This document shows, piece by piece, positions 1 to 64,000 of a DNA stretch of 64,000 bases. The notes beneath the pieces are model-generated. The model was not told the DNA's origin, made no database searches, and saw only the letters and a program-made list of their open reading frames with translations. Numbering within the stretch: the stretch's first letter is position 1; each line of letters starts with the position of its first letter. Source of the stretch: Agrococcus baldri (GTDB lineage: Bacteria > Actinomycetota > Actinomycetes > Actinomycetales > Microbacteriaceae); assembly GCA_007988785.1 (NCBI GenBank), contig BJUU01000003.1, forward strand, positions 1 to 64,000. The letters run 5' to 3'. Both the position numbers and the translations under genes were made by a program.

Positions 1-1
1 C

Positions 2-964
2 GCCGCGGCGGCGCTCGCGGCGGCGGCGGCCGCCAGCGCGGGCGCGCTCGCGCTGCTCGGCCACCCGCCGCACGCGGCGCTCGCCGCGGCGCTCGGCCTG
101 GCCGCCGGCCTGCAGCTCGGCGCCATCCGCGGGCAGGTCGCCGCCGATGCGGCGCTCGCCCCGCGCGTGCGCCCGGCGCCCACGCTGCTGGCCGCTGCCG
201 TCGGCGTGGTGCTCGTCGCAGCCTCCGCCCTGCTGCCGGAGCTCGGCGTCGGCATCGCGCTCATCGCCGCCGCCGTGCTGCAGCTGCTCGTCTGCGCCCT
301 CGCGGTCGGCGGCGCGTCCACCACCGCCACCGATCCCGCCGATGGACCCCATCGCGCCAGCTGGACCCCGAATATCGGGTCCACTGTCGGCGAAGGGGTC
401 CCCGAAGCGCCCGCTCGCGCGCCAGCGCTCCCGCCTCAGCTGCTCGCCCTGCTCGCGATCGCCGCGGCCGGCCTCACCGCCCTCGCCGCGCTGCGCCCCG
501 CCCTGTCGGCGATCGGCGCCGACGAGCCGCAGCCGGCCGGCCCGCTCGCCCTCACGCTCGCGCTCGGGGCGCTGCTGGGCCCGCCGCTCGCGATGCTCGC
601 CGAGCGCCTCGGCGGCCGAGCACCCGCCGTGCTCGCGACGGCGGGCGGCGCCGCCGCGCTCATCGCCCCCATCGCGCGGCCGGGAGCCCTGGACTACGTG
701 GCCGCGGCCGTCCTCGGTGCGGCGCTCGCCGCATCCGTCGCCCTCGCCGAGCTCGCCCGCCGCTCCGGTGCGCGCCCGCCCGCGGGAGCGATCGCCCTCA
801 TCCTGCTCGCGGGCGCCGCCGGTGCCGGCCTCGCCGCGCTGCTGCTCGCCGCCGTGCCGCTGCCCGACGTCGTGCTCGGTGCAGCGCTCGCGTGCCTCGT
901 CGCGGGCATCGGCGTGTGGGTGCCGACGAGCACCACCGCGGCCGCGGCTCCACCGCCTAGCTGA
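2..964 (+). CDS. Polytopic membrane protein, 5'-truncated (MFS-like)
   Basis: This is the 3' part of a gene whose start lies left of the window; the frame is open from base 2. The visible ~320 residues are almost entirely Ala/Leu/Gly/Val hydrophobic segments, with at least eight likely membrane spans and a Pro-rich cytoplasmic loop in the middle (around bases 340-430). A GPPLAMLAERLGGR segment resembles the MFS loop 2-3 signature (G-x-LADRxGRR), so an MFS transporter remnant is my best guess, but the sequence is too low in complexity to be sure. The stop overlaps the 3' end of the convergent purF by 8 bp. Substrate cannot be inferred. Confidence 0.6.
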   Translation, partial: AAAALAAAAAASAGALALLGHPPHAALAAALGLAAGLQLGAIRGQVAADAALAPRVRPAPTLLAAAVGVVLVAASALLPELGVGIALIAAAVLQLLVCALAVGGASTTATDPADGPHRASWTPNIGSTVGEGVPEAPARAPALPPQLLALLAIAAAGLTALAALRPALSAIGADEPQPAGPLALTLALGALLGPPLAMLAERLGGRAPAVLATAGGAAALIAPIARPGALDYVAAAVLGAALAASVALAELARRSGARPPAGAIALILLAGAAGAGLAALLLAAVPLPDVVLGAALACLVAGIGVWVPTSTTAAAAPPPS

Positions 965-2414
965 GCTGCGTGCGCTCCACCCACTCGAGGTACTCCTCGG
1001 TGACGCCGCCGGTGACGTACTCGCCGGTGAAGCACGACAGGTCGAGGCCCGAGATCTCGGAGCCGTCGAGGATCGCCCGCTGCAGGTCGTCGACCTCCTG
1101 GTAGACGAGGAAGTCGCTGGCGAGCGCCTCGTTCACCTGCGGGATGGTGCGACCGGATGCGATGAGCTCGGCCCGCGAGGGCATGTTGATGCCGTAGACG
1201 TGCGGGTAGCGCACCGGCGGCGCCGCCGAGGTGAACGTCACGGAGTTCGTGCCCACCGAGCGCATCATCTCGACGATCTCGCGGCTGGTGGTGCCGCGCA
1301 CGATCGAGTCGTCGACGACCAGCACGTTCTTGCCGCGGAACTCGCTCTCGAGCGCGTTCAGCTTCTGCTTCACCGACTTCTTGCGGGCGGCCTGCCCGGG
1401 CATGATGAAGGTGCGGCCGACGTAGCGGTTCTTGTAGAAGCCCTCGCGGTACTCGATGCCGAGCCGGCGGGCGACCTCCATCGCGGCGGGCCGCGACGAG
1501 TCGGGGATGGGCATCACGACGTCGATCGCGCCGGAGGGCGTGTACTTCGCGATGGTGTCGGCGAGCCGCTCGCCCATGCGCAGGCGCGACTCGTAGACGT
1601 TGATGCCGTTCATCACCGAGTCGGGGCGGGCGAGGTAGACGTACTCGAACGAGCAGGGCAGCAGCACGGGGCGCTCGTGCGTCTGCCGCGAGGCGAGCTC
1701 GCCGTCGGGCGCGATGAAGATGGCCTCGCCGGGCGCGACGTCGCGCTCGAGCGTGAAGCCCGAGCCGGTGAGCGCCACCGACTCGCTCGCCACCATCCAC
1801 TCGGTGCGCCCGGCGGCGCTCGTGCGCGAGCCGAGCACGAGGGGGCGGATGCCGAAGGGGTCGCGGAAGGCGAGCATGCCGTGGCCGGCGATGAGCGCGA
1901 TCACGCCGTAGGAGCCCTGGATGCGCTCGTGCACGCGCCGCACGGCGGTGAAGACCCGGTCGGCGTCGAGGCTGCCGCTGGCGACGAGCGACTGCAGCTC
2001 GGAGCCCAGCACGTTGACGAGCATCTCGGTGTCGCTGCCGGAGTTCACGTGCCGGTGGTCGACGGTCGCGAGCTCCTGCTCGAGCTCGCGCGAGTTGGTC
2101 AGGTTGCCGTTGTGCACGAGCACGATGCCGTAGGGCGCGTTCACGTAGAAGGGCTGCGCCTCGAGCTCGTTCTCGGCCTCGCCGCGGGTGGCGTAGCGCA
2201 CGTGGCCGAGGCCGCTGTTGCCGAGCAGCGCGCGCATGTCGCGGGTGCGGAACGCCTCGCGCACCTGCCCCTTCGCCTTCCGCATGTGGATCGAGCGGCC
2301 CTCGGCGGTGGCGATGCCGGTGGAGTCCTGCCCGCGGTGCTGCAGCAGCGCGAGGGCGTCGTAGACCTGCTGGTTGACGCTCGAGTCGGAGACGATGCCG
2401 ACGATGCCGCACAC
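957..2414 (-). CDS. purF: Amidophosphoribosyltransferase
   Basis: Catalyses the first committed step of de novo purine synthesis: PRPP plus glutamine to 5-phosphoribosylamine, in the cytoplasm. The 485-residue product begins MCGIVGIV, so Cys2 becomes the N-terminal nucleophile of the class II glutaminase domain after Met removal. Glutaminase signatures (QHRGQDSTGIA, then the GHVRYATRGE region) fill the first ~230 residues. The phosphoribosyltransferase half carries the PRPP loop VLVVDDSIVRGTT near residue 365. Length is normal for the family. It is transcribed away from purM, about 4.2 kb distant, whereas these genes often sit together in actinobacteria. Four catabolic and accessory genes separate them here. 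Confidence 0.97.
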   Translation of the reverse strand: MCGIVGIVSDSSVNQQVYDALALLQHRGQDSTGIATAEGRSIHMRKAKGQVREAFRTRDMRALLGNSGLGHVRYATRGEAENELEAQPFYVNAPYGIVLVHNGNLTNSRELEQELATVDHRHVNSGSDTEMLVNVLGSELQSLVASGSLDADRVFTAVRRVHERIQGSYGVIALIAGHGMLAFRDPFGIRPLVLGSRTSAAGRTEWMVASESVALTGSGFTLERDVAPGEAIFIAPDGELASRQTHERPVLLPCSFEYVYLARPDSVMNGINVYESRLRMGERLADTIAKYTPSGAIDVVMPIPDSSRPAAMEVARRLGIEYREGFYKNRYVGRTFIMPGQAARKKSVKQKLNALESEFRGKNVLVVDDSIVRGTTSREIVEMMRSVGTNSVTFTSAAPPVRYPHVYGINMPSRAELIASGRTIPQVNEALASDFLVYQEVDDLQRAILDGSEISGLDLSCFTGEYVTGGVTEEYLEWVERTQLS

Positions 2415-2526
2415 AGGCGAGCTCCTTCTGTCGCGGGGGTGACGATCCAGCCTATCGAGCAGGACGTGCGGCGGATGCGCCGAAGTCGTTCACCCGTCGG
2501 TCAGGGAAGCGGAGCACAGTGGGCAC

Positions 2527-3387
2527 ATGCGACCCGATACGGAATCCATCAAGCATCTGCCCGAGCAGCAGCAGGAGTGGCCCGGACGGACGGACCAGCT
2601 CGCCCCGGTGCCCGATCACGGCGAGACGAGCTACACCGGTCGCGGCCGGCTCGAGGGCAAGCGCGCCCTCATCACCGGCGGCGACTCCGGCATCGGCCGC
2701 GCCACGGCCATCGCCTTCGCCAAGGAGGGGGCCGACGTCGCCATCGCCTACCTGCCGCAGGAGCAGGACGACGCCGACGAGACGCGCCGGCAGATCGAGG
2801 CCGCGGGCCGGCGAGCGGTGCTCGTGCCCTGCGACCAGCGCACCGAGCAGGCCAACATCGATCTCGCCAAGACGGTGGTGGATGCGTTCGGCGGGCTCGA
2901 CGTGCTGGTCAACAACTCGGGGTACCAGATGGCGCAGGACGGGCTGGAGCAGATCTCCGACGAGCAGCTGCGCCAGACCTACGAGACGAACATCTTCGCC
3001 ATGTTCTTCCTCACCAAGGCCCTGCTGCCGCAGCTGGGCGAGGGGGCGAGCATCATCAACTGCGCCTCCATCCAGGCGTTCGAGCCCTCCGAGACGCTGC
3101 TCGACTACGCCTCGACGAAGGCGGCGATCAACAACTTCACCGTCAACCTCGCGGCCACGGTCGGCGAGCGCGGCATCCGCGTGAACGCCGTCGCGCCCGG
3201 CCCGATCTGGACGCCGCTGCAGCCGGCCACGAAGCCGAGCGTGAAGGACTTCGGCATGGATGCGCCGCTCGGCCGACCGGGGCAGCCGATCGAGGTGGCG
3301 ACCGCGTTCGTCTACCTGGCGAGCGACGAGGCGAGCTACGTCTCCGGCACCGTGCTCGGCGTCACCGGCGGCAAGCCGGTCTTCTGA
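2527..3387 (+). CDS. SDR family oxidoreductase
   Basis: A 286-residue short-chain dehydrogenase. After a ~45-residue hydrophilic N-terminal extension typical of the glucose-1-dehydrogenase-like/YhdF subgroup, the Rossmann domain shows GGDSGIGRA (cofactor loop), VNNSGYQ (NNAG-type motif, with Ser replacing Ala), and the catalytic pair YASTK with an upstream Ser in NCASIQ. The C-terminus VSGTVLGVTGG is standard for the family. It is predicted to be cytosolic and NAD(P)-dependent; substrate is unknown. The start ATG follows a weak GGAGC ribosome site. The next gene, a hydrolase, begins 32 bp downstream on the same strand, so the two may be co-transcribed. Confidence 0.9.
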   Translation: MRPDTESIKHLPEQQQEWPGRTDQLAPVPDHGETSYTGRGRLEGKRALITGGDSGIGRATAIAFAKEGADVAIAYLPQEQDDADETRRQIEAAGRRAVLVPCDQRTEQANIDLAKTVVDAFGGLDVLVNNSGYQMAQDGLEQISDEQLRQTYETNIFAMFFLTKALLPQLGEGASIINCASIQAFEPSETLLDYASTKAAINNFTVNLAATVGERGIRVNAVAPGPIWTPLQPATKPSVKDFGMDAPLGRPGQPIEVATAFVYLASDEASYVSGTVLGVTGGKPVF

Positions 3388-3419
3388 GCGCTGTGGGCGG
3401 GCGCGGCCAGGCTGGCTGC

Positions 3420-4244
3420 ATGGCGCACACGCTCACCCGCACGCTCGAGTGGCGCGGCCGCACGGTCGCCTGGGACGCCTTCGGCGAGGGGCCGCCGCTC
3501 GTGATGCTGCACGGCACGCCCTGGTCGTCGTGGCTGTGGCGTCCGATCGCCGATCGGCTGAGCGAGCGCTTCCGGGTGCATCTGTATGACCTGCCCGGCT
3601 ACGGCGCCTCGTCGAAGCATCCCGAGCATCCGGTCGGTCTCGACGTGCAGGGCGAGCTGCTCGCCGAGCTGCTGCGCGGGTGGGGCCTCGAGCGCCCGCA
3701 CGTGATCGCGCACGACATCGGGGGAGCGGTCGCGCTGCGCGCCCGGCTGCTGCACGGCGCTCGCTTCGCCTCGCTCGTGCTCGTCGACGTGGTGGCGCTG
3801 CGGCCGTGGGGCTCGCCCTTCTTCTCGCTCGTGCAGCAGCACGCCGAGGTCTTCGCGCAGCTGCCGGCGGCGATCCACCGCGGGGCGATCGAGGCCTACA
3901 TCCGCGGCGCGAGCCATCGGGGCCTGCGCGATGACGAGCTCGCGGCGCTCGTCGGGCCGTGGCTGGGCGAGACGGGTCAGCCGGCCTTCTACCGCCAGAT
4001 CGCGCAGGCCGACGAGGCGCACACGGCCGAGCTCGAGTCGCGCCTCGGGGAGCTCGACGAGCCCGTGCACATCGTCTGGGGCGAGCGCGACGCGTGGATC
4101 CCGCTCGATCGCGCGCACCGGCTCCAGCGGGCCATCCCGCACGCGAGCCACGCGACGATCGCCGACGCAGGCCACCTCATCCAGCTCGACGCCCGCGAGG
4201 CGCTGGCGGCCGAACTGATCCGCTGGAGCGAGACGCTGCGCTGA
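3420..4244 (+). CDS. Alpha/beta hydrolase with Asp nucleophile motif
   Basis: A 274-residue alpha/beta hydrolase. The oxyanion-hole motif is HGTPWSS near residue 34. The nucleophile elbow reads HDIGG, so the attacking residue is Asp, as in haloalkane dehalogenases and epoxide hydrolases, not the Ser of esterases. The acid is likely Asp in WGERDAW, and the His is in AGHLIQ. The cap region lies around residues 130-200. This pattern suggests a dehalogenase/epoxide-hydrolase-like or related non-esterase activity, but the Trp that normally follows the Asp in haloalkane dehalogenases (HDWG) is Ile here, so dehalogenase is less likely. It lies 32 bp after the SDR gene and converges on kbl. Confidence 0.88.
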   Translation: MAHTLTRTLEWRGRTVAWDAFGEGPPLVMLHGTPWSSWLWRPIADRLSERFRVHLYDLPGYGASSKHPEHPVGLDVQGELLAELLRGWGLERPHVIAHDIGGAVALRARLLHGARFASLVLVDVVALRPWGSPFFSLVQQHAEVFAQLPAAIHRGAIEAYIRGASHRGLRDDELAALVGPWLGETGQPAFYRQIAQADEAHTAELESRLGELDEPVHIVWGERDAWIPLDRAHRLQRAIPHASHATIADAGHLIQLDAREALAAELIRWSETLR

Positions 4245-4256
4245 GCGGCGGCGCGC

Positions 4257-5435
4257 TCAGGCTGCGACGCGCTCGCGGGCCGCGGCGAACGCCGCGACCG
4301 CCCGGTCGACGTCGGCGTCCGAGTGGGCGGCAGAGAGCTGCACCCGGATGCGCGCCTCGCCGCGGGGCACGACCGGGAACGAGAAGGCGGTGACGTACAC
4401 GCCCTCGGCGAGCATCGCATCCGCCATCTGCGCCGCCAGCCGGGCGTCGTGGAACATGACGGCGACGATCGGGTGCTCGCCGGGCAGCAGCTCGAAGCCC
4501 GCCTGCTCCATGCCCGAGCGGAACCGCGCCGTGTTGCGCTGCAGTTGCTCGCGCAGCTCGCCCGCGCCCTCGACGAGGTCGAGCGCCTTGAGCGAGCCGG
4601 CCACCACCGAGGGGGCGAGCGCGTTCGAGAACAGGTAGGGGCGCGAGCGCTGCCGCAGCAGGTCGACGATCTCGGCGCGCGCCGCGATGTAGCCGCCGGA
4701 GGCCCCGCCGAGCGCCTTGCCGAGGGTGCCCGAGATGATGTCGATGCGATCCTGCACGCCCGCGAGCTCCGGCGTGCCCGCACCGGTCGGCCCGGTGAAG
4801 CCGGCCGCGTGCGAGTCGTCGACCATCACCATCGCGTCGTAGCGCTCCGCGAGGTCGCAGATCGCCTCGAGCGGGGCGAGGTAGCCGTCCATCGAGAAGA
4901 CGCCGTCGGTGACGATCAGTCGGCGCCGCGCGCCCGCCGCCTCCTGCAGCCGCGCCTCGAGCTCTGCCATGTCGCGGTTCGCGTAGCGGTGGCGGGCGGC
5001 CTTCGACAGGCGGATGCCGTCGATGATCGAGGCGTGGTTCAGGGCGTCCGAGATCACGGCATCGTCGGCGCCCAGCAGCGTCTCGAAGAGCCCGCCGTTC
5101 GCGTCGAAGCACGAGGAGTAGAGGATGCACGCCTCCTGGCCGAGGAAGGCCGCGAGCCGCGACTCGAGCTCGAGGTGCTGCGTCTGGGTGCCGCAGATGA
5201 AGCGCACCGAGGCCATGCCGAAGCCCCAGTCGTCGAGCGCGGCCTTGGCGGCGGCGACGATCGCGGGGTGGTCGGCGAGCCCGAGGTAGTTGTTGGCGCA
5301 GAAGTTCAGCACCTCCTGCCCGCCCGCGATCACGGTGGCCGACTGCGGCGAGTCGATGGCGCGCTCGCGCTTGGTGAGGCCCGCAGCCTCGATCTCGGCG
5401 AGCTCATCGGTGATGGATGCGCGGATGGAGAACAC
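4257..5435 (-). CDS. kbl: Glycine C-acetyltransferase (2-amino-3-ketobutyrate CoA ligase)
   Basis: PLP-dependent alpha-oxoamine synthase that cleaves 2-amino-3-ketobutyrate with CoA into glycine and acetyl-CoA, the second step of threonine degradation after Tdh. The 392-residue product has the family landmarks FCANNYLGL near the N-terminus, a cofactor-contacting DDSHAAGF, and the PLP-lysine motif [10 protein letters not shown]. Length matches E. coli Kbl (398). I chose a GTG start at 5435 because it gives the conserved N-terminus [11 protein letters not shown], follows GGAG at a normal distance, and lies only 2 bp beyond the tdh stop. Tdh and Kbl are thus translationally coupled and act in sequence. 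Confidence 0.95.
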
Positions 5436-5437
5436 GA

Positions 5438-6499
5438 TCAGGCTCCTTGGGTGAAGTCGAGGATGACCTTGCCCGCGGCGCCGGAGCGCGCGCGGTCGAA
5501 GGCGCCCTGCCAGTCGGCGAAGGCGAAGCGGTCGGTGATGACGGGGGAGACGTCGAGGCCCGTCTGGGCCATCGCGGCCATGGCGTACCAGGTCTCGAAC
5601 ATCTCGCGGCCGTAGATGCCCTGGATGGTCAGCATGTGCGAGACCACCTTGCCGAAGTCGAGCTCGATGGGGGCGGAAGGCAGGCCGAGCATCGCCATGC
5701 GCCCGCCGAAGTTGAGGTTCTCGATGATGCCCGCCAGCGCCGCGGGCGAGCCCGACATCTCGAGCGCGACGTCGAAGCCCTCGGTCATGCGCAGCTCGCG
5801 CTGCACGTCGGCGATCTCCTGCTCGCGCGGGTTGAGCGCATGGAAGCCGAGCGATCGCGCGAGCTCGAGCCGCGGCTGGGAGAGGTCGGTGACGACGATG
5901 TGGCGGGCGCCCGCGTGCCGGGCGACCATCGCGGCCATCAGCCCGATCGGGCCGGCGCCGGTGACGAGCACGTCCTCGCCGACGACCGGGAACTTCAGGG
6001 CCGTGTGCACCGCGTTGCCGAAGGGGTCGTAGATGCCGAACACATCGAGCTGCTGCGACGTGGCGGATGCGGCCGTCACGCCCGGGTGCATCCACACGTT
6101 GGCGGCCGGCAGCACGACGTACTCGGCGAAGCAGCCGTCGCGCTGCACGCCCAGGTTGGAGGTGCGGATGCACAGGTGGCGGCGGCCGGCGCGGCAGTTG
6201 CGGCAGTGCCCGCAGACGACGTGCCCCTCGCCGCTCATCAGCTGCCCGGCGACGTAGTCGGTGACACCCTCGCCCACCTCCACGATCTCGCCGCAGAACT
6301 CGTGCCCGACCGTCAGCCCGGGCGTCACGGCCGACTGCGCCCACGCGTCCCACGCGTCGATGTGCAGGTCGGTGCCGCAGATGCCGGCGCGCAGCACGCG
6401 CACCTTGACATGGCCGGGCGGGGTCTCGGGCTCGGGGATCTCGACCAGCTCGAGTCCTGGCGTGCCTCGGGTCACGAGTGCGTGCACGAACGTCTCCAT
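5438..6499 (-). CDS. tdh: L-threonine 3-dehydrogenase
   Basis: Zinc-dependent medium-chain dehydrogenase that oxidises L-threonine to 2-amino-3-ketobutyrate with NAD+. The 353-residue protein has the catalytic-zinc region [11 protein letters not shown] and GHEFCGEI, and a structural zinc cluster of spaced cysteines in [16 protein letters not shown]. The NAD-binding glycine loop is [12 protein letters not shown], and [11 protein letters not shown] is a Tdh hallmark. The start ATG gives METFVHAL; E. coli Tdh is 341 residues. It is the first gene of a two-gene operon with kbl. Its promoter must lie in the short gap shared with the divergent purM; I see no clear operator. Confidence 0.95.
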
Positions 6500-6586
6500 C
6501 GACAGGTGGTGGGTGTTCCGCCGCCCATCCTGCCACCCCGTGCGCGCGACGAGATCGGGGTGCGCGCGGCTCGGTACCCTGGGAGC

Positions 6587-7675
6587 ATGAGCGATCCGTA
6601 TGCCTCCGCCGGTGTCGACACCGAGGCGGGCGACCGCGCGGTCGAGCTCATGAAGGCGGCGGTGTCGCGCACGCACGGCCCCGGCGTGGTCGGCGGCGTC
6701 GGCGGCTTCGCCGGGCTCTTCGACCTCTCGGCCGTCGGCGCCTACGCGAAGCCGCTGCTGGCCACCTCGACCGACGGCGTCGGCACGAAGATCGCGCTCG
6801 CGCAGGCGATCGACAAGCACGACACGATCGGCCAGGACCTCGTCGGCATGGTCGTCGACGACATCGTCGTGGTGGGCGCCAAGCCGCTGTTCATGACCGA
6901 CTACATCGCCTGCGGACGGGTCGTGCCCGAGCGCATCGCCGACATCGTGCGGGGCATCGCCGAGGCCTGCGAGGCCACCGGCACCGCCCTCGTCGGCGGC
7001 GAGACGGCCGAGCACCCGGGCGTCATGGAGCCCGACGACTACGACGTCGCCGGCGCCGCCGTCGGTGTCGTCGAAGCGGATGCGGTGCTGGGCGCCGAGC
7101 GCGTGCAGACCGACGACGTCGTGGTCGCCATGGCATCCTCGGGGCTCCACTCCAACGGCTACTCGCTCGTGCGCCACATCCTGGCCGAGCGCGGCATCGC
7201 GCTCACCGACCGGGTCGACGAGCTGGGCGGCATCGCCGCCGAGGCGCTGCTGGAGCCGACCAGGCTCTACACGGCGCCGCTGCTGGGCATGCTCGAATCC
7301 GGCCTCGGCATCCGCTCGATCTCGCACGTCACCGGCGGCGGCATCGCCGCCAACCTCGCGCGCGTGCTGCCGCAGCGGCACGCCGTCGAGATCGACCGCG
7401 CCGCGTGGCGGGTGCCGGAGGTCTTCGACGCGCTCGCGCAGCTGGGCGGCTTCCCGCTCAGCGACGCCGAGGGCACCTGGAACCTCGGCCTCGGCATGCT
7501 GGTGGTCGTCGACCGGGCGGATGCGGCCGGCGTCATCGCCGCGAGCGAGCGCGGCGGCATCCCGGCCTGGACGGTCGGCCGTGTGCAGGATGCGCCCGCG
7601 GATGCGAGGGGCTGGGTGAGCGGCGCCAAGGGTGTCGACGGCGGTGCCGTCCGGCTCAGCGGCAGCTACCGCTGA
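6587..7675 (+). CDS. purM: Phosphoribosylformylglycinamidine cyclo-ligase (AIR synthetase)
   Basis: Fifth step of purine synthesis: ATP-dependent closure of FGAM to aminoimidazole ribotide, cytoplasmic. The 362-residue protein starts [11 protein letters not shown]. It carries the PurM-superfamily motifs STDGVGTK, the Asp-rich [23 protein letters not shown], and [17 protein letters not shown] near residue 245. An ATG preceded by GGGAG sets the start. It is divergent from tdh and is followed after about 100 bp by the DUF4190 gene. It performs a later step of the same pathway as purF but is separated and oppositely oriented. Confidence 0.96.
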
Positions 7676-7773
7676 CGCCGTTGTGGGCAAGCGTCCAGGT
7701 TGCGCGCACACCCCGGGCGTACGGTGTCAGGCGGCTGGACCCACGGCGTTGATCTCGAGGCAGGAGGTGCGGG

Positions 7774-8403
7774 ATGCAGTCCGACCCCGACCGCTTCCGC
7801 CCACGCGACGGTGCGATCTCTGAGCAGTCCCCGCCCACGCCCGCCTCGCCCGAGCCGCACTCGGCCTTCGGCGCCAGCTACGGGCCGGCCCCGCAGCAGC
7901 ACGCGGCGCCTCGGTACGCGCCCCCCCAATACGCGCCCCCCCAGCACGCGCCGCCGCAGGCCGGCGCCCCGCGCCTGACGGCGCCCGGCTACGCGCCCGG
8001 CCACCCCGCCCCGCTGCATCGCGCATCCGCCGGAGCCTTCGACGGCTACGACGCCCCGCTCATCCACCCCGCCGCTGCGCAGACCTCGAACCACACCCCC
8101 TACGGCGTGCCGGTGTACCGGGCGCCCGGCTACGGATTCGTGCCGCAGCCCTCGCGCGGCCTCTCGATCACGGCGCTCGTGCTGGGTGCGTGCTCGGTCG
8201 TCTTCGCGTGGGTGTTCGTGGTCGTGCCGATCATCGGCCTCGTGTTCGGCTTCCTGGCCCTCAGGCGCGAGCCCGCCGGCAAGGCGATGGCGATCATCGG
8301 CCTCGCGGGCTCAGCGCTGGGCCTGGTGTGGGTGCTGCTGTTCTACCTGCTGCCGTTGGGCGCCTTCCTCGGCGCCATGCTGCTCGCCGGCACCTCGCCA
8401 TGA
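7774..8403 (+). CDS. Pro-rich DUF4190-type membrane protein
   Basis: A 209-residue protein with a ~125-residue Pro/Ala/Gln/Tyr-rich cytoplasmic N-terminus (repeated APPQYAPPQHAPPQ) and a C-terminal DUF4190-like unit of two hydrophobic helices. These are ITALVLGACSVVFAWVFVVV and a second span joined by GFLALRREPAGKAMAIIGL. The linking motif LxLGxxSxxF...LAxxR/KEPAGKxMAI is shared with the next gene, so the two are paralogues. A perfect AGGAGGTG ribosome site precedes the ATG. Such proteins are common in Actinobacteria as envelope proteins of unknown role. Short tandem CCCCCCAATACG-type repeats occur in the Pro-rich part. Confidence 0.82.
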   Translation: MQSDPDRFRPRDGAISEQSPPTPASPEPHSAFGASYGPAPQQHAAPRYAPPQYAPPQHAPPQAGAPRLTAPGYAPGHPAPLHRASAGAFDGYDAPLIHPAAAQTSNHTPYGVPVYRAPGYGFVPQPSRGLSITALVLGACSVVFAWVFVVVPIIGLVFGFLALRREPAGKAMAIIGLAGSALGLVWVLLFYLLPLGAFLGAMLLAGTSP

Positions 8404-8505
8404 GGATGCCGTCGCGCGCGTCCGCGTAGCGATCCCCACCGGCGCGTCATAGGCTCGTCGCGGCGCGACTGCGCCCCCGTTCCGCACCAGCAGCAAGGAT
8501 CGCAC

Positions 8506-8889
8506 ATGACCTACACGCCTCCCGAGCAGCCTTCGCAGCCCGAGTCGAGCGGCGGCTACCAGCCCGCGCCCGCCGACGCCGGCTACCAGGCGTACCAGCA
8601 GCCCGGCCAGCAGCAGTACGGCTACGCGGCCGTCGACACCACGAAGAAGACGCTCTCGCTGTGGGGCCTCATCCTCGGCATCTCCAGCATCATCATCCCG
8701 ATCTTCCTGAACGCGATCGCCGGTGCGGTGCTCTCGGGCATCGGCCTGGCCAAGGAGCCCGCAGGCAAGACGATGGCGATCTGGGGCCTCGTGCTCTCGA
8801 TCCTCGGCTTCATCTGGAACATCGTGTTCTGGACGGTCGTGATCCCGCTCATCATCCTCGCCGCGATCGCAGCCTCCTACGGCTACTGA
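8506..8889 (+). CDS. DUF4190 domain membrane protein
   Basis: A 127-residue paralogue of the upstream gene. A short Pro/Gln/Tyr-rich N-terminus (about 45 residues) precedes two hydrophobic helices, LSLWGLILGISSIIIPIFL and an Ile/Val-rich C-terminal span. The family linker GIGLAKEPAGKTMAIWGLVLS lies between them. Function is unknown; the architecture suggests a small bitopic or hairpin envelope protein with a sticky cytosolic tail. It ends at a strong bidirectional hairpin shared with sdaA. Confidence 0.85.
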   Translation: MTYTPPEQPSQPESSGGYQPAPADAGYQAYQQPGQQQYGYAAVDTTKKTLSLWGLILGISSIIIPIFLNAIAGAVLSGIGLAKEPAGKTMAIWGLVLSILGFIWNIVFWTVVIPLIILAAIAASYGY

Positions 8890-8894
8890 GCCGA

Positions 8895-8941
8895 CCGCAC
8901 GCAGAAGGGCCAGCCGCGAGGCTGGCCCTTCTGCCGTGCGG
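8895..8941. terminator. Bidirectional intrinsic terminator
   Basis: A near-perfect inverted repeat: CAGAAGGGCCAGC pairs with GCTGGCCCTTCTG around a 6-nt loop, and the stem continues outward with CCGCAC/GTGCGG after one bulged base. It sits between the convergent DUF4190 and sdaA genes and can serve both strands. Confidence 0.85.
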
Positions 8942-8955
8942 CGCGGCGCGGCGGG

Positions 8956-10467
8956 TCAGCACTCGATGTAGGCGACGGCGAGCCCGCCGAGCGCGGTCTC
9001 CTTGTACTTGTCGCTCATGTCAGCGCCTGTGCGCCGCATCGTCTCGACGGCGGTGTCGAGCGAGACGTAGTGGGTGCCGTCGCCCTGCTTCGCCATGCGG
9101 GCGGCGTTGATCGCCTTCACCGATGCCATCGCGTTGCGCTCGATGCAGGGGATCTGCACGAGCCCCTTGATGGGGTCGCACGTGAGGCCCAGGTTGTGCT
9201 CGATGCCGATCTCTGCCGCGTTCTCGATCTGCTCGGGGGTCGCGCCCAGCACGGCGGCGAAGCCGCCGGCGGCCATCGCGCACGCCGAGCCGACCTCGCC
9301 CTGGCAGCCGACCTCGGCGCCCGAGATCGAGGCGTTCGACTTGATGATGATGCCGATCGCGCCGGCCACGAGCAGGAAGCGCACCTGCCACGAGAGCTCG
9401 TCGTCGACGCAGTTCGCGAAGCGGTCGGCGTAGTGCATGACGGCGGGGATGATGCCGGCCGCGCCGTTCGTCGGCGCCGTCACGACCCGCGCGCCGGCGG
9501 CGTTCTCCTCGTTCACGGCGAGCGCGTACAGGTTCACCCATTCCATGCCCTCGAGCAGGTCCGGCCGGCCTTGCTTGGGCGCGGCGTCGCGGTCGAGCAG
9601 CTTCGCGTGCCACTCCTTCGAGCGGCGCTTCACATCGAGCCCGCCCGGCAGCACGCCCGGCGTCTCGATGCCGTGCGCGACGCACTCCTGCATGACCTCC
9701 CAGATGCGCTCGAGCTGGGCGATCGTCTGCTCGCGCGGCCGCCAGGCGGTCTCGTTCTCGAGCATCAGCTCGGCCACCGACATGCCCGTCTCGCGGCAGC
9801 GGGCGACGAGCTCGTCGCCGTGCGTGAACGGATGCGCGACCGGGTGCAGCTGCTCGGCCGGCGCGGGCACGGGCGAGAGCACGTCGCCCTCGTCGTGCCG
9901 CATGACGAAGCCGCCGCCGATCGAGTAGTAGCCGGCCGAGGCGATGGTGTCGTCGGATGCGTCGTAGGCGGTGATGCGCAGGGCGTTCGGGTGCTCGCGG
10001 CGCACGGTGAGCGGGCGGAAGACGAACACCTTGGCCTCGTCGAAGGGCACCGTCAGGCGGCCGCCGAGCGAGAGCTCGCCGGCGGCGCGGATCTGCTCGA
10101 GCGTCGCCGTGATCTGCGGGGTCTCGACCGTGTCGGGCGCGAGGCCCGAGAGGCCGAGCATGATCGCCGTGTCGGTGCCGTGCCCCGAGCCGGTGGCGCC
10201 CAGCGATCCCAGCAGGTCGACGCGCAGCCGCACGATCTCGTCGAACCTGCCCGAGGCATCCGCCTGCCCGATGAAGTCGAGCGCCGCCCGCATGGGGCCG
10301 ACGGTGTGCGACGAGGAGGGGCCGATGCCGATCTTGAACAGGTCGAGCACCGAGAGCGACTCGAAGACCGGCGCCGTCGCGGTGGCATGGCTGCCGACCT
10401 CGGTGGGCTCGGTCGCGCGTCCGTTCGTGATCGACGGCGTGCCGTCGGTCGTGGCGTGCGAGGTCAC
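8956..10467 (-). CDS. sdaA: L-serine ammonia-lyase (single-chain, iron-sulfur type)
   Basis: Deaminates L-serine to pyruvate and ammonia using an oxygen-labile 4Fe-4S cluster. The 503-residue protein is the fused form: a beta domain starting SVLDLFKIGIGPSSSHT near residue 38, and an alpha domain with the cluster-type cysteines in EVGCQGEVG, LTCDPIKG and IPCIERNAM. A ~35-residue Thr/Glu-rich N-terminal extension is unusual but carries no domain I recognise. GTG at 10467 is the likely start, preceded by GAAGGAG. A downstream start near the conserved LDLFKIG segment cannot be fully excluded. Confidence 0.95.
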   Translation of the reverse strand: MTSHATTDGTPSITNGRATEPTEVGSHATATAPVFESLSVLDLFKIGIGPSSSHTVGPMRAALDFIGQADASGRFDEIVRLRVDLLGSLGATGSGHGTDTAIMLGLSGLAPDTVETPQITATLEQIRAAGELSLGGRLTVPFDEAKVFVFRPLTVRREHPNALRITAYDASDDTIASAGYYSIGGGFVMRHDEGDVLSPVPAPAEQLHPVAHPFTHGDELVARCRETGMSVAELMLENETAWRPREQTIAQLERIWEVMQECVAHGIETPGVLPGGLDVKRRSKEWHAKLLDRDAAPKQGRPDLLEGMEWVNLYALAVNEENAAGARVVTAPTNGAAGIIPAVMHYADRFANCVDDELSWQVRFLLVAGAIGIIIKSNASISGAEVGCQGEVGSACAMAAGGFAAVLGATPEQIENAAEIGIEHNLGLTCDPIKGLVQIPCIERNAMASVKAINAARMAKQGDGTHYVSLDTAVETMRRTGADMSDKYKETALGGLAVAYIEC

Positions 10468-10513
10468 GATCAGCTCCTTCGCTTGCGTGCGCGCCGGAGC
10501 CGAGGGTGGTGGC

Positions 10514-10720
10514 TCAGGCGGTGCGGCCCGTCTGGTACTCGTCAGCGTAGTCGTCGTCCGAGGACTCGTACTCGGCGTAGTCGGCCCACTTGTCGACCTC
10601 GCCCGTGGCTGTGCCGCCGCCGAGCTCTGCCTGCAGCGCGTTGTAGTTCACGTCGGGGCTGTACGACTTCAGCTCTCGAGCGATCTTCGTGTGCTTTGCC
10701 TTCTGGCGACCACGACCCAT
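10514..10720 (-). CDS. DUF3073 small protein
   Basis: A 68-residue protein with the DUF3073 signature MGRGRQKAKHTKIARELKS, then YNALQAEL and an acidic C-terminus (DYAEYESSDDDYADEYQ). The basic head and acidic tail suggest nucleic-acid or ribosome association, but function is unknown. The family is actinobacterial. In related genomes the gene is often near purine genes; here it is upstream of sdaA on the same strand, 46 bp before the sdaA start. Confidence 0.93.
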   Translation of the reverse strand: MGRGRQKAKHTKIARELKSYSPDVNYNALQAELGGGTATGEVDKWADYAEYESSDDDYADEYQTGRTA

Positions 10721-10865
10721 GCTGGACCCCCTTGCTACTGGCGTCGGCTCTGCGGCCGACGAACGGTGGGAGAACTTCCTCTAATCAAGTCCAACCTCCA
10801 TCGTACCATCGCGCCTGTCGATCGGCTGTGTCCCGGCATCGGATGTGGACAGCGTTCTGCGCCGC

Positions 10866-11240
10866 TCAGGCTGCCGGGGTGGGCACCAGCACGGCGCCGA
10901 GCAGCAGGCCGAGCGCCGCGGCGATCGTGCCGCCCACGAGCGTGAGCGCCATGGTCGCGAGCGCGCGTCCCGCACGGCGCCGCTCGAGCTGCTCGACCGC
11001 CTGCACGGCGAACGCCGAGTAGGTCGAGAGGCCGCCGCAGAAGCCGGTGACGAGGATCGCCTCCCAGGCGCCGCTCAGCGGCAGGAGGCCGGTGGCGATG
11101 CCGGCGAGCAGGCTCGCGATCACGTTGACGCCGGCCGTCGTGCGCTCCGGCCGCTCGCTGCGCACCAGGCCGGCGAGGAAGCGCGCCGCGGCGCCCAGCC
11201 CGCCGGCGAGCGCGATGCCGAGCAGCTCGAGCGGGCTCAC
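10866..11240 (-). CDS. crcB: Fluoride efflux channel, subunit 2 (CrcB/Fluc)
   Basis: A 124-residue four-helix membrane protein of the Fluc family, which exports fluoride as an antiparallel dimer. Visible landmarks are AGGLGAAARFLAG near the N-terminus, the pore-helix motif GFCGGLSTYSAFA (family GGxTTFSTF), and a conserved Asn in VNVIASLLAG. GTG at 11240 overlaps the stop of the upstream crcB gene as GTGA, so the two subunits are translationally coupled. Paired genes of this kind usually form heterodimers in Gram-positive bacteria. Confidence 0.92.
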   Translation of the reverse strand: MSPLELLGIALAGGLGAAARFLAGLVRSERPERTTAGVNVIASLLAGIATGLLPLSGAWEAILVTGFCGGLSTYSAFAVQAVEQLERRRAGRALATMALTLVGGTIAAALGLLLGAVLVPTPAA

Positions 11241-11629
11241 GCGGCCCGCCCCTTCGCCAGCCGATGGCCGAGCGCGAGCCCCGCCCAGGCGGCGAGCAGG
11301 CAGGCGACGAGCATGCCGAGCGCGAGCGCGATGCCCGGCAGCGCCGGGATGAGCGTCGGCCAGCCGCTGCTCGCCGCGGCGGCGACGACGCTCGCGACGG
11401 CGACGGCGCTGAAGCTCGTGAAGCCGCCCAGCAGGCCCGCGCCGATGCCGTGCCGCACCCACGCGGGGGCGTCGGCGAGCGCCGCGACCGCGACACCGAG
11501 CAGCGCCGAGCCGACGGCGTTGATGGCCAGCAGCATCCACCACTCCGGCACCGCGAGCTGCAGCAGCGCCCGCGCTGTGGTGCCGAGCGCGCCGCCGACG
11601 AGCACGGCGGCGACGGAGCGGAGGAGCAT
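11237..11629 (-). CDS. crcB: Fluoride efflux channel, subunit 1 (CrcB/Fluc)
   Basis: First gene of the fluoride-channel pair: 130 residues, four hydrophobic helices, N-terminal GGALGTTARALLQ, conserved Asn in AINAVGSALLG, and pore motif GGFTSFSAVA. It is divergent from the MerR regulator. I looked for the conserved fluoride-riboswitch sequence upstream and did not find it, so regulation is unknown. Both subunits keep the polar-track residues expected of functional Fluc channels. Confidence 0.93.
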   Translation of the reverse strand: MLLRSVAAVLVGGALGTTARALLQLAVPEWWMLLAINAVGSALLGVAVAALADAPAWVRHGIGAGLLGGFTSFSAVAVASVVAAAASSGWPTLIPALPGIALALGMLVACLLAAWAGLALGHRLAKGRAA

Positions 11630-11757
11630 GTCGCCAGGGTATGCGGCGCGGGGTCACAGGATCGTAGGTCGTCCTTCGACACGGTGAGCGCCTTGCGGCG
11701 CACACCGGCTCAGGAGCCGGAGCGCGCGGCCGGAGGCCGCACGCGTCACGAGACCGG

Positions 11758-11782
11758 GGTTGACGTTGACGCAGCGTCAACC
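11758..11782. promoter_or_regulatory. Predicted MerR-family operator
   Basis: GTTGACGC-A-GCGTCAAC (11765-11781) is a perfect palindrome with one central base. An extra GGTTGAC on the left also mirrors GTCAACC on the right. It lies 16 bp before the MerR/TipA start, where autoregulatory sites of this family commonly sit. Inference from symmetry and position only. Confidence 0.6.
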
Positions 11783-11797
11783 AATACCGTCGTCGTC

Positions 11798-12538
11798 ATG
11801 GAGTGGTCGATCCAGCGCATCGCGAAGCTCGCCGGTGTCTCGAGCCGCACGCTGCGGCACTACGGCACCGTCGGGATCCTCGAACCTGCCCGTACCGATG
11901 CGGGAGGGATGCGCTGGTACGACGAGGCATCGCTCGGCCGGCTGCAGCGCATCCTGCTGCTGCGGGGGCTGGGCGTGGGGATCCCCGCGATCGCCGCGAG
12001 CCTCGAGCGCGCATCCGACGAGGAGGCGCTCGCGGCGCACCTCGTCGACCTCGAGCGCGAGGCAGACCGCGTCCAGAGGCAGATCCGCGCCGTCGAGCAG
12101 ACGCTGCGGGCACGAGAGAAGGGAGCCGTCATGACGGCAGAGCAGGCGCTCGACGGGTTCGACCAGAGCCAGTACGAGCAAGAGGTGACAGAGCGCTGGG
12201 GCGCCGACGCGTGGAAGCGCGGCCAGGACTGGTGGAAGAGCATGTCCGATGAGGACAAGCGCGCCTTCCAGCAGGAGCAGGCCGCGATCGTCGCGGACTT
12301 CGCGGCAGCCAAGGAGGCCGGCGAGCCGGTCGACTCGCAGGTCACCCAGGCGATCGTGCTGCGGCACTACCGCTGGATCGGCGGGGCCTGGCAGCAGGGC
12401 GAGCCGAACCTCGAGTACTTCGCGAACCTCGGCGACATGTACGTCGCCGACGACCGCTTCGGCGCCAACTACGGCGGCCGGGAGGGCGCGGAGTACGTGC
12501 GCGACGCGATGCGCGCGTTCGCGGCGAAGCGCCGGTAG
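11798..12538 (+). CDS. MerR family regulator, TipA-like with TipAS domain
   Basis: A 246-residue regulator. Residues 1-70 form a MerR winged helix-turn-helix: SIQRIAKLAGVSSRTLRHY, then the wing segment GGMRWYDE. A coiled-coil dimerisation helix follows (residues ~75-110). The C-terminal ~125 residues match the TipAS thiopeptide/multidrug-sensing fold, with the family-typical Q-Y-E-x-E-V-x-x-R-W-G pattern (QYEQEVTERWGADAW) and NLGDMYVADDRF. It probably activates drug-tolerance genes on binding a hydrophobic antibiotic. The RND exporter gene 76 bp downstream is an attractive target, though a hairpin terminator separates them. Confidence 0.92.
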   Translation: MEWSIQRIAKLAGVSSRTLRHYGTVGILEPARTDAGGMRWYDEASLGRLQRILLLRGLGVGIPAIAASLERASDEEALAAHLVDLEREADRVQRQIRAVEQTLRAREKGAVMTAEQALDGFDQSQYEQEVTERWGADAWKRGQDWWKSMSDEDKRAFQQEQAAIVADFAAAKEAGEPVDSQVTQAIVLRHYRWIGGAWQQGEPNLEYFANLGDMYVADDRFGANYGGREGAEYVRDAMRAFAAKRR

Positions 12539-12553
12539 GTCACGAGACCAGCG

Positions 12554-12587
12554 GGGCGGATGCCGGGGTGACACCCGGCATCCGCCC
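12554..12587 (+). terminator. Intrinsic terminator after MerR gene
   Basis: GGGCGGATGCCGGG pairs with CCCGGCATCCGCCC in a 14-bp perfect stem with a 6-nt loop, between the regulator and the RND gene. No U-tract is visible, as is usual in high-GC actinobacteria. Confidence 0.75.
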
Positions 12588-12614
12588 TTCAGGCTCCGGT
12601 GGGAGGATCAGCAG

Positions 12615-15600
12615 GTGCATCTGCTCTCGCTCGCCAGCATGAGGAACAAGGCGCTCGTCGCCCTCGTCACCATCTGCATCGCGATCTTCGGCGGCGTGGC
12701 GCTGTCGAGCCTCAAGACCGAGCTCACGCCCGAGCTCGAGCTGCCCGCCGTGGTCGTGAACACCAGCATGCAGGGCGCGAGCCCCGAGATCGTGAGCGAG
12801 GACGTCACCGGCCCGATCGAGGCGGCGGTGCAGTCGGTGCAGGGCCTCGAGGGCACGACCGGCACCTCGTCGACGGGCTCGAGCGTCGTGGTCGCCGAGT
12901 TCCAGTACGGCGTCAACATGGCCACGACCGAGCAGCGCGTGCAGCAGGCGGTGAACCGCATCGCGAGCCAGCTGCCGGAGGGCGCCGAGCCGACCGTGCT
13001 CACGGGCTCGATCGCCGACTTCCCGGTGCTGCAGCTCGCCGTCACCGGCCCGGGGGAGACCGCCTCGCTCGTCGATCGCGTCGAGACGGTCGCCGTGCCG
13101 CAGCTCGAGCGCACCGAGGGCGTGCGCGCCGTGCAGCTGCAGGGCGCGCCCGGCCAGCGCATCACGATCGCGCCCGACGACGGCGCGCTGACGGCGGCCG
13201 GCCTCTCGCGGCAGAGCATCACCGACGCCATCGACCAGCACGGCCAGCTGCTGCCTGGCGGCACGGTCGACGACGACGGCCAGACCCTGAGCGTGCAGAT
13301 CGGCGAGCGGCTCGGCTCGGTCGGCGACGTGGCCTCGCTGCCGCTCGCCGGCAGCGAGGCCGACGGCCAGGGCCAGGCGCCGGGCGAGGCGCAGGGCCCT
13401 GCTGCGGGCGGCGGCAGCCCCGGCACGATCGGCGACTTCGCCGAGGTCGCCCTCGCCGAGGATCCCGTCACCTCGGTCGCGCTCGTCGACGGCCAGCCCG
13501 CCATCACGCTCTCGATCACGAAGACGCAGGCGGCGAACACCGTCGACGTCTCGCACGCCGTGCAGGAGCTGCTGCCGGGCATCCGCGACGAGCTCGGCGA
13601 GGACGTCGAGATCACCACGATCCTCGACCAGGCGCCCTACATCGAGCACTCGATCGAGGCGCTCGCGGTCGAGGGCGTGCTCGGGCTCGTCTTCGCCGTC
13701 ATCGTCATCCTCATCTTCCTGTGGTCGCTCCGCTCCACGATCGTCACCGCCATCTCCATCCCGATGTCGGTGCTCATGACCTTCATCGGCATGTGGGGCG
13801 CGGGCTTCTCGCTCAACGTGCTGACCCTCGGCGCGCTCACCATCTCGATCGGCCGGGTCGTCGACGACTCGATCGTCGTGATCGAGAACATCAAGCGGCA
13901 CCTGGCCTTCCAGGCATCGAAGGCCAAGGCGATCCTGGATGCGGTGCGCGAGGTCGCGGGCGCGATCACGGCGTCGACGGTCACCACCGTCATCGTCTTC
14001 CTGCCGCTCGCCTTCGTCAGCGACATCACCGGCGAGCTCTTCCGCCCCTTCGCGCTCACGGTGACGATCGCGCTGCTCTCCTCGCTCGTGATCGCGCTGA
14101 CGATCGTGCCCGTGCTGGCCTCCTGGCTGCTCCGGCGCCCGAAGGAGGCCGTCGCGGCAGAGCAGGCCGCCGCCGCGGCGGCAGAGGAGACCGTGCGCCC
14201 GGCCCGGCGGGGCCCGTTCGGCCGGCGCCGCGCATCCGCCCCCGTGGCCCGGCACGAGGCGGCGGCCGAGCCGGCCGACCGGCCCGAGCGCAGCGACCGG
14301 CTGCGCCGCGCCTACCGCCCGGTGCTGCTCGCGACCCTGCGCAAGCCCTGGCTGGTGCTCGTGGGCGCCGTCGTCGTGCTGGGCGCCAGCGTCGCAGCGG
14401 TGCCGCTCATGGCCATCAACTTCCTCGGCGACGACGGCCAGACCACGGTGCAGCTCACGCAGGAGCTCGAGCCGGGCGCCTCGCTCGAGACGCAGCTCGA
14501 CGAGGCCGAGACGCTGTCGGGGCGGCTGCAGGAGCTCGACGGGGTCGAGACCGTCTCCGCCACCGTCTCGAGCGGCGCGGGCGCCTTCGCGGCGTTCACC
14601 GGCGGAGGCGGCGGCACCTCGGTGCGCTACGGGGTCATCGCCGCCGACGGCACCGACATGGAGGCGCTGCGCACCGAGATCCTGGCGGAGGGCGAGGACG
14701 CCGCGGGCGAGGTGACGGTCGGCTCGTCCGGCGGGCTGGGCGGCAGCGACATCACCGTCGAGGTGCAGGCGCCGACGCCCGACGCGCTCGAGGCGGCGAC
14801 CGCATCCGTCTCCGACCGCGTGGCGGGGCTCGACGGCGTCGCGCAGGTGACCGACTCGCTCGAGGGCGCGCAGCCGCTCGTGCAGGTCGCCGTCGACCGC
14901 GAGCTCGCCGCCGACCTGGGGCTGAGCGAGGCCGCCGTCTCCGGCCTCGTCGCGCAGGCGATGCAGCCGACGCCGGTCGGCGACATCCAGCTCGACGGCT
15001 CGCTCGTGCGCATCTGGCTCGACGCCATCGCGCCGGCCGCCTCGCTCGACGAGCTGCGCAGCCTCGAGCTGCCGACGCCGGGCGGGCCGCTGCCGCTCTC
15101 GGACGTCGCGGAGGTGACCGAGGTCACCGGGCCCGTCTCGATCGCGACGAGCGACGGCAGCCGCACCGCCACCGTCACCGTCACGCCCGACGCGACCGAC
15201 GTCGGCGGGGTCTCGGCGAGCCTGCAGGCCGAGCTCGACGAGCTCGAGCTCGACGACGGCGCGACCGCCTCGATCGGGGGCGTCGCCACCCAGATCACGG
15301 ATGCGTTCACGCAGCTCGGGATCGCGGCCCTGATCGCGGTGCTGCTCGTCTACGTCGTCATGGTGGCGACCTTCAAGAGCCTGCTGCAGCCGTTCCTGCT
15401 GCTCGTGTCGGTGCCGTTCGCGGCGACCGGGGCGATCGCGATGCAGCTCATCACCGGCGTGCCGCTCGGCGTGGCATCGATGGTGGGCGTGCTCATGCTC
15501 GTGGGCATCGTGGTGACGAACGCGATCGTGCTCATCGATCTCGTGAACCAGTACCGCGACCGCGGGCTGAGCGTGCGCGAGGCGCTCGTCGAGGGCGCGG

Positions 15601-15875
15601 AGCGCAGGCTGCGGCCGATCCTGATGACGGCGGCGGCGACCATCTTCGCGCTCGTGCCGATGGCGGCGGGCCTCACCGGCCAGGGCGGCTTCATCTCGCA
15701 GCCGCTCGCGATCGTCGTGATCGGCGGGCTCATCTCGTCGACCCTGCTGACGCTCATCGTGCTGCCGGTCCTGTACCTCGTGGTCGAGGGCGCCATCGAG
15801 CGCCGCCGGGTGCGTCGCGGCACGGGCACCCGCGCCGAGCGCCGCGGCGAGCTCGCGGCGGCCAGCGAGCGCTGA
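12615..15875 (+). CDS. RND family (HAE1-type) efflux transporter
   Basis: A 1086-residue inner-membrane transporter of the AcrB-like superfamily. It has the two-fold layout: TM1 near residues 10-30, a porter domain, a TM2-6 block, a Pro/Ala/Arg-rich cytosolic linker (roughly residues 515-560), and a repeated second half ending in TM8-12. The proton-relay motif in TM4 is GRVVDDSIVVIENIKRH with the paired Asp, and the second half has VGIVVTNAIVLIDLVNQY. GTG at 12615 is chosen because VHLLSLASMRNKALVAL matches the usual family N-terminus and GGGAGG precedes it. No periplasmic adaptor gene is nearby, which is normal for single-component RND pumps in monoderm bacteria. Substrate is unknown; the adjacent TipA-type regulator hints at drugs. 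Confidence 0.93.
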   Translation: MHLLSLASMRNKALVALVTICIAIFGGVALSSLKTELTPELELPAVVVNTSMQGASPEIVSEDVTGPIEAAVQSVQGLEGTTGTSSTGSSVVVAEFQYGVNMATTEQRVQQAVNRIASQLPEGAEPTVLTGSIADFPVLQLAVTGPGETASLVDRVETVAVPQLERTEGVRAVQLQGAPGQRITIAPDDGALTAAGLSRQSITDAIDQHGQLLPGGTVDDDGQTLSVQIGERLGSVGDVASLPLAGSEADGQGQAPGEAQGPAAGGGSPGTIGDFAEVALAEDPVTSVALVDGQPAITLSITKTQAANTVDVSHAVQELLPGIRDELGEDVEITTILDQAPYIEHSIEALAVEGVLGLVFAVIVILIFLWSLRSTIVTAISIPMSVLMTFIGMWGAGFSLNVLTLGALTISIGRVVDDSIVVIENIKRHLAFQASKAKAILDAVREVAGAITASTVTTVIVFLPLAFVSDITGELFRPFALTVTIALLSSLVIALTIVPVLASWLLRRPKEAVAAEQAAAAAAEETVRPARRGPFGRRRASAPVARHEAAAEPADRPERSDRLRRAYRPVLLATLRKPWLVLVGAVVVLGASVAAVPLMAINFLGDDGQTTVQLTQELEPGASLETQLDEAETLSGRLQELDGVETVSATVSSGAGAFAAFTGGGGGTSVRYGVIAADGTDMEALRTEILAEGEDAAGEVTVGSSGGLGGSDITVEVQAPTPDALEAATASVSDRVAGLDGVAQVTDSLEGAQPLVQVAVDRELAADLGLSEAAVSGLVAQAMQPTPVGDIQLDGSLVRIWLDAIAPAASLDELRSLELPTPGGPLPLSDVAEVTEVTGPVSIATSDGSRTATVTVTPDATDVGGVSASLQAELDELELDDGATASIGGVATQITDAFTQLGIAALIAVLLVYVVMVATFKSLLQPFLLLVSVPFAATGAIAMQLITGVPLGVASMVGVLMLVGIVVTNAIVLIDLVNQYRDRGLSVREALVEGAERRLRPILMTAAATIFALVPMAAGLTGQGGFISQPLAIVVIGGLISSTLLTLIVLPVLYLVVEGAIERRRVRRGTGTRAERRGELAAASER

Positions 15876-15953
15876 GATCGCTCCCAGCAGATGCTGGGGG
15901 TGCGCTGATTGGATGTGCGCGAGCCGCCAGCCGTGGAGTGAAGGAGGTCGAGG

Positions 15954-16889
15954 GTGCCCGCGTTCCTGATCGTGCACTCCGCCCTGCAGGACGGGCGGCT
16001 CGACGCGTACCGGCAGCCGCCGACGCTCGACATCGGCGGGCTCCGCGCGCCGCTCGACTGGGGCGACATCACCCTGCACGTGCCGGCCGGCGACCTCCCG
16101 GTGACCGTGTTCGTCACGCGCGCGAGCGGGCACGTCGAGGGCGCCACGATCACCGTGCGGGCGCCGGCCGGCACCGGCACCCGGCTCACCTTCGTGCCCC
16201 CGCTGCAGCCCGGCGGGCGGTCGATGCTGCGCATCGACGGGCAGTGGGCCTCCGACTCGTCGATGCACTACTACGCCGCGCGCGACGCCAGGGTGCTCGC
16301 GCAGGCGCCGCCCGCGCGGCCCGCGGCGCCGACGCCGCCGGTCGGTCCGATGCCGGGCTCGACCGGCTCGGTGCCCACGAACGTCTCGAGCTTCGGTCGC
16401 GAGCAGGGCTCGCTCGTCGACCCGGTGCAGCCCTCGGCCGAGTCGCCCGTGCAGCCCGCCAGGCTCGCGCAGCCCCCGCATCTGGGGCCGCATCCCGCCC
16501 CGGCCGGGCCGACGCATCCGTCACCGCCCCCGTCCTTCGGCCAGCGCACCGCGCACGACGCGCCCGGCCCCGGACCCGCTGCCGGGCGGCAGCCGCCGCC
16601 CATCCCGACGCCCGCCGAGTTCCACCGGCTCGAGCAGGAGGCGCACGACGCGCAGCGCCGCGTCTACGAGGCGTGGCAGGCGCAGCAGCGGGCGCAGTCG
16701 GCGCAGCGCGGGCCGACGCCGCACGACGGCGCGCCCCAGCCGGTCGGGCTGCAGGCGAACACCGGTCAGGCGCAGCCGGCGTGGTACCCGGATCCGTTCC
16801 GGCGCGCGGAGCAGCGCTGGTTCGACGGGCGGCAGTGGACGGCCTCGGTGATGCGCGGCGGCGTGCGAGGGCACGACCAGCCGGGCTGA
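15954..16889 (+). CDS. DUF2510 protein with N-terminal beta-rich domain
   Basis: A 311-residue protein in three parts. Residues 1-110 look like a compact beta domain I do not recognise (VDIGGLRAPLDWGD-like strands, ends LRIDGQWAS). Residues ~115-260 are Pro/Gln/Arg-rich disordered sequence. The C-terminus is a DUF2510 module, AWYPDPFRRAEQRWFDGRQW, a short Trp-rich motif common in actinobacterial membrane or envelope proteins. Unlike most DUF2510 proteins there is no transmembrane helix. GTG at 15954 follows a strong AAGGAGG. The N-terminal domain is similar in layout to small intracellular ligand-binding beta folds, but that is only an impression. Confidence 0.8.
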   Translation: MPAFLIVHSALQDGRLDAYRQPPTLDIGGLRAPLDWGDITLHVPAGDLPVTVFVTRASGHVEGATITVRAPAGTGTRLTFVPPLQPGGRSMLRIDGQWASDSSMHYYAARDARVLAQAPPARPAAPTPPVGPMPGSTGSVPTNVSSFGREQGSLVDPVQPSAESPVQPARLAQPPHLGPHPAPAGPTHPSPPPSFGQRTAHDAPGPGPAAGRQPPPIPTPAEFHRLEQEAHDAQRRVYEAWQAQQRAQSAQRGPTPHDGAPQPVGLQANTGQAQPAWYPDPFRRAEQRWFDGRQWTASVMRGGVRGHDQPG

Positions 16890-17089
16890 GGCTCGCGACT
16901 GCCACTGTCGCGGAGCGCGCCTTTGCCGTAGGGTTGTCGGGTCGGCTCGGGACAGACGCGTGTGCGTCGCAATGGAGTGTCACCGCGGCCGGAGTTCCCG
17001 CGAGCACTCTCGCGGTTGATCGGAATCCCCCGCGATGAATGCGGCTCTACCAGCGCGAGCGCTGTCTCGCGCGCAACGAAATGCGAGCA

Positions 17090-19249
17090 ATGGCACGTGA
17101 AGACTCGCGCCCCCAGGGCGCCCGCCGACCCAACACCGACCGAGACAGCAGCAGCCGGCCCGGCTCCCGCAGCAAGGGCCACCGCGGCTACCGCGACGAG
17201 CAGCCCTCGAAGGGCCGCTGGAACCGCGACGAGCGCGATCGTCGCGGCGGCGCCCAGGACGCAGGCCGCGGCGGCCGAGCGACCTCGGGCCGACCGAACT
17301 GGACCCCGCCGGAGGAGCGCAGCCGCGACCACCGCGGCGGCCCCTCGTTCCGCACCCGCGGCGGCGCCCAGGGCGGCCGCGACCAGCGGCGCGACGACCG
17401 CCTGCACCGCGGCGAGCGCCCGCGCGGCTTCGACCGCGCCCGCGACGAGCACAACGGCCGGGGACGCTACGGCGCCGCGCCGGACCGCGGCGAGCGTCGG
17501 TTCGACGAGCGTGCACCCCGTCGCGATGACCGTGGCGAGCGTCGCTTCGACGAGCGTGCACCCCGTCGCGATGACCGCGGTGACCGTCGTTTCGAGGACC
17601 GTGGCCCGCGTCGTGATGACCGTGGTGACCGTCGCTTCGACGACCGCGCTCCGCGTCGCGACGACCGTGGTGAGCGTCGTTTCGACGACCGTGGCCCGCG
17701 TCGTGATGACCGTGGCGACCGTCGTTTCGAGGACCGTGGCCCGCGTCGCGATGACCGTGGCGACCGTCGTTTCGAGGACCGCGCTCCCCGTCGCGACGAC
17801 CGTGGCGACCTTCGCTTCGACGACCGCGCTCCCCGTCGCGATGACCGCGCCCCGCGTCGCGACGACCGCGCGCCCCGTCGCGACGACCGCGCCCCCCGGC
17901 GCGACCGTTTCGACGAGCAGCCCCGCCGCGACAGCACGTACTACCCGTCGAAGGAGTCGAGCCCCTTCCAGTCGAAGGACGACGTGGTGCTCGACCGCCT
18001 CGAGGCGACGTCGATCCGCGCCGAGGACGTCGAGGGCGTCACCTTCAGCGACCTCGGCATCGGCGACAGCATCGGGCGTGCGCTGACGGCCATGGGCGCG
18101 GTCTCGCCCTTCCCGATCCAGGCAGCCACGATCCCGGATGTGCTCGCAGGCCGCGACGTGCTCGGCCGCGGCCGCACCGGCTCGGGCAAGTCGATCGCCT
18201 TCGGTGCCCCGATCGTCGAGAAGCTGCTGCGCGGCCGCTCCGAGCGGCGCGAGATCGGCCGGGCGCCGCGCGCGCTCGTGCTGGCCCCGACCCGCGAGCT
18301 CGCCCAGCAGCTGAACCACACGATCATGACGATGGGCCGCGAGGTCGGCGTCTTCACCACGGTCATCGTCGGCGGCGTGAAGCAGGATCGCCAGGTCGAG
18401 GGGCTCCGCCGAGGCGTCGACATCGTGATCGGCACCCCCGGCCGCATCGAGGACCTCGTCGAGCAGCGCAAGCTGAACCTCGGCGCGGTCGAGATCGCCG
18501 TGGTCGACGAGGCCGACCACATGTGCGAGCTCGGCTTCCTCGAGCCCGTGCAGCGCATCCTCCGTCGCACGAAGCCGGGCAGCCAGAAGCTGCTCTTCTC
18601 GGCCACGCTCGACGCCGAGGTGCAGACCATCGTCAAGGAGTTCCTGCCGGAGCCTGCCGTCCACGAGGTGGCGGGCGAGGAGCAGTCGACCTCCACGATC
18701 GACCACCAGGTGCTCGTCACCGACCGCTACGACAAGGATGCGGTGCTCGAGCAGATCGTGCGCAACCCCGGCCGCATCGTGGTCTTCACCCGCACGCGCG
18801 CCTACGCCGAGCGGCTCGCAGAGCAGTTCGACGACGCCGGCATCGCCGCGGTCAGCCTGCACGGCGACCTCACGCAGGCGAAGCGCACGCGCTCGCTCGA
18901 GAAGCTGCGCCGCGGCAAGGTCGACGTGCTGGTCGCGACCGACGTCGCCGCCCGCGGCATCCACATCGACGACGTCGCGCTCGTCGTGCAGGCCGACCCG
19001 CCGGACGAGTACAAGACCTACCTGCACCGCGCCGGCCGCACCGGCCGCGCGGGCAACGACGGCCGGGTCGTCACGGTCATCGCCCCGGCGCGCCGCAAGC
19101 GCACCCAGCAGCTGCTCGACAGGGCTGAGATCGGGGCGCCGATGATCCCGGTGACCCCCGGCGACGACCTGCTCGACACGCTCACGGCTCCGCCGGCGCC
19201 GTCGGTCGCGGAGGCCGAGCCCGAGGCCGAGGCGACCCGCGAGGCCTGA
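17090..19249 (+). CDS. DEAD-box RNA helicase with N-terminal Arg/Asp repeat tail
   Basis: A 719-residue ATP-dependent RNA helicase. Residues ~1-290 are a disordered Arg/Asp/Gly-rich region ending in 15-residue repeats. The helicase core starts with a Q-motif ([14 protein letters not shown]...FPIQ) and has motif I GRTGSGKS, Ia [37 protein letters not shown] and [12 protein letters not shown]. The core is complete, so unwinding activity is expected, for example in ribosome assembly, RNA decay or cold adaptation. The RD-rich tail is on the N-terminal side, whereas RNA-binding tails are more often C-terminal. The start is uncertain: ATG at 17090 (MARED) is preferred, but an in-frame ATG at 17039 exists and neither has a clear ribosome site. 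Confidence 0.93.
17495..17930 (+). repeat. 45-bp coding tandem repeats in helicase gene
   Basis: Eight consecutive 45-bp units encode variants of [15 protein letters not shown], followed by three or four shortened APRRDDR units. Changes are mostly synonymous or limited to D/E, A/G and E/D swaps, which is consistent with repeat expansion and gene-conversion-like homogenisation under coding constraint. Confidence 0.95.
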
Positions 19250-19310
19250 CGCACCGCATCCGCCCCCGGCCGCCGCAGGCCGGCGCGCACGGCGCAAGCC
19301 GGTCAGGCCG

Positions 19311-19345
19311 AGGACGGCCCGGATCACGACGATCCGGGCCGTCCT
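19311..19345 (+). terminator. Intrinsic terminator after helicase gene
   Basis: AGGACGGCCCGGATC and GATCCGGGCCGTCCT form a perfect 15-bp stem around a 5-nt loop (ACGAC), 61 bp after the helicase stop. Confidence 0.85.
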
Positions 19346-19402
19346 GCGCTCCCGCCGCAGAGCCGACTTGCGTTGTGCGGGAGCGGGCGTAGCGTTGAGG
19401 CC

Positions 19403-20161
19403 ATGCGCATCGTCGTGATCGGTGGATCGGGGAACGCCGGCTCGGCGATCGTGAGGGCGCTCGCCAGGCGAGGCGCCGACGTCGCCCCCATGTCGCGCTC
19501 GGGCAAGGCCATCGCGGGCGCGCCCGGCGTGCAGGCCGACATCGTCTCTGGCGAGGGCCTCGACGCGGCGCTCGAGGGCGCAGACGTCATCGTCGACTCG
19601 TCGAACTCGCGCAGCCCGATCGACCCGAAGCCCTTCACGATCGGCGCCCGGAACGTGGTCGCCGCAGCCGAGCGCGCGGGCGTGCAGCGCGCCGTCCTGC
19701 TCTCCATCCTGGGCGTCGAGGTGTCGCGGCTCTCGTACCACCGGCGCAAGCACGAGCAGGAGCTGACCTACCTCGGCTCAGCGCTCGAGGTCTCGGTGGT
19801 GCGCGCCGCGCAGTTCCACGAGTGGTCGGTCGACCAGTTCGAGGCGGGCTCCGCGCTGGGCGCGATCCCGGTGGTGCTGGGCGGGCGGATGCAGCCGGTG
19901 GCGGTGAGCGAGGTCGCGCAGCTGTGCGCCGACGAGGCGCTCGACCCGAGCGGCAAGCGCTTCGTCGAGATCGCCGGCCCGCAGGTGCGGCTCTCGCGCG
20001 ACCTCGCGAAGGCGTGGCAGGCGGCGACCGGCGCGCGCGGACTGATCGTCAACGGGCCCTTCCCGCCCTCGATGCTCGACTACCTGCGATCGGGCGCCAA
20101 CTTCACCGAGCAGCACAAGGGGCGCATCGGCTTCGAGGAGTGGCTCTCGCGCCGACGCTGA
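19403..20161 (+). CDS. NAD(P)-binding NmrA/atypical-SDR protein
   Basis: A 252-residue atypical SDR. The dinucleotide loop is VIGGSGNAGSAIVRALARRG (GxxGxxG type) at the N-terminus. The family-typical segments AERAGVQRAVLLSILGV and EVSVVRAAQFHEW follow, and the canonical YxxxK active site is replaced by SYHRRKHEQE. Proteins of this type act as NAD(P)H sensors or sugar/flavonoid reductases; substrate is unknown. The next gene starts 2 bp after its stop, so a two-gene operon with the serine hydrolase is likely. Confidence 0.87.
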   Translation: MRIVVIGGSGNAGSAIVRALARRGADVAPMSRSGKAIAGAPGVQADIVSGEGLDAALEGADVIVDSSNSRSPIDPKPFTIGARNVVAAAERAGVQRAVLLSILGVEVSRLSYHRRKHEQELTYLGSALEVSVVRAAQFHEWSVDQFEAGSALGAIPVVLGGRMQPVAVSEVAQLCADEALDPSGKRFVEIAGPQVRLSRDLAKAWQAATGARGLIVNGPFPPSMLDYLRSGANFTEQHKGRIGFEEWLSRRR

Positions 20162-20163
20162 CC

Positions 20164-21321
20164 ATGGATGTGGACGCCGAGCTGCAGCGCATCGCCGACG
20201 AGGCGGTGCAGCGGCACGGCGTGCCCGGGGTGGTGACGGGCCTCGCCCGGCCGGACGAGGCATCCGTCGCCGTGAGCGGCGCACGCGCCATCGGCGGCGA
20301 GCCGATGACGCGCGACACCGTCTTCCGCATCGCCTCGCTCACGAAGCCGGTGGTCGCGGCCGCGGCGATGGCGCTCGTCGACCGCGGCACCATCCGCCTC
20401 GATGCGCCGGTCGAGACCTGGCTGCCCGAGCTCGCGGCGCCGCGCGTGCTGCGCGACCCGGCGGGACCGCTCGACGACACGGTGCCGGCCGAGGGCCCGA
20501 TCCTGGTGGAGCACCTGCTGGCGCTGCGGGCCGGCCTCGGCTTCGCGGGCTTCGAGCCCACCCCGCACTCGGCCGCGCTCATGGAGCGCCTGCACCAGGG
20601 CCAGCCCGACCCGCCTGGCTGGCCGCACCCGGACACGTGGATGGCCGCGGCCGGCACGATGCCGCTGCTGCATCAGCCGGGACGCGGGTGGAGCTACAAC
20701 ACCGGGCTCGACCTCGCCGGCGTGCTGCTCTCCCGTGCCGCGGGCACGAGCCTGCAGGAGGTGCTGGCCGACACGCTGCTCGAGCCGCTCGGCATGCGCG
20801 ACACCGGCTTCCGGCTGCGGCCCGAGCAGGTCGCGCGCACCGCGACCGCATACATGCCGCGCGGCGCCGAGCTCGTGGAGACGGACGCGCCGGACGGCAT
20901 GTGGGCGGGCGAGATCGGCTTCGAGTCCGGCGCCGACGGGCTGGTCTCGTCGCTCGACGACCTGCTCGCGCTCGGGCGGATGCTGCTGGCCGGCGGCGAG
21001 GTCGGTGGCACCCGGGTGCTGAGCTCGGCCTCGGTCGCCCGGCTGCTGCGCCCCGGGGAGCCGAGCAGCCCCGAGCATCCCTTCCTGCAGGGCCAGTCGT
21101 GGTCGCTCGGCGGCTCGGTCGACGTGGTCGAGCTGCGGCCCTGGGAGGTGAGGGGCCGCTACGGCTGGATAGGCGGCTCCGGCACCGCGTTCTCCGTCTA
21201 CCCTCGCTCGCGCACGGTCGCGGTCTGGCTCACCCAGCACGGGCTCGGTGCCCCGGACGACGACGAGCGGTTGACGCCGCCGCTGACCCTCGCGGCCGGG
21301 CTCGAGCGCGCCGCTCGCTGA
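20164..21321 (+). CDS. Serine hydrolase, beta-lactamase/class C family
   Basis: A 385-residue penicillin-binding-fold hydrolase. The Ser-Lys pair is in IASLTKPVV near residue 57, the Tyr motif is WSYNTGLD, and the third motif is WIGGSGTAF (in place of HTG). No signal peptide or membrane anchor is visible, so it is probably cytosolic and acts as an esterase or amidase on an unknown substrate, not as a secreted beta-lactamase. It follows the NmrA-like gene with a 2-bp gap. Confidence 0.9.
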   Translation: MDVDAELQRIADEAVQRHGVPGVVTGLARPDEASVAVSGARAIGGEPMTRDTVFRIASLTKPVVAAAAMALVDRGTIRLDAPVETWLPELAAPRVLRDPAGPLDDTVPAEGPILVEHLLALRAGLGFAGFEPTPHSAALMERLHQGQPDPPGWPHPDTWMAAAGTMPLLHQPGRGWSYNTGLDLAGVLLSRAAGTSLQEVLADTLLEPLGMRDTGFRLRPEQVARTATAYMPRGAELVETDAPDGMWAGEIGFESGADGLVSSLDDLLALGRMLLAGGEVGGTRVLSSASVARLLRPGEPSSPEHPFLQGQSWSLGGSVDVVELRPWEVRGRYGWIGGSGTAFSVYPRSRTVAVWLTQHGLGAPDDDERLTPPLTLAAGLERAAR

Positions 21322-21411
21322 GCGCGGCGGTCCACAGGCGTGCCGGCGGTGGCGCCGCTCGTCGGCGGTGCGTCCTAGGGTGGGATGCGTCATGGACGCG
21401 AAGGGGGACGC

Positions 21412-23435
<2,024 letters not shown>

Positions 23436-23439
<4 letters not shown>

Positions 23440-23813
23440 CCGACGCGGGCAGGAGCTCGGTGCGCATCGACGTCTGGATCTGGGCGGTGCGACTGGTGAA
23501 GACGCGCGCGGCGGCGACCGAGGCCTGCCGCGGCGGTCACGTGAAGCTCGGCGGGCAGCCGGCCAAGGCTTCGCAGCAGGTGCGCATCGGCGACGAGGTG
23601 CGCGTGCGCATCCACGGCTTCGACCGCATCGTGATCGTCAAGCAGCTGCTGGTGAAGCGGGTCGGCGCCCCGGCCGCCGCAGCGGCGATCGAGGATCGCT
23701 CGCCGCCCCGGCCGACGGCGATCGAGGCCGCGCAGGTGCCGCAGCGGCCGCGCGGCGCCGGCCGTCCCACGAGCCGGGAGCGGCGCGAGATCGACCGGCT
23801 GCGGGGCCGCTGA
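23436..23813 (+). CDS. S4-domain RNA-binding protein (Hsp15-like)
   Basis: A 125-residue protein with an N-terminal S4 RNA-binding domain: RIDVWIWAVRLVKTRAAATE, then the GGHVKLGG and VRIGDEVRV loop. It ends with a basic Pro/Arg-rich tail (SRERREIDRLRGR). The size and tail resemble Hsp15, which rescues stalled 50S subunits carrying peptidyl-tRNA. It overlaps recQ by 4 bp. Confidence 0.92.
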
Positions 23814-23842
23814 CGCCGGCGGCGCACCGGCCGCTGCGTGCC

Positions 23843-24064
23843 TCAGCCGAGCCCGAGCAGGCTGCGCGCACCCCACAGCAGGGCCGGCACCAGCACGACA
23901 GTGCCGAGCACCAGCAGCGTGACGCCGAAGGCGAGGAACGGTCGTGACGTGGAGTCGTCGCGGCGGCGCGAGCCCAGCACCAGCAGCACGACGCCGCCGG
24001 CGACCAGCAGCAGCGCGACGCCGAGCATCGCCACGAGGAGGATGCTGACCACCGCCATGCTCAT
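23843..24064 (-). CDS. Small two-helix membrane protein
   Basis: A 73-residue hypothetical protein with two hydrophobic helices (VVSILLVAMLGVALLLVAGG and FGVTLLVLGTVVLVPALLWG) joined by a basic RRRDDSTSRP loop. The start may be the first ATG (MSMAVV) or the second, two codons later. It is divergent from the citE-like gene and convergent with the S4 gene. Function is unknown. Confidence 0.6.
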   Translation of the reverse strand: MSMAVVSILLVAMLGVALLLVAGGVVLLVLGSRRRDDSTSRPFLAFGVTLLVLGTVVLVPALLWGARSLLGLG

Positions 24065-24114
24065 GCCGCGAGCGTAGCCCGTCCCGGCCTCGCCCGCGCG
24101 GTAGGCTCGAGCGC

Positions 24115-24966
24115 GTGCCCCGCCCCGCTGTCTCGCCCCTGATCGCCCGCTCCTGGCTGCTCGTGCCGGCTTCCAAGCCCGAGCTGTTCGAGATCGCGCA
24201 GGAGAGCGAGGCCGACGCGATCATCATCGACATCGAGGACGCGGTCGCCGCCAAGGACAAGGCGCAGGCCCGCGCCGACACCGTCGAGTGGCTCTCCACC
24301 GGCCATCGCGCCTGGGTGCGCATCAACGACGCCGCGAGCGAGTTCTGGAGCACCGACCTCGCCGACCTCAAGGACGTCGAGGGGCTCGAGGGCGTCATGC
24401 TCGCCAAGACCGAGTCCGCGAGCCACGTGGACGACACGGCGGATCGGCTGCCGGAGGGCATGCCGATCCTGGCACTGGTCGAGACCGCCCGCGGCGTGCT
24501 GCACGTCGAGCGCATCGCCAGCGCCACCTCGACCTTCCGGCTCGCGTTCGGCACCGGCGACTTCAAGCGCGACACGGCGACCGGCGACGACCCGATCGCG
24601 CTCGCCTACGCCCGCTCGCAGCTCGTGATCGCCTCGCGCGCCGCGCGGCTGCCGGCACCGATCGACGGTCCCACGCTCGCGATGGATGCGCTGGCCGACG
24701 GCACGAGGCTCGCCAAGGAGATGGGCATGTCCGGCAAGCTGTGCCTCACGCACACGCAGGCCGCCACGATCAACGCGGGCCTCGCGCCGAGCGCCGAGGA
24801 GGTCGCGTGGGCCCACGCGTTCGTGCGCGCGTTCGAGGAGTCGGGCGGCAAGATCACCGACGGCAGCGACCTGCCGCGGCTCGCCCGGGCGCAGAAGATC
24901 CAGACGCAGGCGCACGACTTCGGCATCCAGGTCGACGCCGCCGCGATCACGAGCCTGAACTACTGA
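24115..24966 (+). CDS. HpcH/HpaI aldolase / citrate lyase beta (CitE-like)
   Basis: A 283-residue TIM-barrel lyase of the CitE-like family, which cleaves or hydrolyses acyl-CoA substrates such as malyl-CoA with Mg2+. Motifs are RSWLLVPASKP, the metal/substrate region IIIDIEDAVAAKDK, ILALVETARGVLH, LAFGTGDFKRD, and the C-terminal GKLCLTHTQ (usual GKxxIHP). The last has Thr-His instead of Ile-His, a mild departure. No citrate lyase alpha or gamma subunits are nearby, so it acts alone. GTG at 24115 is the start. The 3' end overlaps the convergent ABC ATPase gene by 7 bp. Confidence 0.88.
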   Translation: MPRPAVSPLIARSWLLVPASKPELFEIAQESEADAIIIDIEDAVAAKDKAQARADTVEWLSTGHRAWVRINDAASEFWSTDLADLKDVEGLEGVMLAKTESASHVDDTADRLPEGMPILALVETARGVLHVERIASATSTFRLAFGTGDFKRDTATGDDPIALAYARSQLVIASRAARLPAPIDGPTLAMDALADGTRLAKEMGMSGKLCLTHTQAATINAGLAPSAEEVAWAHAFVRAFEESGGKITDGSDLPRLARAQKIQTQAHDFGIQVDAAAITSLNY

Positions 24967-25787
24967 CGCTCGCGCCGTCCGCCTGAGCGCGGCACCACGA
25001 GCGGCGCACCCGTCAGGGGGTCGTCGATGACGACGCACCCGATCCCGAACACGCGCTCGACGAGCTCTGCGGTGACGATCTCCCGCGGCGGCCCCTCCGC
25101 CACGACGCGGCCGTCGCGCATCGCGATGAGGTGCGTCGCGTAGCGAGCGGCGTGGTTGAGGTCGTGGAGCACGGCGACGAGGGTGCCGCCGGCGTCGTGC
25201 AGCTCGGCGAACAGGTCGAGCAGCTCGATCTGGTGGGCGACGTCGAGGTAGGTGGTCGGCTCGTCGAGCAGCAGGATGGGCGTCTCCTGCGCGAGCGCCA
25301 TCGCGACCCATGCCCGCTGCCGCTGGCCGCCGGAGAGCTCGTCGACCGGCACCTCGGCGAGCGAGGTGACGTCGGTCCGCGCCATCGCGAGCTCGACCGC
25401 CGCGCGGTCGCGCTCGCTCCACTGGCGCAGCAGCGTCTGGTGCGGGTAGCGTCCCCGCGCGACGAGGTCGGCGACCGAGATGCCCTCGGGGGCGAGCGAG
25501 GACTGGGGCAGGAGCCCGACGCGCCGCGCGGCCTCCTTCGTGGGGTAGGCGGCGATCGACCTGCCGTCGAGCAGCACCTTGCCCGCCTGCGGGCGCAGCA
25601 GCCGTGCGAGCGCGCGCAGCAGCGTCGACTTGCCGCACGCGTTCGGGCCGACGATCACGGTGAACGAGCCGTCGGGGATGCCCACCGAGAGCCGCTCGGC
25701 CACCACGCGCCGCTCGTACGCGAGCGTGACGTCCTCGGCGCGCAGCCGCTCCCCGTGGCCCGCCGCGCTCTGCTCCCGTTCGCTCAT
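24960..25787 (-). CDS. Iron-siderophore ABC transporter, ATP-binding protein
   Basis: A 275-residue FepC/FhuC-type ATPase that powers import through the two permeases encoded just upstream. Walker A is VGPNACGKSTLL, the signature is LSGGQRQRAWVAMAL, Walker B is ILLLDEPTTYLD, and the switch His is in VLHDLNHAARY. I chose ATG at 25787 because GGAGGG lies at proper distance and the ATG overlaps the permease stop (ATGA). An ATG two codons upstream (25793) is too close to the ribosome site. Last gene of a three-gene operon. Confidence 0.94.
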   Translation of the reverse strand: MSEREQSAAGHGERLRAEDVTLAYERRVVAERLSVGIPDGSFTVIVGPNACGKSTLLRALARLLRPQAGKVLLDGRSIAAYPTKEAARRVGLLPQSSLAPEGISVADLVARGRYPHQTLLRQWSERDRAAVELAMARTDVTSLAEVPVDELSGGQRQRAWVAMALAQETPILLLDEPTTYLDVAHQIELLDLFAELHDAGGTLVAVLHDLNHAARYATHLIAMRDGRVVAEGPPREIVTAELVERVFGIGCVVIDDPLTGAPLVVPRSGGRRERQ

Positions 25788-26812
25788 CCCCATGCCCTCC
25801 GAGTCTCCCTGGTCAGCAGCCACAGCAGATAGCCTCCGCCGAGCACGATCGTCACGATGCCCACCGGCAGCTCCTCCGGCAGCGCGTGCTGCGCGACGAG
25901 ATCGGCGGCGAGCAGCAGCGCGGCGCCCACGAGCGCCGAGGCGACCACCGGGATGCCGGCGCCATGGACGAGGCGGCGGGCGATCTGCGGCGCCGAGAGC
26001 GCGATGAACGCGATGGGCCCCGTCACGGCAGTGGCGATCGCGGTGAGGGCGACGCCCAGGGCGAGCAGCGCCAGCCGCGCCGGCTCGATGCGCACGCCGT
26101 GCGCGCGGGCGGCGTCGTCGCCCAGCTCGAGCTGTCGAAGCGCCGGCACGAGCACGGCGACGAGGGCCGCGCAGGGCACGATCGCCGCGCCGGCGACGAG
26201 CAGATCGTCCCAGCCGGTGAGCCCGAGCGAGCCGATGCCCCAGATCGCGGCGCTCATCGCCACCTCCGTCTGCAGCCGCAGCAGGATCCAGGTGTTCAGC
26301 GCGTGGAGCATCGCGGTCGCGCCGATGCCGACGACGATGAGGCGGAAGCCCGCGACGCCGCGGCGGTACGCGAGCAGGTACACGACGACCGCGGTCGCGA
26401 GGCCGCCCGCGATCGCGCCGAGCGTGGCCGAGGCGACGGATCCGCCGGTGATCGCGATCGCGATCAGCACGCCCGTGTAGGCGCCGGTCGAGAAGCCGAT
26501 GACATCGGGAGAGCCGAGCGGGTTGCGCGTGAGCGACTGGAACACCGTGCCGGCGATGGCGAGCGCGGCGCCGAGGACGAGAGCCAGGAGCACGCGCGGC
26601 AGGCGCCACTCGAGCACCACGACGCGGGAGAATCCGGCGTCGGCGTCGGTCACCGCGGCGATGAGCTCGACCGGATCGATCGCGAAGTCGCCGAGCGTCA
26701 GCCCGAGCAGCGCGAGCACGACGAGGGCGCCGAGCGCGATCCACGTGACGCGTCGGCGCCGCGCCGCCTGGCGCCCGGTCGAGCTCGGCCGTGCCGCTGT
26801 CGACGCGCTCAC
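25784..26812 (-). CDS. Iron-siderophore ABC transporter permease (FecCD), second subunit
   Basis: A 342-residue FecCD-family permease with about nine or ten hydrophobic spans. Family landmarks are RLPRVLLALVLGAALAIAG, FQSLTRNPLGSPDVIG near residue 95, and the ATPase-coupling region GPIAFIALSAPQIARRL. GTG at 26812 overlaps the stop of the first permease as GTGA. It forms a heterodimeric channel with that subunit. Confidence 0.94.
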   Translation of the reverse strand: MSASTAARPSSTGRQAARRRRVTWIALGALVVLALLGLTLGDFAIDPVELIAAVTDADAGFSRVVVLEWRLPRVLLALVLGAALAIAGTVFQSLTRNPLGSPDVIGFSTGAYTGVLIAIAITGGSVASATLGAIAGGLATAVVVYLLAYRRGVAGFRLIVVGIGATAMLHALNTWILLRLQTEVAMSAAIWGIGSLGLTGWDDLLVAGAAIVPCAALVAVLVPALRQLELGDDAARAHGVRIEPARLALLALGVALTAIATAVTGPIAFIALSAPQIARRLVHGAGIPVVASALVGAALLLAADLVAQHALPEELPVGIVTIVLGGGYLLWLLTRETRRAWG

Positions 26813-27876
26813 AGCCCGCTCGCCTTCCGCCGTCGCACGAGCGCGATGAGCACCGGGGCGCCGATGAACGCGGTGACGACACCCACGGGCAGCTCGCCCG
26901 GCCACAGGGCGACGCGCGCGAGCACATCGCTCGCGAGCAGCAGCACGGCGCCGAGCACGCCCGAGAGCGGCAGGATCCAGCGCTGGTCGGCGCCGACGAT
27001 CCAGCGCGCGATGTGGGGCACCATGAGGCCGACGAAGGCGATCGGCCCGGCGATCGCGGTCGCACCGCCTGCGAGCAGCGTCACCGCGACGATGGAGAGC
27101 GCGCGCGTGGTCCGCACCCGGCTGCCGAGCGAGGTCGCGAGGTCGTCGCCGAGCGCGAGGGCGTTGAGCGCCGGCGCGAGCGCGATCGCGAGCGCCGCGC
27201 CGATCGCGATGGCGGGCAGGATCGGCAGCGCCACGTCGAGCCCGCGGTTCTCGAGTCGACCCGACTCCCAGACCTGCAGCGCCGAGAAGGTCTCGGGGTC
27301 GAGCAGGCGGAGGCCCGCGATCGCGCCCGAGAGCACCGCGCCGAGCGCGACGCCTGCGAGCACGAGCCGCTCGGGGCTGCCGCCGCGCATGCCGCCGCCG
27401 ACGGCGAACACCAGCACGGTCGCCAGCAGCGCGCCGCCGAACGCCGGCCACACGTAGCCGAGCGGGGCCGTGATCCCGAAGGCCGCGATCGCGATCGCGA
27501 CGGCGAACGCCGACCCGCTGGTGACGCCGAGCAGGCCGGGATCGGCGAGCGGGTTGCGGGTGACGGCCTGCATGATCGCGCCCGCGAGGCCGAGACCGAT
27601 GCCGACCGTGGCCGCGATCGCGGTGCGCGGCCCCCGCAGCCCGGAGACCGCGGCGACGTCGAGGGGGTCGGCGCCGGCGCCGGTCAGGATCGCCCAGACG
27701 GTCTCGAGCGGCACGGGTCTGGCACCGAAGGCGACGGATGCGGCGGTCGCGACCACGAGGACCGCGAGCGCGGCGACGACGGCGACGACGCGCGTCGCGC
27801 GCGTACGCGAGCCAGCCGGCCGGGCTCGCCAGCGGGCTGGCGCAGTGACCTTCGGCGCACGCGTCATCGCGCTCAT
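26809..27876 (-). CDS. Iron-siderophore ABC transporter permease (FecCD), first subunit
   Basis: A 355-residue FecCD-family permease and the first gene of the divergent import operon. Landmarks are RGPRTAIAATVGIGLGLAGA, MQAVTRNPLADPGLLGVTSG, and the coupling segment GPIAFVGLMVPHIARWIVG. The start is MSAMTR (27876) or three codons later. Its promoter overlaps the DtxR/IdeR-type box at 27878-27896, so iron-replete repression is expected. Confidence 0.94.
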   Translation of the reverse strand: MSAMTRAPKVTAPARWRARPAGSRTRATRVVAVVAALAVLVVATAASVAFGARPVPLETVWAILTGAGADPLDVAAVSGLRGPRTAIAATVGIGLGLAGAIMQAVTRNPLADPGLLGVTSGSAFAVAIAIAAFGITAPLGYVWPAFGGALLATVLVFAVGGGMRGGSPERLVLAGVALGAVLSGAIAGLRLLDPETFSALQVWESGRLENRGLDVALPILPAIAIGAALAIALAPALNALALGDDLATSLGSRVRTTRALSIVAVTLLAGGATAIAGPIAFVGLMVPHIARWIVGADQRWILPLSGVLGAVLLLASDVLARVALWPGELPVGVVTAFIGAPVLIALVRRRKASGL

Positions 27877-27877
27877 C

Positions 27878-27896
27878 TTAGGCTAGCCTTACCTGT
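27878..27896. promoter_or_regulatory. DtxR/IdeR-type iron box
   Basis: TTAGGCTAGCCTTACCTGT matches 15 of 19 positions of the DtxR/IdeR consensus TTAGGTTAGCCTAACCTAA. It lies between the divergent permease operon and the binding-protein operon, 1 bp from one start codon and about 60 bp from the other. It can repress both in iron-replete cells. Confidence 0.85.
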
Positions 27897-27957
27897 GCCG
27901 GCTCCGCCCGCCGCAGCGCGCGGCGAACGCGCTCCGCTCCCACAGAAAGGGCTCGCC

Positions 27958-28950
27958 ATGCGACGCCACTCCCTCGTCATCGCGACCGTGGCCGCGGCCG
28001 CGCTCGCGCTCTCCGCGTGCTCGTCCACCCCAGAGCCCGCACCGAGCGCGAGCACCGACGGCACCGCCTCCGGTGCGTTCCCGGTCACCGTCGAGACCAA
28101 GTTCGAGCCCGTGACGATCGACGAGCAGCCCATCCGCATCGTCGCGCTCGGCTGGGGCGACGCCGAGACCGCGCTCGCGCTCGGCGCGCAGCCGGTCGGC
28201 GCCTCCGACTGGCTCGGCTTCGGCGGCGAGGGCGTCGGTCCCTGGGCCGAGGGGCTCTACGACGAGGCGCCCGAGATCATCCCGACGCTCGAGCCCGACT
28301 TCGAGCAGATCGCGGCCCTCGAGCCCGATCTCATCCTCGACACGAAGGGCTCGGGCGACCAGGAGCGCTACGAGCGCCTCTCGTCGATCGCGCCCACGAT
28401 CGGCGTGCCGGAAGGCGGCGACAGCTACCTCACGAGCACCGTGCAGCAGATGACGATGATCGCCGCCGCGCTCGGCGTGCCGGAGCGCGGCGAGGAGCTG
28501 CTCGCCGAGGTCGACGCCGCCTTCGCCGACGCCGCCGAGGCGCACCCCGACTGGGCGGGCCGGTCGGCGACCGCCGCCACGCGCACGAGCGAGGGCTGGG
28601 GCGCGTATGTGGCCGAGAGCGAGCGCGTGCAGTTCCTCGAGCGGCTCGGGTTCGAGCAGTCGCCGACGATCGCCGACATCGCCCCCGACGCGTCGGGCTT
28701 CACGGTGAGCGTCTCCTCCGAGCAGCTCGACCTGCTCGACTCCGACCTCATCGTCGCCTTCCCCATCTTCATCGAGACGACGGAGATCACCGACGACCCG
28801 CAGTGGCAGGCGATCCCCGCTGTCGCCGACGGCCGAGCGGTGGTCATCGACGGCGACGTCTCGTCGGCCTACTCCCTCGGCACGACGCTCGCGACGGAGT
28901 ACGCGCTCGAGCAGGTCGTGCCGCGCATCGAGGAGGCGCTCGGCTCGTGA
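27958..28950 (+). CDS. Iron-siderophore ABC transporter substrate-binding lipoprotein
   Basis: A 330-residue lipoprotein. The signal peptide ends in the lipobox LSAC (Cys ~20), followed by a Ser/Pro/Thr linker. The mature part is a FepB/FhuD-type helical-backbone binding protein, with the typical RIVALGWGDAETALALG, FEQIAALEPDLIL and the C-terminal LGTTLATEYALEQVV helix. It captures ferri-siderophore outside the membrane for the divergent permease/ATPase. The iron box lies upstream. It overlaps the siderophore-interacting protein gene by 4 bp. Confidence 0.95.
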   Translation: MRRHSLVIATVAAAALALSACSSTPEPAPSASTDGTASGAFPVTVETKFEPVTIDEQPIRIVALGWGDAETALALGAQPVGASDWLGFGGEGVGPWAEGLYDEAPEIIPTLEPDFEQIAALEPDLILDTKGSGDQERYERLSSIAPTIGVPEGGDSYLTSTVQQMTMIAAALGVPERGEELLAEVDAAFADAAEAHPDWAGRSATAATRTSEGWGAYVAESERVQFLERLGFEQSPTIADIAPDASGFTVSVSSEQLDLLDSDLIVAFPIFIETTEITDDPQWQAIPAVADGRAVVIDGDVSSAYSLGTTLATEYALEQVVPRIEEALGS

Positions 28951-29789
28951 CCGTCTCGCTCGCCTCCGATCGTGCCGTCAAGCCCGTGAGGGCCGGGGTC
29001 GTCGAGCTGCGGGTCATCGCTGCCCGCCGCATCAGCGAAGGCTTCGTGCGCGTCACGGTCGGCGGCGACCGCGATCGGCTCCGCGATGCGCTCACGCCCA
29101 TCGGTCACGATCAGTGGGCGCGACTGTTCTTCCCCGCGGCGGGCCAGCGACAGTTCGAGCTGCCGGCGGCGGGGCTCGAGGGCTGGTACCAGCGTCTCGC
29201 GGCCATCCCGGAAGCCGTGCGCCCGCAGGTGCGCAACTACACGATCCGCGAGACGCGCGATGCGGGCGACGAGCTGCACCTCGACGTCGACTTCGTGGTG
29301 CACCGCTCTGCCGCGGGACTCGTGGAGGGCGAGGCGGCGAGCTGGGCGCTGCGCGCCCGCCCGGGCGACCGGGTCGGGATGCTCGACCAGGGCCGCATCT
29401 TCTCGCCGCCCGAGCTCGGCCGACCGCTCCTCATCGTGACGGACGAGTCGGGGCTGCCGGGCGTCGAGGGCGTCGTGCGCTCGCTCGAGCCCGGGGTGTC
29501 CGCGACCGTCGTGGTCGAGATCGCGCACGCCGAGGACCGGCGTCCCCTCACGAGCGAGGCCGCGCTCGAGGAGCGCTGGCATGTCCGAGCGCTCGGCGCG
29601 GTCGTCGGGGCCGCTGCGCTGCGCGACCTGCGGCGCGTCGACGTGTCGACGGATGTGTCCGCGTACGTCGTCGGCGAGGCCTCCTTCGTGCTCGAGGCGC
29701 GCCGGATGCTCATCGCTGCCGGGCTGCCGAAGGCCGCGATCGACTTCTGCTCGTACTGGCGGCGCGAGCCGGCGCAGCGGCACCGGTAG
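28947..29789 (+). CDS. Siderophore-interacting protein (ferri-siderophore reductase, SIP family)
   Basis: A 280-residue cytosolic flavoprotein that reduces imported ferri-siderophores to release iron. The FAD-binding motif is RNYTIRE near residue 92, LDVDFVVH follows, and the C-terminal NAD(P)H-side segments are AYVVGEASFVLEARRML and the SIP hallmark SYWRRE. GTG at 28947 overlaps the binding-protein stop as GTGA. The gene completes the uptake pathway of this locus; siderophore biosynthesis genes are absent from the window. Confidence 0.94.
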   Translation: MTVSLASDRAVKPVRAGVVELRVIAARRISEGFVRVTVGGDRDRLRDALTPIGHDQWARLFFPAAGQRQFELPAAGLEGWYQRLAAIPEAVRPQVRNYTIRETRDAGDELHLDVDFVVHRSAAGLVEGEAASWALRARPGDRVGMLDQGRIFSPPELGRPLLIVTDESGLPGVEGVVRSLEPGVSATVVVEIAHAEDRRPLTSEAALEERWHVRALGAVVGAAALRDLRRVDVSTDVSAYVVGEASFVLEARRMLIAAGLPKAAIDFCSYWRREPAQRHR

Positions 29790-29794
29790 CCGAC

Positions 29795-29835
29795 GATGAG
29801 GGGGCGGGACGCATGTCGCGCCCCGCCCCCTCATC
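29795..29835. terminator. Bidirectional terminator
   Basis: GATGAGGGGGCGGG pairs perfectly with CCCGCCCCCTCATC (14 bp) around a 13-nt loop, between the convergent SIP and CsbD genes. Confidence 0.85.
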
Positions 29836-29847
29836 CGTCCAGCGGCC

Positions 29848-30042
29848 TCAGCCCCTGAAGGCGTCCTTGGCGTCGTTCCCGGCGTCCTTCACGTGCTCGC
29901 CGGCCTGCTTCGCGTTCGCGACGGCCTGGTCCTTCACACCCTCGGCCTGCAGCGACTCGTTGTCGGTCGCGTCGCCGACGGCCTCCTTGCCCTTGCCGAC
30001 GGCTTCCTTGGCTTCGTTCGAGATCTTGTCGCCGAGTCCCAT
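29848..30042 (-). CDS. CsbD family stress-response protein
   Basis: A 64-residue hydrophilic protein with the CsbD pattern GLGDKISNEAKEAVGKGKE followed by Ala/Lys/Asp-rich repeats (AKQAGEHVKDAGNDAKDA). Members are induced under general stress; molecular function is unknown. It is a single gene after the DHA2 exporter on the same strand. Confidence 0.92.
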   Translation of the reverse strand: MGLGDKISNEAKEAVGKGKEAVGDATDNESLQAEGVKDQAVANAKQAGEHVKDAGNDAKDAFRG

Positions 30043-30115
30043 GTCCTCAACCTCCTTGATCGATGGAGCGTTCGCTCCGGGGTGCCAACGCTAGGACTCG
30101 GGCCTGTGAGCGCGC

Positions 30116-31852
30116 TCAGGAATCCCGATCCGGCGCCTCGCCGCCGTGCGCACGGCCCACGACGGGGATCGACGAGGTCGTGACGGGAGGGGCGTACGAG
30201 CCGGGTGCCGACGCATCCGCCTCGAGCTGCGCCTGCCGCGCCCGCTCCTCCATGGCCTCCTCCATCGCCGACTTCTGGCGCAGCGGCGGCGCCTTGAAGA
30301 ACAGCGCCAGCACGAGGGCGACGAGCACCACCGCGAGCCCCACCCAGAACGGCGTGATGGTCGCGGAGTTGAAGCCGTCGAGGAACGGTGCGGCGAGCCG
30401 CGGGTCGGCGGTGTTGAGGAACGAGGAGTCCTCGTTCAGCGCGCCGCCGATCTGCTCGGGGTGCTGCAGCACGTCGAGGATGCGCGCGTTGCCCGGGTCG
30501 GTGAGCACCTGCGGATCCTGCGTGGCGGCAGCCAGGTCGGCCTGCAGGTCGGGGCGCGTGAAGGCATCCTCGAGCGTCTGCGGCAGCCGGGCGTAGAGCA
30601 GCGAGAACGCGACCGCCACGCCGGTGGTGCCGCCGAGCTGGCGGAAGAAGGTCGAGGCGCTGGTGGCCACGCCCATGTCCTTCGGCTGCACGGCGTTCTG
30701 CGAGGCGATGGTGAGCGTCTGCATGAGCTGGCCGAGGCCGAGGCCGATGAACAGCTGCGCGAGCAGCAGCATCCACAGCGGGCTGTCGTGATGCAGGGTG
30801 ACGAGCACCCCGTAGCCGATGGCCATCACTGCCAGGCCGATGACGGGGAACAGGCGATATCGGCCGGTGCGGCCGATGATCTGGCCGGAGCCGATCGACG
30901 CGATCATGAGGCCGAGGATCATCGGCAGGGTCGCGAAGCCCGCCTCGGTCGGGTTCATGCCGTGCACGATCTGCAGCACGAAGGGGATGAGCATCATGGC
31001 GGCGAACATGCCGAAGCCGGTGAACACGCCCAGCAGCGTCGCCATCGAGAAGGTGCTCGAGCGGAACAGGTGCAGCGGGATGAGCGCGGCGTCACCCATG
31101 CGCCGCTCGACCACGATGAACAGCGCGATGCCGATCGCGCCGACGATGTAGCAGAGGAGGGCGCCGGTCGAGGCCCAGCCCCACTCGCGGCCCTGCTCGG
31201 CCACCAGCAGCAGCGGCACGACGCCGACGACCAGCAGCGCGGCACCCCACCAGTCGATCTTCACCCGCTCGTGGTGCGCCGGCAGGTGCAGGTAGGTGAA
31301 CACCATCCAGACCGCGGCGATGCCGATCGGCAGGTTGAACAGGAACACCCAGCGCCAGCCCTCGAGCCAGAGGATCTGCTCGGTACCGGCGAGCACGCCG
31401 CCGATGAGCGGGCCGAGGATGGACGAGACGCCGAAGACGGCGAGGAAGTAGCCCTGGTACTTGGCGCGCTCGCGCGGGCTGAGCACGTCGCCCATGATGG
31501 TCAGCGGCAGCGACATGAGACCGCCGGCGCCGAGGCCCTGCAGGGCGCGGAAGGCGGCGAGCTGCACCATGTCCTGCGCGAACGAGCACGCGATCGAGCC
31601 CACCAGGAACAGCACGATGGCGATCAGGAACAGCGGCCGGCGGCCGAAGATGTCGCTGAGCTTGCCGTAGATGGGGGTCGTGATCGTCGAGACGATCAGG
31701 AACGCGGTCACGACCCACACCTGCAGATCGAGGCCGCCGAGGTCGTCGGCGATCGTGCGCATCGAGGTGCCGACCACCGTCTGCGAGATCGACGAGAGGA
31801 ACATCGCGATCATGAGGCCGACGAGCACGAGCGTGATCTGTCGGCGGGTCAT
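30116..31852 (-). CDS. MFS transporter, DHA2 (EmrB/QacA) drug:H+ antiporter
   Basis: A 14-helix drug/H+ antiporter, 578 residues from ATG 31852. TM1 is followed by QTVVGTSMRTIADDLGG; motif A is GKLSDIFGRRPLF; motif C is LGPLIGGVLAG. An extracytoplasmic insert lies before the last helix, and the C-terminal cytosolic tail is Glu/Ala-rich (EEAMEERARQAQLEADA). The frame continues upstream to a TTG at 31909, which would add 19 residues (TQREPRPVG...), and many relatives have such a short leader. I keep the ATG because the TTG has no visible ribosome site. Substrate is unknown. Confidence 0.92.
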   Translation of the reverse strand: MTRRQITLVLVGLMIAMFLSSISQTVVGTSMRTIADDLGGLDLQVWVVTAFLIVSTITTPIYGKLSDIFGRRPLFLIAIVLFLVGSIACSFAQDMVQLAAFRALQGLGAGGLMSLPLTIMGDVLSPRERAKYQGYFLAVFGVSSILGPLIGGVLAGTEQILWLEGWRWVFLFNLPIGIAAVWMVFTYLHLPAHHERVKIDWWGAALLVVGVVPLLLVAEQGREWGWASTGALLCYIVGAIGIALFIVVERRMGDAALIPLHLFRSSTFSMATLLGVFTGFGMFAAMMLIPFVLQIVHGMNPTEAGFATLPMILGLMIASIGSGQIIGRTGRYRLFPVIGLAVMAIGYGVLVTLHHDSPLWMLLLAQLFIGLGLGQLMQTLTIASQNAVQPKDMGVATSASTFFRQLGGTTGVAVAFSLLYARLPQTLEDAFTRPDLQADLAAATQDPQVLTDPGNARILDVLQHPEQIGGALNEDSSFLNTADPRLAAPFLDGFNSATITPFWVGLAVVLVALVLALFFKAPPLRQKSAMEEAMEERARQAQLEADASAPGSYAPPVTTSSIPVVGRAHGGEAPDRDS

Positions 31853-31967
31853 CAGAGGGGCGGATGCGTCGGCCGTGTCGCCGACAGGGCGCGGTTCGCG
31901 CTGCGTCAAGAGGGTTCCATTCTGGGTCGTTAGCCGAGCGAATGACCTACCTACACTACCGGAGATC

Positions 31968-32017
31968 GCGACGCCGCGCGAGCGCCCGCATGGCGACGCC
32001 GCGCGAGCGCCCGCATG
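31968..32017 (+). repeat. Two exact 25-bp direct repeats
   Basis: GCGACGCCGCGCGAGCGCCC plus GCATG occurs twice head to tail just upstream of the carboxypeptidase gene. It is a local duplication in the intergenic region and may move the promoter away from the coding start. Confidence 0.85.
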
Positions 32018-32049
32018 GCGGCGCCGCACTCGGATGGCACGATGGTCGG

Positions 32050-32865
32050 ATGCGCAAGGTGCTGGTGGGTCTGATCGCGGTGCTCGTGCTGACGGGCTGC
32101 GGCGACCCCTCGCCCCCGGCGCCCCCTCAGACCACGACGCCCGCGCCCAGCGCCAGCTCGCCCGCGCCTACGCCGAGCGCGACGCCCACGAGCACGCCCA
32201 CGCCGAGCGGCACGGCGACCGTCACCCCGCCGGAGCCCGAGCCCGAGCCCGAGCCGCAGCCGGAGACCGGCATCGAGAGCGGTCCGGCGAGCAGCCTGCA
32301 GGTGCTGGTCAACAAGCGCACGCCGCTCTCGCCGGCCGATTATCAGCCGGAGCTCGTCGCGGTCTCGACGTCCGCCGATCGCGATGGCGAGGCCGTGCGG
32401 CCCGAGGTCGACGCGGCGCTCACCGAGCTGTCGGCGGCGATGCGCGCCGACATCGGCGAGGGCACCCACGTCTTCTCCTCCTATCGCAGCTACGCACGGC
32501 AGACCGAGCTCTACAACAGCTATGTCGCGCAGTACGGCCAGGCCGAGGCCGACACCACGAGCGCCAGGCCGGGCCACAGCGAGCACCAGACCGGGCTCTC
32601 GGTCGACCTGATGGGCACGAGCGGCCAGTGCCGCCTCGACACCTGCTTCGGCGACACCGCCGCCGGCCGCTGGGTCGCCGAGCACGGCTGGGAGCACGGC
32701 TTCATCGTGCGCTACCCGGACGGGCTCGAGGGCGTCACCGGTTACGAGTACGAGCCCTGGCACCTGCGCTTCGTCGGCGTCGAGGTCTCGACGGCGATGC
32801 ACCAGCAGGGCGCACGCACCTACGAGGAGTTCCTCGGCGCCGGCAGCGCCCCCGACTACCGCTGA
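32050..32865 (+). CDS. D-alanyl-D-alanine carboxypeptidase lipoprotein (VanY family)
   Basis: A 271-residue exported lipoprotein that trims peptidoglycan stem peptides. The lipobox is LTGC (Cys ~17), followed by a ~60-residue Pro/Ser/Thr/Glu linker. The peptidase M15B domain shows SSYRSYARQ, the zinc motif SEHQTGLSVDLMG (HxxxxxxD) and the second metal ligand in YEPWHLRFVG. Length suits an anchored VanY-like enzyme. It converges on the Ig-like giant gene with a 12-bp gap. Confidence 0.93.
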   Translation: MRKVLVGLIAVLVLTGCGDPSPPAPPQTTTPAPSASSPAPTPSATPTSTPTPSGTATVTPPEPEPEPEPQPETGIESGPASSLQVLVNKRTPLSPADYQPELVAVSTSADRDGEAVRPEVDAALTELSAAMRADIGEGTHVFSSYRSYARQTELYNSYVAQYGQAEADTTSARPGHSEHQTGLSVDLMGTSGQCRLDTCFGDTAAGRWVAEHGWEHGFIVRYPDGLEGVTGYEYEPWHLRFVGVEVSTAMHQQGARTYEEFLGAGSAPDYR

Positions 32866-32877
32866 TCTCGGGCCTGG

Positions 32878-35800
32878 CTACGGCCAGCTCACCCGCGCGG
32901 TGGTGAAGCTGCCGGAGGGGCCCGAGATCGTCATCCACGCGTCGCCCGCGTAGCCCGAGTAGCACATGTTGCGGCCGTTCGTGCGGCTCTGCGAGCTGCC
33001 GGAGCCCTGTGCGACCTGGAACTCGCCGCTCTCGAACTGGCCGCCGCTATGCGTGTGGAAGCAGGCGAACGAGTACGTGCCGGTCTCGAGGTTCTCCCAG
33101 TGGATGCGGAACTGCCGGCAGTCGAGCCCGTTCGCGCCCGTGCACGTCGCGGTCGGCACGCCGCCCTTCTCGAGCCGCACCGACGCCGGCGGGGGCGGCG
33201 GGGGCGGCGGGTGCCCTGCCGCGACCGGGCCGGCGTTCACGCGCGCGCTCACGTTGCCGTCGACATCGACCGCGATCGCCGTCATGTGGGCCTCGTGACC
33301 GCCCTCGAGCTGCTGCGTCTGGGATCCCGGGCTCGGGCTCACCTGCTGCGCGTTCGCGCCGTAGGCCGACTGCGTCCACTCGATGTAGGCGAGCGCTCGC
33401 CCGTTGGTGCCGCCCGGCTCCCAGTGGTAGGTCACCTGCTCGGTCTGCGAGCTGATGCGGATCACCGGCGACGGCGGGGGTCCGTACGGCCGCGCCTCGT
33501 TCGACGCGCTCACCCAGGCGCTCGCGTAGGTCTGCCCGTCGATCTCGGCCACCGACCGCACCTGCAGCCGGTACGGCCCGCCGCTGTTGTCCATCCCGGA
33601 GTAGGTGCCGCCCGGGGCGAGCGTCTGCGTGCCGTTGCCCCCGCCCTGCACCTCGAAGCGCACCTCGTCGGCCCGCAGCCCGTTGCGCGAGCCCGGGGTC
33701 CAGTCGACGGTGACCCGTCCGTCGCCGTCGGCCGTGCTGACGCCGCTCGGCGCATCCGGTGCCGTGACCGCGCGCAGGGCGCGGGAGGAGGCGGATGCGT
33801 CGCTCGCGCCGACCGCGTTGCGTGCGGTCACCGTGAACGTGATGTCCGCACCGTCCGCGGGGATGTCCGCGAAGCTCGCCCGCGTGCCCGTGACCGTCTG
33901 CGTCAGGCCCGTCGACGACGTGACCGTGTAGTCCTGCACGGCGGCGCCGTTGCCGCGCGCCGCCTCCCACGACACCGCGAGCTGCACCTCCCCGGGCACC
34001 CCGCGGTCGATCGAGGCCGTCACCGACGGCACCGCGAACGGCTTGCCCGCCGGGATCTGCGGGCTCGAGTAGCCCGAGTACTCGCTCGGATCCGGTGCGC
34101 TGTTGTGCGCCTGCAGCCGGAACGAGTAGGCGGTGCCGTTCTCGAGCCCCGTCCAGGTGTGCGCGGTGACGCTGCCGAGCGGCACCGCGACCGTGCCGTC
34201 CGGCGCTGCCGGCTGGATCTCGAGCGTGTACCCGGTGATCGGCGAGCCGAGGCTCTCCGCCGGCTCCCAGACGACCGCGAGCTGCCCGTCGCCGCGCGTG
34301 GCGGTCGGCGGGCTGGGCATCTCCGGCCGGCGGTCCGGCCGCGCTTCGGCCGATGCGGTCGAGGGGTCGGAGTCGCCGACGGCGTTCTGCGCGATCACCT
34401 GGAAGGTGTAGGTGACGTCGTTCTGCAGCCCGCGGATGACGCAGGTGGTCGATGCGCAGGGCTGCGAGATCGCCCCGTCCGCCGACTGCACGAGATAGCC
34501 GGTGATGGGGGAGCCGTTCGGCGACGGCGGCGCCCACGTGAGGGTCACCTGGCGGTCGCCGACGGCGTCGACGTTCGGCCGCGGCGGCGCATCGGGCCGC
34601 CCCTTGACGTTCACCGTGATGGTGCCGGTCGCGTGCCGCTCGGCGAGCTGCGTGCCGTCCTCGACGGTGTACTGCGCGGTGAGGGTGCCCGAGAAGTCGG
34701 GCCCGGAGGTGAGCGTCACCTGACTGTCGGTGAACGACGGCGTGCCCTCGCCGCCCACCACCTGCACGTCGATGATGCGCAGCGGCACGCCCTCGGCCGC
34801 GAAGGGGTTGAAGTCGTTGGCGAGCGCATCGATCGTCACCGGCTGCCCCTGCTCGCCCTCGGCGGCGTCGGCGACGGGCGCGGGTGGCTGCCGGTTCGTC
34901 GGCACCACCTGCACGTCGATCGTGCCGGTGATCTCGTTGTCGTAGGGGTCGCTGATGCGCACCTGGTACGAGCCGACCGTGCCGGGCGGCGTGGTGCGGT
35001 CGGCGGTGGCCGTGAGCACCGAGCCCGAGAGCGAGGCGGTGACGCCCGCGACCGAGCCCGAGAGGCCCTCGAAGGTGAGCGCCTCGAGGTCGCCGGGGTC
35101 GGGGTCGGCGGCGGCGCTCCGCAGGTCGAACTCGCTCGATCCCTCGCCCGCCACCACCTGCAGGCTCGCACCTGCGAAGGTGGGCGGCAGCACGCTCGAG
35201 GGCGTCACGTCGACGGGGATGGTGAGCACCGCGGTGTTGCCGTCCGGATCCTCCGGGCCGGTGCCGTCGGTCACCTCGAACGTGACGGATGCGGGGCCCA
35301 CGTAGCCCGCCACCGACTGGAAGCGCAGGGTCTCGGGGTCGACGATCAGGCCGCCGCCGTCGCTGTTGACGGCCGTGACGGTGTCGCCGGTCGTGATGCG
35401 CGGCGGATTGCCCGAGGCGACCACCACGAAGTCGCGCAGCGGCAGCAGCCGCTCCTCGCCCGATGGCACCTGCACCGCCTGCGTGCTGCGCAGCACCGGC
35501 GCCGGGTGGCGCACCTGCGGCACCGTGACGAAGGCCTGGGCGGTGAGACCGTCGACGTCGGTGACGCGGTAGGTGATGACCTGGAACTGCTGCGTCGGCA
35601 CGACCCGCACGACGCCCTCGGCGACGGTCGCGTCGCCCGTGACGATCTCGACCAGCAGCTCGTCCGGGTCGCCGTCCTCGTCGGTGTCGTTGGCCAGCAC
35701 CGGCACGTCGATCGGCACGTCGAGCTCCGCATCGGCGGCGCTCACCGGGTCGTCGCGGCCCACCGGCGGCACCAGCTCGGCCTCGCCGTCGACGGTGAGC

Positions 35801-38800
35801 ATCACGGTGCCCGTCGTCGAGGCGCCGCGCACGTCGGCGACCACGTAGGTCAGCTGGTAGACGCCCGGCGCCGCGGGCGTGACGAGGTCGACGGTGCCGC
35901 GCTCGGTGTCGACGAGCGCGTCGGCGAGCTCCTCCGGCAGGCCGAGCCCGTCCGCCTGCAGCACCAGCGCATCCTGGTCGGGGTCCGAGTCGTTCGCGAG
36001 CACCGGGATGGCGATCGCGCGCTCGGGCCGCACGTTCAGCAGGTCGAGCTCGGCGAAGGGCGGCTGGTTGCGGTCGGCGGGCTGGGCGATGCCGATGATG
36101 ACGGTGGCGGTGCCCTCCTCGCCCCAGCGGTCGCGCACCCGGTAGGTGAACTCGACGGTGCCCGCGGCATCCGGGTAGGCCTCGAAGTCGAAGTAGTCGG
36201 GCCCGGTCTCCTCGATCTCGCCCTGCTCGGGCGCGGTGTCGTAGCCGACCAGCTCGACGCCGTCGCCGTCCACGTCGATGCCGTCGAGCGGGATGGGCAC
36301 GCGCACGAGCGCGCCGGCGAGCACGCGCGCGGTCACGATGCGCGGATTGGGGGCCGTGTTGCTGTCGGGGTCGCGCGGCACGATCTGCACCGTCGCCGTC
36401 GCGGAGTCGCGGTTGCCCAGCTCGTCGACGATCTCGTAGGTGACGGTGGCGCGGCTCGGCGCGTCCTCGCGAGCGTGCACCCGCAGCGCGCCCTCGGAGA
36501 TGAAGGCGATGCCCTCCGCGTCGGAGGCGAAGCTCGTCTCCACCACCTCGCCGGCGAGCTCGAAGGGGGTGCCGTCGGGCGAGAAGTCGTTGCCGAGCAC
36601 GTCGATGGTCTGGAAGTCGCCCGCGCGCACCGTCGCGCTGTCGTCGACGGCCACCGGGGCGCGCGGCTGGGCGGGCGGCGCGACCGGGATGACCTCGACC
36701 GTGCCGGTCTCGGTGAAGCGGCCGTTCGAGACCGTGTAGCCGAACTGGAACGGCTCCTCGAGCCCGCGGGCGTCGCGGATGCGCACCACCCGGCGGTCGA
36801 CCAGCTCGACCGTGATGGGGGCGGCGTTCTCGACCGATACCTGCTGCACCACCAGCACCCCGCCGGCGAGGTCGACGTCGTTCGCGAGCAGGTCGACGAC
36901 CGCCTCGCCCTGCCGCGGCAGCAGCGCCGTGTCGCGCACGGCGACCGGTCGGGCCTCCTCGTCGGCCTCGCGGATGTCGATGCGGATGCGCCCCTCGGCG
37001 GTCGCCGCGCCGCCGGCAGCGGCCACGTAGCGCAGGTAGTGCGAGCCGACCGGGCCGTCCTCGATCTTCACGACGCCCGCCGTCGCATCCCATCCCATCG
37101 TCAGGCCCGGCGCCTCATCGACCTGCGCGAGGCGCAGCGGCGCGCCGCTCGGGGAGTAGTCGTTGAGCAGCGGGCGGATGCTCACCTCGCGGCCCTGGAT
37201 GGTGGAGACGTAGTCGGCGTTCGCGAACGGGGCGGCGTCGCCCGGCGCGCGCACGTCGACGGTGAGCTCGCCGGTGGTCTGGTCGCGGCCGTCCGAGACC
37301 GTCAGCTGCACCGGCATCAGGCCGACGGCGCCGGTGGCGGTGTAGATGAGGCGGCCGGAGGGGTCGGTCTGGATCGTGTCGCCCGACTCGCTCACGGCAT
37401 CCATCAGGTACATGTCGTCGCCGTCGGGGTCGAACCAGTCCTGCAGCACCTGGTACTCGACCGTCGAGCCCTGCTCGACCACGAAGGTGGTCTCGCGCAG
37501 CGGCTCCGGCACCGAGTTCTCGGCGTCGGCGCGCACCTGCACGCGCACGTTCGCGGTGTCGGTGTCGCCGCGGCCGTCGGCGATCGTGTACTCGAACGAG
37601 AAGGCGCCGCCGGCGTAGTCCGGCGGCAGCTGCACCTGCAGCTGCGAGTCGTTCTCGACCGAGGCGACCGAGACGCCCTCCGGCACGTCGCCGGAGCGGC
37701 GCGCGGTGAGCACGTCGCCGTCCGGGTCGGAGTCGTTCCACAGCACCGGCATCACCGTCGAGCGGCCGGGCCTGGCGCCGAAGTCGTCGTCGGTGGCGAT
37801 GGGCGGGCTGTTCTCCTCCGAGAGCTCCGGCGGCACGTTCTCGAACTCCTGCTCGGTCGACTCCGACTCCTCGTCCGACTCCTGCTCGTCGGAGGTCGGC
37901 GGCACGAGCGCATCCCAGTTGTCGACCATGATGAGCGCGTCGGAGAGCAGCCACGACCGGCCCTCGACGAACTGGTTGAGCACCACCTGGTCGCGGTTGA
38001 TGCGGAACACCAGCTGCGAGCCGGCCGCGAGCTCGATGAGCTCTGCCGTGTCGCGGCTGTCGTCGTGGCAGTCGCGCAGGAAGTCGCCGGATCCGGCCCA
38101 GACGGCGTAGACGCAGCCGCCCAGCTGCACGGGCGCGACGGCCGTGCCGCTCGTGCCGCGCTCGGGGTCGACGGTCGCCTCCCCGCCGCTCAGCGGCTGC
38201 CGCACGAGCGTGGTGGGCGTCGCGAGGATCACGTGCTCTGCCTCGTCGCCCACCTGCTGCAGCACCGCATCCGCCGGTGCCTGCACGGCCCTGCCCGGCA
38301 GCAGCAGCGTCTGCGATGCCGCGTCGAGCACCACCGGGTCGTCGCCGACGACGGTGAGCGCCGGGGCGGTCATCTCGCGCAGCTCGCCGCGCTCGCGGGA
38401 CTCGGCCTCGAAGCCGTCGGGCGTGTGCCGCAGCGAGACCGCGCGCGCCGACTCGGGCGAGACGGCGTGGATCGTGCCGTCGCGGCCGACCGTCGCGGTC
38501 AGCCCCTGCTCGAGCTCGAGCGTCGCCTCGGTCGTGCCGGGCGTGAAGCCCGCGAGGTCGTCGAAGCGCAGCGCCCACAGCAGCCCCGCGCCCGGGTCGG
38601 TGATGACGACCGAGCCGCCGCCCATCGCGATGGCGCCGCCGGGCGGCAGCGCGACCGGGCTGCCGGTGCGCAGCTGCGCGGGGTCGACGACCAGGGCGGA
38701 GGAGGAGTCGTGCGCGAGCAGCAGCACGTCGCCGCCGTCCTGCAGCACGTCGAAGCTGTCGGAGGGCGAGGTGACGGCGCCGTCGAGCTCCTCGGCCTGC

Positions 38801-38985
38801 ACGTTGAGGTGGCCGAGCTGCAGCGTCTCGGCCTTCGTCACCCAGACGCCGCCGTCGTGCAGTTCGACGTCGGTGGTCGTGAAGCCGTCGTAGCTGAAGG
38901 CGAGGATGCCGAGCGCGACGCTCACGGCGGTCACGAGGCTCACGGCGACGGTGCTCCTGCGATGGCGGTTCACCCACTGCAGCAT
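32878..38985 (-). CDS. Giant surface protein: Ig-like/cadherin-like tandem domains plus FN3 repeats
   Basis: A 2035-residue exported protein. A signal-anchor helix lies at residues ~15-35 (AVSLVTAVSVALGILAFSYD). Residues ~40-390 look like a beta-propeller-type module, and a strongly acidic linker (DEQESDEESESTEQEF) follows. Residues ~430-1460 hold about ten Ig-like (Big_9/VCBS-type) repeats with the recurring calcium-loop signature NDSDPDGD. About four fibronectin type III domains (residues ~1465-1930; TLTWAPPSPNGSPITGY) come next. After a run of eight prolines there is a ~100-residue C-terminal Cys-containing domain. There is no LPxTG, so it is held by the N-terminal helix. In relatives this type of protein usually precedes MoxR/DUF58/transglutaminase genes; none are here. 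Likely role is adhesion or cell-wall scaffolding. Confidence 0.9.
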   Translation of the reverse strand: MLQWVNRHRRSTVAVSLVTAVSVALGILAFSYDGFTTTDVELHDGGVWVTKAETLQLGHLNVQAEELDGAVTSPSDSFDVLQDGGDVLLLAHDSSSALVVDPAQLRTGSPVALPPGGAIAMGGGSVVITDPGAGLLWALRFDDLAGFTPGTTEATLELEQGLTATVGRDGTIHAVSPESARAVSLRHTPDGFEAESRERGELREMTAPALTVVGDDPVVLDAASQTLLLPGRAVQAPADAVLQQVGDEAEHVILATPTTLVRQPLSGGEATVDPERGTSGTAVAPVQLGGCVYAVWAGSGDFLRDCHDDSRDTAELIELAAGSQLVFRINRDQVVLNQFVEGRSWLLSDALIMVDNWDALVPPTSDEQESDEESESTEQEFENVPPELSEENSPPIATDDDFGARPGRSTVMPVLWNDSDPDGDVLTARRSGDVPEGVSVASVENDSQLQVQLPPDYAGGAFSFEYTIADGRGDTDTANVRVQVRADAENSVPEPLRETTFVVEQGSTVEYQVLQDWFDPDGDDMYLMDAVSESGDTIQTDPSGRLIYTATGAVGLMPVQLTVSDGRDQTTGELTVDVRAPGDAAPFANADYVSTIQGREVSIRPLLNDYSPSGAPLRLAQVDEAPGLTMGWDATAGVVKIEDGPVGSHYLRYVAAAGGAATAEGRIRIDIREADEEARPVAVRDTALLPRQGEAVVDLLANDVDLAGGVLVVQQVSVENAAPITVELVDRRVVRIRDARGLEEPFQFGYTVSNGRFTETGTVEVIPVAPPAQPRAPVAVDDSATVRAGDFQTIDVLGNDFSPDGTPFELAGEVVETSFASDAEGIAFISEGALRVHAREDAPSRATVTYEIVDELGNRDSATATVQIVPRDPDSNTAPNPRIVTARVLAGALVRVPIPLDGIDVDGDGVELVGYDTAPEQGEIEETGPDYFDFEAYPDAAGTVEFTYRVRDRWGEEGTATVIIGIAQPADRNQPPFAELDLLNVRPERAIAIPVLANDSDPDQDALVLQADGLGLPEELADALVDTERGTVDLVTPAAPGVYQLTYVVADVRGASTTGTVMLTVDGEAELVPPVGRDDPVSAADAELDVPIDVPVLANDTDEDGDPDELLVEIVTGDATVAEGVVRVVPTQQFQVITYRVTDVDGLTAQAFVTVPQVRHPAPVLRSTQAVQVPSGEERLLPLRDFVVVASGNPPRITTGDTVTAVNSDGGGLIVDPETLRFQSVAGYVGPASVTFEVTDGTGPEDPDGNTAVLTIPVDVTPSSVLPPTFAGASLQVVAGEGSSEFDLRSAAADPDPGDLEALTFEGLSGSVAGVTASLSGSVLTATADRTTPPGTVGSYQVRISDPYDNEITGTIDVQVVPTNRQPPAPVADAAEGEQGQPVTIDALANDFNPFAAEGVPLRIIDVQVVGGEGTPSFTDSQVTLTSGPDFSGTLTAQYTVEDGTQLAERHATGTITVNVKGRPDAPPRPNVDAVGDRQVTLTWAPPSPNGSPITGYLVQSADGAISQPCASTTCVIRGLQNDVTYTFQVIAQNAVGDSDPSTASAEARPDRRPEMPSPPTATRGDGQLAVVWEPAESLGSPITGYTLEIQPAAPDGTVAVPLGSVTAHTWTGLENGTAYSFRLQAHNSAPDPSEYSGYSSPQIPAGKPFAVPSVTASIDRGVPGEVQLAVSWEAARGNGAAVQDYTVTSSTGLTQTVTGTRASFADIPADGADITFTVTARNAVGASDASASSRALRAVTAPDAPSGVSTADGDGRVTVDWTPGSRNGLRADEVRFEVQGGGNGTQTLAPGGTYSGMDNSGGPYRLQVRSVAEIDGQTYASAWVSASNEARPYGPPPSPVIRISSQTEQVTYHWEPGGTNGRALAYIEWTQSAYGANAQQVSPSPGSQTQQLEGGHEAHMTAIAVDVDGNVSARVNAGPVAAGHPPPPPPPPASVRLEKGGVPTATCTGANGLDCRQFRIHWENLETGTYSFACFHTHSGGQFESGEFQVAQGSGSSQSRTNGRNMCYSGYAGDAWMTISGPSGSFTTARVSWP

Positions 38986-39128
38986 GCGCGCCGTCTCCCG
39001 AAGTCTCTCCCGCGCGAGCGCGCGACGGTTCGATCCTGGCAGAGCGAGGTGACGGGACGCCGGGTGCGCCGAGCCGCGGCGCGCGCGTGCTGCGGCCTTC
39101 TCGCAGGGGCTCGACGTACTCTGCATGC

Positions 39129-39440
39129 ATGGCGAAGAGCAGCAGCGGCGGCGGGTCGAAGAGCAGCGGCGGCGGATTCCGCGGCGGTGGTGGCGGCTTC
39201 GGCGGCGGCTCGCGCAGCTTCTTCGGCGGCGGCTCGCGATCGGGCGGCGGCGGCTTCTTCGGCGGCTCGCGCAGCTCGGGCTCGAGCGGCTCGAGCAGCT
39301 GGAGCTGGGGCGGCGGCTCCGGCCGCTCGCGTTCCTCCGGCGGCGGCCGCGCGCCCCGCACGCTCGGCGACTGGGTGTGGACCGTCGTCTGCATCGTCGT
39401 GATCGTCGTCATCTACGCGGCGTTCGCGGGCGCGTCGTGA
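39129..39440 (+). CDS. Gly/Ser-rich protein with C-terminal membrane helix
   Basis: A 103-residue low-complexity protein. Residues 1-75 are runs of Gly, Ser, Arg and Phe (GGGSRSFFGGGSRS-like), then a basic segment, then one hydrophobic helix WVWTVVCIVVIVVIYAAFA at the end. The helix suggests a tail-anchored protein. The coding start is the second of two ATGs four bases apart; the stop overlaps the GTG of the CapA gene. I do not recognise the family. Composition alone cannot establish function; the coupling suggests a link to CapA. Confidence 0.65.
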   Translation: MAKSSSGGGSKSSGGGFRGGGGGFGGGSRSFFGGGSRSGGGGFFGGSRSSGSSGSSSWSWGGGSGRSRSSGGGRAPRTLGDWVWTVVCIVVIVVIYAAFAGAS

Positions 39441-40639
39441 CGCGCCGCGTGCGGCTCTGGGCAGCGGCCGCGGTGGGCGTGCTGCTGCTGACCGGCTGCC
39501 AGCAGGGCTCGCTCGACCCCACGCCGACCGCCAGCGACCCCGCGGCCGAGCCGAGCGCATCCGCCACCCCGACGCCCACGCCCGAGCCGGCGACAGTGTC
39601 GGTGAGCGCGATGGGCGACATCCTGCCGCACGACTCGGTGACCGCCGATGCGCTGCAGCCCGACGGCAGCTACGACTACGGGCAGCTCTTCGACGCCGCG
39701 CGGCCCATCTGGGCCGACAGCGACCTCGTCTACTGCAACCAGGAGGCGCCCTCGGGCGGCGTGGAGATGGGGCTGACGTACTTCCCGGCGTTCAACGCGC
39801 CGGTGGAGTTCGCGGAGGGCATCGCCGACGCCGGCTGCAACACCATCGGGCTGGGCAACAACCACACCTTCGACCGCGGCCAGGAGGGCATCGACCGCAC
39901 GCGGGCCGTGTGGGACGAGCTCGACCCGCTGCTGATCCACGGCGCCTTCCGCTCCGCGGAGGAGCAGGCGCAGGTGCCGACGACCGAGATCGACGGGCTC
40001 ACGGTCGCGTTCCTGAACTTCGTCGACCTGTCGAACACGGCCACGAACGAGCACGCGGTGACGTGGCTCGACGACCCGCTCGTCGAGCAGCAGCTGGCCG
40101 AGGCCGAGGAGGTCGCCGACGCGACCGTGCTGGCGGTGCACTGGGGCGACGAGTACTCGAGCGTCGTCAACGACCGCCAGCGCGAGCAGGCGCAGCGGCT
40201 CGCCGAGCTCGGCGCCGACGTCATCCTCGGCACGCACCCGCACGTGCTGCAGGAGGCCGAGTGGCTCGAGCGCGAGGACGGCTCGCGCGCCTTCGTCTAC
40301 TACTCGCTCGGCAACTCGCTGACGACGCAGATGGCGGTGCCGCGGGTGGTGAGCGCCGTCGCGCAGTTCGAGCTCGTGGGCGAGCCGGGCGGCGAGATCG
40401 AGGTGGTCGACCCCGCGGCGGTGCCGATCTACATGCACTTCGACCTGACGCCGGCGCAGTTCGCGAGCCAGCAGTGGGCGAACCGGCGCAACCTGCAGCT
40501 GCACCCGCTCGTCGACGCCGCCGAGCCGATCACGCGCTCTGCGTGGCGCAACGAGCTGACGGTCGAGTCGGGCATGCAGCTCGTGACGGATGCGCTCGGC
40601 CCCGACGTGCGCATCGTCACCGACTCGTTCGAGCAGTAG
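39437..40639 (+). CDS. CapA family protein (PGA_cap metallophosphatase-like lipoprotein)
   Basis: A 400-residue exported lipoprotein. The signal peptide ends LLTGC (Cys ~21), then a Pro/Thr/Ser linker. The catalytic-type domain of the poly-gamma-glutamate synthesis CapA family follows: AMGDILPHD, NQEAPSGG, GLGNNHTFDRG, VHWGDEYS, GTHPHVLQ and YYSLGN. These are the metal-ligand positions of calcineurin-like phosphoesterases. Without capB/capC nearby, it is probably a stand-alone surface hydrolase, not capsule machinery. GTG at 39437 overlaps the preceding stop. Confidence 0.93.
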   Translation: MTRRVRLWAAAAVGVLLLTGCQQGSLDPTPTASDPAAEPSASATPTPTPEPATVSVSAMGDILPHDSVTADALQPDGSYDYGQLFDAARPIWADSDLVYCNQEAPSGGVEMGLTYFPAFNAPVEFAEGIADAGCNTIGLGNNHTFDRGQEGIDRTRAVWDELDPLLIHGAFRSAEEQAQVPTTEIDGLTVAFLNFVDLSNTATNEHAVTWLDDPLVEQQLAEAEEVADATVLAVHWGDEYSSVVNDRQREQAQRLAELGADVILGTHPHVLQEAEWLEREDGSRAFVYYSLGNSLTTQMAVPRVVSAVAQFELVGEPGGEIEVVDPAAVPIYMHFDLTPAQFASQQWANRRNLQLHPLVDAAEPITRSAWRNELTVESGMQLVTDALGPDVRIVTDSFEQ

Positions 40640-40674
40640 GCGCGCAGCGCGGTGCAACCCTCGCCAGCATCGAT

Positions 40675-40781
40675 TGGCGCCTCCCGCGTGTGAGTGGCGC
40701 CTCCCGCGTGTGAGTGGCGCTTCCCGCGTGTGAGTGGCGCTTCCCGCGTGTGAGTGGCGCTTCCCGCGTGTGAGTGGCGCC
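40675..40781 (+). repeat. 20-bp tandem repeat array A (5 copies plus partial)
   Basis: Five and a third units of TGGCGC[C/T]TCCCGCGTGTGAG run head to tail, directly after the CapA gene. The first two carry C and the rest T at the variable position. The gene-free interval 40640-41054 holds only this array, array B and about 80 bp of plain sequence between them. Confidence 0.95.
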
Positions 40782-40860
40782 TTCATGCGCACGGCCCACG
40801 CACGATGCCCCGCTCGGCCCTCGGCGGCCGGTCAGGAGGTCGCGAAGGCTGGGGCGTCCG

Positions 40861-41034
40861 CGGGAGCCGCCAGTCAGGTGCGGGAGCCGCCAGTCAGGTG
40901 CGGGAGCCGCCAGTCAGGTGCGGGAGCCGCCAGTCAGGCGCGGGAGCCGCCACTCAGATGCGGGAGCCGCCACTCAGATGCGGGAGCCGCCACTCAGATG
41001 CGGGAGCCGCCGCTCAGGCGCGGGAGGCGCCAAT
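40861..41034 (+). repeat. 20-bp tandem repeat array B (8 copies plus partial)
   Basis: Eight full units of CGGGAGCCGCCA[G/C]TCAG[G/A]TG plus a partial ninth run up to the end of the epoxide hydrolase gene. The unit resembles the reverse complement of array A (CGGGAGGCGCCACTCACACG), so arrays A and B are inverted relative to each other. The first four units carry AGTCAGG, the next three CTCAGAT, showing block-wise duplication. Confidence 0.95.
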
Positions 41035-41054
41035 GGAGGCGCGCGAGGCGGGTG

Positions 41055-42131
41055 TCACCGCGCGGCGCGCGCCTGGGGCTCCAGCTCGAGCACGGCGGCG
41101 GCCACCTCGGCCGGCGTCTCGAGCGCGGGGAAGTGCCCGCCGCGCTCGAGCACCGCGAACGAGCGCAGGTCGCGGTAGCTGCGCTCGGCGAGCGAGCGCG
41201 GGTAGTCGCGCTCGCGACGCTGCACACGCACCGCCGCAGGCACCTCGACGAGCGGATGCGGTGCGCCGCCGCCGTCGCTGTAGGGCCGGAACGAGGTGCC
41301 GATCGAGCGCGTCAGCCAGAAGAGCATGACGGTGGTGAGCACGGTGTCGTCCGGCAGGCCGTCGTCGCCCGCCCACTCGAGCAGCTTCTCGCCCACCCAG
41401 GCGAGCAGTCCGGCGGGGGAGTCGAGCAGCGCTGCGGCGGTGGTGTCGGGGCGCGAGCCCTGCTGGTGGGCGTAGCCGCCGGCGAGCGGTCCCTCGGCAT
41501 CGAAGCGCGCGAAGAAGTCGATCTCCGCGGCGTCGAGGTGCTCGCCGCGATCCCGAGCGCCGAACGACGCGTGCGTCGCGACCACGCCGGCCACCGCATC
41601 CGCGTGCCCGCCCGCCAGCCAGTCGCTGATGCCGGCCCCGACATCCTCGCCATAGGTGAGGAAGCGCTCGTAGCCGAGCTCGTCGACCATGAGGGCGCGC
41701 CAGCGACGCGCCACGGCCTGCTCGGTGAAGGGCTCCGGCAGCGGGTCGGACCAGAGGAAGCCGGGCAGCGAGGGGATGACGACGTCGAGCTCGCCGCGCA
41801 GCGCCTCGGCGAGCGGCAGCATCTCGGCGAACGTGTAGGGCCAGCCGTGGGTGAGCAGGATCGGCAGCCGGCCCGGCGCGCCGCCGCGCACGTGCACGTA
41901 GTGGATGCGGGTGCCCTCGACCTCGGCGACGCGGTGCTCGTGCGCGAACAGCCGCGCTTCGGCCGCGCGCCAGTCGAAGCCGTCTCGCCAGCGCTCCAGC
42001 AGGCGGCGCAGAGTCGGCATCGGGATGCCGGTGGCGCCCGGCGTGGGCGCGGGGAGGATCACGTCGACCAGCCGCCGGTGCAGCCGATCGAGCTCGTCGT
42101 CGGGCACCCGGAAGCGCAGTGGCTCGCTCAT
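41055..42131 (-). CDS. Epoxide hydrolase family protein (EHN domain)
   Basis: A 358-residue alpha/beta hydrolase with the N-terminal epoxide-hydrolase domain (residues ~1-110; FRVPDDELDRLHRRL). The oxyanion motif is HGWPYTFAEM, the nucleophile is Asp in YGEDVGAGIS, and the His is in ERGGHFPALE. Tyr residues in the lid (FRPYSDGG region) could serve as ring-opening donors. It is probably cytosolic; substrate is unknown. It is one isolated gene between repeat arrays. Confidence 0.91.
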   Translation of the reverse strand: MSEPLRFRVPDDELDRLHRRLVDVILPAPTPGATGIPMPTLRRLLERWRDGFDWRAAEARLFAHEHRVAEVEGTRIHYVHVRGGAPGRLPILLTHGWPYTFAEMLPLAEALRGELDVVIPSLPGFLWSDPLPEPFTEQAVARRWRALMVDELGYERFLTYGEDVGAGISDWLAGGHADAVAGVVATHASFGARDRGEHLDAAEIDFFARFDAEGPLAGGYAHQQGSRPDTTAAALLDSPAGLLAWVGEKLLEWAGDDGLPDDTVLTTVMLFWLTRSIGTSFRPYSDGGGAPHPLVEVPAAVRVQRRERDYPRSLAERSYRDLRSFAVLERGGHFPALETPAEVAAAVLELEPQARAAR

Positions 42132-42262
42132 GCGGGCAGGCTAGGCGCGGCCGCTGACAGCTGCTCGCTGGCTGCCCTTCGAGAGCCTCAGGATCCGCCG
42201 CGCCGCGGCAGGAGGCCGCTGAGCGTGGCGAAGCGTCCCTGCGCCGGCACCGCCTTCGACAC

Positions 42263-42413
42263 GGTCAGCCCTTCGGGCGGACCGGCTCAGGCAGCAGGGG
42301 GGTCAGCCCTTCGGGCGGACCGGCTCAGCCAGGGGGGTCAGCCCTTCGGGCGGACCGGCTCAGGCAGCAGGGGCGTCGGCCCTTCGGGCGGACCGGCTCA
42401 GGCAGCAGGGGGG
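42263..42413 (+). repeat. ~38-bp tandem repeat, four copies
   Basis: Four head-to-tail units of about 36-39 bp share CAGCCCTTCGGGCGGACCGG then CTCAGGCAGCAGGGG, with small length differences. Each contains a GCCC-TTC-GGGC hairpin. The array ends 3 bp before the pgm stop and may act as its terminator. Confidence 0.92.
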
Positions 42414-42415
42414 CG

Positions 42416-44050
<1,635 letters not shown>

Positions 44051-44075
44051 GGCTCCATCCAAGCACCGCGGGCTC

Positions 44076-44108
44076 GGGCCCGGCAGGGAATGCTCGCCCT
44101 GCGGGCCC
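44076..44108. other. Bulged GC-rich hairpin between divergent genes
   Basis: GGGCCCGGCAGGG and CCCTGCGGGCCC pair with one bulged G around an 8-nt loop, in the shared upstream region of pgm and the zinc-independent oxidoreductase. It may be a leader structure or simply GC-rich chance; no partner protein is evident. Confidence 0.3.
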
Positions 44109-44143
44109 GGTTGCCCCGGAGACATCGATCGGCGGGAGGCGCC

Positions 44144-45061
44144 ATGAGCAGGTTCGTGCAGCAGGAGCGGTTCGGCGGTCCCGAGCAGCTCGAGGTGGTG
44201 GAGCGCGACGAGCCGCACCCCGGGCCCGGCCAGGTGCGGGTGCGCGTGGCGGCGGCAGGGCTCAACCCGGTGGACTGGAAGGTCGGGCAGCACGAGCAGG
44301 TCGCACAGGCCTTCGGCGTGACGCTGCCCGCCGGCTTCGGCCACGACCTCGCGGGCACGATCGACGAGCTGGGGGAGGGCGTGCTCGACTGGTCGGTGGG
44401 CGACCGCGTCTTCGGCGGGCGTCGCGGCGCGGCCGTCGCCGACCACGTCGTGGTCGAGGCGAGCGCGCTCACCCGCACGCCGGACGGGCTCGACGACGAG
44501 GTCGCCGCAGCGCTGCCGATCGCCGCACGCACGGCGGATGCTGCCGTGGGTGCCGTCGCGCCGCGGCCGGGGGAGACGGTCCTGATCGGCGGCGCCGCCG
44601 GCGGCGTCGGCGTGCTCGCGACCCAGCTCGCGGTCGCGAGCGGCGCGCGCGTGGTGGCGACCGCATCCGCGTCGAACCACGAGTTCCTGCGCGAGCTCGG
44701 CGCAGAGCCGGTCGCCTACGGCGACGGGCTCGTCGAGCGGCTGCGCGCGATCGCGCCCGAGGGCGTCGACGCGGCGATCGACCTGCACGGCACCAGCACG
44801 ATCGACGCCGCGCTCGAGCTCGGCGTCGATCCGGGGCGCATCTCGGCCATCGCGGCCGGGCCCGACGTGCCGGCCGGCGTGATCAGCACCGGGGGCGGCG
44901 GCGCCTCCGAGGGCGCGCTGGGGCGCATCGCGGCGGCGCTCGCCGATGGCTCGATGGTGCTGCCGATCGAGCGCAGCTTCCCGATCGAGCGCGTCCGCGA
45001 GGCGGTCGAGCTGCAGCGCGGCGGCCACGTGCGCGGCAAGCTCGTCATCTCCATGCGCTGA
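44144..45061 (+). CDS. NADP-dependent oxidoreductase, quinone reductase-like (MDR)
   Basis: A 305-residue medium-chain dehydrogenase without the zinc cysteines, as in zeta-crystallin/quinone reductases. The N-terminal catalytic domain has [14 protein letters not shown], the cofactor loop is [16 protein letters not shown], and the C-terminus [10 protein letters not shown] is typical. It is predicted to be a cytosolic NADPH-dependent quinone or enone reductase. The next gene begins about 80 bp downstream. Confidence 0.9.
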
Positions 45062-45144
45062 TCGGCACGCCGCGCGCCACGCGGTGCCCGCGGGGCCGGA
45101 AGTCGCCCGTTGCCGGGCCGCTCGCGCGGTGGGACACTGCGCTC

Positions 45145-46509
45145 GTGGACGACCGGGGCCGTGCGCTGCACGCCGCGCACCGCAGCGCGATGGAGTTCCT
45201 CGGCACGCTCGACGAGCGGCCGGTGTGGCCGCGCGCCACGCTCGACGACATGCTCGGCACCTTCGGCGGGCCGCTGCCGGCCGATGGGCTCGATGCCGAG
45301 GCGGTCGTCGAGCAGCTGGCGGCCGGTGCCGGCCCCGGGCTGGTCGGGATCCCCGGCGGGCGCTTCTTCGGCTTCGTGATCGGCGGCACGCTGCCGGCGG
45401 CGCTGGCCGCCGACTGGCTGGTCTCGGCGTGGGATCAGAACTCCGGCTCGGCGATGCTGACGCCCACCATGGTCGCGCTCGAGCGCATCGCGGGCCGCTG
45501 GATGCTCGAGCTGCTCGGTCTGCCCGAGGCCGCGAGCGTCGGCTTCGTCACCGGTGGCCAGATGGCGAACTTCACCTGCATGGCGACCGCGCGGCACGCG
45601 GTGCTGGCCCGCGCGGGCTGGGATCTGGCCCAGCAGGGGCTGCGCTCCGCACCGGCCGTGCGGCTCGTGGTGGGCGCCGACCGGCACGGCTCGATCGACC
45701 GGGCCGCGCGCTTCCTGGGCTTCGGCCGCAGCGAGATCACGGTCGTCGACGCCGACGACCAGGGGCGGATGCGCCCGGATGCGCTCGAGCGCGCGCTCGA
45801 GCACGGCGAGGGCCCGCTGCTCGTGTGCCTGCAGGCGGGCGAGGTGCACACGGGCGCCTTCGACGACTTCGCCGCGCTCATCCCGATCGCGCACCGCAAC
45901 GGGGCGTGGGTGCACGTCGACGGCGCCTTCGGCCTCTGGGCCGCCGCCTCTCCCTCGCTGCGGCCGCTCACCGCGGGCATGGAGCACGCCGACTCCTGGG
46001 CGACGGATGCGCACAAGACCCTGAACGTGCCGTACGACTGCGGCATGGCGATCGTGCGCGATCCGGCGGACTCCATCGCCGCGTTCCGCACCGGCGGCGA
46101 CTACCTGGTCTACACCGGGCTCGACCCCTGGGACGTCACGCCGGAGCTCTCGCGCCGCGCCCGCGGCGTGCCCGCCTGGGCGGCGCTGCGCAGCCTCGGC
46201 GGCTCGGGCGTCGCGGCGCTCGTCGACCGGCTGCACGCGAACGCCGTGGCCATCGCCGCGGGCCTGCGGCAGATCGAGGGCGTCGCGGTCGTCAACGACG
46301 TCGACTACACCCAGGTCATGTTCGGGCTCGCCTCCGATGAGGCGACGCGCGAGCTCGGCGCCGCGATCCTCGCCGAGGGCACGGCGGTCGTGACCGGGGC
46401 CGAGTGGCGCGGGCGCGCCGTGCTGCGCTGCTCGATGTCGTCCTGGGCGACTGGTCCCGACGACATCGAGCGCACGCTCGCCGCGGTGCGCGGCCTCGTC
46501 CCGGGCTGA
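45145..46509 (+). CDS. PLP-dependent group II decarboxylase-like protein
   Basis: A 454-residue fold-type I PLP enzyme of the aspartate/aromatic amino-acid decarboxylase family. Landmarks are [15 protein letters not shown] near residue 75, [11 protein letters not shown], a PLP-contacting DGAFGLWAA, and the Schiff-base lysine in [15 protein letters not shown] near residue 290. It probably decarboxylates an amino acid; which one is not decided by sequence. GTG at 45145 is the start. It is followed after 45 bp by pheA on the same strand. Confidence 0.9.
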
Positions 46510-46554
46510 CGCGCGGCTGCGGCACCGGCACGCGGCCGAGCCTAGGCTGGTGCC

Positions 46555-47493
46555 ATGAGCCAGCCGCGCGTCGTCACCTTCCTCGGCCCCCGCGGCACGT
46601 TCACCGAGGCCGCGCTCGAGCAGGTCGCCGGTCTCGACGGCGCCGAGCGGGTGCCGGTCGCCAACGTCGCCGAGGCGCTCGCCGCCGTCGCCGAGGGCCG
46701 CTCCGACGCGGCGATGATCGCGATCGAGAACTCCATCGAGGGCGGCGTCACCGCCGCGCAGGACGCGCTGGCCGCGACCCCGGGGCTGCGCGTGATCTCC
46801 GAGCACGTCGTGAGCGTCAACTTCTCGCTCGTCGCCCCCACGGGCACGCGGCTCGACGACATCGCGGTGATCGCCGCGCACCCGGTCGCGTGGGCGCAGT
46901 GCACCGGCTGGCTGCAGCGCGAGCTGCCCGGCCGCGCCCACCTGCCTGCCGCATCCAACGTCACGGCCGCCGCCGACCTCGGCGCCGGTGCCGCGCAGGC
47001 TGCCCTGTCGACCCCCACGATCGGCCAGTGGGTCGAGGGGCTCGAGGTGCTCGCCGATCGGATCGGGGACAACCCGGATGCGGTGACGCGGTTCCTGTTC
47101 GTCGGTCGCGCGGGCGCTCCGGGCGAGCCGACCGGCGCCGACAAGACGAGCCTCGTCGTCGAGCTGCCGAGCGACGAGCCGGGCGTGCTGCTCGACATGC
47201 TCGAGCAGTTCGCGACCCGCGGCGTCAACCTCTCGCTCATCCAGTCGCGCCCGATCGGCGACCGGCTCGGCCGCTACCGCTTCGTGATGGACGCCGACGG
47301 GCACATCCGCGACGAGCGGGTGGCGGATGCGCTGCTCGGCCTCAAGCGCTTCAGCCCGAAGGTGACGTTCCTGGGCTCGTACCCGCGGGCCGACGGGCAG
47401 CGCATCGAGGTCGAGCGCCGCTACACGAACCGCTCGTTCGAGGATGCCCGCGACTGGCTGCGCGGCCTGCTCGCGGGCGAGCCGGAGGCGTAG
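46555..47493 (+). CDS. pheA: Prephenate dehydratase
   Basis: Converts prephenate to phenylpyruvate in phenylalanine synthesis. The 312-residue protein has the periplasmic-binding-like catalytic domain (VTFLGPRGTFTEAA, IENSIEGGV, NPDAVTRFLFVG with the catalytic Thr) and a C-terminal ACT domain (KTSLVVELPSDEPGVLL, NLSLIQSRPIG) that senses phenylalanine. There is no chorismate mutase fusion, the normal actinobacterial form. It heads the conserved pheA, kinase, serS, HAD neighbourhood, interrupted here by the YeeE/TusA pair. Confidence 0.96.
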   Translation: MSQPRVVTFLGPRGTFTEAALEQVAGLDGAERVPVANVAEALAAVAEGRSDAAMIAIENSIEGGVTAAQDALAATPGLRVISEHVVSVNFSLVAPTGTRLDDIAVIAAHPVAWAQCTGWLQRELPGRAHLPAASNVTAAADLGAGAAQAALSTPTIGQWVEGLEVLADRIGDNPDAVTRFLFVGRAGAPGEPTGADKTSLVVELPSDEPGVLLDMLEQFATRGVNLSLIQSRPIGDRLGRYRFVMDADGHIRDERVADALLGLKRFSPKVTFLGSYPRADGQRIEVERRYTNRSFEDARDWLRGLLAGEPEA

Positions 47494-47606
47494 CGTCCGA
47501 CGCCGCACGTTACGCGATATGACGATAGCCGGCATAAGCGGTTGTTAGGGTTCCCTGGTGCCATCCGTCCGGACGGCGCTCCCGAACCCGAGAGGAACCA
47601 GTCCTC

Positions 47607-48665
47607 GTGATCCTCACCGGCCTCGCCCTCGGCACCGTGCTCGGCTTCGCCCTCCAGCGCGGCCGCTTCTGCGTCACCGGCGCCTTCCGCGACGTCTGGC
47701 TCGCCAAGCAGACCCGCTGGCTCACCGCCTTCCTGGTGACGATCGCCGTGCAGGCGATCGGCATCTTCGCCCTCGACGCGCTCGGCGTGATCCAGCTCGG
47801 GGCCGACACGTTCCCGTGGCTCGGTGCCATCGTCGGCGGGCTCGTCTTCGGCTTCGCGATCGTCTACGCGGGTGGCTGCGCCACCGGCACCTACTACCGG
47901 GCAGGCGAGGGGCTGATCGGCTCCTGGATCGCACTGGCCGGCTACGCGCTCGCGGCCGCGATCATGAAGCACGGCCCGGGCGCCCCGCTGGTCGAGAGCC
48001 TCCGCGGCGTGACGGCCCCGGTCGGCACCGTGCACGAGCTGCTCGGCGTCAGCCCGTGGGCGCTCGTCGCGCTGCTCGTCGCCGGCGTCGGCGCGGCCGC
48101 CTGGCACCACCTGCGGAAGGACGCCGCACGACCCAAGCCCGTGCAGCTGCCGGCGCGGCGCACCGGCATCGCCCGCATCCTCTTCGAGCGGCCCTGGAAC
48201 GCCTTCGCCACCGCCGTGGTCATCGGCGTGATCGGCATCGCCGCGTTCCCGCTCTCCTACGCCGCGGGACGCGAATCCGGCCTGGGCATCACGACGCCCA
48301 GCGCCGACATCGTCGCCTTCCTCGTCACGGGCGATGCCGAGCTCGTCGACTGGGGCGTCATGCTGGTGCTCGGCATCCTGCTGGGCTCGTTCATCGCGGC
48401 CAAGGGCTCCGGCGAGTTCCGCATCAGGGTTCCGGATGCGCAGACCGTCCTGCGCTCGACCGGTGGTGGGCTGCTCATGGGCGTGGGCGCCGCGATCGCC
48501 GGCGGGTGCACGATCGGCAACGCGATGGTGGGCTCCGCATCCTTCACGCTGCAGGGCTGGACCGCCTTCGCCGCCATGCTGCTCGGCACCGGCATCGCCG
48601 TGCGCGTCGTCTTCGGTCGCCGCGGCAGCCGCGCCGCCCCCGCACCGACGCCCGTCGGCGTCTGA
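47607..48665 (+). CDS. YeeE/YedE family thiosulfate/sulfur transporter
   Basis: A 352-residue integral membrane protein with about nine helices, related to the thiosulfate importer TsuA (YeeE). The conserved thiol-bearing motifs are QRGRFCVTGAFRD near the N-terminus, YAGGCATGTYYRAGEG, and AAIAGGCTIGNAMVGS in the second half. These Cys residues relay thiosulfate through the membrane in the known structure. GTG at 47607 is the start. A TusA-like gene follows, which is the typical pair. It probably supplies reduced sulfur for cysteine or tRNA thiolation. Confidence 0.92.
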   Translation: MILTGLALGTVLGFALQRGRFCVTGAFRDVWLAKQTRWLTAFLVTIAVQAIGIFALDALGVIQLGADTFPWLGAIVGGLVFGFAIVYAGGCATGTYYRAGEGLIGSWIALAGYALAAAIMKHGPGAPLVESLRGVTAPVGTVHELLGVSPWALVALLVAGVGAAAWHHLRKDAARPKPVQLPARRTGIARILFERPWNAFATAVVIGVIGIAAFPLSYAAGRESGLGITTPSADIVAFLVTGDAELVDWGVMLVLGILLGSFIAAKGSGEFRIRVPDAQTVLRSTGGGLLMGVGAAIAGGCTIGNAMVGSASFTLQGWTAFAAMLLGTGIAVRVVFGRRGSRAAPAPTPVGV

Positions 48666-48697
48666 GGGACACCGCGCCGACGCCCGTCGGTGTCTGA
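48645..48697 (+). repeat. Imperfect 21-bp direct repeat over the YeeE stop
   Basis: CCGACGCCCGTCGG followed by CGTCTGA occurs at 48645-48665 and again, with one C-to-T change, at 48677-48697. The first copy encodes the last residues and stop of the transporter; the second is downstream. Each contains a CCGAC/GTCGG hairpin, so this looks like a duplicated gene end. Confidence 0.8.
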
Positions 48698-48734
48698 CCC
48701 ACCGCATCCATCACCCATCGACCGAGGAGGACCC

Positions 48735-48962
48735 ATGACCGTGCACGTGCTCGAGACCGAGGGCCAGGTGTGCCCGTTCCCGCTCGTCGAGGCCAAGCGC
48801 GCCATCGCCGGCATCCCGAGCGGCGACCAGCTGCGCATCGACTTCGACTGCACCCAGGCGACCGATTCGCTGCCCCGCTGGGCCGCCGACGAGGGCTACC
48901 CGGTGACGGCGTTCGACCGCACGGGCGACGCGAGCTGGACCATCACCGTCCAGAAGCCCTAG
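48735..48962 (+). CDS. TusA/SirA-like sulfurtransferase
   Basis: A 75-residue protein with the TusA fold. The active Cys is in GQVCPFPLVEAKRAI (CPxP motif) near residue 13. It likely accepts sulfur from thiosulfate imported by YeeE and passes it on. ATG at 48735 follows GAGGAGG. The order yeeE-tusA is conserved in many bacteria. It ends 23 bp before the convergent kinase gene. Confidence 0.93.
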   Translation: MTVHVLETEGQVCPFPLVEAKRAIAGIPSGDQLRIDFDCTQATDSLPRWAADEGYPVTAFDRTGDASWTITVQKP

Positions 48963-48985
48963 GGGCGGCTCGCCCGCGGGGCGTG

Positions 48986-49963
48986 TCAGGCAGGAGGGCC
49001 GAGCAGCGTGCGCCGCTTCGGCACCCGCACCCGCAGCGCGTCCTCGCGGATGGTCGCCCTGAGCGCGACCGCCTCGCCGACGACATCGCCGTCGACCTGC
49101 ACGACGCGCGGCTCCTCGAGCCGGGCGACCGTCCGCTGCGCCTGGCCGTAGCCGAGCGCCGCGCCGGTGCGCTGGCGCCCGAGCCTGCCCTTGCGGCGCA
49201 GCACCTTCGTCACCAGCAGGTTGTTGCGGGCGATGTAGCCGATCACCTGCAGCCAGCCGCGCGCGCCGCGCGGCCGGATGAGCGCGATGTCGAGCTTGCC
49301 GTCGTCGACCGCGGCGTCGGGCAGCAGCACGATGCCGTTGGTGACGGTGCCGCAGTTGCCGATCACCATCGTGTTCACGGTCTGCCGCACGGTGCGGCCG
49401 TCGTCCATGCGCACCTGCACCCGCACCTTGTCGAGCGTCGCGATCACGCGGCCGGCCGCGTTCACGTAGGCGAGCCACCCGACGCGCTGCTTCAGGTCGT
49501 CGTCGGTCGCCTCGATCATCTCCGCGTCGAGGCCGAAGCCGACCATGACCGCGAACGCATGCCGCGAGCGCTCGCCGTCGGGCGCCTCGAGCTCGAGCTC
49601 GCCCAGGTCGATCTCGCGCTCCTCGCCCTCGAACGCGGTGCGCACCGCTGCCCGCAGGCTCGCGACGTCGATGCCGAGGTTGCGGGCCAGCAGGTTGCCG
49701 GTGCCCGCCGGGATGATCGCGAGCGGCACGCTCGTGCCGGTCACCAGGTCGGCGGCGACGCGCACGGTGCCGTCTCCGCCCGCGACGATCAGCAGGTCGA
49801 CTCCGGCGTCGAGCGCCTCGCGCACGGCGGCCTCGCCGCCGTCCTCCGCCCCGGTCTCGAACCAGGCCGGCTCCGACCAGTCGAGCGGCTGCGCCGTCTC
49901 GACCTGCGGCGCGAGCTGCTCGCGCGACAGCTTGACGGGGTTGAAGACGATGCCTGCTCGCAT
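48986..49963 (-). CDS. Diacylglycerol/lipid kinase family protein
   Basis: A 325-residue kinase of the DagK/YegS family. The nucleotide motif is IVAGGDGTVRVAAD near residue 63, IIPAGTGNLLARNL follows, and the second domain is a beta sandwich with PDAAVDDGKLDIALIRP. The likely reaction is phosphorylation of diacylglycerol or a polyprenol or sphingoid lipid at the membrane face. Located beside serS on the opposite strand, as in other Microbacteriaceae. Confidence 0.9.
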   Translation of the reverse strand: MRAGIVFNPVKLSREQLAPQVETAQPLDWSEPAWFETGAEDGGEAAVREALDAGVDLLIVAGGDGTVRVAADLVTGTSVPLAIIPAGTGNLLARNLGIDVASLRAAVRTAFEGEEREIDLGELELEAPDGERSRHAFAVMVGFGLDAEMIEATDDDLKQRVGWLAYVNAAGRVIATLDKVRVQVRMDDGRTVRQTVNTMVIGNCGTVTNGIVLLPDAAVDDGKLDIALIRPRGARGWLQVIGYIARNNLLVTKVLRRKGRLGRQRTGAALGYGQAQRTVARLEEPRVVQVDGDVVGEAVALRATIREDALRVRVPKRRTLLGPPA

Positions 49964-50046
49964 GTCGGCACAGTACCCGGCGCGGCCCGGCGTCGCCCCG
50001 GCGGAGCCTGGGACGGCCCGCGCCCGCCCGCTCGTAGACTGGGGGC

Positions 50047-51318
50047 GTGATCGATCCTCAGCTGCTGCGCGAGCAGCCCGACCTCGTGAAGGCCAGCCAG
50101 GAGCGCCGCGGCGACCCAGTGTCGTACGTCGACGAGGCGCTCGCGGCCGAATCCGCCCGCCGTGCCGCCATCACCGAGTTCGAGGGCCTGCGCGCCGAGC
50201 AGAACGCGCACGCGAAGCTCGTCGGCAGGGCGAGCAGCGAGGAGCGGCCCGCGCTCATCGAGCAGGGCAAGGCGCTCGCCGGCGGCGTGAAGGAGGCGCA
50301 GGCCCGGGTGACCGACGCCGAGGCCGCGTTCGACGCATCCGTCTCCCGGCTCGGCAACCTCGTGCACCCCGACGTACCGGCGGGCGGCGAGGAGAACTTC
50401 GTCACGCTCGCCACGCACGGCAGCGAGCGCAGCTTCGACTTCGAGGCGCGCGACCACGTCGAGCTGGGCGAGAGCCTGCGGGCCTTCGACATCGCTCGCG
50501 GCGCCAAGGTCGCGGGCACCCGCTTCTACTACCTCACCGGCATCGGCATGCGGCTCGAGCTCGCGCTGATGCTGATGGGCCTCGACCAGGTGCTCGCCGA
50601 CGGCTTCACGCCGCTCACCACGCCCACGCTCGTGCGGCCCGAGATCATGCAGGGCACCGGCTTCCTGGGCGAGCACGCGGCCGAGGTCTACCACCTGCCC
50701 GCCGACGACCTCTACCTCACGGGCACCTCCGAGGTGGCGCTCGCGGGCTTCCACGCCGACGAGATCGTCGACCTCGAGCGCCCGAAGCGCTACGCCGGCT
50801 GGTCGACCTGCTATCGCCGCGAGGCGGGCAGCGCGGGCCGCGACACCCGCGGCATCCTGCGCGTGCACCAGTTCAACAAGCTCGAGATGTTCTCGTACGT
50901 GAAGCCGGAGGACGCCGAGGCGGAGCACGACCGCCTGCGCGCCCTGCAGGAGCGCATGCTGCAGGCGTGCGAGCTCGACTACCGCGTCATCGACGTGGCC
51001 GCCGGCGACCTGGGCTCGAGCGCCGCCCGCAAGTTCGACATCGAGGCGTGGATCCCCTCGCAGCAGCAGTACCGCGAGCTCACCTCCACCTCGAACTGCA
51101 CCACCTTCCAGTCGCGCAGGCTCGCCACGCGCTACCGCACCGAGAGCGGCAGGACGGCCCCGGTCGCGACGCTCAACGGCACCGCGGCCACCACCCGCTG
51201 GCTGGTCGCGATCCTCGAGACGCACCAGCAGGCCGACGGCTCGGTGCGCGTGCCCGAGGCGCTGCGGCCCTACCTCGGCGGCATCGCTGTCATCGAGCCG
51301 GTCGGGCAGGGCGCCTGA
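50047..51318 (+). CDS. serS: Seryl-tRNA synthetase
   Basis: Class II synthetase charging tRNA-Ser. The 423-residue protein has the N-terminal long coiled-coil arm ([15 protein letters not shown]..., residues ~1-105) that grips the variable arm of tRNA-Ser. The catalytic core carries motif 2 region [12 protein letters not shown] and [18 protein letters not shown], and motif 3 [17 protein letters not shown]. Two tRNA-Ser genes lie less than 3 kb downstream. The stop overlaps the HAD hydrolase start (TGATG). Confidence 0.97.
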
Positions 51319-52118
51319 TGGAGCGCTGGCTCGTCGGCCTCGACATCGACGGCACCATCGTGCACGAGGACGACTCGATGTCGGATCGGGTGGGGGATGC
51401 GGTGCGCTCGGTCGTCGAGGCCGGGCACGTCGTGGTGCTGGCCACGGGCCGCTCGCAGTCGACGACCGAGTCGACCGCCGCGAGGCTCGGCATCGAGCCC
51501 ACCCACCTCGTCTCGGCCAACGGGGCGCTGGTGCTCGAGCGCCGCGACGCGCGCTACGAGACGGTGCACGTCGAGACCTTCGACCCCTCCACGGCGCTCC
51601 GCACGATCGCGCAGGGACTGCCGACGGGCTCGTTCATGGTCGAGGATGCCTCCGGCCACCGCCGCTACACGAACGGCATGATCGACTGGAACCTCGACGA
51701 GGCCGAGCAGGTCGAGTTCGAGCAGCTGCTCGATGCGCCCGCGATGCGCGTGGTGGTGATGAGCCCCGACCACCGGGTCGACGAGTTCCTCGAGATCGTC
51801 GAGTCGATGGGGCTGCACAAGGTCTCGTACGCGATCGGCTACTCCTCCTGGCTCGACATCGCGCCCGACGGCGTCAACAAGGCGACCGGCCTCGAGCGCG
51901 TCGGCGAGCTCGTCGGCATCCCCCGCAGCCGCACCATCGTGGTCGGCGACGGCCGCAACGACATCGACATGTTCCAGTGGGTGGTCGCCGGCGGCGGCAG
52001 GGCCGTCGCGATGGGCCAGGCGCCCGACGAGGTCAAGGCCGCGGCGAGCGAGGTGACCGACACGGTCGACGCAGACGGGCTGGCGCTCGTGCTCGAGGGG
52101 CTGCTCGCGAAGGTCTGA
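51318..52118 (+). CDS. HAD family hydrolase (Cof-type)
   Basis: A 266-residue phosphatase of the Cof/YbiV subfamily. Motif I is GLDIDGTIV, motif II ATGRSQS, motif III Lys in VNKATGLERV, and motif IV VVGDGRNDIDMF. The C2B cap lies between residues ~80 and 190. Substrate is probably a sugar or nucleotide phosphate. It is coupled to serS by a 1-bp start/stop overlap. Confidence 0.93.
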   Translation: MERWLVGLDIDGTIVHEDDSMSDRVGDAVRSVVEAGHVVVLATGRSQSTTESTAARLGIEPTHLVSANGALVLERRDARYETVHVETFDPSTALRTIAQGLPTGSFMVEDASGHRRYTNGMIDWNLDEAEQVEFEQLLDAPAMRVVVMSPDHRVDEFLEIVESMGLHKVSYAIGYSSWLDIAPDGVNKATGLERVGELVGIPRSRTIVVGDGRNDIDMFQWVVAGGGRAVAMGQAPDEVKAAASEVTDTVDADGLALVLEGLLAKV

Positions 52119-52215
52119 GCGCACCGCCGTTCACAGGCGGCTGCGAGGCGCGGCCGATGCACCGCATCCGTCCTGGTCGTAGAATCCTCTGAGGCCCGCT
52201 CCCAGCGCGGGTGCT

Positions 52216-52300
52216 GGAGGGCTGTCCGAGCGGCCGATGGAGCCGGTCTTGAAAACCGGTGGGCAGCGATGCCTCGTGGGTTCGAATCCCACGCCCTCCG
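52216..52300 (+). tRNA. tRNA-Ser (anticodon TGA)
   Basis: The acceptor stem is GGAGGGC/GCCCTCC, the anticodon loop is CTTGAAA (TGA), there is a long variable arm, and the T-loop is TTCGAAT. The discriminator is G as expected for serine, and CCA is not encoded. It sits between the HAD and LCP genes. Confidence 0.95.
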
Positions 52301-52332
52301 CAGCAGTAGTGCCGATCTCAGGAGGGAGTGCC

Positions 52333-53601
52333 ATGTCGGAGCCGCGCGCATCGAGCGTCGACACCTCGTCGATGGCGCCCCGCCACGGTCGGCTGCGCCG
52401 CCACTCGGGCATCGCGCACGTGCTGCGCTGGGCGGCGCTGAGCGTCGCCGTGCTGCTGGTCGCCGGCATCGGCGTGATCGGCGTCTCGGTGCTGCGGCTC
52501 TCGACCGGCCTGCAGACCGTCGAGCTGGGCGGCGAGGTGCCGCAGGCGCAGGGCGGCTTCGCCCCCTACGAGGGCGGCTTCACGATCCTGCTGGTCGGCT
52601 CCGACCAGCGCACCGGGCAGGGCGCCGAGTTCGGCGAGAACTCGTACGGCGAGGGGATGCTGAACGACGTCACGATGCTGTTGCACGTGAGCGACGACCA
52701 TCAGCAGGCGCGCGTCGTCTCCTTCCCGCGCGACCTGATCGTCGACTTCCCCGAGTGCGAGGACCCGGAGACCGGCGTCACGCAGCCCGCGGCATCCGGC
52801 GTGCAGTTCAACCAGGCGCTCTCGCGCGGCGGCCTCTCCTGCGTGGCCGAGGTCGTCTCGGACATGACCGACATCGAGGTGCCGTACGCCGCGATGATCA
52901 CCTTCACCGGGGTCATCAGCATGTCGAGCGCCGTCGGCGGCGTGCCGGTGTGCTTCGCGGGCCCGATCGACGATCCGTGGACGGGGCTCGAGATCCCCGA
53001 GGCCGGCACCTACGACCTCGAGGGCGAGCAGGCGCTGCAGTTCCTGCGCTCGCGCCACGGCGTCGGCGACGGCTCCGACCTCGCGCGCATCTCCTCGCAG
53101 CAGGTGTTCCTCTCGTCGCTCGTGCGCACACTGCAGTCGGATGCGGTGCTCACCGACTTCACCAAGCTCTACGCCATCTCGCAGGTCGCGCTCGAGAACA
53201 TGACCCTGTCGTCCGGCCTGGGCAACGTGGGCACGATGGTGTCGATGGCGCGGGTGCTCGCCGACATCCCGCTCGAGACCATGCAGTTCGTGCTCTACCC
53301 GAACGTGCCCGACGGCAGCCGCGTCTACCCCGATGAGGAGGCGGCCGACGAGCTGATGCGGCGCATTCGCCTCGATCTGCCGATCTCGCTGGGGGAGGAT
53401 TCGCTCGGCATCGGCTCGACCGACGAGACGCCGGGGCCGACCGAGACTCCGGGCGCGACCGAGACACCCGGCGCCACCGAGACGCCCGAGCCGACGGAGA
53501 CGCCCGGCGCCACCGAGACGCCGGAATCGACCGAGGGTCTCGAGGGCGTCATCGGCCAGGACGCCTCGCAGCAGTCGTGCGTCGTCCCCTACGGCAGCTG
53601 A
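52333..53601 (+). CDS. LytR-CpsA-Psr (LCP) family protein
   Basis: A 422-residue membrane-anchored phosphotransferase that attaches wall polymers to peptidoglycan. After a ~30-residue cytosolic head there is one TM helix (VLRWAALSVAVLLVAGIGVI). The LCP domain then shows ILLVGSDQRTG, LNDVTMLLHV, VVSFPRDLIVDF and FLRSRHGVGDGSDLARISSQQ, which supply the Arg/Asp residues for polyprenyl-phosphate binding. The Ser/Thr/Glu-rich C-terminus has GATETP-type repeats. ATG at 52333 follows GGAGGG. Confidence 0.95.
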   Translation: MSEPRASSVDTSSMAPRHGRLRRHSGIAHVLRWAALSVAVLLVAGIGVIGVSVLRLSTGLQTVELGGEVPQAQGGFAPYEGGFTILLVGSDQRTGQGAEFGENSYGEGMLNDVTMLLHVSDDHQQARVVSFPRDLIVDFPECEDPETGVTQPAASGVQFNQALSRGGLSCVAEVVSDMTDIEVPYAAMITFTGVISMSSAVGGVPVCFAGPIDDPWTGLEIPEAGTYDLEGEQALQFLRSRHGVGDGSDLARISSQQVFLSSLVRTLQSDAVLTDFTKLYAISQVALENMTLSSGLGNVGTMVSMARVLADIPLETMQFVLYPNVPDGSRVYPDEEAADELMRRIRLDLPISLGEDSLGIGSTDETPGPTETPGATETPGATETPEPTETPGATETPESTEGLEGVIGQDASQQSCVVPYGS

Positions 53602-53606
53602 CCTCC

Positions 53607-53709
53607 CGCTGGTCGAGGAGCGCGAGGCGCAGCCGCGCGCGTCACGAGACCCTCCGTGCCGCCCCGCTGGTCGAGGAGCGCGCGGCGCAGCCGCACGCGT
53701 CACGAGACC
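53607..53709 (+). repeat. Two ~46-bp dispersed-repeat copies
   Basis: CCGCTGGTCGAGGAGCGCG then GGCGCAGCCGC and GCGTCACGAGACC occurs at 53607-53652 and 53664-53709 with few differences. Its right end, CGTCACGAGACC, also occurs at about 11745-11756 and 12539-12549, so this is a dispersed repeat family of the genome. Confidence 0.85.
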
Positions 53710-53758
53710 CCTCCCACCCTTTGCTAGACTTGCCGCTGGCCTGCTCTCGGCGGGCCGA

Positions 53759-53847
53759 GGAGACGTCGCATAGTCCGGCCTAGTGCACCACCCTGCTAAG
53801 GTGGAGTCCCCAATAGGGGACCGAGGGTTCAAATCCCTCCGTCTCCA
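53759..53847 (+). tRNA. tRNA-Ser (anticodon GCT)
   Basis: Acceptor GGAGACG/CGTCTCC, anticodon stem CCACC/GGTGG with loop CTGCTAA (GCT), variable arm TCCC-CAATA-GGGA, T-arm GAGGG-TTCAAAT-CCCTC. The base after the acceptor stem is A, whereas serine tRNAs normally have G there. CCA is not encoded. The tyrosine integrase gene begins directly downstream, so the 3' end is the probable att site. Confidence 0.93.
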
Positions 53848-53854
53848 CGTCGGA

Positions 53855-53898
53855 ATGGCCCTCGACTTCCTAGGAAACTAGCGGAAGTCGAGGGCCAT
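53855..53898. terminator. Perfect 16-bp hairpin after tRNA-Ser / integrase
   Basis: ATGGCCCTCGACTTCC pairs with GGAAGTCGAGGGCCAT around a 12-nt loop, between the tRNA and the convergent integrase gene. It is a good bidirectional terminator. Confidence 0.85.
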
Positions 53899-53925
53899 CC
53901 TCGTGCGGAGGCCACGGCGACTCAG

Positions 53926-55014
53926 CTATAACTCAGCGCTCGCACGAGTCATCGCGGCATCGATACGGTCTGAAAGCGCCTCAAGGTCGTCATCGAACAG
54001 ATCTGCATACCTGTCCAGGGTCATGGTCGCCGAGGCGTGACCGAGCATCCGCTGGACCGCCTTCACATTCGCGCCAGAGCTCACTGCGATCGATGCGGCG
54101 GTGTGTCGCAGATCGTGCAGCGTCATCGGAGCGATGCCGGCCGTCGTGAGCGCCGTCTTGAACCACGACCGGGAACCCGCTGAAACCCGGGTGCGCCGCA
54201 TGTGGAAGCCGTGCCCGTCATCGAAGACAAGAGCATCGTTGGCCTTGTCGCTCGTCAGCTTCACCAGCATCGGAACGAGTAGAGCAGGGATCGGCACCCA
54301 TCGGGCCGCCCCGGTCTTGGTGTCGCCGACGTGGATCTCGCCATGCACTTCGACCGCAGCGCGAGCGACATGGATTCGCCGCCGCACGAGATCGAGATCC
54401 CCTCCGCGAAGCTCGATCGCTTCACCCCATCGGAGGCCGCACAGGCCCAGCGTCAGCACAAGCGGCTCCCTCGGACCGGATGCGACTGCCAGCGCGAGGA
54501 GTTCGCGCGTCGTGAGGTAACGATGCTTGCGCTGCACGGTCTTCGCTGGCAGTCGGACGCCTCGCGCCGGGTTGACAACGATCTTGCGGTCCCGCTCCGC
54601 GACGTCCAAGATTCCGCTCAGAACGCCGTAGGCGCGCTTCACGACCGTCGACGACATGCCGATGCCTGACGCCCATTCCTGGACCGCTGAGTGCCGCACG
54701 AGCCCGACTGGCACCGTTCCCCATCTCGGCTCGACGTAGTTGCGCCATGATGCCTCCAGTGGCGCGTAGCTCGACGGTTTGAGTGTCGATCGCTTAGTCC
54801 TCAGCCACGGTTCGGCAAGGCTGCCGATGGTGTGCTTGGCCTCGCGCGGATCGATGTACTGTCCGCTGCTGATCGCAGTCGTTACGGACGCAAGGTAACC
54901 GTCGGCGTCGCTCTTGCGTGTGAACCCGCGCTTCTCCCGCTGCCGTCGCTCAGGGTCCCGCCAACGCACGAGGTAGCGCGCCGGCTTCTCGGAGTACCGG
55001 ACGACGCTACCCAT
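53926..55014 (-). CDS. int: Tyrosine recombinase/integrase
   Basis: A 362-residue phage-type integrase from ATG 55014 (MGSVVRYSEKPARYLVRW). It has an N-terminal AP2-like arm-binding domain, a SAM-like core-binding domain (residues ~65-150), and a catalytic domain with Arg in GLCGLRWGEAIEL, His-x-x-Arg in TLHDLRHTAAS, His in MLGHASATMTL and the nucleophile Tyr in LDRYADLF. All catalytic residues are present, so it should be active. Its 5' end overlaps the upstream HTH gene by 8 bp. It abuts the tRNA-Ser 3' end, the expected target class. Confidence 0.95.
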   Translation of the reverse strand: MGSVVRYSEKPARYLVRWRDPERRQREKRGFTRKSDADGYLASVTTAISSGQYIDPREAKHTIGSLAEPWLRTKRSTLKPSSYAPLEASWRNYVEPRWGTVPVGLVRHSAVQEWASGIGMSSTVVKRAYGVLSGILDVAERDRKIVVNPARGVRLPAKTVQRKHRYLTTRELLALAVASGPREPLVLTLGLCGLRWGEAIELRGGDLDLVRRRIHVARAAVEVHGEIHVGDTKTGAARWVPIPALLVPMLVKLTSDKANDALVFDDGHGFHMRRTRVSAGSRSWFKTALTTAGIAPMTLHDLRHTAASIAVSSGANVKAVQRMLGHASATMTLDRYADLFDDDLEALSDRIDAAMTRASAEL

Positions 55015-55582
55015 CGCGGAACCAGTTGTCGCGGAACCATCGGTTCTCCTTGCGCGCTCTCGCGACCATCCGCGTCGCCGTGCTCTGACTGACACCCAGG
55101 TACGTCGCCACCGTTGCCAATGGCGGCCAGTTGCCGAGCTTCGCGAGCGTGTAGATCATGCCCACGACCTCTGTGTCGTCCGCTTCTTCACCAGGCTTCA
55201 GCTCGACTGCACGCAACGCCTCGAGGCCGCCAGCCTTCACATCTTCTAGCCACTCCAGTGCGCTCACGGGGGGCGTGTCCTCGGACAATCCGGACTCGTC
55301 GATGGTCACAAGGTCGCGCAGCGCGACCTCTGCGATCACCTCTTGGACCGTGACGGTGCGCAGCACCTTCGCCGTGACCTCTGAGCCTTCTGACCGGCGT
55401 GACACCTTGACGCTCGAAGCGACGTACTGGGAGATGCTGCGATCCAAGTCGATGACGATCTCAACGTCATAACCGTCGCGTTCCTCGATGTGTATGGCTC
55501 GCTCCTGGCAGTTGATCGCGAAGCCCATGAAGGTGGCTGGGCCTTCACCGGCCACAGCTAGCTCTGGCTCATAACGGGTCAT
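55007..55582 (-). CDS. Helix-turn-helix protein of the element
   Basis: A 191-residue protein whose C-terminus ends in a sigma/MarR-like HTH, VATYLGVSQSTATRMVARAR. The N-terminal two thirds are predicted alpha/beta without a recognised domain. Genes of this type often lie just upstream of integrases in actinobacterial integrative elements. ATG at 55582 is chosen; starts 16-17 codons further upstream exist but would run across the divergent promoter. It overlaps the integrase gene, so the two are co-transcribed and it may control integration. Confidence 0.65.
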   Translation of the reverse strand: MTRYEPELAVAGEGPATFMGFAINCQERAIHIEERDGYDVEIVIDLDRSISQYVASSVKVSRRSEGSEVTAKVLRTVTVQEVIAEVALRDLVTIDESGLSEDTPPVSALEWLEDVKAGGLEALRAVELKPGEEADDTEVVGMIYTLAKLGNWPPLATVATYLGVSQSTATRMVARARKENRWFRDNWFRDG

Positions 55583-55626
55583 GCAGCGAGTATTGCACAT
55601 CGATCGCGGCGTGTCATGACTGGCCG

Positions 55627-55657
55627 TTGACACAACCGGCTCACGCCGTGCTACAGT
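55627..55657 (+). promoter_or_regulatory. Predicted sigma-70-type promoter for xis-like gene
   Basis: TTGACA (55627-55632) and TACAGT (55652-55657) are separated by 19 bp, 37 bp before the excisionase-like start. The spacing is slightly long, but both hexamers are strong. Confidence 0.6.
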
Positions 55658-55693
55658 GAGCCAGTCGTGTCACACATCCCTCAGGAGGCAACC

Positions 55694-55912
55694 ATGGCTA
55701 GCCCGAACGTTTATCTCAGGCCCGAGGACGTTTGCGAGATGATCCCCGGTATCAGCAAGGGGGCGCTCTCGCAGCTCCGCTACACGGGTCGCGGACCCAA
55801 TTTCTTGAAGCCAACGCCGAAGACCATCCTCTACAGGCGCGAGGACGTCATCGCTTGGCTGGAGAACTCGGAGCACACCCGCACCGACCGCCCGACGCGG
55901 GTCTCGGCTTGA
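55694..55912 (+). CDS. Excisionase-like HTH DNA-binding protein
   Basis: A 72-residue protein with a winged HTH of the MerR/AlpA-excisionase type (YLRPEDVCEMIPGISKGAL, then ILYRREDVIAWLE). ATG at 55694 is preceded by AGGAGG. Divergent from the integrase pair, the arrangement expected of an integration/excision switch. Confidence 0.85.
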   Translation: MASPNVYLRPEDVCEMIPGISKGALSQLRYTGRGPNFLKPTPKTILYRREDVIAWLENSEHTRTDRPTRVSA

Positions 55913-56040
55913 CCCCGAAGAAGGAGGGCCTCAGCAGCTGCAACTGCGAGGCCCAAGACGCTCATGAAGGACCTGACAAGGCCCTGACCTCTGCGTGACC
56001 ATCCGATCGAACCAGGAGCCCAGGAAGGAGCAGCGACCAC

Positions 56041-56634
56041 ATGAGTTGGACCAAGCTCTCGGATGATTTCACCGATCGCGCCGACCTGGCCGGTCTCGAC
56101 CCGGCCGACCGCTGGCACTACCTCGCGATGATCCAGCTCTGCTCACGAGGCGAGCACCTGACGGGCGAATTGCGAGCAATCGACGCGAGGCGCGCATCTG
56201 ACCACGAGGACCCAGCAGCAGCAGTCCAGCGGATCGCCGCGGCCGGGCTTCTCGAAGTCACCGGCACGACCGTTCGCGTAGTGGAGATCGACGAGCACAT
56301 CCCTCCGCCCTCGGTCCGGATGAAGGCCGATGCCGACAAGCGCCGCAAGCGCCGCGAGCGTGCACACAAGGCAGGCGATCACCATCTGTGTCTGCCTGAT
56401 CACTGCACGAGTGCTGCACCGCTCTCGTCACGCCCGGAACCTCGTGACGTCACGCGTGACCCCGGGACGGGACGGGACGGGACAGGGCGGGCCTTTGCGC
56501 GAGCAGCTATTCAGACTGAGCAGGCCAACAAGAACGCAGGCGAGATCACGGGATGGGCGACTGCAACCCCAGGACAGGCTGCGACCGTCAACTTCCCCCC
56601 GCCGCCGTACACCGGAACCGAGGAAGCCGCGTGA
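56041..56634 (+). CDS. Element replication/DNA-binding type protein, hypothetical
   Basis: A 197-residue protein. Residues ~1-90 look like a winged-helix domain (MSWTKLSDDFTDRADLAGLD; AAAVQRIAAAGLLEVTG), followed by a basic stretch (KADADKRRKRRERAHKAG) and a Pro/Thr-rich tail. This start is typical of DnaD-like or replisome-organiser proteins in actinobacterial phages and integrative plasmids, and it lacks any Walker motif. The role in replication is inferred. It overlaps the next small gene as GTGA. Confidence 0.55.
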   Translation: MSWTKLSDDFTDRADLAGLDPADRWHYLAMIQLCSRGEHLTGELRAIDARRASDHEDPAAAVQRIAAAGLLEVTGTTVRVVEIDEHIPPPSVRMKADADKRRKRRERAHKAGDHHLCLPDHCTSAAPLSSRPEPRDVTRDPGTGRDGTGRAFARAAIQTEQANKNAGEITGWATATPGQAATVNFPPPPYTGTEEAA

Positions 56635-56924
56635 AGCCCGGCATGGGAGGCAGCAGTGCTTGCCGACATCACATCGCGAACGGCGAGCCTTCATGGCGTT
56701 TTCTCGTGCCTGACGCGGCCAAGGAAGAGCCCGACATGGGAGAGCTGCTGGGCGACATCCGGTCGATACACCCGTAGCCCAGGAACTACCGCGAAGTGAA
56801 GGCGAAGCTCCACATTGCGGAGCAGCTGGCCCGTGACCTCTGGCGGACGCATCGGGAGACGCCTCAGAAGGCGGAGAATGTCCCTGCCGCGGCTCCTGCA
56901 TCTGTTGCACCTGAGCGCACCTGA
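56631..56924 (+). pseudogene. Small gene with in-frame stop (broken or two tiny ORFs)
   Basis: A GTG at 56631 overlaps the preceding stop and reads 48 residues to a TAG at 56775-56777 (GELLGDIRSIHP). The same frame remains open after the TAG and gives a coding-like helical segment, NYREVKAKLHIAEQLARDLW, then an Ala/Pro tail to TGA at 56924. The second half has its own GTG at 56796 but no ribosome site. It may be one gene broken by a nonsense change or two small proteins. Function is unknown. Confidence 0.35.
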
Positions 56925-56951
56925 CCCATCGGGGCAGTAGCTGACGCACCT

Positions 56952-56989
56952 CACCCGCGCGCCCCACCCCTAGAGGGGTGGGGCGGGTG
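56952..56989 (+). terminator. Intrinsic terminator before cargo gene
   Basis: GCCCCACCCC pairs with GGGGTGGGGC around a 4-nt loop, with a second outer stem CACCC/GGGTG. It separates the replication-type genes from the cargo gene. Confidence 0.75.
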
Positions 56990-57044
56990 CGGTGCGGTGC
57001 CGGCGCATTTGCTGTGAGGGTCGCCGGAACGCCAGCATTGCTCC

Positions 57045-58403
57045 ATGCCCGAAGAAGTCTTGAATCCGCAGGATCGCCCTCGAGTTCTGGTAATCGTCGA
57101 GAACGATGACCTCCGAGAAGAAATCAGACCCATTGCACACTGGGGCGGATCACTGGAGGAGCATGCGGAGGTCCGGTCGATCGCCTGGTCGGAGTACGAC
57201 GTCATCATCACGGACTTGAGCCCCTACAGGTCCTTGGCTTCGCACCTTCCCCTGCAGCGATGGATCGCTGATGGCGTCCCTGTGTTCTACATGATCACTC
57301 CCGGGCGCGACCACGAGACGGTAGACCGAGGACTTGAGCGGAAGAACCGCGGCGCGGGCACCCTTGTGAAGGTGAACAGCCCCGGCAGACAGGTCGCCAT
57401 CGAGGAGGGAGCCCTGTCCTCCGACGAGGCGGCCCTCGCTCGCTCTACATTGAGCACCGACCTGTCCGATCGGCCGTCGCAATGGGGTCTAGGCATGCGA
57501 GAGTCTTTCAGCGAGCCACCCTGTCTTGTCATCACCCCCCTGCTCCTCGGACCCAAGCGGATGGCACTTGCGGGCACCTACGACCGCGGAGACGGCGTCA
57601 CTAACTGGTTCATGCCCCGAGACGCGAGTCTCCTGCCCTGGCTTCGCCTCGCGTTCGAACGATGGCGTCGAGAACGCCCCAATTCGTTCCCCAGCGCGCC
57701 GGACTGGCAACACTCGAGGGCATGGCAGTCCAAGGCTGAGGAGAAAGCGGCATCAACTGTTCAGTCCGCTGTGGTGGCGCTCGCCGCTGCGCAGGCGGAA
57801 CACGATCGCGTGGTGGCCGAGGCGACCGCCGAGTTGGTCGAAGCCCGCTCGATCGCCGACCGGGGGCAGCGACGCCTGCTTACGGCGTCTGGTGCTGAAC
57901 TCGTCGCCGCCGTCGCGGACGCACTGCGGCTCTTCGAATTGGACGTCCTGTCGATGGATGAGGACACCTCAGACGCTCCCAAGCACGAAGACCTGCGAGC
58001 CTCAGCCTCGACTGTGACCGCCATCGTCGAAGTGACAGGCACGAAGCGCGGCGTGCCCCAGGTCAAGTGGACAAAGCTCACGACACACCTGGCCAACTAC
58101 CTGAGACAACAGGATGCAGATCAGCGCGCGGTGCCATGGCTTGTCGTAAACCAGCACGTCGAGCTCGAGCCTCAATCGCGACCTCAACTATGGAACGCGG
58201 ACTTCGTTGCCGTGATCGAGGAATCGGGAGGGATGGCGATCGAAAGCCCCGCGCTCTTCGTTCTGGCCGAGGCTGTGTCCCAAGCCCACGTTGCAGCCGA
58301 CGAAGTCCGGACGCTGCTGTTCGAGACGCGCGGCGTCCTCGACCTGCAAGGCGCTCAACAGTTCCTGGCTGAGCAGATCGAGGCGAAGCCCGGCACCTCC
58401 TAG
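57045..58403 (+). CDS. Cargo protein with predicted PD-(D/E)XK nuclease-like C-terminal domain
   Basis: A 452-residue protein of unknown function. Residues ~12-85 look like an alpha/beta (receiver-like) module (PRVLVIVENDDL; EYDVIITDLS). Residues ~90-215 are unassigned, and ~225-290 form a coiled coil rich in Ala, Glu and Lys. Residues ~290-452 read like the coiled-coil-plus-nuclease architecture seen in many defence proteins: GAELVAAVADALRLFELDV, then E315-D316 in HEDLRA, and IVEVTGTKRG with E329. In that family the E-x-K lysine is expected at position 331, which is Thr here; K334 might replace it. If catalytically dead, it would be a binding or sensing protein. Isolated, monocistronic, own upstream terminator: a typical position for element cargo, such as a defence gene. 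Confidence 0.55.
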   Translation: MPEEVLNPQDRPRVLVIVENDDLREEIRPIAHWGGSLEEHAEVRSIAWSEYDVIITDLSPYRSLASHLPLQRWIADGVPVFYMITPGRDHETVDRGLERKNRGAGTLVKVNSPGRQVAIEEGALSSDEAALARSTLSTDLSDRPSQWGLGMRESFSEPPCLVITPLLLGPKRMALAGTYDRGDGVTNWFMPRDASLLPWLRLAFERWRRERPNSFPSAPDWQHSRAWQSKAEEKAASTVQSAVVALAAAQAEHDRVVAEATAELVEARSIADRGQRRLLTASGAELVAAVADALRLFELDVLSMDEDTSDAPKHEDLRASASTVTAIVEVTGTKRGVPQVKWTKLTTHLANYLRQQDADQRAVPWLVVNQHVELEPQSRPQLWNADFVAVIEESGGMAIESPALFVLAEAVSQAHVAADEVRTLLFETRGVLDLQGAQQFLAEQIEAKPGTS

Positions 58404-58421
58404 GGGGAGGGAGGCCGCAGC

Positions 58422-58790
58422 CTAGGTTGCCTCCGCACCGCTTCGCGTTCTGGTGCTCGCGGCGTGTACGGGTCTGGGAGGTTTTTTCTTCCGACCCGCG
58501 TCATTGGCCGCAGCGGATAGCAGGCATCTCCAAGAGTCCGCCTGGAACTGCGGTTGAACCGCATGTCTCGAGCTGTAGCTCGCGTCGGGATTGACCGCAC
58601 CCGTGGGCATACCGTCCCGCCTCACCCGCTTGCGCCGACTCTGGAAGCGCGAGCGCACATGGCCTCCGTATTCCGCCGGGTTCCGCTCACGCCGGACGGC
58701 ATTCCTGACCTGCACGTAGCGGCCGCTGGGTAGCAAGACCCAAAGGGGCGCGGGAGCCTCCATCAACATCACGAGTTCCTTCGCAGACAC
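58422..58790 (-). CDS. Small hypothetical protein (doubtful)
   Basis: The 122-residue frame from GTG 58790 contains a coding-like segment (PLWVLLPSGRYVQVRNAVRR), then a basic, low-complexity tail. An ATG at 58769 has a better ribosome site (AAGGAA), so the true protein may be shorter. There is no domain match. The 58404-58834 interval otherwise holds nothing I recognise. It may be non-coding. Confidence 0.35.
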   Translation of the reverse strand: MSAKELVMLMEAPAPLWVLLPSGRYVQVRNAVRRERNPAEYGGHVRSRFQSRRKRVRRDGMPTGAVNPDASYSSRHAVQPQFQADSWRCLLSAAANDAGRKKKPPRPVHAASTRTRSGAEAT

Positions 58791-58834
58791 TTGTCTCTTC
58801 TGCTGGCACGCTTGGCGCCCCGTCGGGCGTCTGC

Positions 58835-59200
58835 TCAGCTGATCCTGGCGACGAAGGCCTCTGCCCCTTCCAGATGCCGCATGAGCTTGTCGCGGCGACG
58901 GATCGACTCGACTAGGAAGTAGGAAGCCCGCTCAGGCTCCATCTCGGCGAGCGGATCGTTGGGGGACGCCTCCGCTGCGCGCACCAGTTCGGCCATCTCC
59001 TCGAGCGTGAAACCCATGGGCTTCATGCTGCGGACCAGCATCACCTGCTGCTCATCGGACGTCGTGTACAGGCGGAAACCGCCGCTTGTTCTTCCCGAGG
59101 CCCGGACGAGGCCGACTTCATCCCAGTGGCGAAGCGTCCGGAGCGAGAGGCCCGTGCGTTCGGCGAGTTCGCCGATGTGCATCATCATCTCGTCGGCCAT
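58835..59200 (-). CDS. MerR family transcriptional regulator
   Basis: A 121-residue regulator. The MerR winged HTH is HIGELAERTGLSLRTLRHW near the N-terminus, followed by GGFRLYTTSDEQQ and a coiled coil. The C-terminal part is short (no cysteine or metal-binding motif), so the inducer is probably not a metal. ATG at 59200 is preferred; AAAGGGTGG precedes it. It is divergent from the SulP gene, with a near-palindromic operator between. Confidence 0.92.
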   Translation of the reverse strand: MADEMMMHIGELAERTGLSLRTLRHWDEVGLVRASGRTSGGFRLYTTSDEQQVMLVRSMKPMGFTLEEMAELVRAAEASPNDPLAEMEPERASYFLVESIRRRDKLMRHLEGAEAFVARIS

Positions 59201-59217
59201 CAGCCACCCTTTCAACT

Positions 59218-59237
59218 CTACCCTTACGTTAGGGTAG
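59218..59237. promoter_or_regulatory. Predicted MerR operator
   Basis: CTACCCTTAC-GTTAGGGTAG is a 20-bp inverted repeat with one mismatched pair (9 of 10), 18 bp upstream of the MerR start and 136 bp upstream of the SulP start. Classic MerR-family dyad placement; could control both genes. Confidence 0.7.
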
Positions 59238-59372
59238 TGTATCGCTCGTCGGATCCAGCGCTCATCACCGCAACCTTGCCGGTCGGCTGGACCGGCCCGC
59301 GCGTCGACGCGCCCCCACTCTTCGTCCGTCGCTTCGGCACGTCCGCGCGAACCCCCATAACCCAGGAGCCTC

Positions 59373-60893
59373 ATGGCAATCAACACCCCTGCCCTCGACC
59401 GGGCGCGCTACCGCGACAACCCATCCGTCTGGAAGGTGCTGCGCAGCCCCAAACTGCTGACGCGCGAGTCCCTCGCCGGCCTCGTCGTCGCCATGGCCCT
59501 TATCCCCGAGGCCATCTCGTTCTCGATCATCGCCGGCGTCGACCCGCGCGTCGGCCTCTTCTCATCGTTCGTCATGGCCGTGTCTATCGCGTTCCTCGGC
59601 GGCCGGCCCGCGATGATCACCGCCGCAACGGGCGCCATCGCCCTCGTCATCGCACCCGTGGCGCGCGAGTACGGACTCGATTACTTCATCGCGACGGTGA
59701 TCCTCGCCGGCCTCATCCAGGTCCTGTTCGGAGTGCTCGGCGTCGCCAAGCTCATGCGCTTCATCCCCCGCAGCGTCATGGTCGGCTTCGTCAACGCACT
59801 CGCGATCCTCATCTTCATCGCTCAGGTGCCTCACCTGCTCGGCGTCTCCTGGCTCGTGTACCCGCTCGTCGCGGTCGGCATCCTCATCATGGTGCTGATG
59901 CCGCGGCTCACCAAGGTGATCCCCGCCCCGCTCGTGGCCATCGTGCTGCTCACGGGCGCCGTGCTCGTGTTCGGGTTTGGCGTGCCGAACGTGGGCGACC
60001 AGGGTGAACTGCCTCGCAGCCTCCCGGAGCTGTTCATCCCGAACGTCCCTCTGACGCTCGAGACGCTGGGCATCATCGGCCCGTACGCGATCGCCATGGC
60101 ACTCGTGGGCCTGCTCGAGTCACTCATGACTGCGAAGCTCGTCGACGACGTGACCGACACGCACTCCGACAAGACTCGCGAGTCCTGGGGTCAGGGCGTC
60201 GCGAACGTCCTGTCGGGCTTCTTCGGCGGCATGGGCGGTTGCGCCATGATCGGTCAGACGATGATTAACGTGAAGGCCTCCGGCGCGCGCTCGCGGGTCT
60301 CGACCTTCCTTGCGGGTGTCTTCCTGCTGGTGCTGGTCGTGGGGCTGGGCGACGTCGTCGCGCTGATCCCGATGGCGGCGTTGGTCGCCGTGATGATCAT
60401 CGTGTCCGTCGCGACGTTCGACTGGCACAGCATCCGTCCGTCGACGCTGAAGCGGATGCCGATCAGCGAGACCGTCGTCATGCTCGTCACGGTCGTCGTG
60501 GTCGTCGCGACGCACAACCTTGCGATCGGCGTGATCGTCGGCGTGCTGACTGCGATGGTCGCGTTCGCGCGACGGGTCGCGCACTTCGCGAACGTCACGC
60601 GCGAGGTGCGGGACGACAAGGGCGTGAAGACGGCGTTCTATGACGTGCAGGGCGAGCTCTTCTTCGCCTCGTCCAACGACCTCACCACGCAGTTCGAGTA
60701 CGCGGATGACCCGGAGCGCGTCGTCATCGACATGGCCCGCTCGCACATCTGGGATGCGTCGACGGTTGCGGCGCTCGACGCCATCGAGACGAAGTACGAG
60801 CACCACGGCAAGCAGGTCGAGCTGCACGGACTCAACGAGGCGAGCGTCCACATGCGCACGCGCCTGACCGGCAACCTCGGCGCCGGACACTAG
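59373..60893 (+). CDS. SulP family anion transporter with STAS domain
   Basis: A 506-residue SLC26/SulP transporter: about 12-14 helices, LAGLVVAMALIPEAISFSI near residue 33 and ALVGLLESLMTAKLVDD in the mid-protein, and a C-terminal STAS domain (YDVQGELFFASS; VIDMARSHIWDAS) of ~110 residues in the cytosol. The substrate could be sulfate, bicarbonate or another oxyanion; the arsenic cluster next door raises the possibility of a resistance or competition role but does not prove it. ATG at 59373; it is divergent from MerR. Confidence 0.92.
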   Translation: MAINTPALDRARYRDNPSVWKVLRSPKLLTRESLAGLVVAMALIPEAISFSIIAGVDPRVGLFSSFVMAVSIAFLGGRPAMITAATGAIALVIAPVAREYGLDYFIATVILAGLIQVLFGVLGVAKLMRFIPRSVMVGFVNALAILIFIAQVPHLLGVSWLVYPLVAVGILIMVLMPRLTKVIPAPLVAIVLLTGAVLVFGFGVPNVGDQGELPRSLPELFIPNVPLTLETLGIIGPYAIAMALVGLLESLMTAKLVDDVTDTHSDKTRESWGQGVANVLSGFFGGMGGCAMIGQTMINVKASGARSRVSTFLAGVFLLVLVVGLGDVVALIPMAALVAVMIIVSVATFDWHSIRPSTLKRMPISETVVMLVTVVVVVATHNLAIGVIVGVLTAMVAFARRVAHFANVTREVRDDKGVKTAFYDVQGELFFASSNDLTTQFEYADDPERVVIDMARSHIWDASTVAALDAIETKYEHHGKQVELHGLNEASVHMRTRLTGNLGAGH

Positions 60894-60947
60894 CCGGATC
60901 TGCTGAGGGAAGGGGTCGCCGCATGGTCGGCGACTCCTTCGCTTCGG

Positions 60948-61334
60948 TCAGTCCACGAACTCCTCGGTGACCGCAGCGGCGACCGCCTCTCGAAGGGATC
61001 GAACGTGTTCGACATCCCAAGCGTCCGGGTCAGGGAAGCTCCACTCGATGAGCCGGTTGGGCGTGCCGGGGATGTCGAGTCCGGGCTTCATCGCGACGAC
61101 GACGTCGGCGCGCTCGACGTCGTCAGTCGTCACCTTGCGCGGCACGCGATCCGTGATGTCGAGTCCGAGCTCGGCGACGGCAGCTGCGACCGCTGGGTTC
61201 ACCGTGTCGGCGGGTGCGAACCCGGCCGAGGCGGCTGTGTAGCGCTCGCCAGCGAGAAGCTCGAGCAGGGCTGCGCCGAGCTGCGATCGTCCGGCGTTGT
61301 GCGTGCAGAGGAAGAGGACGGTGGGTGTAGTCAC
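60948..61334 (-). CDS. Low-molecular-weight phosphatase family protein (arsenate reductase-like)
   Basis: A 128-residue protein with the LMW-PTP/arsenate-reductase P-loop LFLCTHNAGRSQLG (C-x-x-N-x-G-R-S) at the N-terminus and the acidic-loop motif WSFPDPDAWD near the C-terminus. It probably reduces arsenate with mycothiol or acts as a phosphatase. GTG at 61334 overlaps the upstream oxidoreductase stop as GTGA. Last gene of the operon entering from the right. Confidence 0.9.
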   Translation of the reverse strand: MTTPTVLFLCTHNAGRSQLGAALLELLAGERYTAASAGFAPADTVNPAVAAAVAELGLDITDRVPRKVTTDDVERADVVVAMKPGLDIPGTPNRLIEWSFPDPDAWDVEHVRSLREAVAAAVTEEFVD

Positions 61335-62713
61335 GAGTTCGGCTCCTTCGTTCGGGTGCGGCTCCACTGCTGGCTCGCGACCTGGACGGCGTCCCAGGGT
61401 GATCCGAGCGGTGGTGTGTAGGACAGGTCGAGCTCGCCGATCTGCTCGACGGTCAGGCCTGCGAACAACGCGGTGGCGTAGGTGTCCACGCGCTTCGCTG
61501 TCTCCGTGCCGAGCCTGCCCACCAGTTGTGCTCCGAGTAGGCGGCCGTCGAGCTCGTCGCCCGTGACGCGGATGCTGATGGGCTGTGCACCCGGGTAGTA
61601 GCGCTTGTGGTCGTCGGCGACCGCCGCGGCCGTGCGCGGTGCGAGGCCGACGCCGCGGGCCTCATGATCGCGGAGACCCGTCCGGGCGGCGACCACATCG
61701 AAGACCTTCACGACCTGCGTGCCGACGCTCCCGGCAAATCGGGCGTCGCCACCGACTGCGTTCTCGCCGGCGGTTCTGCCCTGCTTGTGGCTGGTCGTGC
61801 CGAGCGGCAGGTAGGTCTCGCCGAGCAGGCGATGATGGGTGATGACCCCGTCGCCGGCGGCCCACACGTTCGGCAGGCCGGTGCGCATCGCGCGGTCGAC
61901 GACCACGGCATGCCCGGCGCCGAGTCGTGCGCCAGCGCGCTCGAGCAGCTTGGTGTTGGGGCGGACGCCGACGACAACGAGCACGAGGTCAGCAGCGCGA
62001 GAGAAGGGCTCGCCGCGCCGAGTGCCTCGGACGACCACGCCGCCGTCGGTCTTCTCGACGCCGACGACGGTCGAGTCGGTGAGCACCTCGACGCCGTGCT
62101 GCTCGATCTCGGTGCGGACGATCGCGCCGAGCTCGGAGTCCAGGGTCGAGAGCACTTCAGGGCCGCGCTGGATCTGCGTGACGGTCAGGCCGCGCATCGT
62201 GAAGGCCTCCGCCATCTCGAGGCCGACGTACCCGGCGCCGACGATGATCGCTCGCGTGGGCTGGTGCTCGTCCAGGAATCGCTCGAGCGCGAACGTGTCG
62301 CCCATGGAGTGCATGACGTGCACGCCGTCCTCAGGCGTGAGCGCGTCGAGCCCATCGATGCCCGCGCGCGTCGGAAGCGCGCCCGTTCCGATGATGAGCT
62401 CGTCGTAGCGCACCTCGGAGACGTGACCTCGCTCGTCGCGGACGGCGAGGAGACGTCGAGAGACGTCGATCTCCGTAGCTAGCGAGTCCAGCCGCAGGCG
62501 CATGCCGGTCGCCTCCAGGTCTGCGAGCGTGCGGTGCGCGAGTGACTGCCACGGCTGCACCTCGCCGGAGATGAAGTACGGGATCCCGCAGATGGAGTAG
62601 TTCGGGTACGAGTCGGCGACGACGACGGTGACGTCGACGGACGGGTCGAGCTCCCGAGCGCGCAGGGCCGCGGAGATGCCCGCATCACTGCCTCCGACGG
62701 CGACGACATGCAT
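61331..62713 (-). CDS. CoA-disulfide reductase-like FAD/NAD(P) oxidoreductase
   Basis: A 460-residue flavin disulfide reductase. The FAD-binding start is VVAVGGSDAGISAAL. The single active cysteine is in YSICGIPYFIS near residue 45, as in CoA-disulfide reductase and NADH oxidase. The NAD(P) loop is IIVGAGYVGLEMAEAF, and the FAD C-terminal segment is VWAAGDGVITHH. The dimerisation domain ends around residue 440. ATG at 62713 follows AGGAAGG. In arsenic clusters such enzymes keep thiols reduced. Cytosolic. Confidence 0.9.
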   Translation of the reverse strand: MHVVAVGGSDAGISAALRARELDPSVDVTVVVADSYPNYSICGIPYFISGEVQPWQSLAHRTLADLEATGMRLRLDSLATEIDVSRRLLAVRDERGHVSEVRYDELIIGTGALPTRAGIDGLDALTPEDGVHVMHSMGDTFALERFLDEHQPTRAIIVGAGYVGLEMAEAFTMRGLTVTQIQRGPEVLSTLDSELGAIVRTEIEQHGVEVLTDSTVVGVEKTDGGVVVRGTRRGEPFSRAADLVLVVVGVRPNTKLLERAGARLGAGHAVVVDRAMRTGLPNVWAAGDGVITHHRLLGETYLPLGTTSHKQGRTAGENAVGGDARFAGSVGTQVVKVFDVVAARTGLRDHEARGVGLAPRTAAAVADDHKRYYPGAQPISIRVTGDELDGRLLGAQLVGRLGTETAKRVDTYATALFAGLTVEQIGELDLSYTPPLGSPWDAVQVASQQWSRTRTKEPNS

Positions 62714-62724
62714 GGGGTGCCTTC

Positions 62725-63801
62725 CTATCGATAACGCGAGTCGATGTCTGCGACGGTGGCGCGTGCCATCCGCCCGACGCCGACCAGCGTGGCGGACGCC
62801 GGGCCGCACCAGTCGCCGTAGCCGACGAAGTAGAGACCCGGGACAGAGGCCGACGCGGTCGTGAGGTCGCTGCGCACCTGGGGCGCGCCTCCGGCGCGGT
62901 CGAGCTCGAGCGACAGCGCCGGCGCGAGGTCCGGCCGGAAGCCCGTGCACCAGATGACGACGTCCACGGGCGTCTCGGAGCCGTCCGTCCAGCGCACGCC
63001 CGTGGGGATGAGTCTGTCGAGATCCCAGCGCGCCCGCAGGCCGCGGCCTCGAGCGGCACGCACGGGCGGCAGTGCCACGATGTCGCCGAGATCCGCCACG
63101 CCTCGGCTGTGTCCCTCCACCTGTTGCGTCGCTGCGGCGAACAGCTCGCGTCCACCGACCTCGTCCGGCAGGAACCGCGGGATGCGTCTGGTGACCCAGG
63201 TCACGTCGGCGGACGGTTCGAGGTCCGCCGCGATCTGCGCGCCGCTGTTGCCTCCGCCGACGACGCACACGCGAAGACCCTCGAACTCGGCCGGCCCGGC
63301 GTAGCCGCGCGTGTGGAGCTGGCGGCCACCGAAGTCGTCGATGCCCGGGACAGACGGCACGAACGGCCGACCCCAGGTGCCCGTAGCCATGACGACCACG
63401 TCGGCGCGGCGCGTGCCGCTGGTCGCGTCGATCTCGAACCCGTGGTCGCCGCCCCGTCGGATCTGGGAGACCTCCTCGCTGTGCGAGACGGGCAGCTCGT
63501 ATCGCTGCGCATACGCGCGGAGGTAGTCGACCACCTCGGGAGCTGAAGCGGTGTCCTCGCGCGACTGGGGCATGCGCATGCCGGGCAGCGACGAGAAGTC
63601 GGCGGGCGAGAAGAGGCGCAGGCTCGGCCACATGTCGGCCCACGAGCCGCCTCCTTCGGGGCGGCTCTCGAGGAGCTCGAACTCCGGGGCCGACTCTCGT
63701 CGCCCTTGGGCGGCATCGCGACGCAGCCGCGCCAGGAAGTAGCCGACCGCGAGGGCAGACTGACCGCCGCCGATGACGGCGATCGACCGCGGCGCCGTCA
63801 T
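62725..63801 (-). CDS. Flavin-dependent monooxygenase/oxidoreductase (ArsO-like)
   Basis: A 358-residue FAD/NADPH enzyme of the flavin-containing monooxygenase group. The FAD loop is IAVIGGGQSALAVGYFL, a monooxygenase-like GSWADMWPSLRLFSP follows, the NADP loop is VCVVGGGNSGAQIAADL, and the second FAD motif is LYFVGYGDWCGPASATLVG. Proteins of this type occur in arsenic operons (ArsO/ArsH neighbourhoods) and may oxidise organoarsenicals or thiols. It lies 48 bp after the arsC fragment and 11 bp before the next gene, in one operon. Confidence 0.88.
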   Translation of the reverse strand: MTAPRSIAVIGGGQSALAVGYFLARLRRDAAQGRRESAPEFELLESRPEGGGSWADMWPSLRLFSPADFSSLPGMRMPQSREDTASAPEVVDYLRAYAQRYELPVSHSEEVSQIRRGGDHGFEIDATSGTRRADVVVMATGTWGRPFVPSVPGIDDFGGRQLHTRGYAGPAEFEGLRVCVVGGGNSGAQIAADLEPSADVTWVTRRIPRFLPDEVGGRELFAAATQQVEGHSRGVADLGDIVALPPVRAARGRGLRARWDLDRLIPTGVRWTDGSETPVDVVIWCTGFRPDLAPALSLELDRAGGAPQVRSDLTTASASVPGLYFVGYGDWCGPASATLVGVGRMARATVADIDSRYR

Positions 63802-63849
63802 GGGCGGGCCGATGCGGGCGGTCGGGCGATGCGACTCACAGCGTGGGTC

Positions 63850-64000
63850 TCAGACGGATGCGATGCCGAGCTGATCCAGCATGCGGTCGACGTGGACCGT
63901 GATCTCTTCGCGGACGCGTCGCACGTCCTCCGGCGTCGCGTGCTCGGGATCGTCGAGCTGCCAGTCCTCGTAGTGCTTCCCCGGGTAGATGGGGCACGCG
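63850..64000 (-). CDS. arsC: Arsenate reductase ArsC (LMW-PTP type), C-terminal part
   Basis: The last 49 residues of a gene whose start is right of the window. The segment CPIYPGKHYEDWQLDDP is a hallmark of the actinobacterial arsenate reductase/LMW phosphatase C-terminus (D-x-D-P acidic loop), followed by EDVRRVREEITVHVDRML. It heads the visible part of the arsenic-redox operon. Truncated by the window edge, not broken. Confidence 0.8.
   Translation of the reverse strand, partial: ACPIYPGKHYEDWQLDDPEHATPEDVRRVREEITVHVDRMLDQLGIASV

Follow-up and report, generated by a model that had tools for sequence, protein, structure and literature searches.

A candidate defence gene in a tRNA-integrated island of Agrococcus baldri, encoding a protein with a PD-(D/E)XK-like domain and a possibly relocated active-site lysine

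What kind of effector is encoded by an island gene whose product seems to end in a nuclease domain with threonine in the place of the canonical lysine, and is such a domain likely to cut? The question is raised by a gene of Agrococcus baldri in a stretch of 64,000 nucleotides (the window; contig BJUU01000003.1, assembly GCA_007988785.1), the product of which we call P0001. Here we describe this gene and its family, the co-variation of two active-site motifs, the borders of the host island, and the pattern of defence genes around the relatives. The best explanation in our view, held with middling confidence, is that of an island-borne effector made of one polypeptide, a PD-(D/E)XK nuclease with a relocated lysine and a probably defensive role.

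The gene, the parts of its product and its upstream flank are as follows.

56952..56994, + strand: GC-rich hairpin upstream of the gene, without a T tract (fold z of -3.25 over 56950-57040)
57045..58403, + strand: gene for P0001, 452 aa, an open frame from the first possible start
57045..57719, + strand: N-terminal alpha/beta region, residues 1-225 (from alignment, the secondary structure of a low-confidence model and a PDB profile search)
57732..57875, + strand: long helix and predicted coiled coil, residues 230-277 (from the low-confidence model)
57876..58280, + strand: PD-(D/E)XK-like domain, residues 278-412 (from a 28-row alignment, hhalign and a Pfam scan of 28 C-termini)

The frame is rated coding by the gene caller and has near-full-length matches in other genera, which bears out the first-pass annotation of a true gene of 452 aa at 57045-58403; the N-terminus can be aligned with that of the nearest relative. 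The coiled coil proposed there likewise fits the long helix of the low-confidence model. The upstream terminator is not confirmed: the hairpin lacks a T tract and was passed over by the terminator scan. P0001 matched nothing in Pfam (E<=10) or in PHROGs and NCBIfam (E<=1), and its sole match in PADLOC-DB 2.0.0 was Cas11e (E 0.0094, residues 211-307), with no match to a system protein; among 14 relatives the best match in the same database was PDC-S02 (E 0.0026, one member). A search of the open-access literature in one library returned no paper that we recognised as describing the family. Within the libraries and literature covered, these results are consistent with the earlier remark that no named defence system has this layout.

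By sequence comparison, the P0001 family is unnamed, patchy in distribution and actinobacterial. Relatives from other genera align with P0001 over almost the full length, the nearest (Pseudoclavibacter sp. AY1F1) at 30% identity, and the family comparison comprised 32 rows with P0001 counted in. Matches occurred in 7 of 249 genomes at the level of Microbacteriaceae and in 1 of 24 in the genus (own genome included in both), in 6 of 295 genomes of the genus of G526, 1 of 11 of the genus of G551 and 5 of 187 of the family of G287 (centre genome included in each), and in 11 of 394 genomes of a class survey (own or centre genome included); two further surveys listed 11 of 347 and 7 of 396 genomes, of which 6 and 4, respectively, were read as holding true relatives. 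No relative was found in phages, three scans of viral contigs yielding none and the 2 and 8 pattern-matching stretches of the last two encoding none. A plasmid search gave four weak matches in Streptomyces, and one scan of genome contigs only L029, the same locus as L003. Where one gene turned up under two names (for example L076 and L018, or L071 and L031), it entered the count a single time, and the degenerate L034, the truncated L064 and the fragment L077 were dropped before counting. Also dropped at that stage were L023-L028, L035 and L036, judged by eye to be other proteins (among L023-L028, for example, homoserine-dehydrogenase-like, RNase-PH-like and UPF0102-like ones).

The case for a nuclease turns on the C-terminal domain, in which the following residues matter.

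57990..57992, + strand: D316, motif II acid
58029..58031, + strand: E329, motif III acid (E or D in 32 rows; the motif-finding pattern itself required E/D)
58035..58037, + strand: T331, position of the canonical lysine
58044..58046, + strand: K334, the lysine favoured by the first-pass annotation, not conserved
58065..58067, + strand: K341, at E+12, candidate relocated catalytic lysine

Family profiles make PD-(D/E)XK the likely fold of this domain. When 28 C-termini were scanned singly in Pfam (E<=1), Mrr_cat was matched by 8 (best 3.6e-4), AHJR-like by 5, UPF0102 by 4, PDDEXK_9 by 3, and Hjc and Cas4 by 2 each; all of these, the families matched by at least two rows, we take to be PD-(D/E)XK families. 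Five of the 14 Pfam families matched are not nucleases (CHAD, Permuted_GreAB-C, MADF, DUF3717 and Glyco_transf_41, one row each), and the C-terminus of P0001 itself had no Pfam match (E<=1). In hhalign the family C-terminus scored 82.6% (E 9.7e-6) against ten Mrr_cat domains, and 1.0% against an integrase alignment used as control. Its best PDB profile match was ST1444 (E 0.086), with E-x-K in register, and three Hjc entries stood lower in the list. Similarity to PD-(D/E)XK members is thus present for the family profile and absent for P0001 alone.

Residues E315, D316, E329, T331 and K334 all proved to stand where they had been placed. D316 is invariant (28 of 28 rows), position 329 holds an acid (E or D), and E315-D316-R318 is invariant across one 10-row alignment, the relative L070, outside that alignment, having Q in place of R318. 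The absence of the canonical motif III lysine from P0001 does not bar membership of the superfamily, because exceptions have been published (PMC1913061 and PMC1189080, both in excerpt). Two AlphaFold models, built from P0001 and L029 only, were poor (pLDDT 42.5 and 57.0) and are short of one core strand, and Foldseek returned nothing at E<=0.001 for either. The low-confidence full-length model has helices at 284-295 and 339-354 and strands at 299-303, 324-331 and 366-369, and one of the three strands expected ahead of the second helix is not seen. The fold is accordingly unconfirmed by structure, and the earlier call of a PD-(D/E)XK-like C-terminus is sustained by the family profiles, and neither by P0001 alone nor by the models. 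The top Foldseek matches, Ras for the C-terminus and mixed noise for the full length, were discarded. P0001 is predicted to be a protein that probably cuts DNA or RNA.

For the N-terminal region, neither Pfam nor PDB profile searches gave a credible family. On 14 rows (E<=1) the best non-nuclease match in Pfam was at 0.039; on a 14-row alignment there were matches to DUF7260 (0.0026), Caudo_TAP (0.013) and CoA_binding_2 (0.096), by one row each. The sole PDB profile match was a ThiJ/PfpI protein (E 0.15), and the N-terminus of branch B had none in the same kind of search. Compared by hhalign, the N-termini of branches A and B scored 0.2% and are not alignable, and those of A and C scored 9.9%. 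Because these searches gave no credible family, a GATase/ThuA-like fold is only a guess.

The surroundings of the gene are those of an integrated island, of which the window holds the following parts.

53759..53848, + strand: tRNA-Ser(GCT), the last 26 bases of which (53823-53848) are repeated exactly at C3:81639-81664 and taken as attL
53926..55095, - strand: tyrosine integrase of the island (Pfam PF00589, Phage_integrase, 1e-20; PHROG phrog_1, 2.1e-59)
55007..55582, - strand: small ORF with a weak HTH match (Fe_dep_repress, E 0.0019, below cut-off)
55694..55912, + strand: excisionase-like HTH_17 ORF (Pfam 2.5e-5, 24.9 bits against a cut-off of 27; phrog_66, 1.4e-5)
56041..56634, + strand: 197-aa ORF with no credible family in Pfam, PADLOC, PHROGs or NCBIfam
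58835..64000, no single strand: left part of the other cargo (MerR, sulfate permease, ArsC-like phosphatase, FAD oxidoreductases), continuing to C3:81638

An integrase, a tRNA target and a direct repeat at both ends are all present, as in an integrative element seated in a tRNA gene. The integrase gene lies directly downstream of tRNA-Ser(GCT) and 2 kb upstream of the P0001 gene, and since an exact copy of the tRNA's final 26 bases stands in the same genome beyond the window, the island measures 27.8 kb. The 64-kb window, which contains only the leftmost 10 kb of the island, gave no further copy of the tRNA end. In the cargo at 58835-64000, MerR was named by Pfam and the rest from pooled Pfam matches and sequence reading. 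Over the whole span from the P0001 gene to the right end of the island, the genes called look like those for a MerR regulator, a sulfate permease, ArsC-like proteins and ArsR-like regulators, a transporter of ACR3 type, phosphate ABC components and proteins of thioredoxin type, most of these names coming from reading of the sequence. The other cargo thus looks like arsenic resistance, with arsenic-, phosphate- and sulfur-related genes. From the proximity of the integrase and the cargo beyond, the P0001 gene therefore sits in the integration end of a resistance-type island, in which no other defence gene was seen by eye. Its earlier description as cargo of an integrative element holds in this respect, and it is one of many genes of the island, not the sole cargo.

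Of 16 loci of genus-mates (L091-L106), 15 have a recognisable tRNA end, followed by other sequence that over as much as 1.5 kb had no match to the window's part of the island. L092 gave one 20-bp match outside the island, at 53178-53197. In G049, the stretch that follows the tRNA ends in 149 bases that match C3:83329-83477 at 87%, 1.7 kb past the second repeat; there are four other matches elsewhere, all short and weak. A 48-bp repeat occurs twice in tandem at 53605-53710 (spacing 58); this repeat matches very many places in genus genomes (e.g. G583, G598, G595) and represents a dispersed repeat family. Between tRNA-Ser and the integrase, at 53850-53900, lies an inverted repeat with perfect 15-bp arms, which differs from the GC hairpin that genus-mates have behind the tRNA and that also follows the right copy of the repeat. 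At L013 (about 8780-12540), a relative of P0001 is encoded between a tRNA gene pair and an integrase 52% identical to the window's, and that integrase is followed by small HTH-type ORFs similar to those of the window; the L013 element and the window's island seem to share an integration module.

Do the relatives keep company with defence genes? The 144 proteins encoded within about five genes of the P0001 gene and 14 relatives were pooled and set against 139 proteins from 14 control regions (in 13 relatives' genomes and the own one). Genes were called by custom scripts, with flanks of six and four genes at L011 and fewer than ten genes in all at L042 and L043; L045 was left out of the pool and G882, its contig being short, has no control region. 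PADLOC families matched at E<=1e-5 numbered 288 over the 144 neighbour proteins versus 8 over the 139 controls, both being counts of families, inflated by redundant models and pooled rather than assigned to single proteins. The two sets are unlike in kind: Wadjet JetC/JetD, type I M/S/R, a type II methyltransferase and PDC candidates occur among the best 25 of the 288, and the eight control families (mad3, mad8, ATPase-Toprim_I-B, MzaA, SspA, DndA, C3a194 and AriA) look to us mostly like kin of ordinary cell proteins. Wadjet at L039 and type I restriction-modification at L037 are our reading of pooled matches. Judged by eye, neighbours of two Thr relatives (L127 16801-18063 and 6527-8680, L126 10507-11238) include candidates for a TIR-domain protein, an AAA ATPase and one resembling AbiV. 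Four of ten neighbours scanned singly had matches. The gene of the nearest relative adjoins a DNA methyltransferase, with a homologue (residues 3-198) close by of PD-T7-3, which protected E. coli against phages (PMC9519451, in excerpt). A PDC-S14 match (7.6e-10) lies about 4 kb from the gene of L007, and DUF4238-Pers adjoins that of L008. At some loci (e.g. L014) no defence gene was seen by eye. Phage_integrase was found in 5 of the 144 neighbour proteins, a count that has no control figure because Pfam was run on the neighbours only. Of the association once proposed with both defence genes and mobile elements, the former half is borne out by the pooled survey with its controls, and the latter has this uncontrolled count. 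Such a context suggests a defensive role for P0001. As a probable nuclease of an unnamed family that is spread over bacterial mobile elements and defence genes, with one key active-site residue seemingly shifted, P0001 is a good candidate for an antiviral system of a new kind.

Of the 32 rows, 25 have the canonical K two places after the motif III acid (E+2), one has R, and six, P0001 among them, have T. All six T rows carry lysine at E+12, where each of the remaining 26 has another residue. This residue, K341 in P0001, is found at the start of the helix after motif III (motif IV) and is the sole lysine invariant in the six T rows; from +3 to +25 no other position has such a pattern, the next being +9 (5/6 versus 7/26). 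The motif was located by a pattern limited to an E or D with K, T or R two places on, so that other residues at +2 are uncountable; the pattern did not select on +12. In the close branch, K or R rows carry D at +12 in 10 of 11 cases (9 of 10 without the near-copy L125; L070 is counted by alignment, and L123-L125 were assigned to the branch by motif, not by tree), the exception, L019, having G. L070 has two extra residues, its D standing at raw +14 and aligned +12, and the count of 0/26 uses raw positions. Four rows fetched after the pattern had been recorded agree with it: L122 (T/K), L123 and L124 (K/D) and the near-copy L125 (K/D). A further active-site variant, with Arg for Lys in motif III (EVRG), occurs in L032 (G882).

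On a 13-row tree built without the motif columns and without L122-L125, P0001 is one of six long branches. Five T rows require two changes on this tree, the AU test does not reject one common origin for them (p-AU 0.266), and L019 is placed among the Thr rows yet has K at +2 and G at +12. The T/K association therefore rests on one or two events. A Fisher test with rows taken as independent gives 1.1e-6, which overstates the association because the swap may be a single event. On this evidence, a relocation of the lysine to K341 is moderately supported.

Loss of the motif III lysine could also have ended cutting, leaving a sensor or regulator that does no more than bind nucleic acid. T331 in the lysine's place would agree with such a dead nuclease, an inactivated PD-(D/E)XK domain is known from RecC (PMC1185551, in excerpt), and in L020, L021 and L061 the motif III E is replaced by D. 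Yet D316, the acid at 329 and K341 are retained in all six Thr rows, the four relatives compared (L122 being outside the comparison) are only 24-30% identical to P0001, and the fixation of a single new motif IV lysine is not what one would expect of decay; we think loss of activity fairly unlikely. An active nuclease with a relocated lysine is the reading we favour, because the swap matches a published proposal for DUF1626, in which the motif III lysine is substituted and is proposed to have migrated to the motif IV helix (PMC1913061, in excerpt). A correlated swap has been proposed for YhgA-like proteins in the same source, and lysine migration is listed for members of COG4636 (PMC1189080, in excerpt). 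Of the two options left by the first-pass annotation, migration is thus the better supported, with K341 as the site in place of Lys334. A migration to Lys334 (E+5) is hardly credible: the lysine exists in P0001, but +5 reads K, T, T, S, T and R in the six Thr rows and is also K in 2 of the 26 others.

A nuclease of this kind might instead serve the element itself, in excision, replication or the exclusion of competing islands, rather than phage defence. The closeness of the P0001 gene to the integrase in the window would fit this, as would the place of the L013 relative between its tRNA gene pair and integrase. We nevertheless judge it unlikely, given that other 19.5-kb stretches, such as those of L037 and L039, show defence-type genes and no integrase by eye, so that genes of the P0001 type are not tied to a single kind of element.

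In the defensive mechanism that we infer, the effector would be a single polypeptide carried by mobile islands. Its N-terminal alpha/beta domain would likely act as a sensor or partner-binding module, the coiled coil probably dimerises the protein, and the C-terminal PD-(D/E)XK nuclease would bind metal through D316 and E329; in the subfamily of P0001 the motif III lysine would have given way to threonine, with K341 of motif IV taking over its role. When triggered by a phage or a competing element, the protein would most likely cut nucleic acid, and thereby protect both island and host. More tentatively, we suggest that the proteins may form an undescribed family of single-gene immune effectors on mobile islands of actinobacteria, combining an N-terminal sensor fold new to defence with a coiled coil and a PD-(D/E)XK domain, one clade of which would have exchanged K in motif III and D in motif IV for T and K, respectively, and stayed active. 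The family would offer a small and directly testable case of active-site relocation, its K-type relatives (III K/IV D) to be set against the III T/IV K type. The gene would also be a well-bounded defence candidate missed by the libraries searched, and the island a case of such a candidate moving together with arsenic-type resistance cargo.

Among known systems, Mrr_cat (PF04471) is the best profile neighbour of the C-terminus, by 8 of 28 rows and the 82.6% from hhalign; the likeness is weak, with a best E of 3.6e-4, L031 at 16.3 bits below the cut-off of 21, and no match for P0001. Profiles of Hjc and the AHJR-like family (PF01870, PF18743) match weakly, with E-x-K in register in the ST1444 alignment, but these matches are insignificant singly, and the chains of ST1444 and Hjc, of 123-147 residues, are without the long N-terminal part. 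The effector domain of Can2 is, we assume, PD-(D/E)XK. Ligand-sensing CRISPR ancillary nucleases of the Can2 type share a general plan with P0001, an N-terminal Rossmann-type sensor joined to an effector domain (PMC7969007, in excerpt); unlike them, P0001 has no CARF match in Pfam, PADLOC, PHROGs or NCBIfam. From DUF1626 (PF07788, PDDEXK_10), P0001 differs by an additional N-terminal region of about 225 residues, and the PF07788 model matches one of 28 relatives (E 0.023) and not P0001. As far as the excerpted source describes them (PMC1913061), DUF1626 proteins have a patch of basic residues, whereas the Thr rows of the P0001 family share one invariant lysine, and their members come from archaea and a few other bacterial groups, in contrast to the actinobacterial P0001 family. 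Their coiled coil, which is followed by a PD-(D/E)XK domain, may have a counterpart in the long helix of the low-confidence P0001 model, and their motif III lysine is often Thr, with a proposed shift of the lysine to the helix of motif IV (PMC1913061, in excerpt).
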